The notes under the pieces: model-generated
Told to the model about the DNA's origin: nothing
The model's input: only the letters and a program-made list of their open reading frames with translations
Databases searched by the model: none
Shown: positions 1 to 33,061 of the stretch, in pieces
How the letters are laid out: each line of letters begins with the position of its first letter
Position numbering within the stretch: position 1 is the stretch's first letter
Source of the DNA: a virus
Length of the DNA: 33,061 nucleotides
IMG/VR virus record: IMGVR_UViG_3300017738_000017
Coordinates: 1-33,061 of that record
Direction: 5' to 3' (one strand)
Translations under genes and position numbers: made by a program

Positions 1-102
1 GAGATGAGTGACACACAAAGATATAAGCAGGCAGGCAACGCAGTGACCGTGGATGTGGTCCAAGCCGTTGCTACAATCATAAAGGAAAAGGAGTTAGTAT
101 GA
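1..102 (+). CDS. C-terminal fragment of C5 DNA methyltransferase (duplicate of contig end)
   Basis: This is the end of the cytosine-C5 methyltransferase described at 31670-33040, seen a second time because of the end overlap. It carries the motif X sequence QAGNAV and stops with TGA at 100-102. It is not a separate gene. The stop overlaps the ATG at 99 of the next gene (ATGA), and the AAAGGAAAAGGAG just before is the ribosome-binding site of that gene. Confidence 0.9.
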   Translation, partial: EMSDTQRYKQAGNAVTVDVVQAVATIIKEKELV

Positions 103-123
103 CATTTTGGTTAGAGTCATTAC
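1..123. repeat. Left copy of 123-bp terminal direct repeat
   Basis: The first 123 bases are identical to 32939-33061. The repeat holds the last 33 codons of the C5 methyltransferase gene and the start of the 51-residue membrane protein gene. Joining the two copies gives one continuous methyltransferase gene and a circular unit of 32,938 bp. An exact short end overlap inside a gene is what an assembler produces from a circular or circularly permuted molecule, so this is probably not a physical T7-style terminal repeat. Confidence 0.95.
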
Positions 124-254
124 AAGAGAATGCATTTGATGTGTTCCAAGTGGTGTGGATAGGTGTAGCGATATTTGCTACGCATTATTTGATGCGGTGG
201 CACTTAAAACAGTTAAAGGAAGAGATAATCGAAGAGATAAGGAGTAAAAAATGA
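99..254 (+). CDS. Small single-span membrane protein, 51 aa
   Basis: The ATG at 99 overlaps the methyltransferase stop and follows a strong AGGAG site, which supports translation. The product has a short N-terminal segment, one hydrophobic span at about residues 16-32 (FQVVWIGVAIFATHYLM) and a charged tail rich in Lys and Glu (LKEEIIEEIRSKK). This looks like a one-span inner-membrane protein with a cytoplasmic helical tail. I recognise no family. It ends in an ATGA overlap with the next gene, also a tiny membrane protein, so the two are translationally coupled and may act as a pair. It is shorter than the 60-residue limit commonly used in ORF listing. Confidence 0.65.
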   Translation: MTFWLESLQENAFDVFQVVWIGVAIFATHYLMRWHLKQLKEEIIEEIRSKK

Positions 255-385
255 TCATGTTTGACATAGCAGAGTGGGTAGCAAATATATTAGTGCTAGG
301 TCTAGGACTATTGTTCTGGGCGTTGGCATTTGGAGTTTCATTTTTAATTATTACCGAACTAAAGGAGAGATACATCGATGAGTAA
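251..385 (+). CDS. Small single-span membrane protein, 44 aa
   Basis: The ATG at 251 overlaps the TGA of the preceding gene. The product has an N-terminal amphipathic piece (MIMFDIAEWV), one long hydrophobic span at about residues 11-34 (Leu, Gly, Phe-rich, ending SFLII) and a short charged end, TELKERYIDE. Its stop (383-385) overlaps the nuclease gene starting at 378, whose ribosome-binding site AAAGGAGAGA lies inside this frame. Function is unknown. Two consecutive coupled membrane peptides ahead of replication genes could act on the host membrane or in superinfection exclusion, but nothing in the sequence shows this. Confidence 0.55.
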   Translation: MIMFDIAEWVANILVLGLGLLFWALAFGVSFLIITELKERYIDE

Positions 386-1034
386 AACAAAGTTACACGG
401 TCAGAACTATGTGCTTGGTGACGGCAAGCGCGCAGCAAGCGTGACCACCATTATTAACAATCAGTTAGGATGGAACAAGAACACACTTATTGCGTGGGCA
501 AAGCGGATAACGGCTCAAGGCGATGACGCAGATGCGGTGATGCGTGACGCAGGTGACATAGGTACATTGACACATTTAATGATACAAGGATACCTGGAAG
601 GATTCACTGTGGATACGCGGGATTTCACACCAAACCAAGAACAGCAGGCACTAAAAGCATTCGTAGGTTTTCGTAATTGGTTTGATAACGCGAACTTTAA
701 GGTACTCGCCAGTGAGTTTGCACTGGTCAATGAAGAGTTGCGCGTTGGTGGTACGGTGGATTGTTTAGGTAAGATAGATGACGAGCTTGTGATAGTGGAT
801 TGGAAGACATCCAAAGGTGGACCGTACCCAGAAATGATGATTCAGTTAGGTGCATATACATTGATGTACGAAGCTGCGCAACCCAAGGCGGATGTGAAGT
901 ACGGTGTAATCATGCGGTTTGGTAAGGAAGATGGAAAATTTCATAAGCATGTGATCAGTCGCGATAAGTTGGATGCAGGTGCGCAGGCGTTCAGACATTT
1001 ATGTGCATTGTACAACTTACGTAGGAAGTTTTGA
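378..1034 (+). CDS. PD-(D/E)XK exonuclease, RecB/Cas4-like
   Basis: The 218-residue protein shows the RecB-type nuclease motifs in order: GTLTH at 62-66, Glu113 in a strand (ASEFALV), GGTVD with Asp128, the core DWK at 141-143 (IVDWKTSK), and QLGAY at 156-160, which is the QxxxY motif of the Cas4/AddB/lambda-exonuclease-like group. Expected activity is metal-dependent processing of DNA ends in recombination or genome replication. No four-Cys iron-sulfur cluster typical of Cas4 is visible, so it is nearer to single-domain phage RecB-like nucleases. The ATG at 378 follows AAAGGAGAGA. The stop overlaps the primase-helicase TTG start, giving a coupled nuclease-helicase pair. Confidence 0.85.
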   Translation: MSKTKLHGQNYVLGDGKRAASVTTIINNQLGWNKNTLIAWAKRITAQGDDADAVMRDAGDIGTLTHLMIQGYLEGFTVDTRDFTPNQEQQALKAFVGFRNWFDNANFKVLASEFALVNEELRVGGTVDCLGKIDDELVIVDWKTSKGGPYPEMMIQLGAYTLMYEAAQPKADVKYGVIMRFGKEDGKFHKHVISRDKLDAGAQAFRHLCALYNLRRKF

Positions 1035-2881
1035 GGAGTGCGGTAGATGTCTTTTCACACATAACTCAAAACGGCAAACGCGCACGGTGTCCAGAATGCG
1101 ATGATGGCACGGTGCGCAAGCAAGGCACGGTGCAGATCAATGGTGAGTATGCCTATTGCCATAAGTGTCAGGACAGTTGGGATTTCAGTGAAAAGACAGT
1201 TAAAACCCCGAAGGTAGAATATAAACTCACCAACACCAAGGTCAAAGTAGAGTCAAAAGAGGTCAAAAAGAGTGGTTATGCAAGTGCGCGGGATACGTTC
1301 GTTGCGCATTGGCAGAAGGCAGTGGATGAGTTGGAGTTGCCTTGGAACGAGAAGTGCTTGGACCTGCCCATTGGCGTAAGGCGTGACGATAAGAAGAATG
1401 CGCAGTTGGTGTTCCAGATCAATGAGAATCATGTAAAATTTCATAAAGGACCGCAGTTCGGTGACGCGGAATGCAAGGCGTTTGAGACTCCGCATTTATC
1501 TCTCTCCACACTTGTGATCTGCGAAGGCGAAAAAGACGCTGTCACCGCATACTGCAATGGCGCATCCGCTCTGACCTATACGTCAGGTGCGGGTGCGCTG
1601 CCTGCTAAACTAACCTTGCCGTCTAGATATAATAAGGTATACATAGTGTACGATAATGACGAAAAAGGCGAGGAAGGTGCTAAAAAACTCGCTAGAAAGC
1701 TATTCGAGCATAAGGTTGAGTTGTATGTTATGCAGTGGGGTGAGAAGCCTTTAAGGTATGACCTTACCGATTGGTTCAGCGATGGCCATACACTAGATGA
1801 GTTGTTGGTGTGTTGCGTGCGGTATGGTGACAAACCAGAGGACATTGGCGGGATGCGTAGCTTTAGTCCATCGCAGTTTGCTAAGACCTTTGTCAAGATG
1901 CCAGAACCTATTATTGAGGATCTATTCTTTGAGAAGGACATTATGGGTCTTGCAGGTGGTACGAATGTGGGTAAGTCGGTGATGAGCTTGCAATTGTCCA
2001 CATGTTTGGCTTTAGGAGTGCCGTTCTTAGGCTTTAGAATACCGAAGCCTAGGAAGGTTATGCATGTGCAGTTTGAGCTGAAGGATGAGAGTTTCAAGCA
2101 GTTGATCGAGCGGACCGCGATGCATTTTGTTAAGAAGTATCCTGTGGAAGCAGAGCGGTTCGATAAGAATCTGAGTATCTTGAGCAGTGGGCAGAACAAT
2201 GTCTTCACCGATAAATGGGAAGAAATGGACGCGAATCTAACCTTTGACCCTTGCGATGTGTTGGTGGTGGATAACTTGTATACTAGTACCAATAAGAATG
2301 TGAGCAAGAACGATGATGTGATGGACCTGTTGCGTACGATGGTGAATATGAAGAACAAGCATAAGGTAGCTATTCTGATGGTATCGCATCATAAGAAGTT
2401 GGGCGAGGCGAGTCCATTGGATGTGAGTATGATGTTGGGCGGGAGTGCGTACACGAATCATCTGGATGGTATCGTACAGCTTGCGAGTAGCAATCGTATG
2501 CCTGGATTAAAGGTGATGAAGATCACGAAGGTGCGGAGCCAGAACGATCTTCACGGTGTGCCAGTTGGAGTTAAGTTGCATAATGTTAGTGATGGTGATC
2601 TGTATTTTGAATACTTGAAGCCGTTGCCAAAGAATGAAATGTTCTGGTATACGGACCCAAAGGAGTCAGTAGAAGAAAAAGTATTGCAGGCAATTGCGAC
2701 AGAAGGGCAGAACTTTAGCCGTGAAATGTTTAAGGCTGCGTTGGAATCTGTGGTAAATGTTGGTAGCAATACAGCGGTTGCAAATTGGTTAGAACGAATG
2801 ATAAAACAAGGACTAATTAGTAAGATCGGGCATGGGCAATATCGCAAATTGGAAACTGAACTGGACAGTTTTAACGATTAG
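1031..2881 (+). CDS. DNA primase-helicase (zinc ribbon, Toprim, RecA-like ATPase)
   Basis: The 616-residue protein is built like a phage primase-helicase. An N-terminal zinc ribbon has Cys20-x2-Cys23 and Cys43-x2-Cys46. A Toprim domain follows with EGEKDA at 165-170 and DND at 208-210, the metal-binding acidic motifs. A RecA-like ATPase has Walker A GGTNVGKS at 309-316, Walker B ending at Asp414 (DVLVVDN) and a SHH sensor motif about 35 residues later. The C-terminal 75 residues look like a winged helix. The ATPase core looks closer to RepA/AAA_25 than to T7 gp4. The start is TTG at 1031, overlapping the previous stop; no in-frame ATG lies upstream of the first Cys pair. It should unwind the fork and prime replication, possibly at the repeats just downstream. 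Confidence 0.9.
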   Translation: MRSAVDVFSHITQNGKRARCPECDDGTVRKQGTVQINGEYAYCHKCQDSWDFSEKTVKTPKVEYKLTNTKVKVESKEVKKSGYASARDTFVAHWQKAVDELELPWNEKCLDLPIGVRRDDKKNAQLVFQINENHVKFHKGPQFGDAECKAFETPHLSLSTLVICEGEKDAVTAYCNGASALTYTSGAGALPAKLTLPSRYNKVYIVYDNDEKGEEGAKKLARKLFEHKVELYVMQWGEKPLRYDLTDWFSDGHTLDELLVCCVRYGDKPEDIGGMRSFSPSQFAKTFVKMPEPIIEDLFFEKDIMGLAGGTNVGKSVMSLQLSTCLALGVPFLGFRIPKPRKVMHVQFELKDESFKQLIERTAMHFVKKYPVEAERFDKNLSILSSGQNNVFTDKWEEMDANLTFDPCDVLVVDNLYTSTNKNVSKNDDVMDLLRTMVNMKNKHKVAILMVSHHKKLGEASPLDVSMMLGGSAYTNHLDGIVQLASSNRMPGLKVMKITKVRSQNDLHGVPVGVKLHNVSDGDLYFEYLKPLPKNEMFWYTDPKESVEEKVLQAIATEGQNFSREMFKAALESVVNVGSNTAVANWLERMIKQGLISKIGHGQYRKLETELDSFND

Positions 2882-2895
2882 CGCGTGCAAAGAGA

Positions 2896-3017
2896 ATGCG
2901 GAATATGCGGAATATGCGGAATTTCAAATTCCGCTAGGCGGTGAAAAAAAGGAATATGAGAAACTGTAGTTATAGAGGAGAGAGAGAGAGATATTCTTCA
3001 TATTCTTCATATTCCGC
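2896..3017 (+). repeat. Iteron-like repeats and palindrome, candidate replication origin
   Basis: Immediately after the primase-helicase stop, ATGCGGAAT is repeated three times without gaps (2896-2922). The last copy merges into a perfect palindrome, GCGGAATTT (2916-2924), C, AAATTCCGC (2926-2934). About 57 bp further on, TATTCTTCA occurs twice in tandem (2992-3009) and runs into ATATTCCGC (3009-3017), the inverse of the GCGGAATAT in the first block. A GA-rich tract lies between. Direct iterons plus inverted copies beside a replication gene fit an origin; a large RNA hairpin or terminator is an alternative. Confidence 0.5.
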
Positions 3018-3032
3018 TTCTCAGCACCTCTA

Positions 3033-3251
3033 GTGATTTCTGCTTCAAAATGCCCACTTTCAAAGAAAGATGATAAATCTTGCGAATTTGTGCAGATCGC
3101 TAGTGATGGTGAACGATGTGCGCTGGTTTTGGAGTGGTACGATGACCTGCGAGTTTGCAATTTGGACAGGTGCTGGTTGCGGTTGCGCACGCGTGACAAA
3201 CTGGCGTGGCGGAACCGTATGCTGAAAAAGAAAAAACCCCTGAGTGAATAA
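3033..3251 (+). CDS. Hypothetical Cys- and Arg-rich protein, 72 aa
   Basis: An open frame with a GTG start and TAA stop lies between the repeat block and an AT-rich stretch. The product has five Cys, several Trp and a basic end (RLRTRDKLAWRNRMLKKKKP). Its codon use (CGN and CGG arginines, GCG) resembles the neighbouring primase gene rather than random AT-rich DNA. Against it: no ribosome-binding site precedes the GTG, no ATG is available near the start, and I recognise no family. It could be a small nucleic-acid-binding protein, a gene remnant, or chance. Confidence 0.3.
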   Translation: MISASKCPLSKKDDKSCEFVQIASDGERCALVLEWYDDLRVCNLDRCWLRLRTRDKLAWRNRMLKKKKPLSE

Positions 3252-3444
3252 TATAATTTGCAAAAAAACCCTGCGAACCAGATATAAAAACCCTGCCAGT
3301 ATAATATAATAACAGCATAATTAACCATATTTGGATGCGAAAATGGACCAAAAAAGCTCAAAACGGGCATTTTAAAGAAATTCAAAAAACCGCTTTAAGT
3401 CAATTAATGAAATTTTTTAGAAATTTAACTGTAATTTTAGGCAC
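3252..3444. other. AT-rich non-coding stretch with short direct repeats
   Basis: I see no gene in these 193 bases. AAAAACCCTGC occurs twice, at 3264-3274 and 3286-3296, and ATAATATAAT occurs near 3248 and at 3301-3310, so a small unit appears partly duplicated. The high A+T content next to the iteron-like block would suit a DNA unwinding element. The stretch also separates the plus-strand replication genes from the converging minus-strand island and ends at the terminator at 3445-3468. Confidence 0.4.
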
Positions 3445-3468
3445 AAAAAAACCCGCATAAATGCGGGT
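3445..3468 (-). terminator. Rho-independent terminator closing the minus-strand island
   Basis: The stem arms ACCCGCAT and ATGCGGGT (3451-3458 and 3461-3468) pair perfectly. On the minus strand the hairpin is followed directly by a T run (A run at 3445-3450 on plus), the classical intrinsic terminator form. It lies 27 bases beyond the stop of the 26-residue gene, the last of the minus-strand set. On the plus strand the downstream sequence is only moderately T-rich, so it may also weakly stop readthrough from the replication genes. Confidence 0.85.
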
Positions 3469-3494
3469 CAATTTGTTGGTTTATTGGTTTAAGA

Positions 3495-3575
3495 CTATGA
3501 CAAAATGAACAGTATTAACCAGATGAAAAAACAAACCAAAACATATGTTTTTAATACCTGTTCGAACTCTTCCAT
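3495..3575 (-). CDS. Membrane micropeptide, 26 aa
   Basis: The frame starts at ATG 3575-3573 and ends with TAG at 3497-3495. It is preceded by AAAAAGAGAGG with 7 bases to the ATG, the same ribosome-binding sequence that serves the other four genes on this strand, and is followed closely by the terminator. The peptide has a short acidic N-terminus (MEEFEQVLKTY) and a hydrophobic C-terminal span rich in Val, Phe, Ile and Leu, so it should insert into the membrane. No family is recognised. The signals at both ends are better evidence than the sequence, which is too short for confident homology. Confidence 0.6.
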   Translation of the reverse strand: MEEFEQVLKTYVLVCFFIWLILFILS

Positions 3576-3578
3576 TTA

Positions 3579-3746
3579 CTAACCTCTCTTTTTTAGTTGT
3601 TCAATCTGTGCATCCATCGAATCCCAATCGCGATTGCTCCAGGTGGCTTTATATCGCTTCAAATCGCGCTCCGCTGCGGTGACGGTCTTATATGGACCAT
3701 ATACCCAAGGATCCGTTGAATCATGAGTTACAATAATTACAAACAT
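3579..3746 (-). CDS. Hypothetical protein, 55 aa
   Basis: The ATG at 3746-3744 follows AAAAGAGAGG with 8 bases spacing; TAG lies at 3581-3579. The product begins with a beta-strand-like MFVIIVTHDSTDPWVYGPYKT, then an Arg/Lys- and Trp-containing helix, and ends with MDAQIEQLKKRG. The order FVIIVTH...VYGPYKT...AERDLKRY resembles small phage proteins with a beta-hairpin followed by an amphipathic helix, but I cannot name the family. It is the fourth gene of the minus-strand island, three bases before the membrane micropeptide. A 98-base gap separates it from the 105-residue gene upstream and contains two short hairpins (near 3778-3800 and 3808-3825). Confidence 0.65.
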   Translation of the reverse strand: MFVIIVTHDSTDPWVYGPYKTVTAAERDLKRYKATWSNRDWDSMDAQIEQLKKRG

Positions 3747-3844
3747 ATTTAAACCTCTCTTTTATTAGTTTCCATATATCCGCCCATATATGAGCGGATT
3801 TCACGCGGTAACTATCCGCGCTCTTCAGTATGGTTTAAAGCGTT

Positions 3845-4162
3845 TTATGATTGCCTGCACATGGATTTTTTTATCATAACGAATTTAATTTTCTTTAAAG
3901 CGTCTATCATTTCATCGTATTGATATTGATAATCTTCAATAGTGCTTTCATCACCGTACAACGCTTTTTCCTCATATTCAATGACTTCTTTTATTACTTT
4001 CGTTTCACTTGTTAAATATTCATATAATAAATTTAATGTCCATATTGAATGATTTTCTAGATCATGAGAATATTTAAAAACCTTCCTTAGTTCGTTTAAA
4101 TCATTAATGCATGTATCAAGTGAAACTTCTATTGCATTGTTTTGCAACTCATTTAATTTCAT
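3845..4162 (-). CDS. Hypothetical acidic helical protein, 105 aa
   Basis: ATG at 4162-4160 is preceded by AAAAAGAGAGG at 7 bases. The product is strongly helical and acidic in its middle (EVIEYEEKALYGDESTIEDYQYQYDEM) and basic at its end (KKIKFVMIKKSMCRQS). No transmembrane span or enzymatic motif is visible, and no family is recognised. It lies 17 bases after the GP88 gene in the same transcript. Small acidic helical proteins of this kind often bind and inhibit host proteins, but that is only a possibility here. Confidence 0.7.
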   Translation of the reverse strand: MKLNELQNNAIEVSLDTCINDLNELRKVFKYSHDLENHSIWTLNLLYEYLTSETKVIKEVIEYEEKALYGDESTIEDYQYQYDEMIDALKKIKFVMIKKSMCRQS

Positions 4163-4179
4163 CGTTTTACCTCTCTTTT

Positions 4180-4758
4180 TTAGTGTTTAATTAATCCGAT
4201 ACGGTTGGCTGTGATCATCTTCATATCATTAACAGAACAATCAATGAACCGCGCTTTTTTTAGCTCTTCTTTAGTGTCAAATATTACAGCGCGCTTGTCG
4301 GTTGCTTTTATTTTATGATCCATCTTACCACCAGTTGAAAAACAAAAAATAAAGTTGACTGGCAATTTTACCGCCTGGAGTAATGGAACGCTTTTTGTGT
4401 ATCCATAAAAAATAATCTTTGGATTATTGCACGCAATTTCTAACCAAGATTTTAAATAGTTCATACTGTAAAAATCTCCGCTTGAATGAATGCGCACAAA
4501 TTCAACGCGTTTTTTTGTTAGTTCTTTTTGTATCTGTTCAATAAATGCGGGCGCATTTAATGTTAGTTCATAATTAAAATTATACTTTGCTTGAACGTTT
4601 GGATATTTGAAAGTACCTTTATCCGCGTAACAAATCTCTTTGCAAGTATCCGCCCACGGGCAAGAACTCACAGCGGGCAAGTTAAACTCATACAAGCGCG
4701 CATTGTTTAATTTAGCGGTCTTTTTTATTTTACTGTTTGTGTTAGTTAATAGGTTCAT
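4180..4758 (-). CDS. GP88-family phage protein
   Basis: The 192-residue protein matches the general pattern I know for the phage GP88 family: a Lys-rich N-terminus (NSKIKKTAKLNN), LPAVSSCPWADTCKEICYADKG with Cys33-x5-Cys39-x3-Cys43, an Asn/Tyr-rich helix, VRIHSSGDFYS at 88-98, then NPKIIFYGYTKS at 112-123. The Cys triad followed by alternating strands and helices with a conserved SGD resembles a reduced radical-SAM-like barrel, but the Cys spacing is not the canonical CxxxCxxC, so chemistry is uncertain. The role is unknown. The ATG at 4758 overlaps the upstream stop by ATGA and follows AAAGAGAGAGG. It is the only gene of this island with a recognisable family. Confidence 0.75.
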   Translation of the reverse strand: MNLLTNTNSKIKKTAKLNNARLYEFNLPAVSSCPWADTCKEICYADKGTFKYPNVQAKYNFNYELTLNAPAFIEQIQKELTKKRVEFVRIHSSGDFYSMNYLKSWLEIACNNPKIIFYGYTKSVPLLQAVKLPVNFIFCFSTGGKMDHKIKATDKRAVIFDTKEELKKARFIDCSVNDMKMITANRIGLIKH

Positions 4759-5096
4759 TTTACACCTCTCTCTTTAGTTAATAGTTGATCAAAATATTTT
4801 AAATTGCTACGTATAACGCTCCAAAGCTCTCCCATATCATCAGTGCTAAATATTTCATCACTAGGAACATAATCTTCAGCGTAATGTATACCATAGGAAT
4901 TATCCATATATAAGAAAATAAGTATTGCGCCGCGGTTTGTATCGTATTGCGCTCCCCACGTTAAACCTTCATCATTTAAATCAGTCCAATCATTAAACCC
5001 TAATAGTCCAAAGTGTATACAATATTCTAGCTCATGATTAAAATCATATGAGTTATGAAATTTATATGGTTCATATACTTGTTTATACTTATTCAT
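4755..5096 (-). CDS. Hypothetical acidic protein, 113 aa
   Basis: First gene of the minus-strand island. ATG at 5096-5094 follows AAAGAGAGAGG at 6 bases. The product is rich in Tyr, Trp, Asp and Asn (for example GLTWGAQYDTNRGAILIFLYMDNSYGIHYAED), with alternating short strands and an acidic surface. Its tail carries TDDMGELWSVIRSNLKYFDQLL, probably a helix. No family is recognised. The stop overlaps the GP88 start. Its position next to the two candidate minus-strand promoters makes it probably the first protein made from this strand; acidic proteins in such positions are often DNA mimics or host inhibitors, which I offer only as a possibility. Confidence 0.7.
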   Translation of the reverse strand: MNKYKQVYEPYKFHNSYDFNHELEYCIHFGLLGFNDWTDLNDEGLTWGAQYDTNRGAILIFLYMDNSYGIHYAEDYVPSDEIFSTDDMGELWSVIRSNLKYFDQLLTKERGVK

Positions 5097-5155
5097 TATT
5101 AACCTCTCTCTTTTTTTTGTTTAGTTACTTCTTGCGATCTCTCAAGTCGCTCATA

Positions 5156-5184
5156 AATTTAGTTTATATATATATATGTGTCAA
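5156..5184 (-). promoter_or_regulatory. Minus-strand promoter P1 with GTGTTGACA box
   Basis: On the minus strand, perfect -35 TTGACA (5184-5179), a 17-base AT-alternating spacer and a -10-like TAAATT (5161-5156) precede the first gene of the island by about 60 bases. The -35 is embedded in GGTGTTGACAC, whose GTGT and ACAC ends form a dyad, so it can double as a repressor site. Confidence 0.55.
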
Positions 5185-5422
5185 CACCTCAATTAATAAA
5201 ATATATCTATCAAACCAAAACAAAAAGAAAGTAGGACGCAACGTGCCACATTGACACAAACACCGCAGATCATACACCGCATAAAACCCGCGTAAATTGT
5301 TAAGTCTTGATATTACTAGATATAACAGAATGAGACACCTAAAAAAAATTGCGCATAACATACATTATGTATAACTTATCGGGTATACCAAGGTAAACCC
5401 AGATTTTTCCCACTTACCGCGT

Positions 5423-5454
5423 CTTAAAATTTTTACTTTCGTTTTTGTCAACAC
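5423..5454 (-). promoter_or_regulatory. Minus-strand promoter P2 / operator next to late-gene start
   Basis: On the minus strand, TTGACA (5451-5446) lies in CGGTGTTGACAAA, with TTTAAG at 17 bases (5428-5423) as a weak -10. It would make a long leader toward the minus-strand island. On the plus strand the same box sits just before TATGCT (5457-5462), a possible -10 for the gene at 5475. The box may thus be an operator shared by both directions. Confidence 0.4.
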
Positions 5455-5474
5455 CGTATGCTTAAATTCAGATA

Positions 5475-5813
5475 ATGGAAGAAGTTTGGTCTAATCTAAC
5501 TGACGATAATACTGACAAATGGCTGCACGCCATAGACCGCGCAGACCGCTACCACCTCCACATGCTAGTATTCCGAAGTGGACTGATAGAACCGCACCTG
5601 CGCCACCTGCAAATAAGCGCACATAAGTTTTACGACCTACTATCTCCGCAGGAACTCCGCGTATTCAAGCAGCGCACGCTTGGTCACACCTTCGTTAGTA
5701 TCGCAGTAGAGATGGAGATAACCGAGTCCAGCGTAAAGGAATACTGGCGCAGAACATTGAACAAGATAAAGAATGTCATCGAAAAGGCTAATATAGATGA
5801 AGAAGAAGAGTAA
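5475..5813 (+). CDS. HTH protein, LuxR/sigma-region-4-like, candidate late regulator
   Basis: The 112-residue protein has a C-terminal helix-turn-helix at about 54-100: LSPQELRVFKQRTLGHTFVSIAVEMEI, then a recognition helix TESSVKEYWRRTLNKIKNVIE. This pattern (LT/LS-xxE, then G.t...IA, then SVK...R...K) is shared by LuxR-type effectors and sigma-70 region 4. The N-terminal half is helical and unfamiliar. It is the first gene of the late block and overlaps the small terminase by 17 bases, so it could activate late transcription or assist terminase DNA recognition. No ribosome-binding site precedes the ATG; with a -10 at 5457-5462 the message could be nearly leaderless. Confidence 0.6.
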   Translation: MEEVWSNLTDDNTDKWLHAIDRADRYHLHMLVFRSGLIEPHLRHLQISAHKFYDLLSPQELRVFKQRTLGHTFVSIAVEMEITESSVKEYWRRTLNKIKNVIEKANIDEEEE

Positions 5814-6201
5814 AGTAGACGCAGACCAAGTTAGAATGCTTGCGTCATTTGGATGTAACTACGCTGAAATTGGCAAATACTTCGAGGTAGGTGAAAATCA
5901 CATACGTCAAAGTTTCAAGGTACAGTACGAAGCAGGTCGCGAGGAGATGAAATTCAAGCTCAGACGCGCCATGTGGGTATCCGCCATCGAGAACAACGCA
6001 ATTGCGATGCAGATATTTCTTTCTAAGAACTATCTGGGCATGAGTGATAAGACAGCAGTAGACATGACAGGCAACCTGCAAACCGTACTACAACAGTGTG
6101 GTTTCGAGGAAAATCCGATTGATAAAGCAAATAGTGAACAGGCAAAAGCTCTGGAAGATCTTGGGGTACGACCCGACTCCACAGCAGTTGGCAGTTCATA
6201 A
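5797..6201 (+). CDS. terS: Terminase small subunit
   Basis: The 134-residue protein has an N-terminal HTH (DADQVRMLASFGCNYAEIGKYFEVGENHIRQ, about 8-38) followed by helices typical of TerS oligomerisation domains: LRRAMWVSAIENNAIAMQIFLSKNYLGMSDK. The end of that stretch, KNYLGMSDK, is close to the KxYLGQxD motif common in small terminases. It should bind the packaging site and load the large subunit. The start overlaps the upstream gene by 17 bases. Its last third overlaps the large-subunit frame by about 100 bases, an unusually long overlap that codes for its polar tail. Confidence 0.8.
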   Translation: MKKKSKVDADQVRMLASFGCNYAEIGKYFEVGENHIRQSFKVQYEAGREEMKFKLRRAMWVSAIENNAIAMQIFLSKNYLGMSDKTAVDMTGNLQTVLQQCGFEENPIDKANSEQAKALEDLGVRPDSTAVGSS

Positions 6202-7426
6202 CAGCACAGCTCGCTTTCGCGTCTGTTTAATGGGCAGACGATCTGGTAAATCCTACATGGCAGCGCACGAGATACTGCCGTGGTTGCTCACGCCCAATAC
6301 ACGTGGTTGGATAGTCGGACCAAACTACTCACTAGCCAATAAGATAGCTCGTGAGGTCAAGCGTATTGTAATGACCGAACTGCGCTTACCACTAGAATCC
6401 AAGAAAGAAATATCGGGAGACTTGTATTACATGAAGTTAGCAGGTCTGAACAGTGAGGTATCGGTCAAGTCAGCAGAAAACCAAGAATCATTGATCGGTG
6501 AAGGTGTTGACTGGCTTTGTATTGACGAAAGCGCGCTCATTTCACGCAACGTATTCGAGATGTACCTGCGCCCAACGCTATCAGACAGACAAGGATGGGC
6601 AATGTTCACCAGTACACCGCGTGGATTCAACTTCTTACATAGTTTATATGAATTTGGAAAGAGCGATAAGCACCCAGATTGGGAGTCGTGGCGTTTCCCC
6701 AGCACACTATCGCCATATTTCAAGGACGATCACGAAGAATTAAAGCGCACACTGACCAAAGAGACCTACCTGCAAGAGATCTTATGCGAATTCCAAAGCT
6801 ACGCAGGTAAGGTGTTTCCATTGGACAGGACCACGCAGATACGCGAGGATGTGAAATATGACCCATCCAAACCAGTATATGTTGGTTTGGATTTCGGCTA
6901 TCGCCATGCCCACGCTAATATCGTGCAATTGCACGGCAGAGAGAAGAATTTTGCTGACGTACATCAAATAGACGAGGTAAACCTGCAAAACACACGCACA
7001 GAAGAGTTTGCAAATAAACTGAATTCACTTGGCTACGAGTATACTGGCATTTGGGGTGACCCAGCAGGCAGTGGTACGAATTTGCAGTCTGGTATCAGTG
7101 ATATACAGGTATTTGCGAATCAAGGACTGCGTGTCAACATCAAGCGCGATGCGGTAACCAGAAACGTAGTATCTGGAGTATCGCATGTACGTAGGTGGTT
7201 TGAGGACGCAAATGGCGATCCGCACTTGTTCATTCATCCAAAGTGTGAGAAGAGCATCGAAGCGTATGAAAACTACCACTACCCAGAACACCGCGAAGAT
7301 CAAACCTTACGCCATGAACCAAAAAAAGATGGTAAGTTCGATCACGCCTGCGATGCGTTGCGTTTTCTGTTGACAAACCTATTCCCAATGAAAAACCGAC
7401 ACGCTGGTGTCATCGATTTCTTTTAA
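6098..7426 (+). CDS. terL: Terminase large subunit
   Basis: The 442-residue protein has the packaging-motor ATPase and nuclease domains. Walker A GRRSGKS lies at 46-52, Walker B with Asp143-Glu144 (LCIDES), and a coupling motif FTSTPRG about 25 residues later. The RNase H-like nuclease follows with VGLDFGYRHAHA, GIWGDPAGSGTN and the C-terminal FDHACDALRF, which supply the metal-binding Asp residues. It translocates DNA into the prohead and cuts it. The GTG at 6098 is the longest start; GTG 6134 or TTG 6158 are alternatives, none with a clear ribosome-binding site, so translation is probably coupled to the small subunit. The circularly permuted contig would fit headful packaging. Confidence 0.93.
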   Translation: MVSRKIRLIKQIVNRQKLWKILGYDPTPQQLAVHNSTARFRVCLMGRRSGKSYMAAHEILPWLLTPNTRGWIVGPNYSLANKIAREVKRIVMTELRLPLESKKEISGDLYYMKLAGLNSEVSVKSAENQESLIGEGVDWLCIDESALISRNVFEMYLRPTLSDRQGWAMFTSTPRGFNFLHSLYEFGKSDKHPDWESWRFPSTLSPYFKDDHEELKRTLTKETYLQEILCEFQSYAGKVFPLDRTTQIREDVKYDPSKPVYVGLDFGYRHAHANIVQLHGREKNFADVHQIDEVNLQNTRTEEFANKLNSLGYEYTGIWGDPAGSGTNLQSGISDIQVFANQGLRVNIKRDAVTRNVVSGVSHVRRWFEDANGDPHLFIHPKCEKSIEAYENYHYPEHREDQTLRHEPKKDGKFDHACDALRFLLTNLFPMKNRHAGVIDFF

Positions 7427-7434
7427 AGGTAGAT

Positions 7435-8796
7435 ATGCTTACAATTCAAGATCAATCTGAAGGCGCAATAATTGGCGCATTACAAGAACAGTTAAAATAC
7501 ATCGAGGATGAGCGTACTCGCGAGCGGGATTATTTGATGGACTTCTACGAAGGAATCAATTTAGACCACTATGTGAGCGATTACTTTGGCCCAGAGACCC
7601 TGCGTCAGACGGTCATCCCACAAAACAACCTCACTAGACGCGTCTGTAGTCTTCGTTCGATGACCTACAAACGACCACCACGTCTGCGTACGAGCGATAC
7701 CTATCTATCTATTATAGATAAGCACGGTCTTAACGCGCAACGCAGAATGCTAGAGCGTTTGACCTTTTTGCTTGGTACAATGGCATTTAGAAGTAAATGG
7801 AATGAGGTCACACAAAAATTAGAATATGAGATATTATCTCATTTTACGCCTTTATTTTTAGCAGGCGATTCAAGAGATAAACCAATTGGTGTCATGTATC
7901 CAATTGAGAACCAAGGCAACGCACGAGGTGACGTGGTACACGCGGTATGGACCGAAGAACGCTATGGTGTACCAGGTAGACACTTCCTTGTGGATGAAGA
8001 TGGTAAGGTGATCAGTGTTAATGAGAATGATATTAACCCATATGGTATGTTGCCAGTAACCTTTTGCCATCGCTACCCGCCAATACGCGACTACCACGTA
8101 GGCAACGCAATGGACGTAGCACAAACAGACCTTGCAGTGAATGTGGCATTACTTGAGCTAAATCTTGCTATAAAATATGGCTGTTTAGGTATTAAGTATA
8201 TTAGTGGTGTGGATGACCCTTCCCGCATATCAATAGGAACAGATAAGATTCTATATCTCCCAGAACAGGCAAATTTTGGCGTTACCTCAAGCGGTGGTAA
8301 CCTAAACCAGATCATAGACTCCACAAGATTTTTAGTGGAAACCACACTAAATAACAACCACATCCGCGCAAAATACGCACGAGATGACTCAGGCAACGCA
8401 CCAAGCGCAGCGAGTTTGACCATTGTGGAAGCTGAGAACGTAGATGAGCGCTCTGCAATGACCGAGGATACATGGAGACCTTGGGAACAACGCAGATTTC
8501 AAGTAGATAAACGTATCATTGAGATAGAAGCAAATGTGAACGTAGGCGATGAATATAGTGTAGACTTCCTAGAACCAAACTACGCATTGACACCAGAAGC
8601 AGAGATCATGCTTTGGAGTTGGAGATTTGACAGACAGCTTAGTACACCTATGGATTGGTTCGATTATCACAATCCTGACGCTGGACCAGAAGACCGAGCT
8701 AGGTTTGAGGAGCAGCAGAATGAAGTTGTAGAGGAAGATGTGCCACAGAACAGACTATTAAATATTTTGAATGCCAACAATAGACCAAACAGTTAA
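7435..8796 (+). CDS. Portal protein
   Basis: The 453-residue protein follows the large terminase directly and has the portal pattern: an N-terminal helical region (QLKYIEDERTRERDYLMDFYEG), NLTRRVCSLRSMTYKRPPRLR, a beta-rich wing with HAVWTEERYGVPGRHFLVDEDGKVISVNENDINPYGMLPVTF, then a long helical stem (TDLAVNVALLELNLAIKYG) and crown. It forms the dodecameric ring through which DNA enters and leaves the capsid. Length is in the range of SPP1/HK97-type portals. Start: ATG 7435 after AAAGGTAGAT. Its last 26 bases overlap the MuF-like gene. Confidence 0.88.
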   Translation: MLTIQDQSEGAIIGALQEQLKYIEDERTRERDYLMDFYEGINLDHYVSDYFGPETLRQTVIPQNNLTRRVCSLRSMTYKRPPRLRTSDTYLSIIDKHGLNAQRRMLERLTFLLGTMAFRSKWNEVTQKLEYEILSHFTPLFLAGDSRDKPIGVMYPIENQGNARGDVVHAVWTEERYGVPGRHFLVDEDGKVISVNENDINPYGMLPVTFCHRYPPIRDYHVGNAMDVAQTDLAVNVALLELNLAIKYGCLGIKYISGVDDPSRISIGTDKILYLPEQANFGVTSSGGNLNQIIDSTRFLVETTLNNNHIRAKYARDDSGNAPSAASLTIVEAENVDERSAMTEDTWRPWEQRRFQVDKRIIEIEANVNVGDEYSVDFLEPNYALTPEAEIMLWSWRFDRQLSTPMDWFDYHNPDAGPEDRARFEEQQNEVVEEDVPQNRLLNILNANNRPNS

Positions 8797-9442
8797 TTCG
8801 TATGAGAGCAGTATTGAAGATGCCATCAATGGGTTCCAACAGGATGTTGAAGAACTTGAAGAGGAAGGTCTCTCTACAACTGAGATATTGGGAATTATCG
8901 CTGCAATTGACTTTTCGACCTATTTTGTTGAGAGCCTACGCTTCTCTACCGCCATCAACTCCTTCATGGCTACAACTGAGGATATTCTTGTTGATCTGCC
9001 GAGTTTTGGGCGTGCAAACGAGATACAACTCGTGGTTCTACAGACTCTCCAACGCCAAGGCATACAAGGCGTAACTAGACAAGTGAGTAATGTGATGCAG
9101 AACGCAATGGTGTCTGGCTTAAATAGTGGCTTAAAAGGCGATGAATTAAAGAACATAATACGCACTGCGGTCCGCACAAATACGCCACGTGTCGAAAATA
9201 CAATTTATACAATGCTTGGTGATTATAGACGCGCTGTGGTTGGCGCAATGGCAATAGATCTACCAGAAGATACGTTATATAGATATGTTGGACCAGATGA
9301 CGAAAAGAATCGTCCTATATGTAGAACGTATTTATCCAATGACCCACTAACACTTGAAGAGATAAGGCAAGTAAAGTCAGATGGATTTGAGCATGGCGGT
9401 GGCCATCGTTGCCGTCATTATTGGGAACCAATTAATGTTTAA
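8771..9442 (+). CDS. Minor head protein, MuF/SPP1 gp7-like
   Basis: The 223-residue protein has a long helical N-terminal part and a C-terminal MuF-type signature: LYRYVGPDDEKNRPICRTYLSNDPLTLEEIRQ, then GGGHRCRHYWEPINV. The conserved Y.GP.D...R..C and GGG..CRH.W elements with two Cys and His are the hallmark of the Mu gpF/SPP1 gp7 family. These proteins associate with the portal inside the head and help DNA ejection. The position, overlapping the portal gene by 26 bases, is the normal one. No toxin domain is fused at the C-terminus. Confidence 0.85.
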   Translation: MPTIDQTVNSYESSIEDAINGFQQDVEELEEEGLSTTEILGIIAAIDFSTYFVESLRFSTAINSFMATTEDILVDLPSFGRANEIQLVVLQTLQRQGIQGVTRQVSNVMQNAMVSGLNSGLKGDELKNIIRTAVRTNTPRVENTIYTMLGDYRRAVVGAMAIDLPEDTLYRYVGPDDEKNRPICRTYLSNDPLTLEEIRQVKSDGFEHGGGHRCRHYWEPINV

Positions 9443-9896
9443 GTTACAGGATATATTGAAATTTAGAGAGCCTGACGTAAAAAAGATGGCAGAGAATACT
9501 GTTAGGCGTACCAAACAACAGATTGCTAGTGGAAAAGATTATACAGGACAAGCATTTGATGATTATTCTGAGAGCTACGCAAATCGTAAGAAAAACGGTA
9601 AAGTACAACCAGTAACCTTAAAAGATACTGGCAAGATGTTAAATGCATTTCAAGTGCAACGTACAACAGTTAGAAAAAATCAAGAAATACAGTTTTTATA
9701 TGGTATTAAAAAGAATAAGCAAGGAACTAAATTATTTGATCATAACGAAGGTAAGAATCGAATGAAAAAGCGTTCTATTGCGGAGAATCAAGAATTAGGC
9801 GATAAAGTAGAAGAAGGTATCGTCAAAGACTTCGCCAATATAATTGGCAAGAACCTATCACGCATGAGCAAGACACGCGTAACAATAAACATGTAG
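9435..9896 (+). CDS. Virion morphogenesis / neck protein, Mu gpG-like
   Basis: The 153-residue protein, with ATG at 9435 overlapping the upstream stop by 8 bases, contains ASGKDYTGQAFDDYSESYANRKK and PVTLKDTGKMLNAFQV. The D.tG..f..Ys..Ya.RK and L.DTG.ML motifs belong to the phage virion-morphogenesis/tail-completion group (Mu gpG, PF05069-like). Such proteins usually act at the head-tail interface. The rest is Lys-rich with a helical C-terminus. A longer in-frame start at 9381 exists but lies inside the MuF gene and has no ribosome-binding site. Confidence 0.65.
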   Translation: MFKLQDILKFREPDVKKMAENTVRRTKQQIASGKDYTGQAFDDYSESYANRKKNGKVQPVTLKDTGKMLNAFQVQRTTVRKNQEIQFLYGIKKNKQGTKLFDHNEGKNRMKKRSIAENQELGDKVEEGIVKDFANIIGKNLSRMSKTRVTINM

Positions 9897-9904
9897 GAGG
9901 ACAG

Positions 9905-10453
9905 ATGTCCGAAGAACAAACACCAGTTGCACAGCCAGTGCCTGAGTCTACAGTTGACCCTGTAGGACCAGACCAAACTCAAGAACAAGACCACCAACAA
10001 CTCGAAGTTGGGAATCTGATAGCAGAGTCAAAGAAATATCGTGGACGCGCGCAAGCTGCGGAAACAGAGCTTTCTAACCTCCGCAAAGAAATCGAGAATA
10101 CTCGAATAAATCAAATGGAAGAACAAGAGCAATGGAAGAATCTTGCCGAGGAGCGCGCCAACAAGCTCGCAGAACTCGAACCCATTGTTGAATCAGCAAT
10201 GAAGCAGGAAGCATCGCTTCGCGCTGAACTTCTAAGTGAGATACCAGAGGAAGAGCATGCTACATTTGGAGAGTTACCTCTAGAAGCATTGCGTGCTGTA
10301 GTAAAGAAACTAAACACACAACGCGTTGCGGTTTCCAGCGCACCATCTGCGCCAGTCAATGATAGTAATGTTGATTTAAAGAAGATAAAAGACTCTGACA
10401 GGCGTATGAATTGGAGCAATATTCTGGAATCCTATAAACGCAAAGGAACTTAA
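9905..10453 (+). CDS. Capsid scaffolding protein
   Basis: The 182-residue acidic protein begins with a Pro/Gln/Glu-rich disordered segment, followed by a long coiled coil (about 45-110, with ESKKYRGRAQAAETELSNLRKEI and later heptads). A Ser/Pro linker and a short basic end (DRRMNWSNILESYKRKGT) follow. This composition and the position directly before the major capsid gene are typical of scaffolds that guide prohead assembly and then leave. A protease domain is not seen. The start has the strongest ribosome-binding site of the window, TAGGAGGACAG. Confidence 0.85.
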   Translation: MSEEQTPVAQPVPESTVDPVGPDQTQEQDHQQLEVGNLIAESKKYRGRAQAAETELSNLRKEIENTRINQMEEQEQWKNLAEERANKLAELEPIVESAMKQEASLRAELLSEIPEEEHATFGELPLEALRAVVKKLNTQRVAVSSAPSAPVNDSNVDLKKIKDSDRRMNWSNILESYKRKGT

Positions 10454-10468
10454 AAAAGGACTTAGAAA

Positions 10469-11341
10469 ATGGCAGATGGTAACGTAACAACAACCACCGC
10501 GGCCAAGTTCATCCCTGAATTATGGCGTGACGCTATACTAGACTATGCAGAACGTAAATTCGTACTGCGTAATCAGGTGATGGACTTTTCATCCGAGATG
10601 CCTTCGGGAGATACTTTGCATATCCCTAAAGTCACTGAGGAAACGGCTGCATCAAAAGGCGCAGGTACTGCGGTAACATACACAAACAACACGGATGGTG
10701 AGGTCACCATTTCTGTTGATCAACATCATTATGAAGCGAAACGGATCGATGATATAGTCCGCGTCCAAGAGTCAGCAAACCTCTTTGGAGCGTATGCCCA
10801 GTCTATGGGTTATGCTCTTGCTAAGAAGGTTGAAAACTACTTGGCAGTAGACGTACTTCAGTCCGCAACTGGTAATGATATTACACTTGGAACTGACAAT
10901 CAAGTCACTTCTGCAAAACTACGTGAAGGTTTGCAAAAGCTACTTGATGCGGGTCACGACTACGCAGATGGCGAAACATTCTTATATGCTTCTCCTGCTG
11001 CATACATGTATCTCTTGAGTCTACAGGACTTCTATGATTCATCTCGTAGAGGTGATGGGCAGAATCCTAATGTCTCAGGTGGCGTGGGTCAGATCTACGG
11101 TATGCCAACATACATCTCAACCGATTGGGATGATGATGGTGGTACTGGTGATGAAACTGCAACTGTCTTTAAGAAAGAAGCAGTGTACATGGCTATGCAG
11201 ATCGCACCTAGAGTGCAGTCAGCATACGACATTGACCACCTGGCTACAAGCGTGGTTGCCGATATACTTTTTGGCGCATCCTTGTCTCATGGTGCTTCTA
11301 GCACGTCACTTGGAGTTGTTAACTTCGCTAATCCATCTTAA
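10469..11341 (+). CDS. Major capsid protein (HK97-fold)
   Basis: The 290-residue protein has the features of a major coat protein: IPELWRDAILDYAERKFVLRNQVMDF at the N-terminus, GDTLHIPKVTE, a middle YEAKRIDDIVRVQ, the spine helix AYAQSMGYALAKKVENYLAVDVLQ, and the A-domain elements LLDAGHDYADGETFLYASPAAYMYLL and GGVGQIYGMPTYISTD. It forms the icosahedral shell. Length suits capsids of the SPP1/P22-like small-coat groups without a fused protease. Start ATG 10469 follows AAAAAAGGACTTAG. A strong hairpin lies 22 bases after the stop. Confidence 0.9.
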   Translation: MADGNVTTTTAAKFIPELWRDAILDYAERKFVLRNQVMDFSSEMPSGDTLHIPKVTEETAASKGAGTAVTYTNNTDGEVTISVDQHHYEAKRIDDIVRVQESANLFGAYAQSMGYALAKKVENYLAVDVLQSATGNDITLGTDNQVTSAKLREGLQKLLDAGHDYADGETFLYASPAAYMYLLSLQDFYDSSRRGDGQNPNVSGGVGQIYGMPTYISTDWDDDGGTGDETATVFKKEAVYMAMQIAPRVQSAYDIDHLATSVVADILFGASLSHGASSTSLGVVNFANPS

Positions 11342-11363
11342 TAGTCACTATAAGATGATTGTA

Positions 11364-11390
11364 AATGGGTGGGCGTTTCGCCCACCCATT
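11364..11390 (+). terminator. Strong hairpin after the major capsid gene
   Basis: AATGGGTGGGCG (11364-11375), loop TTT, and CGCCCACCCATT (11379-11390) pair perfectly over 12 bp. The following sequence is AGAAAGGAAATAAA and not a T run, so it is not a standard intrinsic terminator. It may stabilise the 3' end of the capsid message or lower expression of the genes after it. The AGAAAGG that follows is the ribosome-binding site of the next gene. Confidence 0.65.
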
Positions 11391-11404
11391 AGAAAGGAAA
11401 TAAA

Positions 11405-11566
11405 ATGAAATATTTTAAAAGAAAAGATGGTTCTGTTTTTGGCAAAGTAGAATCAATTAATCAAGAAGTAATTGATGGCTTTTTAAAAAAAGGATACCAG
11501 CCTTGCAACGAGAATGGCGAGGTTAAAAAGCCTAAAAAGAAACTGAGTCTTAAAAAGCAAAAATGA
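11405..11566 (+). CDS. Small Lys-rich protein, 53 aa
   Basis: ATG 11405 follows AGAAAGGAAATAA; TGA at 11564-11566 overlaps the next ATG. The product begins MKYFKRKDGSVFGKVESINQE, a likely small beta-sheet, continues with a helix (VIDGFLKKGYQPC) and ends with a very basic tail (VKKPKKKLSLKKQK). Proteins of this shape occur between the capsid and tail genes in many uncultured phages and may be minor head components, but I cannot name a family. It is coupled to the zinc-ribbon gene behind it. Confidence 0.6.
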   Translation: MKYFKRKDGSVFGKVESINQEVIDGFLKKGYQPCNENGEVKKPKKKLSLKKQK

Positions 11567-11748
11567 AGACCAACGACTTCTTATGTAGTCCTTGTGAGTA
11601 TAAATGGGAACAGTTATGGTCCAAGGATGATAAGATCACTTGCCCAAAATGCAAAACCAAAAAGGTACGCAAATTGTTTGCAAGTCCTATCATCCAAATG
11701 AAAGGAATTAGCGATGCCAGCCTAAGAGCGCAAGGCATCATAGAGTAA
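11563..11748 (+). CDS. FmdB-like zinc-ribbon protein, 61 aa
   Basis: The product has Cys8-x2-Cys11 and Cys27-x2-Cys30 in the layout of the FmdB/CxxC zinc-ribbon family: LCSPCEYKWEQLWSKDDKITCPKCKTKKVRKLFASPI. The phrase CPxC...vrklfs is characteristic. In phages the role of such proteins is unknown; in bacteria they are annotated as regulatory. The C-terminal part (MKGISDASLRAQGIIE) is short and probably helical. The gene overlaps the previous one by ATGA. A 6-bp inverted repeat, GATGCC and GGCATC, lies in its last 40 bases. Confidence 0.7.
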   Translation: MKTNDFLCSPCEYKWEQLWSKDDKITCPKCKTKKVRKLFASPIIQMKGISDASLRAQGIIE

Positions 11749-11751
11749 ATA

Positions 11752-11792
11752 ACCGAAATGCCCATGAGATAAGTCACGCTCGGTAAGGCATT
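11752..11792 (+). promoter_or_regulatory. Possible RNA pseudoknot in leader of virion-protein gene
   Basis: In the 61-base gap before the gene at 11810, ACCGA (11752-11756) can pair with TCGGT (11780-11784) and AATGCC (11757-11762) with GGCATT (11787-11792). The order of the four arms is that of an H-type pseudoknot. The AGAAAGGAG ribosome-binding site starts a few bases later, so the structure could tune translation. Both stems are short, so chance is possible. Confidence 0.3.
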
Positions 11793-11809
11793 CAGAAAGG
11801 AGAAACAAG

Positions 11810-12148
11810 ATGGCTGATCTTTCCAAGCATTCAGTGGTTGAATCACTGAATATCAGCAGTTCTGCAAATTTTTCAGTACAAACAGCGCAAAGTGTTGCAA
11901 CAGGGTCAGAATACGACCTAGATGTCAGCGCGGTTCACAGCGTAATATTACAGCCTAGTAGTGATGTCTATTATGGGTTCAGTAGTAGCGCAAGCGACAT
12001 GATAGTGGGCAGTACAGGAAACAATTTATATTTAGCGGGTGGAGATACCATCTACGAATTAAATGTGCCACAAGGCATAGGATCATCAGTTTATTTACAT
12101 TTGCTTGGCAAAGGTGCAACCTCTACGGTGCGCATCGTACTAGCGTAG
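11810..12148 (+). CDS. Beta-rich virion protein, decoration or fibre-associated
   Basis: The 112-residue protein is rich in Ser, Val and Gly with alternating strands: SVILQPSSDVYYGFSSSASDMIVG, NNLYLAGGDTIYELNVPQGIGSSVYLHLLGKGATSTVRIVLA. The pattern of a central exposed loop followed by LyLagGdt.y..vPqG...l.l...g...v.v is seen in small beta-sandwich virion proteins of many environmental phages. The location between capsid and fibre genes suggests a head decoration or fibre base. It has a strong ribosome-binding site (AAAGGAGAAAC). Assignment is by composition and context, not by a certain family match. Confidence 0.55.
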   Translation: MADLSKHSVVESLNISSSANFSVQTAQSVATGSEYDLDVSAVHSVILQPSSDVYYGFSSSASDMIVGSTGNNLYLAGGDTIYELNVPQGIGSSVYLHLLGKGATSTVRIVLA

Positions 12149-12157
12149 GAGTATACA

Positions 12158-15100
12158 ATGGCATCATTCAAGAATTTGATTAGCAACACATCAGCACAGA
12201 TAGCGTCTGGCGGAACGATAACAGGAGACTTGGTAATCAATGGTGACCTCCAAGTAGATGGCGGTGGGTCTCTTAGCTTTGACGAAATCATAGAAGGTAC
12301 TCAGGTTATAGATGTAACCAATACAGAAGCCTTACTGGTTAGAAAGAATGGTGATGGTGGTGACATATTTACAGTGGACACGACTAATGAAGATGTTGCT
12401 ATTGGTGGTACTCTTGCTGTTGTTACTACAACCAACTCAGATGTTTCAGTAGCAAATTTTCAAAGTGCTATAGATGCTAATGGAGAACATTCAATAATAC
12501 GAGTTGGTCATTCCAGTAAAGCCGCTCATATGGGGTTGTTATTAAACTCATCAGATACTGCATACTTTGGTATTGATGATAACCCAGATGATGGCAATGG
12601 AATCTATGTAGATGAGTCAGCAAATGTTGCAATCGGAGATAAATTACCATTAGCAAGATTGCACGTTCAAGGTTCATCAAGTGGGGCTGTTCAGGCTTTT
12701 ATTATTAATACTAATGGTGCAACCAATTCATCCACAGAATTAGTTTTTGGTAATTGGAGTGGTGCAATTCCTACAGGTACAGGAAATCCGGGTCCTCAAG
12801 CAAAGATTTCGGCTATAAATATAAATGCTAGCTCAGCAAACTCAGTTCTTGCATTCTCAACTTACAATAGTAGTGGTGTACTGAATGAAGTGATGAGAAT
12901 GACAGACACACAAAAGGTTGGGATTGGAACTTCTTCTCCGTCAGGTAAGCTAACTTTGTCAAATGGTTCAGCATCTGCACCTTTAACTATTACAGCAAGT
13001 AACTCATACATACAGTTAGGTAGTGGAGATTATGGTTCTGGTGGGTTAGGTAAGTTTATGATTGGCTTTGGTTATACTGACACATTAACCAATACACACT
13101 CTCCTGCATATATAGGCTTTGAAGAAACATCCACTTCTGGAGACACAAAAGGTGATTTAACATTTTATACAAGAAATGTAGTTACAGATACTGCACCTAC
13201 AGAACGTCTGCGTATTGATGCGACAGGAAATATGGGACTTGGAATGACACCATCTTCAAGGCTATCAATAAAAGCCAATGGTGATACTTCTACTGTATTG
13301 GACATACACGGAAGAAGCTCAGATGACTTTGCAATTATTTCGTTTAAGGAAAATGCCAGTCAAACTGTAAAAGGTCAAATCAAGGTTGACGGCTCTGATA
13401 GTATGATATTTAGAACTGGGCCATCAACTGATGCACTCACAATAACCTCTGGCAACACGGCTACTTTTGCTGGTGCAATTACTTCTGGCGGTAATATAAG
13501 TATTCCGTCTGGAAATCTATTATACTTAGATGGTACGAGTAACACATACATTTATGAATCAACAGCGGATACAATGTCTTTTGCTACTAATTCTGGTATC
13601 AGATTTCAGCTTGATAACAACTCCCGAATCTCACTCTCTAATAATAGTGGTAGCGGTACAAACAATACGCTTTTTGGAAAATTAGCTGGTAATGATATAG
13701 CCTCTGGTGGAAATAACAACTCATTTTATGGACACCTTGCTGGAACTGAAATAACCACAGGCGAAAAAAATACAATGCTTGGAGCATTTGCTGGTTATAC
13801 ATCTTTATTGCCTGACAAGTGTGTTTTAGTTGGGTATAATGCTGGTGGTAGTGGTGTAATGACTGCTGCTGCTGATGGCACTGTTGCAGTAGGAATGAAC
13901 GCTTTAAGCAATTTGACCTCTGGAGCAAATAATTTAGCAATAGGATTTGAAGCTCTTGATGCTTGCAATACTGGAGTTTCAAACATTGCTGTTGGTTCTG
14001 GTGCTTTAGGAGCATTGACTGATGCAGTGGCTAATGTTGCAATGGGATTAGGAGCATTAGGAACAAATGTTTCAGGTAATTACAATACAGCTTTTGGACA
14101 TCAAGCATTACAAACTTTTAATGCTGATGTAGATGCAAATAATGTAGCAGTAGGAATAAACGCTCTTCAAGCATCAAATACAGGAACAAACAATACAGTT
14201 GTAGGTGCTTTTTCTGGAGATGCAGTGACTACTCAAAGTAACTTAGTTTTAATTGGTTCAGATGCTGGTGGGGCAATTAGTAATAATGCCGCTGATGGTA
14301 CAGTAGCTATTGGTAGGTCTGCACTTGCATCATTGACATCTGCGACTAAAAGCACGGCAGTCGGATTTGAGGCGTTAAAGGGTAATACAATTGGTCACGA
14401 AAATACAGCATTTGGGTACAATGCCTTAATGACAAATGTAGATGGAGATAGTAATACTGCAATCGGTGGTGACTCATTAAAAATTTATGAACCTGCTGAT
14501 GGAGTTGGTCAGAATACTGCTTTAGGTTTTCAATCTGGCGATGCTCTTGTAACAGGAAGTGCAAACACTTTAATTGGTTTTCGAGCTGACACAGATGATA
14601 ATGCTGGAGTAAATCAAACAGTAATTGGTTCTACTGCACAAGGACAAGCAGACAACTCAGTAACACTTGGTAATGCAGATGTAACTGCTGTTTATATGGC
14701 ACAAGACAGTGGTGCTACAGTTCATTGTGCTGGTATAAAATTTGATGCATCTGGAGAGGTTCTTGGAGATTATGAAGAAGGTACTTATACAGTAACACTA
14801 ACACCATCTGGAAGTGGCTCTATAACAGTTGATAGCACTTACGATACAGCATCTTATACTAAAATTGGAAGGCAAGTAACAGTCATGGGTCATGTCGATT
14901 CATCGGCTATTAGTAGTCCAGAAGGATTTATTAAAGTAAATGTTCCTTTTACGATTGGAGATGGAGCTGAACTGTCACAGAGAGGAAGTGGCTCTGTATT
15001 TATATACAATTCGAGTGCCAACATTCAAGATTTTGGTGTTTTTATGGCAGAAGGTGAGGCATTTTTTAGAGTTTATTTGACCACAGGAGCTGGGCTTGGT

Positions 15101-15166
15101 TCAACATCAGCAAATCAAATAGATGCATCAACAAGCATACAATTTGCAGTAACATACTTTGTATAG
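12158..15166 (+). CDS. Large fibre / receptor-binding protein with YadA-head-like repeats
   Basis: The 1002-residue protein starts with a fibre-type N-terminus (ITGDLVINGDLQVDGGGSLSF, then EALLVRKNGDGGDIFTVDTTN). Several segments like RLRIDATGNMGLGMTPSSRLSI and VGIGTSSPSGKL follow, which are common in phage fibres. Residues 503-845 carry about 20 copies of a NtaiGxxAL-type repeat like the YadA trimeric-adhesin head. The C-terminal 135 residues contain GDYEEGTYTVTLTPSGSGSI and YTKIGRQVTVMGHVD, a domain often found at receptor-binding tips. No S74 self-cleaving chaperone is visible. It is expected to be a trimer. Start ATG 12158 follows GTAGGAG. Its place beside the capsid gene leaves open a head fibre. 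Confidence 0.85.
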   Translation: MASFKNLISNTSAQIASGGTITGDLVINGDLQVDGGGSLSFDEIIEGTQVIDVTNTEALLVRKNGDGGDIFTVDTTNEDVAIGGTLAVVTTTNSDVSVANFQSAIDANGEHSIIRVGHSSKAAHMGLLLNSSDTAYFGIDDNPDDGNGIYVDESANVAIGDKLPLARLHVQGSSSGAVQAFIINTNGATNSSTELVFGNWSGAIPTGTGNPGPQAKISAININASSANSVLAFSTYNSSGVLNEVMRMTDTQKVGIGTSSPSGKLTLSNGSASAPLTITASNSYIQLGSGDYGSGGLGKFMIGFGYTDTLTNTHSPAYIGFEETSTSGDTKGDLTFYTRNVVTDTAPTERLRIDATGNMGLGMTPSSRLSIKANGDTSTVLDIHGRSSDDFAIISFKENASQTVKGQIKVDGSDSMIFRTGPSTDALTITSGNTATFAGAITSGGNISIPSGNLLYLDGTSNTYIYESTADTMSFATNSGIRFQLDNNSRISLSNNSGSGTNNTLFGKLAGNDIASGGNNNSFYGHLAGTEITTGEKNTMLGAFAGYTSLLPDKCVLVGYNAGGSGVMTAAADGTVAVGMNALSNLTSGANNLAIGFEALDACNTGVSNIAVGSGALGALTDAVANVAMGLGALGTNVSGNYNTAFGHQALQTFNADVDANNVAVGINALQASNTGTNNTVVGAFSGDAVTTQSNLVLIGSDAGGAISNNAADGTVAIGRSALASLTSATKSTAVGFEALKGNTIGHENTAFGYNALMTNVDGDSNTAIGGDSLKIYEPADGVGQNTALGFQSGDALVTGSANTLIGFRADTDDNAGVNQTVIGSTAQGQADNSVTLGNADVTAVYMAQDSGATVHCAGIKFDASGEVLGDYEEGTYTVTLTPSGSGSITVDSTYDTASYTKIGRQVTVMGHVDSSAISSPEGFIKVNVPFTIGDGAELSQRGSGSVFIYNSSANIQDFGVFMAEGEAFFRVYLTTGAGLGSTSANQIDASTSIQFAVTYFV
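13664..14690 (+). repeat. Coding repeats: about 20 YadA-head-like units
   Basis: Within the fibre gene, units of 14-30 residues end in a short motif of type N-T-A-[IFV]-G-x-x-A-[LG], for example NTAFGYNAL, NNLAIGFEAL, SNIAVGSGAL, NTVVGAFSG and NTALGFQSG. In YadA-type adhesins each such unit forms one turn of a left-handed parallel beta-roll. DNA identity between units is modest, so the array is old rather than freshly amplified, but it could still recombine. Composition here is more AT-rich than in the flanking capsid genes. Confidence 0.85.
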
Positions 15167-15178
15167 TGGATACTATAC
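15161..15178 (+). other. Short hairpin spanning the fibre stop codon
   Basis: GTATAGT (15161-15167), loop GGAT, and ACTATAC (15172-15178) form a perfect 7-bp inverted repeat that includes the TAG stop of the fibre gene. No T run follows. It may be a weak transcription or mRNA-processing element or a protein-binding site; chance is possible in AT-rich DNA. Confidence 0.4.
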
Positions 15179-15200
15179 TGGAACTAACAAGGAGTAAACA

Positions 15201-15440
15201 ATGGCTTTAGAAAAAAAGAAAACATACGATTATGAAGTGCGTGGAGATTATAAATGTATTCAAGAACGCTGTAAAACATCTATCGAAGAAGATGGTAAGG
15301 AAATATCGTTTTCATACCATAGAAAGGCATTTATGCCAGATGCAGATGTAAGTGCTGAGTCTGACGAATTAAAGGCAATGGCAAATGCACTATGGACAGA
15401 TGATATTAAGAAAGCGTATGAAGATAGTAAAAAAGATTAA
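15201..15440 (+). CDS. Hypothetical protein after fibre gene, 79 aa
   Basis: The 79-residue product starts after a good AAGGAGTAAAC site. It has a strand-rich N-terminal half (YDYEVRGDYKCIQERCKTSIEEDGKEISFSYHRKAFMPDAD) and a helical acidic C-terminal half (SAESDELKAMANALWTDDIKKAYEDSKKD). I have seen comparable proteins next to fibres in environmental phages, but I know no function. Position suggests a fibre-assembly helper or accessory virion protein. Confidence 0.7.
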   Translation: MALEKKKTYDYEVRGDYKCIQERCKTSIEEDGKEISFSYHRKAFMPDADVSAESDELKAMANALWTDDIKKAYEDSKKD

Positions 15441-15462
15441 TTAACTAACACAAGGAAACAAC

Positions 15463-15717
15463 ATGGCTAAAAAAGAAAAACAACCGCCAGTTATTCTAAC
15501 TCTTAATGACGTTGAATATGATGTCAATGAGGACTTTAATGACGAGCAAAAGCAGATGTATCTACATTTGAAGAATATCGATGATAAGATAAATAGCAAC
15601 AACTTCATCCAACAGCAACTCGCTGTAAGTAAGGATGGATTTGTAAGAATGCTAGAAGAGTCATTGGCAAAGTCAGATGATCACTCACCGCATGACCCAG
15701 GTGATGAGAACGATTAG
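15463..15717 (+). CDS. DUF6447-like small protein, 84 aa
   Basis: The product begins MAKKEKQPPVILTLNDVEYDVNEDFNDEQKQMYLHLKNIDDKINSNN. The order of a short strand with vILTLNdveYdv, an acidic turn, and two helices with Q...L..id.kI matches the small phage family I know as DUF6447. The last third (LAKSDDHSPHDPGDEND) is an acidic disordered tail. The role is unknown, but members usually sit with virion genes near fibres. ATG 15463 follows CAAGGAAACAAC. The next gene starts directly after its stop. Confidence 0.65.
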   Translation: MAKKEKQPPVILTLNDVEYDVNEDFNDEQKQMYLHLKNIDDKINSNNFIQQQLAVSKDGFVRMLEESLAKSDDHSPHDPGDEND

Positions 15718-16008
15718 ATGATTGTTAGATGCGCCCATGATAATGATGTTGTGATCCACTTGAATAACAAACAAGGTATGACTAAAAATTTAAAGCTCAA
15801 TGATGGTACACTCTTTTCCTTAACCTATCCTAGTAGTAAAAAGTATTTTTTACGCGTAGGTGAGGAGATAATTAAAAGATCAGACAGCTTCAAAACCATT
15901 GAAGAAGAGTACATGAAACAATGCAACTCTTTGAAGGATTCAGATAATCATGGGCGCATTGATATTGTAAAACATAAAATTATTGAAAACAAGGTAGTAG
16001 ATAGATGA
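15718..16008 (+). CDS. Hypothetical protein, 96 aa
   Basis: ATG 15718 directly follows the TAG of the previous gene. The product has alternating short strands (MIVRCAHDNDVVIHLNN, GTLFSLTYPSSKKYFLRVGEEI) and a mixed-charge C-terminal region with an unusual run HGRIDIVKHKIIENKVVDR. No membrane span, catalytic motif or family is recognised. It ends in an ATGA overlap with the membrane protein at 16005, so it is co-translated with the start of the lysis region. It may be a last accessory structural gene or belong to lysis control. Confidence 0.6.
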   Translation: MIVRCAHDNDVVIHLNNKQGMTKNLKLNDGTLFSLTYPSSKKYFLRVGEEIIKRSDSFKTIEEEYMKQCNSLKDSDNHGRIDIVKHKIIENKVVDR

Positions 16009-16295
16009 ATAGTCCTTTAGCAAAACTAGTGGCATGGCAACAGCGCACAGGTCAATTAGATGGTTGGACCGCATATCATCTTGCAGCAGGCGCATTTCTT
16101 TGCAAGATATTCCAATGGTGCGGATGGTCTGATTTATGGTGCGTTTTAGGCGTATTGATAGTTGGTATAGCTTGGGAAGTTTTCGAGTGGTATATCGAGA
16201 ATTACAAGCCTTATGGCACAAAAGAAAGATGGTTGTACAATACGTTATCGGATATATTCGTAGAAACTGCCATAGCATGGTGGATGGTATTATGA
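16005..16295 (+). CDS. Multi-span membrane protein, possible holin-like
   Basis: The 96-residue, Trp-rich protein has hydrophobic stretches at about 25-40 (HLAAGAFLCKIFQWCGW), 44-58 (LWCVLGVLIVGIAWE) and 84-96 (VETAIAWWMVL), suggesting two or three spans. The acidic-aromatic patch AWEVFEWYIENYKPYGTKERW between them is distinctive and resembles small phage-encoded VanZ-like or DUF membrane proteins, whose roles are unknown. It opens the lysis region, so a holin or holin-regulating role is plausible but not shown. The start overlaps the previous stop (ATGA). Confidence 0.55.
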   Translation: MNSPLAKLVAWQQRTGQLDGWTAYHLAAGAFLCKIFQWCGWSDLWCVLGVLIVGIAWEVFEWYIENYKPYGTKERWLYNTLSDIFVETAIAWWMVL

Positions 16296-16316
16296 AAATT
16301 AATTATGAAGTAAGTT

Positions 16317-16550
16317 ATGAACTTAACACGTCTTATGATATTTCTGTTATTTACACTTTCAAGTCTTAGTTGTTCTAGTGGTTGGAGTGTAGCAGGCTGG
16401 GAAATTACACCTAGCGATACGAATACTGTATTTATTGAGATAACAGATATAGATTCAGTAAAACATTATTATTATGATAAATTATATCCTAGACAAAATT
16501 GGTGCTGGTTGCATAGCCAATTTGAAGATGTAAAGAGAATTGAGAACTAA
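16317..16550 (+). CDS. Small exported protein or lipoprotein, possible outer spanin-type
   Basis: The 77-residue product has a signal sequence: MNLTRLMIFLLFTLSSLSC with Cys at residue 19, followed by SSGWSVAGWEI. The Cys after LSSLS resembles a lipobox, though position -3 is Ser where Leu is preferred, so lipidation is uncertain. The mature part is short and Tyr/Trp-rich. Together with the next genes, each with one membrane span and a coiled coil, this is the arrangement expected of a spanin pair, which fuses the inner and outer membranes in Gram-negative lysis, but no spanin family is recognised. The ribosome-binding site before ATG 16317 is poor. Confidence 0.5.
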   Translation: MNLTRLMIFLLFTLSSLSCSSGWSVAGWEITPSDTNTVFIEITDIDSVKHYYYDKLYPRQNWCWLHSQFEDVKRIEN

Positions 16551-16818
16551 AGCATTAAACGATGAGTTACAAATACACATCTCAGTCAAGTGGGCAGTGC
16601 AAATTGTATTTCTGGTGTTCACCTTAACTGGCGCATGGTATACGTTAAATGCAAATATCAATAATAATAAAAAAGACATAGTACACATTAAAGAAGCGTT
16701 AATTGAATTTGAACAAGCACTTGATGAAAGGATAGAGCCACTAGAGAACGAAAGAGAACAAAGGCTTACAGAAATGAATAAGAGTTTGCTAGATAAAGTA
16801 TTAGGAAAAAATGACTGA
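16540..16818 (+). CDS. One-span membrane protein with coiled coil (inner-spanin-like)
   Basis: The frame opens with TTG at 16540, overlapping the upstream stop; no ATG lies near the start. The 92-residue product has a short cytoplasmic head, a span at about 18-36 (VKWAVQIVFLVFTLTGAWYTL), and an extended coiled-coil tail (NNNKKDIVHIKEALIEFEQALDERIEPLENEREQRLTEM) that would lie in the periplasm. This topology fits inner spanins and also some holin accessory proteins. The neighbour upstream carries a lipoprotein-like signal, which favours the spanin reading. The stop overlaps the next ATG (TGATG). Confidence 0.5.
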   Translation: MRTKALNDELQIHISVKWAVQIVFLVFTLTGAWYTLNANINNNKKDIVHIKEALIEFEQALDERIEPLENEREQRLTEMNKSLLDKVLGKND

Positions 16819-17135
16819 TGGATTTTATGGCGATATATGGCGAAGCTGGAATGATTGGTGTGGTAGGCGTAATGTTCGTCTATTTAGTTATGTCTCTTTC
16901 TAAAAAGTCAGAAGCACAACAACAAGCTCTTGAGCAGTTAAAAGTTGAGAATAGAGGACAGTCAGAGACTCTTGAAAATATGGAAGGTATGATTATTAAA
17001 TTAATTGGAAGATGGAATCAATCAGATGATAAACTTGATCGCAAGTTTGATGCTATGACCAAGAGTATCAATGATTTAGATAATCAAGTCTCTCGAATTG
17101 ATGGCAGTTTAAGCAGGATAAATGGAAAACACTAA
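16818..17135 (+). CDS. One-span membrane protein with coiled coil, lysis region
   Basis: The 105-residue product has an N-terminal span (GEAGMIGVVGVMFVYLVMSL, about 8-27) followed by a long coiled coil with Gln/Glu/Leu heptads and a second segment, LDNQVSRIDGSLSRINGKH. The layout is similar to the previous gene, and the two may be distant duplicates or partners. It resembles BhlA/holin-like and spanin-like phage proteins in form, but no family is certain. The start overlaps the previous stop (TGATG) and its own stop overlaps the XhlA-like gene (TAATG), so all are made together. Confidence 0.55.
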   Translation: MDFMAIYGEAGMIGVVGVMFVYLVMSLSKKSEAQQQALEQLKVENRGQSETLENMEGMIIKLIGRWNQSDDKLDRKFDAMTKSINDLDNQVSRIDGSLSRINGKH

Positions 17136-17350
17136 TGCCACACAATGATGATCTATATGCAATGATGGTAAAGCTCGATGAGAGACAAAAAACCATATTT
17201 AATATGCTTGCTCGAGTAGAAAAGCATTTAGAAAGACTTAATGGAAAGGTAGCCGATCACGAAACTGCTTTAACCAAGTTACAAACAGTTGGTGCAGTAG
17301 CAGTGATCAGTATACCAATAATCGTAAACATAATAATGAGGATCATATAA
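17135..17350 (+). CDS. XhlA-like holin-associated protein
   Basis: The 71-residue protein has an amphipathic N-terminal coiled coil (VKLDERQKTIFNMLARVEKHLERLNGKVADHETALTKLQ) and a C-terminal hydrophobic span (GAVAVISIPIIVNIIMRII). This reversed order, coil then span, with RLNGKV..HE..lt+LqtvG, is the hallmark of the hemolysin XhlA family (PF10779), which acts with a holin or endolysin at the inner face of the membrane. It is the clearest lysis-membrane gene of the window. Both ends overlap their neighbours by one or a few bases. Confidence 0.75.
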   Translation: MPHNDDLYAMMVKLDERQKTIFNMLARVEKHLERLNGKVADHETALTKLQTVGAVAVISIPIIVNIIMRII

Positions 17351-17577
17351 TGGACATAAAATCAATGCTAGTAGAGTTTGCTGAAGCTCAAGCAGATAAA
17401 ATGCAAGAGCAAGCTATGGGGCATTTAGCTTCTGATGAAATGAGAGACAGTATTGCTACTGCAATCAATAAAAAAATTGATATACCATTCGTATCAGAGG
17501 ATAAAGAACAGATATTCTTTGAGAAGATGGTAGACGTAGTAACAGACGTACTAGAAGGCGTATTTAAAGGTAAGTAG
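17350..17577 (+). CDS. Hypothetical helical protein, 75 aa
   Basis: The 75-residue product is predicted helical, with MLVEFAEAQADKMQEQAMGHLASDEMRDSIATAINKKIDIPFVSEDKEQIFFEKMVDVVTDVLEGVFKGK as its core phrases in order from residue 6: an acidic helix, a short INKKIDIPF turn and a final amphipathic helix. No transmembrane span is present, and the family is unnamed to me. It sits between the XhlA-like gene and the basic-protein block and ends in a TAGTG overlap with it. A soluble partner of the lysis proteins is possible. Confidence 0.6.
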   Translation: MDIKSMLVEFAEAQADKMQEQAMGHLASDEMRDSIATAINKKIDIPFVSEDKEQIFFEKMVDVVTDVLEGVFKGK

Positions 17578-17873
17578 TGGCAGTACCTGCACGAATTAAA
17601 GCAACGATGCGTAGATTAAATCTGCGCGGAGTGAACAAACCAAAACGTACACCTGGACATAAGACCAAGTCACATGTAGTAATGGCATCTAGTGGTGGTA
17701 AATACAAAGTGGTGAGGTTTGGTCAGCAAGGAGCAAAGACTGCTGGTAAACCACGCAAAGGTGAGTCAGCGCGCATGAAAGCCAAGCGCAGATCATTTAA
17801 AGCGCGTCATGCGAAGAATATAGCAAAAGGCAAAATGAGTGCTGCGTATTGGGCAAATAAGGTGAAATGGTAA
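17577..17873 (+). CDS. Basic protein, DUF6321-like
   Basis: The 98-residue protein has a GTG start overlapping the previous TAG. It is rich in Lys and Arg and contains VPARIKATMRRLNLRGVNKP, KTKSHVVMASSGGKYKVVRFG, and a C-terminal RRSFKARHAKNIAKGKMSAA with a final YWANKVKW. These phrases match the small viral family I know as DUF6321, found in environmental phages. The SFKARH.kNI.kGk.saaYWA.kvkW end is characteristic. Function is unknown; the charge suggests nucleic-acid or membrane binding. First of five consecutive cationic genes. Confidence 0.7.
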   Translation: MAVPARIKATMRRLNLRGVNKPKRTPGHKTKSHVVMASSGGKYKVVRFGQQGAKTAGKPRKGESARMKAKRRSFKARHAKNIAKGKMSAAYWANKVKW

Positions 17874-18046
17874 TGAAGATCAAAGGCATTAGTGTAGCAG
17901 GATTAAGCAAACGTCAGGTCAGCGCAATGCGTAGGCACGCAAGACATCACACTGCAAAGCATCTGCGGTCTATGGTGTCTGCAATGCGCAAAGGCGCAAC
18001 CTTTGGCCAATCACACACCAGTGCGATGAAGAAGGTGGGTAAATGA
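17873..18046 (+). CDS. Basic His/Arg-rich protein, 57 aa
   Basis: ATG 17873 overlaps the upstream TAA (TAATG); TGA 18044-18046 overlaps the next ATG. The product contains SVAGLSKRQVSAMRRHARHH, then TAKHLRSMVSAMRKGATFG and QSHTSAMKKVGK. The phrase LSkrQ...mrrHa.hHt.kHl..M...m..G.tF..aH..A.kkvGk is a pattern I have seen in short phage proteins of marine origin that accompany the DUF6321 type; name and function are unknown. It is too short for usual ORF cut-offs, but the tight overlap on both sides makes it real. Confidence 0.7.
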   Translation: MKIKGISVAGLSKRQVSAMRRHARHHTAKHLRSMVSAMRKGATFGQSHTSAMKKVGK

Positions 18047-18225
18047 AGAAAAGACGTAAATCAAGAGTTAACGAAGCAGGTAACTATACAAAGCCTACAT
18101 TACGTAAAAGAATATTCAATCGTATCAAGTCAGGTAATAAAGGTGGTAGGTCTGGTCAGTGGAGTGCTAGAAAAGCGCAGATGCTGGCTTTAGCCTATAA
18201 ACGCGCAGGTGGTGGATACAGATAA
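18043..18225 (+). CDS. Basic protein resembling the N-terminal part of DUF5872
   Basis: The 60-residue protein begins MKKRRKSRVNEAGNYTKPTL and ends with IKSGNKGGRSGQWSARKAQ followed by MLALAYKRAGGGYR. The phrase tkP.LR.ri...ik.G.kGG..GQWSARKAQ.la..Y+.aGGGY is a strong match to the pattern I know from DUF5872 proteins, best known from giant DNA viruses and some phages. In those proteins a KWT..KW segment follows in the same chain; here it begins the next gene. The role is unknown. The start overlaps the previous stop by ATGA and the stop overlaps the next ATG by TAATG. Confidence 0.65.
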   Translation: MKKRRKSRVNEAGNYTKPTLRKRIFNRIKSGNKGGRSGQWSARKAQMLALAYKRAGGGYR

Positions 18226-18470
18226 TGGCGTTGAAGAAGTCACAGAAAAGTTTACGAAAGTGGACACAGCAAAAATGGGGTTACGTCACAAAAGGTGATG
18301 AGAAGAAGCCACGCAGGAAGCGTGGTCGGTATTTACCTGCTAGTGTCCGCAAAGGATTGAGTAAGTCACAAAAAGCGTATGAGAATAGATTAAAGCGTGC
18401 TGCGAATAAGAAAGGTACGCAACGCGCAAAGTATAGTAAACGAACACGAAGCAAAGTAAGGAGCGCATGA
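18225..18470 (+). CDS. Basic protein resembling the C-terminal part of DUF5872
   Basis: The 81-residue protein contains SLRKWTQQKWGYVTKGDEKK, RGRYLPASVRKGLSKSQKAYE and a tail of KRAANKKGTQRAKYSKRTRSKVRS type. The order KWT.qkW..., RYLPa.a...Ls..e.a....kr....kg.q is the one I associate with the second half of DUF5872 proteins. Read together with the upstream gene, this looks like a split version of a protein that is one chain elsewhere. Very rich in Lys and Arg; a nucleic-acid-binding role is likely but unproven. Confidence 0.65.
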   Translation: MALKKSQKSLRKWTQQKWGYVTKGDEKKPRRKRGRYLPASVRKGLSKSQKAYENRLKRAANKKGTQRAKYSKRTRSKVRSA

Positions 18471-18544
18471 TGCCATATCACTACGGTAAGAAGAAGAAAG
18501 TTAAGAAGAAAAAAAAATCTAAGATGAAGCGTAAGCGCAAATGA
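18467..18544 (+). CDS. Polycationic micropeptide, 25 aa
   Basis: A short frame with ATG 18467 overlaps the previous TGA and is preceded by AAGGAG at 5 bases. The product begins MMPYHYGKKKK and contains 15 Lys/Arg among 25 residues, ending MKRKRK. Its TGA (18542-18544) overlaps the endolysin ATG at 18541. The MPYhYGKKKK opening recurs, in my memory, in small phage proteins beside the DUF6321/DUF5872 types. The ribosome-binding site and overlaps at both ends support translation. It resembles a protamine or a cell-penetrating peptide in composition. Confidence 0.6.
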   Translation: MMPYHYGKKKKVKKKKKSKMKRKRK

Positions 18545-19017
18545 TTAATCCAGACCAAATAAAAGGACTTATTAAGCGTGTCTTACAGAAGATAGACCTA
18601 TATTCTTCTGAGGCAGCAGAGTTTATTTATAACATAGGTTTAGTAGAATCTAAATACATTTATTTGGAGCAAATAAAAGGACCAGCTCGTGGCGTGTATC
18701 AATGCGAACCATGGGTTGCGGTAGATATTATTGAGAACTATTTACAGTACCGTGAAGACCTTATGAAAGTAGTAGCAAAGGCGTGTTATTTAGATTGGTC
18801 TCACTTTACTGCGCCAAAAGAAAAGGACTGGGAGTATATTCTCACTACGAATCTGGCAGCGCAAATAGTTTTTTGCAGATTACATTTACGCAGAATACCG
18901 AAGAAGTTGCCAAGGACATTAGAGGACCAAGCGAAACAATGGAAGCAATTTTATAACACAGCAAAAGGTGCTGGCACTCCAGAGAAATATTGTGAGATAG
19001 TGCAAAAATATGGATGA
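18541..19017 (+). CDS. Endolysin, lytic-transglycosylase-like
   Basis: The 158-residue protein has the features of a group of phage muramidase/transglycosylase-like enzymes: EAAEFIYNIGLVESKYIYLEQIKGPARGVYQCEPWVAVDI, where the Glu in GLVESK is the probable catalytic acid and GPARGxxQxEP the substrate-groove motif. A middle NLAAQIVFCRLHLRRIPKKLP and a final W...YNTAKGAGTPEKYCEIV follow. It should cut the peptidoglycan glycan strand. No signal peptide or wall-binding domain is seen, so release depends on the holin system. The ATG overlaps the poly-Lys gene stop. Confidence 0.75.
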   Translation: MINPDQIKGLIKRVLQKIDLYSSEAAEFIYNIGLVESKYIYLEQIKGPARGVYQCEPWVAVDIIENYLQYREDLMKVVAKACYLDWSHFTAPKEKDWEYILTTNLAAQIVFCRLHLRRIPKKLPRTLEDQAKQWKQFYNTAKGAGTPEKYCEIVQKYG

Positions 19018-19207
19018 AGCAGAGCGAATTGATAATCTTATTCATTTAATGTCTGAGCTAAAGGAATTGGCAAAAAATCTTGAAGACCCACGTCAAGATA
19101 TTGATATTACGTTAGGCACGATCATTGCGCTTATTATATGCGCTGATGTACCCGATGTAACCATTTTACCTACTAGTAGTAATATAAATGAGATAGCACA
19201 AGCATGA
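19010..19207 (+). CDS. Hypothetical small acidic protein, 65 aa
   Basis: ATG 19010 overlaps the endolysin end by 8 bases and the stop overlaps the connector gene start at 19204. The product is acidic and mainly helical: MDEAERIDNLIHLMSELKELAKNL, then a hydrophobic stretch (TLGTIIALIICADVPDVTILP) that could be a short membrane segment or a buried strand-helix. No family is recognised. It lies at the border between lysis and head-tail genes. A role in either is possible. Confidence 0.55.
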   Translation: MDEAERIDNLIHLMSELKELAKNLEDPRQDIDITLGTIIALIICADVPDVTILPTSSNINEIAQA

Positions 19208-20175
19208 GTTACCTAACAGCATTCTGCAATATAACCACTGATCTTCAAGCGATTGTTAGCGACATAGATAAATACGATCGCAAACGTGTACTCATGTCCA
19301 GTTGGGCAAGTCCTAGTAGTAATATGTATCGCTTGAGTAACACTGGTTATATTGAAAATTTATATAAAGATGGCGTTGAATTGACCAAGGTTAGTGATAC
19401 GCCAAACGCAGATAACGAATTCAAATACTCAGAATCTACAGATTCAGTAGATGTATACTTAGCGTCTAGTTCTACTAGCGCATTTAATGCCAGTGTATTT
19501 GAAGCAGGTCAAGATTGGGAAGACCTAAAGAATAGAGTGGTCAAAGAACAAGCGGACCACATGCGCAGTTATTTAAATAGACCTATCTATAAACGCGGTA
19601 ACTCTAACTATCAAGGTGCAAGCGATAGGTCTTATGATTTTATAGTTATACGTAGTAATGCATTGTTAGCCTGCGCTGACCTTGTACGCAGTCAGGATAC
19701 TGAGAAAGCTACCGAGCTTGAAGAGCAGGTATTAGGTGATGAAGGTATCTTGACCAAGTTGAAGAAACGCGATTATGTTATGTGGAACGAGACATCGTTT
19801 CGCAGTGAATCTGGTGTGATCAGAGAAATCAGTGTTAATGGCTCTAGCACTGGATACATAGAAGATATAAAGATGTTCGGACCACCAAGCACCGATTACG
19901 ATGAGGTTCGTGTAGTTATCAGTACCGCAGGAACCTTTGCACCTGGTACTGCAAGTACAGTGAAGTATGATGTCTTTACGAAAGATGACACTGGCCTGCG
20001 TAGACATAAATCAGTGGATGCAGAGGTAATGAATGGAGACTACCAAGCACTAGCATACGGTGCGCTTATAAGATTTCAAGCTGGTATTTTTACGTTAAAT
20101 GACGAGTGGTCCATAACATTTCAATCCGATGAAGTACAAATGGGAACTGTGCGCAGTGGGCAAATCTATAGATAA
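19204..20175 (+). CDS. Head-tail connector / adaptor-like protein
   Basis: The 323-residue protein has the N-terminus SYLTAFCNITTDLQAIVSDIDKYDRKRVL, then beta-rich segments and a helical block, EDLKNRVVKEQADHMRSYLNRPIYKRGN, which resembles head-completion adaptors (repeated helices with a.d.irsyl.Rpiy). The C-terminal third is beta-rich (GSSTGYIEDIKMFGPPSTDYDEVRV and similar). The size is large for a simple gp6/gp15 adaptor, so it may be a fusion of an adaptor helix bundle with a virion beta-domain. Position before the tail terminator and tail tube supports a neck role. Confidence 0.6.
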   Translation: MSYLTAFCNITTDLQAIVSDIDKYDRKRVLMSSWASPSSNMYRLSNTGYIENLYKDGVELTKVSDTPNADNEFKYSESTDSVDVYLASSSTSAFNASVFEAGQDWEDLKNRVVKEQADHMRSYLNRPIYKRGNSNYQGASDRSYDFIVIRSNALLACADLVRSQDTEKATELEEQVLGDEGILTKLKKRDYVMWNETSFRSESGVIREISVNGSSTGYIEDIKMFGPPSTDYDEVRVVISTAGTFAPGTASTVKYDVFTKDDTGLRRHKSVDAEVMNGDYQALAYGALIRFQAGIFTLNDEWSITFQSDEVQMGTVRSGQIYR

Positions 20176-20195
20176 TGTCATCCTTAAAGGTATAA

Positions 20196-20618
20196 ATGAT
20201 GGCAATCACTTTTGAGAATGTCATCTTTGATAGAATTATTAATAACATTAATAGTATTATTGCAAATGAATTTGGGATACAAATATTTTATGATGAGCAT
20301 CAAGGCAATCAGAGTTTTCTTTTACAACCTGTTAGCGATGAAATCATTGACACTCTTTCACATGGACAGATAAGAGAAGTGACTGTCAGCATACAATACG
20401 AATTAGATTTAAGTAACAACATAACAAAGAATTCATTTAAACAGGTAATGAGTATAACAGAAAGATTAAAAAGATTGTTGTTCAACAATAATACATATAG
20501 CGTCAGTAGTGAAAATCAATTTCGTAATGGCAGCGTAGGTAGCGTTGGGTATGAGCAGGAAGATGACAAGATTAGAAGTATTACTACATTTACATGTCAA
20601 ACATTGGAGTTAGTATGA
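20196..20618 (+). CDS. Tail terminator / tail completion protein
   Basis: The 140-residue protein has the layout of gpU/gp17-type tail terminators: an N-terminal helix (ENVIFDRIINNINSIIANEF), a strand-rich centre (IQIFYDEHQGNQSFLLQPVS), REVTVSIQYEL with alternating residues, and a helix ITERLKRLLFNN before the last strands (RSITTFTCQTLELV). Such proteins cap the tail tube and join it to the head. Start at ATG 20196 (or the adjacent ATG 20199) after TTAAAGG. The identification rests on fold-like pattern and position between connector and tube. Confidence 0.65.
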   Translation: MMAITFENVIFDRIINNINSIIANEFGIQIFYDEHQGNQSFLLQPVSDEIIDTLSHGQIREVTVSIQYELDLSNNITKNSFKQVMSITERLKRLLFNNNTYSVSSENQFRNGSVGSVGYEQEDDKIRSITTFTCQTLELV

Positions 20619-20806
20619 AAGTTAAAGCAAACTCAGAATATAAAAAGCTATCAGATGATAAGAATTTTATTTCTCTTGGGCATTTATCAACCCATTTGCG
20701 CTTATTAGAAGGTCAAGAAGTAGAAATACATAAAGATAAGTTACCTTTACCAAAGGCGCTATTAAAGGCATTAGAAAGTAAAAACATTAAAAGTGAGGAA
20801 AAATAA
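20615..20806 (+). CDS. Small tail-region protein, 63 aa
   Basis: ATG 20615 overlaps the stop of the tail terminator (ATGA) and follows GGAGTTAGT, favouring it over the upstream in-frame ATG at 20594. The product is Lys-rich: MKVKANSEYKKLSDDKNFISLGHLSTHLRLLEGQEVEIHKDKLP, then a helix KALLKALESKNIKSEEK. The phrase LR.LEGq.VEI..... suggests an SH3-like or OB-like small barrel. No family is recognised. It overlaps the tail-tube gene by TAATG, so it is probably produced with tail proteins. Confidence 0.65.
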   Translation: MKVKANSEYKKLSDDKNFISLGHLSTHLRLLEGQEVEIHKDKLPLPKALLKALESKNIKSEEK

Positions 20807-21819
20807 TGGCTAAAAGTTCAATATTTCAAACCAGCCAACAGACAAATGTTATTATAGGTACTGAAGATACATTTGGCACAAAGGTGGCTGCTGATGCTGC
20901 AATAATTCATATGCCAGTTACGAGCTATAGTTTTAGTGAAGTAGCCAATCATACATTGGCAGTTGCTCCATTTAGACAAGGCGCAGGCGGAGCAACGCAA
21001 TCAACAGAAATGGTAAAGGCGCAACGACATGATAGAATGTATGAAATAACCTTAGAGTTTATGGGTTCAGCTCAAGCTATTAGTCGTGTTTGTAACGCAT
21101 TGTATGGTGATGCAAGTAATCCTCATGCCTTAATTGGTTCAATGCCTACTACTAGTAATATTAATGGTAGCACAGCAGTACCAGTTACATTGTATTTTGA
21201 AAAAGGTAGCGCAAGTGCAGCGAATACTGCATTATCATTTAAAAGCTGTATGTGTACATCATTTACCTTATCTGGAGATATTGGCGGTAATGGTGGTGTT
21301 ATTATGGGTTCAGCTACATTTGTTACTGGATTTGCTCCAGACAAGGCAAACATTTCTTTTAGTGGAGGTACTGAAACTACCATAACCGCACAAACAAGTT
21401 ATTTTAATATGCATGATCTTTCTGCAACAACTATAACGCATTCTAGTAGCACTGAAGATTTAGTGTTATTTTCTTTTGAATTAAATATTGCACGATCAGT
21501 TAATAGAGTAGGATTTGATACTGCTGCAAATGGATTTGCACCATTAGGATATGTTATTGGTGGATACGAAGTTACTGGCAGTATGGTCGTTAAGCGTGAT
21601 GCGGAATCTGATGCAGCAATTACCCACGCTGACACCGCTGAACCAGTATGTGCGATTAGTATTTCAGATGGATCATTTCAAATTGAAGCACCAAAAGCAA
21701 TTATCGACCAAGCATCTATTAATTTCGATGAAGATGGTTTTAAAACTGTTATTCCATTTCGTTGTACTTATGATGCAGCGGCTACATCAAATTCAGTGGT
21801 AGATATACATACAGCATAA
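20806..21819 (+). CDS. Major tail (tube) protein
   Basis: The 337-residue beta-rich protein has features of siphovirus tube proteins: N-terminal NVIIGTEDTFGTKVAADAA, then FRQGAGGATQSTEMVKAQRHDRMYEITLEF, a long Ser/Gly/Thr-rich middle, and near the end GGYEVTGSMVVKRDAESDA and FDEDGFKTVIPFRCTYDA. The pattern G..TFGT...d.....P, then two beta-sandwich halves, is typical. It builds the hexameric rings of the tail tube. It precedes the tail chaperone pair and the tape measure, the canonical gene order. ATG 20806 overlaps the previous stop (TAATG) and follows GAGGAAAAA. Confidence 0.85.
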   Translation: MAKSSIFQTSQQTNVIIGTEDTFGTKVAADAAIIHMPVTSYSFSEVANHTLAVAPFRQGAGGATQSTEMVKAQRHDRMYEITLEFMGSAQAISRVCNALYGDASNPHALIGSMPTTSNINGSTAVPVTLYFEKGSASAANTALSFKSCMCTSFTLSGDIGGNGGVIMGSATFVTGFAPDKANISFSGGTETTITAQTSYFNMHDLSATTITHSSSTEDLVLFSFELNIARSVNRVGFDTAANGFAPLGYVIGGYEVTGSMVVKRDAESDAAITHADTAEPVCAISISDGSFQIEAPKAIIDQASINFDEDGFKTVIPFRCTYDAAATSNSVVDIHTA

Positions 21820-21865
21820 ATTTTAATCACGATTGCACGCCATTTTCATCTTAATAGGATGAACA

Positions 21866-22132
21866 ATGAAAATCAAAACAGATCATGGAACATTTGATGT
21901 TCCAGAAATCACATTCAAAGCACGTAGAGAGCTACATCAACTAGAGGTCAAGGCAATCACCAAGGAAGGTGAGATTGATACCGCTAAGTTCTTTGATGTA
22001 TTGGACTGGATACTAAATTACTCATTTACTGATCCAGAGAAGTCATTAGGCAAGTTTGATGATAATATCATTGACGAAGTATTAATGACCATTTATAATG
22101 CTTATAAGGACGTAAACCAAAAAAAGTCTTAA
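21866..22132 (+). CDS. Tail assembly chaperone, upstream frame (gpG-like)
   Basis: The 88-residue protein begins MKIKTDHGTFDVPEITFKAR, a phrase typical of gpG-type chaperones with the short strand and F.vPeITfkaR, then helices RELHQLEVKAITKEGEIDTAKFFDVLDWILN. Chaperones of this type bind tape measure and tube subunits before tail assembly. ATG 21866 follows TAGGATGAAC. The gene ends with AAAAAAAGTCTTAA, where the slippery heptamer A AAA AAG lets part of the ribosomes shift by -1 into the next frame and make a fused protein, as in lambda G/GT. Confidence 0.8.
   Translation: MKIKTDHGTFDVPEITFKARRELHQLEVKAITKEGEIDTAKFFDVLDWILNYSFTDPEKSLGKFDDNIIDEVLMTIYNAYKDVNQKKS
22120..22126 (+). promoter_or_regulatory. 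Programmed -1 frameshift site, A AAA AAG
   Basis: In the chaperone frame the codons read CAA AAA AAG TCT TAA, so the heptamer A AAA AAG at 22120-22126 has exactly the X XXY YYZ phasing used in E. coli dnaX. A -1 shift continues with GTC TTA ATG CAC CGC, which is the frame of the gene at 22132. It would therefore bypass the stop and give a fused chaperone of about 222 residues. No obvious stem-loop was mapped downstream. Confidence 0.75.
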
Positions 22133-22530
22133 TGCACCGCGTTGCGATGTGGATGAGTTTTCGCAATCAACCTAGTCGCAACCTGCATTTCCCATATAAA
22201 GCCAAATCTCCAACGCTTAAAAAAACTATCACATATGATGAAGATGAATTATGGAATGAGATATGGCGTATTGTAGATGAGAATAAAGATGGGAAATTCA
22301 CGCTTGGTGCTGCGTTATATCATTCACTAGTGTTCTGTGCCGACTCAACATACTTTGTAACGCCTGAGACCATATTTACGCTTGAGGAGTACATGGCTAT
22401 GAAGCGATTCAATCTATCTTTAGCAAATACTATAGATGAAGCAGATTATCACCGTTTAGTCATCTTTTCTGCTATTGATGAAGAATTTAATGCACTCCAA
22501 CAAGAAGATATAAAGAAACAAAATGGCTGA
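22132..22530 (+). CDS. Tail assembly chaperone, downstream frame (T-like extension)
   Basis: The 132-residue frame begins HRVAMWMSFRNQPSRNLHFPYKA, a phrase not like a normal N-terminus, and continues with acidic helices such as YDEDELWNEIWRIVDENKDGKF. It has no independent good ribosome-binding site; its ATG overlaps the upstream stop (TAATG). It is most likely made mainly as the C-terminal half of the -1 frameshift product from 21866-22126, equal to the T part of lambda gpGT, which recruits tube subunits. It overlaps the tape measure start by 8 bases. Confidence 0.75.
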   Translation: MHRVAMWMSFRNQPSRNLHFPYKAKSPTLKKTITYDEDELWNEIWRIVDENKDGKFTLGAALYHSLVFCADSTYFVTPETIFTLEEYMAMKRFNLSLANTIDEADYHRLVIFSAIDEEFNALQQEDIKKQNG

Positions 22531-24562
22531 AAAGAAATTTATAATTGAGGTTCGCACCAAAGGTTTTTCACGAGCTACTAAGGATTTTAAGACCTTAAAT
22601 ACAGATGGAGATAGGTTTGTAAGAACAACAAAGCGCATGCGTCGATCAACAAGGGGCCTAGAAGCAGGACTTGGGTCACTACGTAATCGATTATTAGTGA
22701 ACTCTTTTGCAATCGCAGCAATTACAAAAAGTTTTCAAATATTCTTTCGTACCGCTATACAGTTTGAAGATGTAAAAACTAGGTTAGTTGGCCTGACTGG
22801 CAGTATTGAAGGTGCAGAATTTGCTTTTGATAAATTAAGTAAGGTTGCATCTAACACGCCATTTGCATTAGGTGACGTGGTTAATGCAGGTGCGCAGTTA
22901 GAAGCATTTGGGGCAAGCGCAACTAAAACCATTACGCCTATAACAGACCTAGCTGCGTTTATGGGTACTACAGCAACTGAAGCAGCAAATGCTTTTGGTC
23001 GTGCCTATGCGGGAGGAGCAGGTGCGGCTGACATATTAAGGGAAAAAGGCGTACTTAATATTGTTAAATCTTTTAAAGGAATTGAAGATTTAAGCAAATT
23101 AACATTGCCAGAATTTAGAGAAGCATTGCAAGCTGCGTTAGTAGACCCAACGGTAGGTATTGAAGGCAGTGCAGATAGAATGTCAAAAACATTTTCTGGT
23201 GCAATGAGTAATATGGGTGACTCTCTTTCTAGATTGACAGCCGCTATTGCATCAGATTTTTTACCGTTGGTCACAGAAATGGTTCAAGGTGTTACTGCTA
23301 TATCTGATGCTGGAGTAGACTTTTTTACTGGAGATCAAAGAACAATTGCGGATGTATTTGGACTGGCCGCTTCTAAAAGAGAAATTAGCTCATTCACCAC
23401 AGAAGACATACCACTACTGAAACAGGAAATTGATTCTTTACAGAAAGAGATAGATAAGCAATTACAAAAAAGAGAAAAGACACCTTTGGTCGATGGTATC
23501 ATTGGTTCTGGTATTCCAAATATTACAGGAGTAATTGAACCAATAAAAGCGATGCAGAATGAAACAAAAACATTTACCATATTGACAGGTGAAAATGCAG
23601 TAGCATTAGATAATAGTGGTACTAAGATATTTAACATGACAGAAGGTATTACGAGTATTTTGCAGCCAGTTCAAGACTTTACTAATGCCATCCAAGAAGA
23701 CAATCAAGTATTAGCCACATTTGGCGATTCATTAGACGTAAACCAAGGAAGGTTGCAATTATTAAAAGATAGAGTAATAGAACTAGAGACCGAGGAAACT
23801 AAACGAACAGAAGGTATAAGAGAGCAAACGCAAGCAGAAATGATAAGAGAGGCAGCAATCGCAGGTCGCATTGCATCGCAAGAAAGAGAAAAAGAATTAA
23901 CGACTGGTTTTATAAAGTTATTTGCTCAAACAGAAGAAGGTCAAAGAAAGAATATCCAAGCAACGATTGATATGGTTGAAGCAAATCGTGCATTGTTTGA
24001 AGCATTCGGTAATGTAGATGGAGTGCTTGCAATGTTAAATGTTAATTTAGATGAAGTAGGTGAAAAAAACACTAAATTAGCAGACACCACAACCATAGCA
24101 GTAAGCAGTATCAATGCAATGTCAAGCGCAATACGTACTCTAAAATCAGATTCCTCAGATACAGATAAACAACTTTCTGCTCTCTTGTCGGTTATAGGTT
24201 CATTTGCTAGTATTGCGGGTGGTCCAACAGGTCAAGTATTTGGAGCTTCTTTAAATTTACTTTCAGCTTTTATTGGGCATACTGGTGGACTGATTACTAA
24301 TAAAGGTATACAACGGTTCGCTACTGGCGGCATGGTGCAAGGCCAAGACAATGTACCGATTATGGCGCAGGCAGGTGAATTTGTTATGCGCAGAGATGCA
24401 GTGCAGAACATTGGTGTGCAAAACTTAGCACAGATGAACCGTACTGGGCAAAGTGGTAGTATCAACGTCAATATACAAGGAAATGTTATCGGTAATGAAC
24501 AGTTTGTACGAGACACATTAATGCCTGAAATTGAAAATACCATAGCAAATGGATTAGCGTAA
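22523..24562 (+). CDS. Tape measure protein
   Basis: The 679-residue protein starts with a helical region (IIEVRTKGFSRATKDFKTLN, then RLLVNSFAIAAITKSFQIFFRTAI) and contains TMP motifs: QFEDVKTRLVGLTGS, ASNTPFALGDVVNAGAQLEAFG and AFGRAYAGGAGAADILREKG. Long helices and a Glu/Lys-rich coiled coil (430-520) follow. The end has RFATGGMVQGQDNVPIMAQA and a Gly/Asn-rich tail, typical of TMP C-termini. It sets tail length; by the usual 0.15 nm per residue the tail would be about 100 nm. The start ATG 22523 overlaps the chaperone. No peptidase or muramidase insert is seen. Confidence 0.9.
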   Translation: MAEKKFIIEVRTKGFSRATKDFKTLNTDGDRFVRTTKRMRRSTRGLEAGLGSLRNRLLVNSFAIAAITKSFQIFFRTAIQFEDVKTRLVGLTGSIEGAEFAFDKLSKVASNTPFALGDVVNAGAQLEAFGASATKTITPITDLAAFMGTTATEAANAFGRAYAGGAGAADILREKGVLNIVKSFKGIEDLSKLTLPEFREALQAALVDPTVGIEGSADRMSKTFSGAMSNMGDSLSRLTAAIASDFLPLVTEMVQGVTAISDAGVDFFTGDQRTIADVFGLAASKREISSFTTEDIPLLKQEIDSLQKEIDKQLQKREKTPLVDGIIGSGIPNITGVIEPIKAMQNETKTFTILTGENAVALDNSGTKIFNMTEGITSILQPVQDFTNAIQEDNQVLATFGDSLDVNQGRLQLLKDRVIELETEETKRTEGIREQTQAEMIREAAIAGRIASQEREKELTTGFIKLFAQTEEGQRKNIQATIDMVEANRALFEAFGNVDGVLAMLNVNLDEVGEKNTKLADTTTIAVSSINAMSSAIRTLKSDSSDTDKQLSALLSVIGSFASIAGGPTGQVFGASLNLLSAFIGHTGGLITNKGIQRFATGGMVQGQDNVPIMAQAGEFVMRRDAVQNIGVQNLAQMNRTGQSGSINVNIQGNVIGNEQFVRDTLMPEIENTIANGLA

Positions 24563-26889
24563 TGCCTTATGGTTCTAGTGTAAAATCTTCTAATATAAAA
24601 GAAAACTGGTTAGTGCAATTAGCCTTTGCTCATCGTTCAACCAATGGAGATGGTGGTTTTGACCAGATTCTACAAGCAAGTGGAGCAGTCAACTTAGTAG
24701 ATGATTCTGGTGGTTTTAGCGACACTTCAACAAGTTTTACAATAGATGATGGAGATGTTCTACTTGCTGGTGATTATATAAAGATTGATAATGAAATAAT
24801 GTTAATATCTAAAATTTCTGGTGATTTAATTTTTATCGATAGAGGTCAGTTAGATACATCACCTGCCAGTCATAATGATAATGCAGTTGTTAATTGGAAT
24901 AATTTTGTACCACTAGCATTTTCTAATGTAAGAGATAAAGACTTGTTTTATCATGGTGTTATTATTAATAAACCTAAAATTAGAGAATCAATTAATTTAC
25001 AAAAATCAATTGCTAAAACGTCTAATGTTTCAATTCAATTGCATAATTTTACTTACAAAGGCAATCAATTAAGCCAAGATGTATTTGGTACAGCAAACGA
25101 TTACATAAATAGAGAAATGAGATTATTATCTAAAATTAACGATGATAATGCCTTTCAAATTGGAACATTTAGATTAAATGATTTACGATTAAAAGATGAA
25201 GTATTGACATTGCAGTTTAATACACACAGACCATTTGACGATGTGCAGTTTCCACAAGCCAAGACAACTAGCACTAATATTTATGTTCCATATGTTGTTG
25301 GTGATTATGATGAAAATGATAGCTCGTTTAATACTCCAGCTTTTTGTGATACAAATCTTTATCCAGTTCCTGTACATAGCGTTGATGAAGAAAGAATTAG
25401 AACTATTATGCCAAGATCATATAATTCTGGTTCTGGTAGCCAAATAAATATTCATCATGGTGAAGATGTTTTTTTACCACTACAAGCTCAAACAGGTGCA
25501 GTTACTGATGCGACAACAACAATAGAGAATGTTGATGCGCTGGAGAGCAGGACCAGTAGGCGTGCAGCAGGTCGCGTTTTTGCACTTGAGAGTCGTAACA
25601 GGACAGGAACAAATACAGAATTTTCAAATACTCATTTGGCGTTTGACAGAGATATTGACACTGCTGCGAGCGTTAGCGTAAGTGGCACTACTAACTATGC
25701 TATTGGATTTACTTCAGTAGCAGAAAAGTGGGCAACTCACAGATTATTTAACATTAGATTGCGTCATAAGCATTCTGCCAATGCTACCTTTAATGTGTTT
25801 ATTTATGAAGGAGAATCGCTATATGCGTCTAGTTCTATTACGTTTTCAGCAAACACATTTAGAGCAGATAATGTATCTCCAGGAACTATAAAAGAGTTAG
25901 GTAAGCAATGGACAATTATATATCAAAAGGCATCTGGTAGCGATGGTACTCTTTCAGTTGGTTCAGTAAAACTCGATATTGATACTGCTTTTGATACGTC
26001 TGATAAAGATGAATTAAAAAAACTAGGTGACGTTAAATTTTTTTATAGTGGTGGTAATGGGTTAAAAGATGCATGGAGTGATACAGCAGCAATGACTGAG
26101 ATTCACGAAGTACATAGAGATTTACTTGTAAGATTTACAGATATTGGCACAACTACTCCAGATGGATATAGTGATTTAGATAGTGCGAAAGATTGGAGAA
26201 TTAGATATTGGCAACTTGATCAGAAATTGTTAAGCAATGTATTAGAAAAATTACAATACGAAGGTGGATTTATTTTTAGATATAGATATAATGGTAATCC
26301 GCAATATCTTTTTGTTAAAGATTCTTACACTTCCACAGATGCAACATTTAGCAAAGATGACATTAAGAACGTACAGTTAGAGATAACTAAAGTAAGTGAC
26401 CTATTAACTAAACAAGAAATTTCTTATCGTAAACATCCCGCAGAATCACGGTATATCACTACAGTGGTTGCATCTAATGATAGCGTAAGAAAGCGATATA
26501 ATGTTGGAAGTAATGAAAATAGACAATCAGTTACTTTAAATATGTACGTGGGAACCACTACGAGTAATAACGATATACCTACATCACCATCTAGCAATCC
26601 AAATGATGATTTTTATAGTTATTATGACTATATAAGTGGCGATATAAAACTATTAATTTCATTTGATATTGTAAATCCTGCAAAATGGGTTACAATAAAT
26701 GATACTTCAGATCCTTTAGAACCATTAGAGGTAGGATCAATTATTGATTTTGATAATGATAATATGTTTCCAGAAACGCCATTTGGAATAAACTCATCGT
26801 CATGGTCTACTATTAAGTTTATTATTACTGACTTTACAAGAGAAATAGGAAAGGTAAAAGTGAAAGCAAGGCAAATCGCAACAGGATAA
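24562..26889 (+). CDS. Tail hub / baseplate protein
   Basis: The 775-residue beta-rich protein begins at the TAATG overlap with the tape measure. Phrases such as FSNVRDKDLFYHGVIINKPKI and IAKTSNVSIQLHNFTYKG, and DYINREMRLLSKINDDNAFQIGTFRLND, fit the hub domains of distal tail proteins. A middle segment (GTTNYAIGFTSVAEKWATHRLFNIRLRHKHSANATFNVFIYEG) looks like an inserted carbohydrate-binding-like sandwich. The rest, with WQLDQKLLSNVLEKLQYEGGFIFRYRYNGNPQYLFVKD, is like hub domain IV. It should form the tail tip below the tape measure. The exact family is uncertain. Confidence 0.7.
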   Translation: MPYGSSVKSSNIKENWLVQLAFAHRSTNGDGGFDQILQASGAVNLVDDSGGFSDTSTSFTIDDGDVLLAGDYIKIDNEIMLISKISGDLIFIDRGQLDTSPASHNDNAVVNWNNFVPLAFSNVRDKDLFYHGVIINKPKIRESINLQKSIAKTSNVSIQLHNFTYKGNQLSQDVFGTANDYINREMRLLSKINDDNAFQIGTFRLNDLRLKDEVLTLQFNTHRPFDDVQFPQAKTTSTNIYVPYVVGDYDENDSSFNTPAFCDTNLYPVPVHSVDEERIRTIMPRSYNSGSGSQINIHHGEDVFLPLQAQTGAVTDATTTIENVDALESRTSRRAAGRVFALESRNRTGTNTEFSNTHLAFDRDIDTAASVSVSGTTNYAIGFTSVAEKWATHRLFNIRLRHKHSANATFNVFIYEGESLYASSSITFSANTFRADNVSPGTIKELGKQWTIIYQKASGSDGTLSVGSVKLDIDTAFDTSDKDELKKLGDVKFFYSGGNGLKDAWSDTAAMTEIHEVHRDLLVRFTDIGTTTPDGYSDLDSAKDWRIRYWQLDQKLLSNVLEKLQYEGGFIFRYRYNGNPQYLFVKDSYTSTDATFSKDDIKNVQLEITKVSDLLTKQEISYRKHPAESRYITTVVASNDSVRKRYNVGSNENRQSVTLNMYVGTTTSNNDIPTSPSSNPNDDFYSYYDYISGDIKLLISFDIVNPAKWVTINDTSDPLEPLEVGSIIDFDNDNMFPETPFGINSSSWSTIKFIITDFTREIGKVKVKARQIATG

Positions 26890-26891
26890 AT

Positions 26892-27950
26892 ATGGCAAAT
26901 CAAAACATACGTACACCAAGATTTTATACAGACTTAATTAACTATCACAGAGCGCGTGGTAGTGCAGTTGGTACTGTTACCGCAACCAATACATCTAATG
27001 AATTTATTGGTTTACCCGCCACAAATACAGTGGATGATTTGTTAGACTTACGACCATTAAATCAAGTCACTTTTGACACAAGTTCGCAAACAGGTCATCA
27101 TGTATTGTTTAATGTTGCATTTACTACTGCTTCATACAAGCAAACATACATTGCAATATTAAATCATAATTTAAACTCTTGTAATGGCAGATTTAAAGTG
27201 TTTGCTGGTAACGAAGCTAGTGATATAACAGCATTGGATGGCGCAAATGCAGATACAGCGGATGTTAATTGGAGTACAGCGGGTGTTGTAGAAATAATTA
27301 ATGCCGATATAAGAGCAGCAAGCGATAGTAATAAAACTGGCACTATAACGCCAGATTCCGATGGTACTACCATTGTAGCCGTCAATGAATTAAACCTGCG
27401 CTATTGGGCAATACAATTTGAAGGTGACACTGCATGGGATAGTAGCACAGATTTTAAATGCGGTGGTATAATGATCGGTGAACACTTTGATATGCCACAC
27501 TCTCCAGATCTTAATCTTACGCGCAGTATAATATATGACAAGGTCAATATAAATGAATCAGTAGGTGGTCAGCGTTATGGCACATCAACGAGCTTTGGTA
27601 GAACAGCATCAAGCACCTCTAAAAGTCCATTTGCGTTAGGAACTTATGGTCAGGCAGTGTATGGTGGGCGTATCGCATATGATATGAATTTTAGCTACCT
27701 TGCAGCCAGTAATGTTTTGCCATCAGAAACAACAGTATATCAATTTTCAGATGATTCGGTAGTGTCCGATGTCTGGAATCTAACCGATGGACCACATAGA
27801 CCGTTTATATTTAATATTGACAATGCAAGCACAGCAAGTAATGCCGAATCTGAGTATATGTTTGCACGCTTTGCGCAGAACAGTTTAGACATGCAACAAG
27901 TCGCTCCAGACGTATATAACGTAGGCATGCGCATAGAAGAAGAGTTCTAA
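26892..27950 (+). CDS. Minor tail protein
   Basis: The 352-residue protein is mainly beta, starting NQNIRTPRFYTDLINYHRARG and with TVDDLLDLRPLNQVTFDTSSQTGHHVLFNVAF, then ILNHNLNSCNGRFKVFAGNE. The C-terminal half contains GGIMIGEHFDMPHSPDLNLT, YGQAVYGGRIAYDMNFSYL and EYMFARFAQNSLDMQQVAPDVYNVGMRIEEEF. The discoidin-like first half and the F-M-p-s-p-d...sr pattern are shared with distal tail proteins of many environmental siphoviruses. It lies at the end of the late block, 2 bases after the hub gene stop. It probably decorates the tail tip. Confidence 0.7.
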   Translation: MANQNIRTPRFYTDLINYHRARGSAVGTVTATNTSNEFIGLPATNTVDDLLDLRPLNQVTFDTSSQTGHHVLFNVAFTTASYKQTYIAILNHNLNSCNGRFKVFAGNEASDITALDGANADTADVNWSTAGVVEIINADIRAASDSNKTGTITPDSDGTTIVAVNELNLRYWAIQFEGDTAWDSSTDFKCGGIMIGEHFDMPHSPDLNLTRSIIYDKVNINESVGGQRYGTSTSFGRTASSTSKSPFALGTYGQAVYGGRIAYDMNFSYLAASNVLPSETTVYQFSDDSVVSDVWNLTDGPHRPFIFNIDNASTASNAESEYMFARFAQNSLDMQQVAPDVYNVGMRIEEEF

Positions 27951-27969
27951 TATAAAATAGTTCTTGCTT

Positions 27970-28004
27970 AGTGTTGACAAGGCGCATTAAACTTTGTCAA
28001 CACT
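27970..28004. promoter_or_regulatory. Paired operator at the XRE-type regulator gene
   Basis: AGTGTTGACAA (27970-27980) and its exact inverse TTGTCAACACT (27994-28004) flank a 13-base centre. The second arm ends one base before the regulator ATG at 28006. The same GTGTTGACA core recurs only in the divergent control region (5178-5186 and 5446-5454), each on the minus strand. This is the arrangement expected of an autoregulated repressor with two inverted sites. TTGACA at 27974-27979 may also be a -35, but no good -10 is visible. Confidence 0.75.
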
Positions 28005-28005
28005 T

Positions 28006-28194
28006 ATGAAGCCTTTACACCAACATATGAGAGAGTGTGGTTTTAGTCAAAACCAATTAGCGCGACACATCGCGTTGGATAAATCAATGCTCTCACTTAT
28101 GATGCGTGGAAAGCGTAAGTTTCGGTACGAGCATAAGGTCAATATTGCACGAGTCTTAGGTATTAAGATGGAGTTCATTAAATGGCCTTATTAA
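28006..28194 (+). CDS. XRE/Cro-type HTH regulator, 62 aa
   Basis: The protein is one HTH_3 domain: PLHQHMRECGFSQNQLARHI, then ALDKSMLSLMMRGKRKFRYE and HKVNIARVLGIKMEFIKWPY. The elements FSQNQLA (helix 2), DKSMLSLMMRGKRK (recognition helix) and VNIARVLGI (helix 4) match phage Cro/CI-type DNA-binding proteins. There is no dimerisation or cleavage domain, so it is Cro-like in size. The ATG at 28006 lies against the paired operator and has no ribosome-binding site, suggesting a nearly leaderless transcript; TTG 27994 inside the operator is a worse start. It probably represses its own gene and the minus-strand promoters. Confidence 0.75.
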   Translation: MKPLHQHMRECGFSQNQLARHIALDKSMLSLMMRGKRKFRYEHKVNIARVLGIKMEFIKWPY

Positions 28195-28209
28195 CTATTT
28201 ATCATGTAA

Positions 28210-28286
28210 CATGGGCAGTGCTGTTTGAAGTGGCGTTTCCACGACTACACTCTCTCTCTCTTTTACGTCATTAGGCGTTGCCCATG
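28210..28286 (+). promoter_or_regulatory. Inverted repeat covering the start of the 72-residue gene
   Basis: CATGGGCA (28210-28217) and TGCCCATG (28279-28286) are exact inverses, 61 bases apart. The second arm contains the ATG of the gene at 28284. Between them lie a short hairpin (GTGG, CGTTT, CCAC) and a CT-rich run (about 28249-28264). Pairing of the arms would hide the start codon, so this may be a translational switch. The arms are short, so it could be chance. Confidence 0.3.
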
Positions 28287-28502
28287 CTTCTCACTATTCA
28301 TATCAAAGATAAACAAGAGAGAATTAATTTTGCACAAAAAGTGCGACAACTGTTGGGTCAATCCCAAACATACATTCCAGGTGCGAGAAAAGTCTATAAT
28401 GCAGACATCGGTATCAAGGCCAACGCTAACGACAGTACATATAAAAAGATACTTGGTCTTATCGATCGCAATGGATATTCATATAACATAATAAAGGAGT
28501 AA
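28284..28502 (+). CDS. Hypothetical protein, 72 aa
   Basis: The product starts MLLTIHIKDKQERINFAQKVRQ and continues with LLGQSQTYIPGARKVYNADI and NANDSTYKKILGLIDRNGYSYN. It looks like a small mixed alpha/beta protein with a helix RINFAQKVRQLL and a final helix STYKKILGLIDR. The order has the look of a small DNA-binding or adaptor protein, but no family is recognised. ATG 28284 has only a weak AGGCG upstream, and TTG 28278 is the alternative. It is the first gene before the ssDNA-binding protein, whose AAAGGAG site lies in its last codons. Confidence 0.6.
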   Translation: MLLTIHIKDKQERINFAQKVRQLLGQSQTYIPGARKVYNADIGIKANANDSTYKKILGLIDRNGYSYNIIKE

Positions 28503-28504
28503 CG

Positions 28505-29005
28505 ATGAGTGGACTATTAGAGCCTACCTACGATGTGCCTAGCACTGGTGAGAGTAGTTTCATGAAGTTTCAAAAAGGCGAAAACAGATTCCGAATATTA
28601 GATACACCAGTAATGGGTTATCAGTATTGGCAGGATGATAAAGTGCCAGTTCGCATCAAAACCGCAGCAGAAGCACCCGCAGGCGAGAAACCAAAACATT
28701 TCTGGCAGGTTCCAGTATGGGATGGCAATTTCGTCAAGGTGCTGGATGTTACGCAATCCACTGTTCAAAAACAGTTAACAGAGTTAGATCGCAATTCAGA
28801 GTGGGGCAACCTTACTGATTACGATGTGATCGTGACTCGCAGTGGCGATGGCATGGATACTACGTATACAACTACACCGTGTCCTAAGTCACCATTGAAG
28901 GATGATATAACTAATGCGTTGGCAGAATTTAAGAAGACCTATGAACCAAATAAGGTCTTTGAGAGTACGCCCACAGCAGAAGGCGAGGAAGAGTTACCTT
29001 TCTAA
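28505..29005 (+). CDS. Single-stranded DNA-binding protein
   Basis: The 166-residue protein begins with SSFMKFQKGENRFRILDTPV, a pattern common in phage ssDNA-binding proteins with an OB fold. It has VPVWDGNFVKVLDVTQSTVQKQLTEL and WGNLTDYDVIVTRSGDGMDTTYTTTPCPKS. The end is acidic with a terminal EEELPF, like the DDIPF-type tips that contact replication partners. It should coat ssDNA in replication and recombination and heads the block with resolvase, methyltransferases and nucleases. ATG 28505 follows AAAGGAGTAAC. The stop overlaps the next ATG by TAATG. Confidence 0.8.
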   Translation: MSGLLEPTYDVPSTGESSFMKFQKGENRFRILDTPVMGYQYWQDDKVPVRIKTAAEAPAGEKPKHFWQVPVWDGNFVKVLDVTQSTVQKQLTELDRNSEWGNLTDYDVIVTRSGDGMDTTYTTTPCPKSPLKDDITNALAEFKKTYEPNKVFESTPTAEGEEELPF

Positions 29006-29382
29006 TGCCTTCTTCCGCATCCCGAAAAGGCTACAAAGGTGAAGTCGAGGTCGTTGAATTGCTCCGCGATCTCGGCTTCATAGCCGAACGAAGTTGGGGC
29101 AGTGATGGTCGTAGCTTCGGCGAGAAGAGTGATATAGACGTTAAAGCTACCAAAGGTGACCTGACCATACGAGTGCAGGTTAAGCGCAGAAAGAAGATCG
29201 CAGGATTCTTAGATTTTAAGAATGCGGACGTAGTGATGGTTCGCCAAGATAGAAAGCCTTGGCTCTGGATAGTCAAGCATGAGTGGATGAAGAATTTATT
29301 TAATAGCGGAGCCGTAGAAACCCATAACCATGAAAATGGCGTGTCTAATGATCGTGATAGTCATGGCTCCGCTAAACTATGA
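29005..29382 (+). CDS. Holliday-junction-resolvase-like PD-(D/E)XK nuclease
   Basis: The 125-residue protein has KGYKGEVEVVELLRDLGFIAERSWGSDGRSFGEKSDIDVKA and LTIRVQVKRRKK. Glu13, Asp45 and Gln58-Val-Lys60 are the active-site triad of the Hjc/PD-(D/E)XK fold; the basic patch R-K-K after the motif is typical of junction binding. It probably cuts branched DNA before packaging. The C-terminal part (DFKNADVVMVRQDRKPWLWIVK) is the rest of the core. The final 25 residues are polar and unstructured-looking. It overlaps the SSB gene by one base. Confidence 0.75.
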   Translation: MPSSASRKGYKGEVEVVELLRDLGFIAERSWGSDGRSFGEKSDIDVKATKGDLTIRVQVKRRKKIAGFLDFKNADVVMVRQDRKPWLWIVKHEWMKNLFNSGAVETHNHENGVSNDRDSHGSAKL

Positions 29383-29392
29383 GGAGAGAGTA

Positions 29393-29584
29393 ATGCCATA
29401 TCCAATGAAACCTAAAGCAGCAATGGTATTTTTAGTAAGTGAGTGTATTGATAAGGTATTAAAACAACACGCAGTTACAGAAATGTCTAAAATCGTATTG
29501 AATGAAGATACTCGCATGGAGATAGCAATGGATACATGCGATGAGATATTGAGGAGAATAGAAAAGAAAGGAGAGAAAGAGTGA
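29393..29584 (+). CDS. Hypothetical helical protein, 63 aa
   Basis: ATG 29393 follows GAGGAGAGAGTA and is preferred to the in-frame upstream ATG at 29330, which lies inside the resolvase gene. The product, [20 protein letters not shown], then [20 protein letters not shown] and [20 protein letters not shown], is two to three helices with a basic start. No family is known to me. The stop overlaps the GTG of the adenine methyltransferase (GTGA), so it is co-translated. Confidence 0.6.
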
Positions 29585-30042
29585 AAAAACGATATTGGGC
29601 AACACCGCCAGAAATGATGAAAGAATTAAACGATGAGTTTAATTTTGATTACGATCCATGTCCACATCCTAGACCAGAAGGTTACGATGGTTTGGAAGTA
29701 GAATGGGGTCAGCGTAACTATGTCAATCCACCATTTGTCGGTGGAGTTATGAAGTGGGTGCGTAAAGGTATGGAAGAGCATCAAAACGGTAAATTAGTTG
29801 TATTTATCTTGCCAATGTTCTGTAATCGTGGGATTGCAATATTAGGTGATTATGGCGCAGAGATAAGATATGCAGGTCTACCACAATGGTTAGCACTAGA
29901 AGATGGAGAACCAAATCCTGCAAGGAAGTTTGATAGACAACCATGTGTCTTATTAATATTAAAGCCAGAGAATGCAGAGTGTATTATGTGTGAAGATTCT
30001 ATTTGTGAATATTGTTTGGAGAGTAAAAATGAAATACGATGA
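29581..30042 (+). CDS. Phage N6-adenine DNA methyltransferase (Dam-like)
   Basis: The 153-residue protein starts [20 protein letters not shown] and contains [26 protein letters not shown], where NPPF at 49-52 is the catalytic motif IV. The family pattern WaTP.elf..L..EF.F..D, then NPPf......W, is that of phage DNA N-6-adenine-methyltransferases (PF05869). It would methylate adenine in a short recognition site, probably for anti-restriction or packaging marks. The C-terminus has four Cys ([15 protein letters not shown]) that look like a small zinc knuckle, not usual in the family. The GTG start at 29581 overlaps the previous stop. Confidence 0.8.
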
Positions 30043-30451
30043 ATATGATAAGTTTAGAAGTAAGTTTTTTAATATCGCAGCAAAGATAAGCGATAGTAAA
30101 TCAATAGAATATACCATTAGTAACGAAGATAAATTCTACAATTTCAAGCACGTTGCGGAGCGACTTGGAAACACAGCAAAGCAGTCAATGATGGTATACA
30201 TATTAAAACATGTCGATGCACTATGCAACGATGCAAAAACAGGCAAGACCTACAGCGATGAGACCACATACCAACGATGTCTTGATGTGGTGAACTATAT
30301 GGTGCTTTATGCCGCACTCGACCACGAGGAACAACCACATGCAAATAACACTGAACAACCTAGAGGCACAGATAGCGGTGCAGACAGGAACTGCGAGAAT
30401 GCTCCAGAACCAGACCAATGGAGTGACCTCACAAGGACCACGAAGACTTGA
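30029..30451 (+). CDS. MazG-like / nucleotide-pyrophosphohydrolase-like helical protein
   Basis: The 140-residue protein has [20 protein letters not shown], then [14 protein letters not shown] and [15 protein letters not shown]. The order NF..ia......dv...m.l.K..r......D...Y..l resembles phage MazG-like (DUF6378-type) proteins and the Nmad1 family, both helical and tied to nucleotide pools or modified bases. Catalytic Glu and Asp residues are not certain. ATG 30029 follows TGGAGAGTAA. Its last about 35 residues are low-complexity and are encoded over the start of the next gene in another frame, so the tail is probably not functional by itself. Confidence 0.5.
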
Positions 30452-30806
30452 ACCTGACATAAATGGAGCAGGTGGTGAGATCGCAGTTTGTAAATACTTT
30501 AACCGATATCCCGACCTCAGTATTGGTCCGCACTTCAGCGGATACGACCTCAAGGTCAAAGGAAACAAGGTGGATGTCAAGACCACTTCCTATAATCCTG
30601 GATACCTACAAGCAAAGACCAAGAAGAAAGTTGAGGACTGTGACGTGTTCATTCTGGTTCACGTTTCATTTCCAACATTTACCATCCTTGGTGGTGCGCG
30701 TTCAAGTGACCTACTACAAGATGTCAATATACAAGACATGGGATATGGTCCGAAATATATCTTGGAGCAAAGTCAACTCAGTTCAATGGTGGACATCTTT
30801 GCATAG
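30339..30806 (+). CDS. PD-(D/E)XK nuclease, second
   Basis: The 155-residue protein has a helical start and then GAGGEIAVCKYFNRYPDLSI, GYDLKVKGNKVDVKTTSYN. Glu47, Asp70 and Asp79-Val-Lys81 form a PD-(D/E)XK active-site pattern (G.GGE.a...., D, DVKtt). ATG 30339 follows ACGAGGAACA. It overlaps the previous gene by 113 bases in another frame, and the next nuclease starts within its last 8 bases. Phage nucleases of this kind may degrade host DNA or act on branched or modified DNA; no more specific role is visible. The last part (ILGGARSSDLLQDVNIQDMG) is not catalytic. Confidence 0.65.
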   Translation: MQITLNNLEAQIAVQTGTARMLQNQTNGVTSQGPRRLEPDINGAGGEIAVCKYFNRYPDLSIGPHFSGYDLKVKGNKVDVKTTSYNPGYLQAKTKKKVEDCDVFILVHVSFPTFTILGGARSSDLLQDVNIQDMGYGPKYILEQSQLSSMVDIFA

Positions 30807-31185
30807 CCTAAATAAAGGCGCATTGGGTGAATTGGCAGTAAAGAAAGATTTGCTGGAGCAAGGATATAATGTCTACGAACCAGTAGTGGATGTTGATCAG
30901 GTAGACCTAGTGGTTGAACTCAGTAATGGTGCGATGAAACGTGTGCAGGTCAAAACAGTAACGAAGTTGAATCGCGGTACTGCTATCGAGGTTAATCTAA
31001 ATAAGTATAAGAACACGAATCGCATTGATGTGGTTGCAGTGTACTTTTTACCAAAAGATATAATTGCATACTATCCATATGATAACTCGCATGGGTTAAG
31101 TCTTGCGATAACAACTGGCAAGAACAATCAAACAAAAGGCAGGAAGTGGTTCTATTCATATGAACGGTTTCCAGAGTTTAGTTAA
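30799..31185 (+). CDS. PD-(D/E)XK endonuclease, third
   Basis: The 128-residue protein has NKGALGELAVKKDLLEQGYN, then VDQVDLVVELSNGAMKRVQVKTVT. Glu11, Asp36 and Gln50-Val-Lys52 fit the PD-(D/E)XK triad of the PF11645-type endonucleases. The remainder is beta-rich (RIDVVAVYFLPKDIIAYYPYD). The start is uncertain: TTG 30799 overlaps the previous stop by 8 bases and has GGTGGA upstream; ATG 30745 would add 18 residues. It may be a solitary restriction-like nuclease and, with its tandem neighbour, forms an unusual pair near two DNA methyltransferases. Confidence 0.65.
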   Translation: MHSLNKGALGELAVKKDLLEQGYNVYEPVVDVDQVDLVVELSNGAMKRVQVKTVTKLNRGTAIEVNLNKYKNTNRIDVVAVYFLPKDIIAYYPYDNSHGLSLAITTGKNNQTKGRKWFYSYERFPEFS

Positions 31186-31400
31186 TGAAACATTACGCAG
31201 GAAGTATAGCATTCGATAACGAAATTGGTGAGTGGGAAGACCACATCATTAAAGCAGATGATCTGGACGAGCTTGCGCGGGAGATGAAGTCATTTATGAA
31301 ACGTAGAAAGAATTCTGAGGTATTTTTTGCGTGTCTAGTCAATGAGAGTGGAAAGGAACTAGACCTAACCAGTAAGATAAAGGAGTTGATATATGGCTAG
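31185..31400 (+). CDS. Hypothetical acidic protein, 71 aa
   Basis: The product begins MKHYAGSIAFDNEIGEWEDH and continues with IIKADDLDELAREMKSFMKR and VFFACLVNESGKELDLTSKI. It looks like a small beta-alpha protein with a helix (DLDELAREMKSFMKRR). No family is recognised. The ATG overlaps the previous stop (TAATG), and the ribosome-binding site of the next gene (AAAGGAG) lies near its end. Acidic and short, between nucleases and a zinc protein, so possibly a regulator or inhibitor. Confidence 0.6.
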   Translation: MKHYAGSIAFDNEIGEWEDHIIKADDLDELAREMKSFMKRRKNSEVFFACLVNESGKELDLTSKIKELIYG

Positions 31401-31638
31401 TTATGTCGTGTTTGGCGGAAGAAGACAGCATGTATTCAAAAAGAGAGAACAGAAGAGAAATTTAGATGCGGAGCTTGCGGACAAGACCATATTCTATTGT
31501 ACCAGTTGTAAGCGGTGCTATGAACCATCGCGAGTCAACTGGCAGGATTATACGCACTATTATGAAGATTTTGTGAGTTACGGCAAACCAAGAAAAATAT
31601 GCAAGAAGTGCAAACCCGACAAAAGTGCGAATGTATGA
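31393..31638 (+). CDS. Zinc-ribbon protein, 81 aa
   Basis: The product has a basic start (GGRRQHVFKKREQKRN) and two Cys pairs, FYCTSCKRCYEPSR (Cys-x2-Cys plus a further Cys) and KICKKCKPDKS, about 30 residues apart with aromatic residues between (NWQDYTHYYEDFVSYGKP). This fits a zinc-binding domain like those of small phage transcription or HNH-associated proteins, but there is no HNH motif. ATG 31393 follows AAAGGAGTTGAT and overlaps the previous stop by 8 bases. Its end is close to the C5 methyltransferase start. Confidence 0.65.
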   Translation: MASYVVFGGRRQHVFKKREQKRNLDAELADKTIFYCTSCKRCYEPSRVNWQDYTHYYEDFVSYGKPRKICKKCKPDKSANV

Positions 31639-31669
31639 AAAGGATGACATTGGCTTGGTGGACGCTACC

Positions 31670-33040
31670 ATGTCGGGTTTGAAAATGCTTGATCTATTCA
31701 GTGGTATCGGTGGATTCCACGAAGGTTTTAAGCGCGCAGGCTATGAGTTTGATTGGGTAGGCTATAGTGAGATAGACAAATATGCGAGCGCGGTGTATGG
31801 ATATAATTATAAAAAAAGTGAGGAGCTAGGTGACATTAAACTTATTCAACCAAGAAGAGATCTGCCAGATAACATTGACATCCTTTGTGGAGGATTTCCT
31901 TGCCAAGCATTCAGCGTGGCTGGAAAGCGACTCGGATTTGATGACACTAGAGGTACTCTCTTTTTTGAAATTGCACGGCTTCTCACTCATTATGTCGAAA
32001 ACAAAAGACCAGTCCGATGTTTGGTACTCGAAAATGTTAAAGGCTTACTTAGTCACGATGATGGACGCACATTTGCTGTCATCTACAGAATTCTTAGTGA
32101 CCTTGGGTATACCATTGAGTTCCAACTACTTAATACTCGCTGGTGGCTACCCCAAAATAGAGAGCGGATATACATTGTCGGATATATTGGAAACCGAGGT
32201 GGACCACAAGTATTTCCTATCGGAGAAAGCTCTACGATACTTGGAGAGAGCAGAGGATCGGGGAAGGTCAGTAAAATTAGTACAACAATAACTGCTGATT
32301 ATAGAAAAGGTGTTCATGCTTGTGGTGAAACCTATGTAGTTAAAGGTCTTAAACAAATCGGCACAATAGGTAAAGACAGCGAAGCCACGCGAGTGTATGA
32401 TGCCAATGGAATCTCAAGAACTATTAAGGATGGTTGCGGTATGGGAGCGAAAACTGGGTTGTATCAGGTAGATACTTTAAAACGTAATCAGGATTCTTAT
32501 GATTTTAATTCAAGAGTATATAGTATTGAAGGCATTGCAAAAACATTGGCGGGCGATGGTGGTAACAACGATAATAAAACTGGGTTATATAAAGTTCGTG
32601 GTGGATTGCAAAAAAATGCTAGTGAGATAGAAAACTGTTCTACCGCATTAACTGAAGCAATGGGCAAAGGTGGTGGTCATACACCATTATTGATAAAAGA
32701 AGCCACTAAGAAAGGCTACGCAGAAGCAGAGGTTGGTGATTCTATTAATCTATCCGTACCAAATAGCGAGACCAGACGCGGTAGAGTAGGTAAGGGTGAA
32801 GCACAGACGTTGGATACAGGTATGCAACAGTATACGATACAGAGCGGAGTACGCAGACTCACGCCAGTGGAATGCAATCGTTTACAAGGTTTTAGCGATG
32901 ACCATAACAAGTATGGTGTGATGGATGGTAAGGTGGTCGAGATGAGTGACACACAAAGATATAAGCAGGCAGGCAACGCAGTGACCGTGGATGTGGTCCA
33001 AGCCGTTGCTACAATCATAAAGGAAAAGGAGTTAGTATGA
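31670..33040 (+). CDS. DNA cytosine-C5 methyltransferase (Dcm-type)
   Basis: The 456-residue enzyme (from ATG 31670) shows the C5-methyltransferase motifs in order: DLFSGIGG at 8-15 (motif I), GGFPCQAFS with catalytic Cys78 (IV), ENVKG at 121-125 (VI), QNRERIY at 162-168 (VIII), RRLTPVECNRLQGF near 395-408 (IX) and QAGNAV at 433 (X). It methylates C5 of cytosine in a specific DNA site. The target-recognition region (about 185-395) is long and has repeated units of the type RVYsieGIakTLagdGG..KTGLY. The start could also be ATG 31631. Its last 102 bases are duplicated at 1-102 by the end overlap. Confidence 0.93.
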   Translation: MSGLKMLDLFSGIGGFHEGFKRAGYEFDWVGYSEIDKYASAVYGYNYKKSEELGDIKLIQPRRDLPDNIDILCGGFPCQAFSVAGKRLGFDDTRGTLFFEIARLLTHYVENKRPVRCLVLENVKGLLSHDDGRTFAVIYRILSDLGYTIEFQLLNTRWWLPQNRERIYIVGYIGNRGGPQVFPIGESSTILGESRGSGKVSKISTTITADYRKGVHACGETYVVKGLKQIGTIGKDSEATRVYDANGISRTIKDGCGMGAKTGLYQVDTLKRNQDSYDFNSRVYSIEGIAKTLAGDGGNNDNKTGLYKVRGGLQKNASEIENCSTALTEAMGKGGGHTPLLIKEATKKGYAEAEVGDSINLSVPNSETRRGRVGKGEAQTLDTGMQQYTIQSGVRRLTPVECNRLQGFSDDHNKYGVMDGKVVEMSDTQRYKQAGNAVTVDVVQAVATIIKEKELV

Positions 33041-33061
33041 CATTTTGGTTAGAGTCATTAC
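32939..33061. repeat. Right copy of 123-bp terminal direct repeat
   Basis: These 123 bases are identical to 1-123 and carry the methyltransferase C-terminus plus the first bases of the membrane protein gene at 99. The copy marks the circular closure of the genome and adds no new content. Confidence 0.95.

Follow-up and report, generated by a model that had tools for sequence, protein, structure and literature searches.

Introduction

In the SaPI Rep and SCCmec Cch2 proteins, a C-terminal domain recognises short repeats that lie directly 3′ of the protein's own helicase gene, and both proteins are reported to load themselves and to bind as two hexamers (PMC7581432). In phage P4, the alpha protein is at once a primase and a helicase and carries a winged helix that binds the repeats of the origin; pRN1 ORF904 has a C-terminal winged helix and a required 3′ element, whose sequence is poorly conserved among relatives (both PMC4234260). 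In the PLE RepA origin and ICP1 Odn, the iterons of the origin covary with the DNA-binding domain, and both are exchanged in modular fashion (PMC8263062); the iterons of geminiviruses differ between close relatives, which has been read as a sign of diversifying selection (PMC12548392).

The sequence studied here, IMG/VR record IMGVR_UViG_3300017738_000017, is a stretch of 33,061 bases from an uncultured phage; we refer to the whole of it as the window. Its two ends are identical over 123 bp (a terminal direct repeat), so that the genome is probably circular, with 32,938 bp. Behind a primase-helicase gene it carries an array of 9-bp units, which a previous sequence-only reading had taken for an iteron origin with an AT-rich unwinding element. 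As with SaPI Rep and its ori, a predicted C-terminal DNA-binding domain is accompanied by short repeats just behind the gene, here in 68 of 68 loci. Unlike SaPI Rep and Cch2, which are DUF927 or Primase_Cterm/D5-like, with AEP primases, the enzyme of the window is a single chain that has both a primase of the Toprim type and a helicase like those of T7 gp4 and Twinkle, and its unit has 9 bp where that of Cch2 is AAGTG.

The likeness to P4 alpha is one of domain order, with primase, helicase and predicted winged helix in one chain, from which a like function may be supposed. The P4 helicase belongs to superfamily SF3; the helicase of the window has only RecA-like SF4 relatives and none in SF3, and its array, unlike that of P4, lies just behind the gene. 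Because the helicase and primase types differ, the system is a member of neither the SaPI nor the P4 type. With pRN1 it shares a Rep protein with a C-terminal winged helix (predicted here) and an element just behind the gene, whereas pRN1 combines an AEP primase with an SF3 helicase, and its stem-loop lacks iterons; the window has iterons, and pairing between their arms is not conserved. The PLE system differs in its RepA_N domain, its semi-palindromic iterons of about 30 bp and in belonging to a satellite rather than being a phage's helicase, and the geminivirus Rep, for which a study of 2001 reportedly paired amino acids with bases by comparison, is an unrelated rolling-circle protein of plant viruses.

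That iterons covary with a DNA-binding domain is already known from PLE RepA, and that they diversify between close relatives from geminiviruses. The novelty here lies in the pairing with an enzyme of the T7/Twinkle type and in a resolution down to single residues over many natural variants; a literature search, conducted mostly outside subscription papers, returned no report of a T7-type primase-helicase that reads an array at its origin.

Results

The primase-helicase gene occupies positions 1031-2881 on the plus strand (TTG start, stop codon 2879-2881) and encodes 616 aa, with a zinc motif, a Toprim primase, a RecA-like helicase and a predicted C-terminal winged helix (phrog_239, 2e-28; Pfam AAA_25 and Toprim; profile searches; AlphaFold). 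Profile matches of the enzyme part in the PDB were to T7 gp4, DnaG and Twinkle, and C20, C43, C46, the Toprim EGEKD and the Walker GKS are invariant; zinc motif, Toprim and RecA-like helicase stand in a single chain, as is characteristic of the T7 gp4/Twinkle primase-helicases. None of the 40 ORFs of the window scanned against PHROGs was called as a DNA polymerase, one weak polymerase/primase match being the primase-helicase itself, so the phage likely uses a host polymerase.

AlphaFold models of residues 534-616 (helix-strand-helix-helix-strand-strand, mean pLDDT 76.8) and of the full-length protein (mean pLDDT 77.9) both end in a winged helix, codons 546-606 (2666-2848, plus strand), and we propose this domain as the reader of the repeats. 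The recognition helix is predicted at residues 580-592 (2768-2806), with strands at 596-600 and 603-606, which places residue 581 (codon 2771-2773) at the start of the recognition helix and residue 601 (His, codon 2831-2833) at the turn of the wing. These are the usual DNA contact points of winged-helix domains. Foldseek's better matches were mostly winged-helix DNA-binding domains, none of them at E<=0.001, and the Pfam matches of the domain were weak ones to winged-helix families.

A script located eight 9-bp sites 3′ of the helicase stop codon, at 2898, 2907, 2916 and 2949 on the plus strand and at 2926, 2991, 3000 and 3009 on the minus strand. In the block they define (2898-3017), a tandem of three forward units is followed by a palindrome partner, by one copy in the middle and by an inverted tandem, again of three units. 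The forward arm reads GCGGAATAT twice (A1, 2898-2906; A2, 2907-2915) and then GCGGAATTT (A3, 2916-2924), whose palindrome partner, GCGGAATTT on the minus strand (P, 2926-2934), follows across a 1-nt centre. The middle copy, AAGGAATAT (M, 2949-2957), lies on the plus strand, and a purine-rich spacer, TTATAGAGGAGAGAGAGAGAG (2970-2990), which comparison showed to be conserved in near relatives, leads to the inverted arm on the minus strand, GAAGAATAT twice (B1, 2991-2999; B2, 3000-3008) and GCGGAATAT (B3, 3009-3017). The repeats that had been picked out by the sequence-only reading are all there: three tandem ATGCGGAAT (2896-2922), the perfect 9-bp palindrome (2916-2924/2926-2934), two tandem TATTCTTCA (2992-3009) and the inverted GCGGAATAT that is unit B3.

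The best three-copy period-9 tandem in the 33 kb of the window starts at 2896 and matches in 18 of 18 comparisons, while 100 first-order Markov shuffles gave at most 15 matches and never attained 17, so that the repeats go beyond chance. The pattern GMRGAATWT has 15 matches in the window against 3.1 expected, and its sole cluster is one of seven in the array block. Two other roles were considered and rejected: a genome-wide regulatory motif, as the window holds no second cluster of the unit, and a peptide code, for which an alternative frame of the window stays open through the array but that of a close relative (L002) is stopped upstream (judged by eye). No promoter-like match fell within the array in a scan of 2700-3900. 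Multiple direct repeats adjoining a putative initiator gene are the arrangement of iteron replicons.

Searches of viral contigs with the helicase gave 41 and then 80 loci, with many contigs in both sets; 68 loci, the window included, had the end of the helicase gene and the DNA behind it, and from these the array was extracted by script. Loci without C-terminus or downstream DNA (e.g. L022, L037, L038, L040, L136) and contigs fetched twice were left unused, L152 and L155-L157 were handled separately, and L140, L141 and L149, whose unit the script had misregistered, were excluded from the covariation tests. Units in both orientations stand behind the helicase stop codon in all 68 loci (helicase identity at least 37%), with at least seven sites in 60 of them, and the repeat layout is retained throughout this set. 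The sequence of the unit drifts among loci while the layout stays: GCGGAATAT, GGAGAATAT, TGAGAATAT, GAGGAATTT, GCAGAATAT and GTAGAATAT are found, as are GTGGAATAA, GGAGACTTT, GTAAAATAA, GTAAAAAAG and GTGTCATAA, matched across both arms. Within arrays the units agree at 8.07 of 9 letters, against 6.25 between arrays (35 unique arrays); the units of one array change in concert, in both arms alike.

The distance from palindrome unit to inverted arm falls into three clusters (43-45, 62-65 and 74 bp), which are separated by roughly whole helical turns in loci that are phylogenetically dependent. Letters 1-3 of the unit were common to one of 10 same-sample phage pairs, a small number of pairs, against 18% of all pairs. 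Three loci whose helicase has about 42% identity (L184, L197, L199) have a longer block, with an extra array cluster next to the short motif GTTCGC. The most distant relatives, L155-L157 (27-30% identity), have no array within 300 nt of the helicase gene; L155 and L156 (28-30%) keep a winged-helix-like C-terminus, and their binding sites may lie elsewhere. Bacterial genomes held only distant relatives of the helicase (best 27%, in a Marinimicrobia single-cell contig), and named phages gave partial matches at most, the best of which, if short Toprim matches (34-44%) are set aside, has about 27% identity and covers less than 52% of the query. The nearest terminases in the tool's ranking are those of Pelagibacter phages (30% identity), in whose annotated gene lists no primase-helicase appears.

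When the helicase C-termini were aligned beside their arrays, residues at two places were seen to follow the unit. The formal tests used 50 non-duplicates from the 68 loci and were conditioned on clade: for letters 1-3, residue 581 ranks first of 616 columns (1.33 bits, z about 9, 0 of 300 shuffles), and for letter 6 residue 580 ranks first. In leave-clade-out prediction, 601 was first for letter 9 (42 of 45), and 581 predicted letter 3 in 45.5 of 50. Over the 68 loci, Gly at 581, encoded by GGC and GGA in two clades, goes with GTA (3/3), Asn with xGA (15/15), Gln with GTG (3/3) and Arg with GTA (8/8), while Lys goes with GGA if residue 580 is Asn or Lys (7/7) and with GTA if it is Ser, Met or Thr (8/8). 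Ala accompanies GCA (seven loci) or GAA (two), with three further loci whose units were unregistered, and Thr accompanies GCG (six), GAG (four), GAA (one) or GTG (one). At 601, His goes with T as letter 9 (39/39), Arg with A (20/23) and Lys with G (four) or T (two).

Codon 581 lies 125 bp from the array, so that linkage contributes to this signal, and the neighbouring 72-aa gene (true ORF columns only) served as the linkage control. For letters 1-3, z>=4 was reached by four of 76 C-terminal columns, by none of the 535 columns in residues 1-540 and by none of 71 in the 72-aa gene. The signal for letter 9 is less exclusive: 601 is at the top, yet z>=4 is also found for 12 of the 535 columns that lie outside the domain. 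In a branch-coincidence test, which is weak and in which branch length is a confounder, residues 581 and 578 ranked highest for letters 1-3 (p 1.5e-4), with no specificity for letters 8-9 or for the whole unit.

For prediction out of sample, the rule was fixed after the first new locus (L197) and applied to 26 further loci, 20 of them non-duplicate. It was correct for letters 2-3 in 13 of 18 and for letter 9 in 14 of 18, and, leaving out loci found through repeat patterns, in 7 of 12 and 8 of 12 respectively. The misses at L238 and L240 arose because the script took the wrong strand; L347, L243 and L234 (letters 2-3) and L320 and L331 (letter 9) are real misses, and the correct Arg and Lys cases come mostly from lineages present in the training set. 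The relation is thus a good one near the family of the window and is no universal code.

Natural minimal pairs point the same way. Between the window and L002, 10 of 616 residues differ, eight of them in codons 575-597, and the units differ; between the window and L003 there are 15 differences, again eight in codons 575-597. In two same-unit pairs (L009/L010, L012/L041) none of the three differences in each falls within these codons, and between the window and L004 there are 56 differences, with G578, T581, H601 and the unit unchanged. The read region of L009 and L031 differs only by A581G and S584A, and GCA becomes GTA (GCAGAATAT against GTAGAATAT). L014 and L019 differ in 12 of 611 residues; one of these differences is H601R, and letter 9 passes from T (7/7 sites) to A (8/8), while L119 and L144 differ at residues 580-583 and 587, and GCAGAATAA becomes GTAAAATAA. 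From the covariation of residues 581 and 601 with the letters of the unit, together with these pairs, we conclude that the primase-helicase very probably binds the repeats of the array.

DNA identity in such comparisons is 0.96-0.975 upstream, 0.64-0.68 in codons 575-597 and 0.75-0.79 in the array (for the window and L003: 0.96, then 0.68 and 0.79), as if the codons of the recognition helix and the array moved as one cassette.

Behind the array in nearly all relatives comes a cysteine-rich ORF of 72 aa (3033-3251, plus strand; GTG start, ATG in some relatives), for which no Pfam or PHROG match was found; its product is a conserved small protein, perhaps zinc-binding. Further on, an AT-rich stretch at 3350-3449 adjoins a hairpin (3450-3469) that a terminator scan predicts to be a two-way intrinsic terminator between convergent gene sets. 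The AT-richness ascribed to this stretch is real (76% AT, 99th percentile of 100-bp windows), whereas the further direct repeats ascribed to it are weak. It lies at least 230 bp from the array, beyond another gene and beside the terminator, and in relatives the same place is also AT-rich (median 72%, 59 loci) and coincides with the convergent terminator region, so that the stretch is a candidate unwinding element only.

The minimum of cumulative GC skew that had been expected near 2,900-3,400 did not appear; there is instead a maximum near 3.4 kb, which follows the coding strand. We have rejected GC skew as an origin marker here, since the cumulative maximum is tied to gene orientation. At four-fold sites the exonuclease and helicase genes (378-2881), just upstream of the array, have a high skew of +0.33 to +0.35, and other plus-strand genes one near zero or negative, a pattern that is no sign of an origin either.

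Discussion

We consider that the block at 2898-3017 is probably an iteron-type replication origin, whose units would be bound by the winged helix at the C-terminus of the neighbouring primase-helicase. The earlier proposal that an iteron array belongs with the primase-helicase is strongly supported, by the layout in 68 of 68 loci and by covariation with the winged helix. The step from array to origin is one of analogy with SaPI Rep and P4 alpha: the partnership of array and helicase held, the skew minimum did not, and the role as origin would follow from the likeness to those systems.

A different use of the same binding has to be weighed first. The winged helix may read the array as an operator, as a roadblock between the helicase and the 72-aa gene or as a site of copy-number control, with the true origin elsewhere, and the fact that the inverted arm stops 15 bp short of the 72-aa ORF would suit such a role. 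Known helicases with a C-terminal origin-binding domain nevertheless bind repeats just 3′ of their own gene (SaPI; PMC7581432). Two inverted arms with a spacer suit loading, the scan of 2700-3900 placed no promoter-like match in the array, and the unit clusters nowhere else in the window; we therefore regard an operator or control site as unlikely.

Much less likely is that the element works through a stem-loop, formed in RNA or in single-stranded DNA on the model proposed for pRN1, with the arms changing together to preserve pairing. The strand does fold well (DNA z -4.0, equalled by 0 of 200 shuffles), and pRN1 has a required, poorly sequence-conserved stem-loop behind its rep gene (PMC4234260). 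Against this, the would-be partners A1:B3, A2:B2 and A3:B1 agree at 7.92 of 9 letters and other pairs at 7.99, and 1850 of 2000 permutations were at least as good. The would-be partners thus show no excess of likeness, and the arms resemble each other as collections of sites, not by forming a stem; pairing would also leave the prediction of letters from residues unexplained, and a match to an Rfam family is absent.

Neutral homogenisation of the units, by slippage or template switching, with the winged helix covarying through linkage only, is an explanation to which we give hardly any weight. It can draw on the impression that array and recognition-helix codons travel as one tract, but z>=4 for letters 1-3 is reached by none of 71 columns in the 72-aa ORF, which is equally close, and by 4 of 76 in the C-terminal domain, and clades that are separate show the same link of residue to letters (Gly and GTA, whether the codon is GGA or GGC; Lys and GGA, in L017/L021 as in L109). 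That the main reader is another phage or host protein, with the helicase only riding along, is equally improbable, as the covarying residues sit at the two points where the winged helix of the helicase itself is expected to touch DNA.

For an origin read by its own helicase, we propose that the start of the recognition helix (578-581) would read letters 1-3 of the unit and the wing tip (601) letter 9, and that the two inverted arms could recruit helicase-primase subunits, perhaps as two facing assemblies. The primase-helicase would then load itself on the array, open the DNA and prime, and replication would begin with the host polymerase. Recognition helix and array may be inherited and exchanged as a matched pair, which would give different origin specificities among related phages. 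A T7 gp4/Twinkle-type primase-helicase would in this way have gained a built-in origin-reading head, as in the unrelated SaPI Rep and P4 alpha.

More tentatively, and as a possibility that we would not call probable, this large family of uncultured metagenome phages may keep many mutually distinct origin specificities, both through a recombined cassette of recognition-helix codons and array and through single substitutions at two contact residues, because it pays to have an origin that cannot be used by co-infecting relatives, satellites or origin-targeting defences; the relation of residue to base would be regular enough for part of the origin to be predicted from the protein. The dozens of natural pairs of reader and site, some of them one or two contact residues apart, make the specificity relation directly testable, and why the origins of close relatives diversify, a question also asked of geminiviruses and of PLE and ICP1, becomes approachable here by sequence comparison alone.

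Some observations concern the wider gene content. A minus-strand gene at 4180-4758 belongs to the GP88 family (PF17338, 2.1e-39) and is present in some relatives only, and the minus-strand genes at 3845-4162 and 4755-5096 were unmatched in every relative genome fetched. The gene for a C-5 cytosine methyltransferase (31625-33040) extends into the terminal repeat and is missing or only partly matched in several relatives. In comparison with G002 (the genome of L003), the tail and other structural genes at 12158-15166, 20196-21819 and 22523-27950 are 31-52% identical, while most remaining genes are 95-100% identical, which indicates strong mosaicism. Genes divergent between the window and G002 (the tail fibre and other tail or structural ORFs) were considered as possible covariants of the repeat type and rejected, as they did not follow it (whole-gene identities, by eye). 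In-frame stops occur in the terminase of two records (G018, the source of L027, and G021, the source of L028) and in the helicase of L039, and reflect sequencing errors or decay.

Follow-up and report, generated by a model that had tools for sequence, protein, structure and literature searches.

We propose, with modest confidence, that five small inverted genes in the genome of an uncultured marine phage form an autonomous, separately transcribed operon for early host takeover, assembled from exchangeable cassettes around a radical-SAM-like protein and shared by a family of marine tailed phages. An inverted block equipped with start and stop signals of its own, in which genes are swapped around the GP88 protein, is probably an early host-takeover kit. 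The stretch of DNA analysed, referred to here as the window, is a complete genome of 33,061 bp (an IMG/VR record) with an exact 123-bp direct end repeat. Its plus-strand core genes encode a PD-(D/E)XK nuclease, a primase/helicase, terminase, head and tail proteins, a single-stranded DNA-binding protein (SSB), a RusA-like resolvase and a DNA methyltransferase. The only supported minus-strand genes of the window are five ORFs at 5096-3495, between the primase/helicase and terminase genes, and GC skew is positive outside this island and negative over the island only.

The preliminary description of this DNA had drawn attention to five small minus-strand genes with one recognisable family, GP88, two of them (55 and 26 residues) easily missed, and all of these elements are present. 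From right to left on the minus strand, they are a 113-aa ORF without recognised family (4755-5096), which is an insertion unit absent from the sister genome L064; the 192-aa GP88 protein (4180-4758; PF17338, E 2e-39); a 105-aa ORF of island family F5 (3845-4162; 6 of 30 islands), in whose place L064 has another gene; a 55-aa ORF of family F3 (3579-3746; likewise 6/30), which is under purifying selection; and a 26-aa single-pass membrane peptide of family F4 (3495-3575). The two smallest genes are supported as real by their relatives: dN is well below dS in the 55-aa family among the relatives compared, and the membrane-peptide family recurs among relatives with dS exceeding dN. Searches against annotated phages gave no match for the 55-, 105- and 113-aa proteins or for a further island family, F2, nor did a DNA-level search of the island region; Rfam and tRNA scans also returned no matches.

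To the left, the island is flanked on the plus strand by the primase/helicase gene (1031-2881) and a 72-aa ORF (3033-3251), to which a 72-aa ORF of contig L101 is similar. A putative island family, F1, was dropped because it lies antisense to the region holding this 72-aa ORF, and is probably conserved only as its shadow. On the right, also on the plus strand, lie an HTH protein adjoining the terminase genes, named terS here (5475-5813), a second small-terminase candidate (5797-6201) and the terminase large subunit gene, terL (6098-7426). Just before terS, a block of about 40 bp (5413-5454) is nearly invariant in the alignment of close relatives while nearby intergenic DNA varies; it could be a promoter, an operator or a packaging site. 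Elsewhere in the window, a putative 98-aa minus-strand ORF with a GTG start (11550-11846) overlaps the gap between plus-strand genes, and the DNA methyltransferase gene (31625-33040), whose presence varies among relatives, has a middle part (about residues 225-400) that is absent or different in them and is probably a variable target-recognition domain.

The island had been credited with its own promoter, ribosome-binding sequence and perfect terminator, and each has a counterpart in the present analysis. The main promoter candidate, TTGACA-17-TAAATT (minus strand, 5156-5184), scores 10/12, tied for best of 27 sites in 1-12000. The pattern scan as such was no better than chance (27 sites against 28 expected), and the case for the promoter is therefore made by conservation: the site aligns in 10 close relatives, and most of a second subgroup of six genomes carries the variant TTGACA..TACATT. 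A second promoter-like site, TTGGTA-16-CATAAT (minus strand, 5364-5391), lies in a block kept in close relatives and is the weaker candidate. The -10 region at 5156-5163 reads TAAATTTA (TACATTTA in the second subgroup), which could be read either as sigma-70 or as the TAnnTTTG type of Bacteroidetes. The intrinsic terminator (minus strand, 3443-3469; stem-loop 3469-3450) has a perfect 8-bp stem followed by seven T residues, folds at -17.5 kcal/mol (z -4.95) and lies just beyond the 3495-5184 range first assigned to the island; it is present in close relatives with altered loop or stem. A leader hairpin upstream of the first island gene was no better than shuffles. The conserved promoter and terminator, together with the consistent inversion of the locus described below, support the island as its own predicted transcription unit, and we infer transcription itself from these conserved signals.

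Each of the five ATGs of the island is preceded by a predicted ribosome-binding sequence that contains the same 8-mer, AGAGAGGT. Its five copies in the window are all on the minus strand, each just upstream of an island ATG, where chance would give about 0.7 copies on one strand and 0.1 on the opposite one. In 10,000 draws of five random plus-strand genes a shared 8-mer was found in at most three. We refer to these elements as start-associated sequences (SAS); in the order of the genes they occupy, on the minus strand, 5102-5111 (AGAGAGAGGT), 4764-4773, 4169-4178, 3753-3762 and 3582-3591. In relatives the minus-strand motif is likewise confined to islands. Within a lineage one SAS is common to the island genes, and its version varies with the lineage: the window clade has AAAGAGAGGT, L072, L076 and L088 have AAGGATAGAC, and L063 has CGGAGACAAC. 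The Shine-Dalgarno core stands in a different register in each version. A collection scan with an extended SAS pattern was uninformative: it matched once in each of 17 contigs, of which at least two belong to the phage family.

Relatives were collected by IMG/VR scans with GP88 and terL, which yielded 99 loci, and by two more GP88 scans, which yielded 30 more. A minus-strand island is present in all 30 distinct loci having both flanks, the order primase/helicase, minus-strand island, terS, terL holds in every relative with both flanks, and GP88 runs opposite to the core genes in all 51 distinct loci. The comparison at this locus that had been suggested as a check favours the inverted arrangement: within the phage family the same genes were not found on the plus strand among structural genes. 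The same layout occurs in L101 (1-8516), a phage contig assigned to the Candidatus Marinimicrobia single-cell genome AG-470-O07, whose core proteins show 40-74% identity. Among 245 genomes of that phylum a close terL match was found in AG-470-O07 alone. These data suggest a Marinimicrobia (SAR406) host for the phage group at large; that of the window phage itself may be different.

Gene content within the islands turns over rapidly around GP88. The island genes of the 30 loci fall into 22 recurring families (the discarded antisense F1 among them) and 44 singletons, and 26 of the 30 islands have a GP88 match; in L098 a DUF7227 protein gives a weak one, and GP88 is absent from three (L033, L085, L076). 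Many islands, that of the window included, close with a single-pass membrane peptide of 24-27 residues. No accessory island protein has a Pfam family, and their matches are to six unknown PHROG families only. The window and L064 illustrate the exchange at close range: terL is 100% identical and the flanking core genes are nearly so, while the 113-aa gene appears as an insertion with an SAS copy on either side, and L064 has a different gene at the position of the 105-aa one. Across 22 genomes, 59% of homology breaks fall within 25 nt of an SAS as against 10% for random positions, with 0.03 breaks per site mid-gene and 2.5-4.2 at SAS. Stop codons without a nearby SAS also have 1.9 breaks per site, so selection for the exchange of intact genes explains much of the clustering and is a sufficient alternative; a role of the SAS in recombination is offered here as a hypothesis.

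GP88 is the near-constant element of these islands and the one for which a biochemical class can be proposed. The window protein scores 136 bits against PF17338 (curated cut-off 24.4), and the divergent GP88 types found in islands (191-330 residues) were all far above the Pfam cut-off when tested. The dN/dS of about 0.06-0.1 indicates strong purifying selection, and Cys33, Cys39, Cys43, Arg89 and Ser141 (window numbering) are invariant in the alignment, Asp95 nearly so. Structure models were obtained for the window protein (pLDDT 75, pTM 0.78) and for a 231-residue relative (pLDDT 86, pTM 0.84). For the former, five of the top six PDB alignments were to radical-SAM enzymes (TYW1, spore photoproduct lyase, NifB), and for the latter the top 26 aligned PDB rows were all radical-SAM (NifB, QueE, PFL-activating enzyme, viperin), at Z values of at most 6.5, which is under the tool's trustworthy level. 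With Foldseek neither model gave a PDB match with E below 0.001, and a sequence-profile search of the PDB gave nothing meaningful. A further link is provided by DUF5131 (PF07505): among its members is one with a match to "radical SAM mobile pair protein A" (TIGR04471) at 1e-30. GP88 and DUF5131 share a collinear cysteine triad ending in CYA and SGD/SD, TK and PxN motifs, and the GP88 model matches some DUF5131 loci above cut-off; they differ in the C-terminus and in cysteine spacing, and their profiles, while collinear, align with a low hhalign probability of 7-25%. On these models GP88 would most resemble radical-SAM proteins, without being a filed member of that superfamily. We claim only "radical-SAM-like" because of these low Z values and because the cysteine spacing, CX5CX3C in the window protein and variable in the family, is not the canonical CX3CX2C.

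The timing of island expression can be approached through the position of GP88 in other phages. In the cluster A phage Kampy it stands second in the operon that is transcribed leftward at the right end, and among the matches listed mycobacteriophage GP88 genes are on the minus strand, with about 1.5-2.7 kb between them and the right end. RNA-seq shows early expression for the leftward right-arm genes of L5 (PMC5712189). In the pelagiphages HTVC134P and HTVC035P and the roseophage CRP-143 GP88 is gp2-gp4 at the leading end and precedes the phage RNA polymerase where one exists, as in Autographiviridae, where it lies in the early region upstream of that gene; in HMO-2011 it is gene 1. The early region of marine T7-like phages has been named the host takeover module (PMC11092137). 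HTVC023P and CRP-6 are exceptions, GP88 there adjoining the terminase genes on the same strand, and the two phages profiled in a pelagiphage RNA-seq study (PMC12753301) are not among the GP88 matches listed. Early expression of the island is what we infer from these positions, with their exceptions, and they make an early takeover role plausible.

Under the proposed takeover operon, host RNA polymerase would transcribe the island early and apart from the late packaging genes. The SAS would give every cistron its own similar ribosome-binding site, so that any cassette dropped in would be translated, and the same short repeats might offer a foothold for recombination in cassette swapping. GP88 would bind an iron-sulfur cluster, possibly also SAM, and during takeover modify a molecule of host or phage origin; the small island proteins would act as host-specific accessories. 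More tentatively, the SAS could be dual-purpose, combining uniform translation with the exchange of units made of an SAS and its gene, in which case the island would be a recombinase-free array for early phage proteins, homogenised within each lineage, around a radical-SAM-like takeover enzyme.

High turnover, the many singletons and accessory proteins that Pfam does not recognise and PHROG places only in unknown families would also be expected if the locus were a moron-like dump, a tolerated insertion spot at the boundary of two gene modules where small selfish or near-neutral genes pile up and the uniform SAS is simply a good ribosome-binding site. We regard this as unlikely, since GP88 is strongly constrained and present in nearly every island, the 55-aa family is constrained as well, and the promoter and terminator are kept. 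Small proteins that are quickly exchanged, mostly belong to no family and are encoded in what is probably an early operon also recall known anti-defence islands, in which each interchangeable protein would block one host defence system; PADLOC matches were weak and scattered (best E 1.1e-3) in a library that covers defence rather than anti-defence proteins, and no known anti-defence family was recognised, though such proteins often escape recognition, which leaves this reading improbable in our estimation.

In many temperate phages immunity is encoded by inverted cassettes close to the replication genes. An immunity function had been among those first suggested for the island: expressed in a dormant state, a lysogeny or superinfection-immunity cassette would keep related phages out, possibly with the terminal membrane peptide as its superinfection-exclusion protein. 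The recurrence of such peptides at island ends is in keeping with this, as is pelagiphage Bylgja, in which an unrelated protein encoded a few genes away from GP88 is annotated as superinfection exclusion. Against it, no repressor-like, HTH or integrase-like protein was recognised in the island, nor any repressor or integrase among the window ORFs scanned (the small ORFs at 15201-18470 and some others lying outside the scan), and no integrated relative was found, the sole genome match being the short single-cell-genome contig. The immunity suggestion is not supported on these grounds, and we consider such a cassette very unlikely.

On the early-takeover reading, host-interaction genes would have a concrete address in a family of uncultured marine phages that a single-cell genome links, through one member, to Marinimicrobia (SAR406). 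The island exposes miniproteins that ordinary gene callers miss, and the models propose a radical-SAM-like class for GP88, a widespread phage protein. The islands also constitute a natural system in which to test whether short translation-start repeats guide phage gene shuffling.

Several known systems share parts of this organisation. With the leftward right-arm early operon of cluster A phages (L5, Kampy) the island shares an operon of small genes that is transcribed in the opposite direction and has GP88 near its beginning, as seen in Kampy. In cluster A phages a repressor acts on the early promoter, and there are stoperators; unlike their arm, the island is internal, about 2 kb long and has no recognised repressor or integrase. 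Its likeness to the leading region of marine T7-like phages (HTVC134P, CRP-143) lies in GP88 standing among tiny unknown ORFs upstream of RNA polymerase, whereas in those phages GP88 is on the same strand as the other genes. The closest parallel to the repeats themselves is the 13-bp SAS of cluster K mycobacteriophages, GGGATAGGAGCCC (PMC3203893). Both are short asymmetric repeats with a Shine-Dalgarno core that stand, in one orientation and in phage-specific form, a few bases before the start codons of many unrelated non-structural genes. Unlike the cluster K elements, those of the island are limited to one inverted block, precede all of its genes, vary between lineages and coincide with cassette breakpoints, and their sequence (AAAGAGAGGT and its lineage variants) is a different one. 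The island SAS thus resemble those of cluster K in placement, not in sequence.
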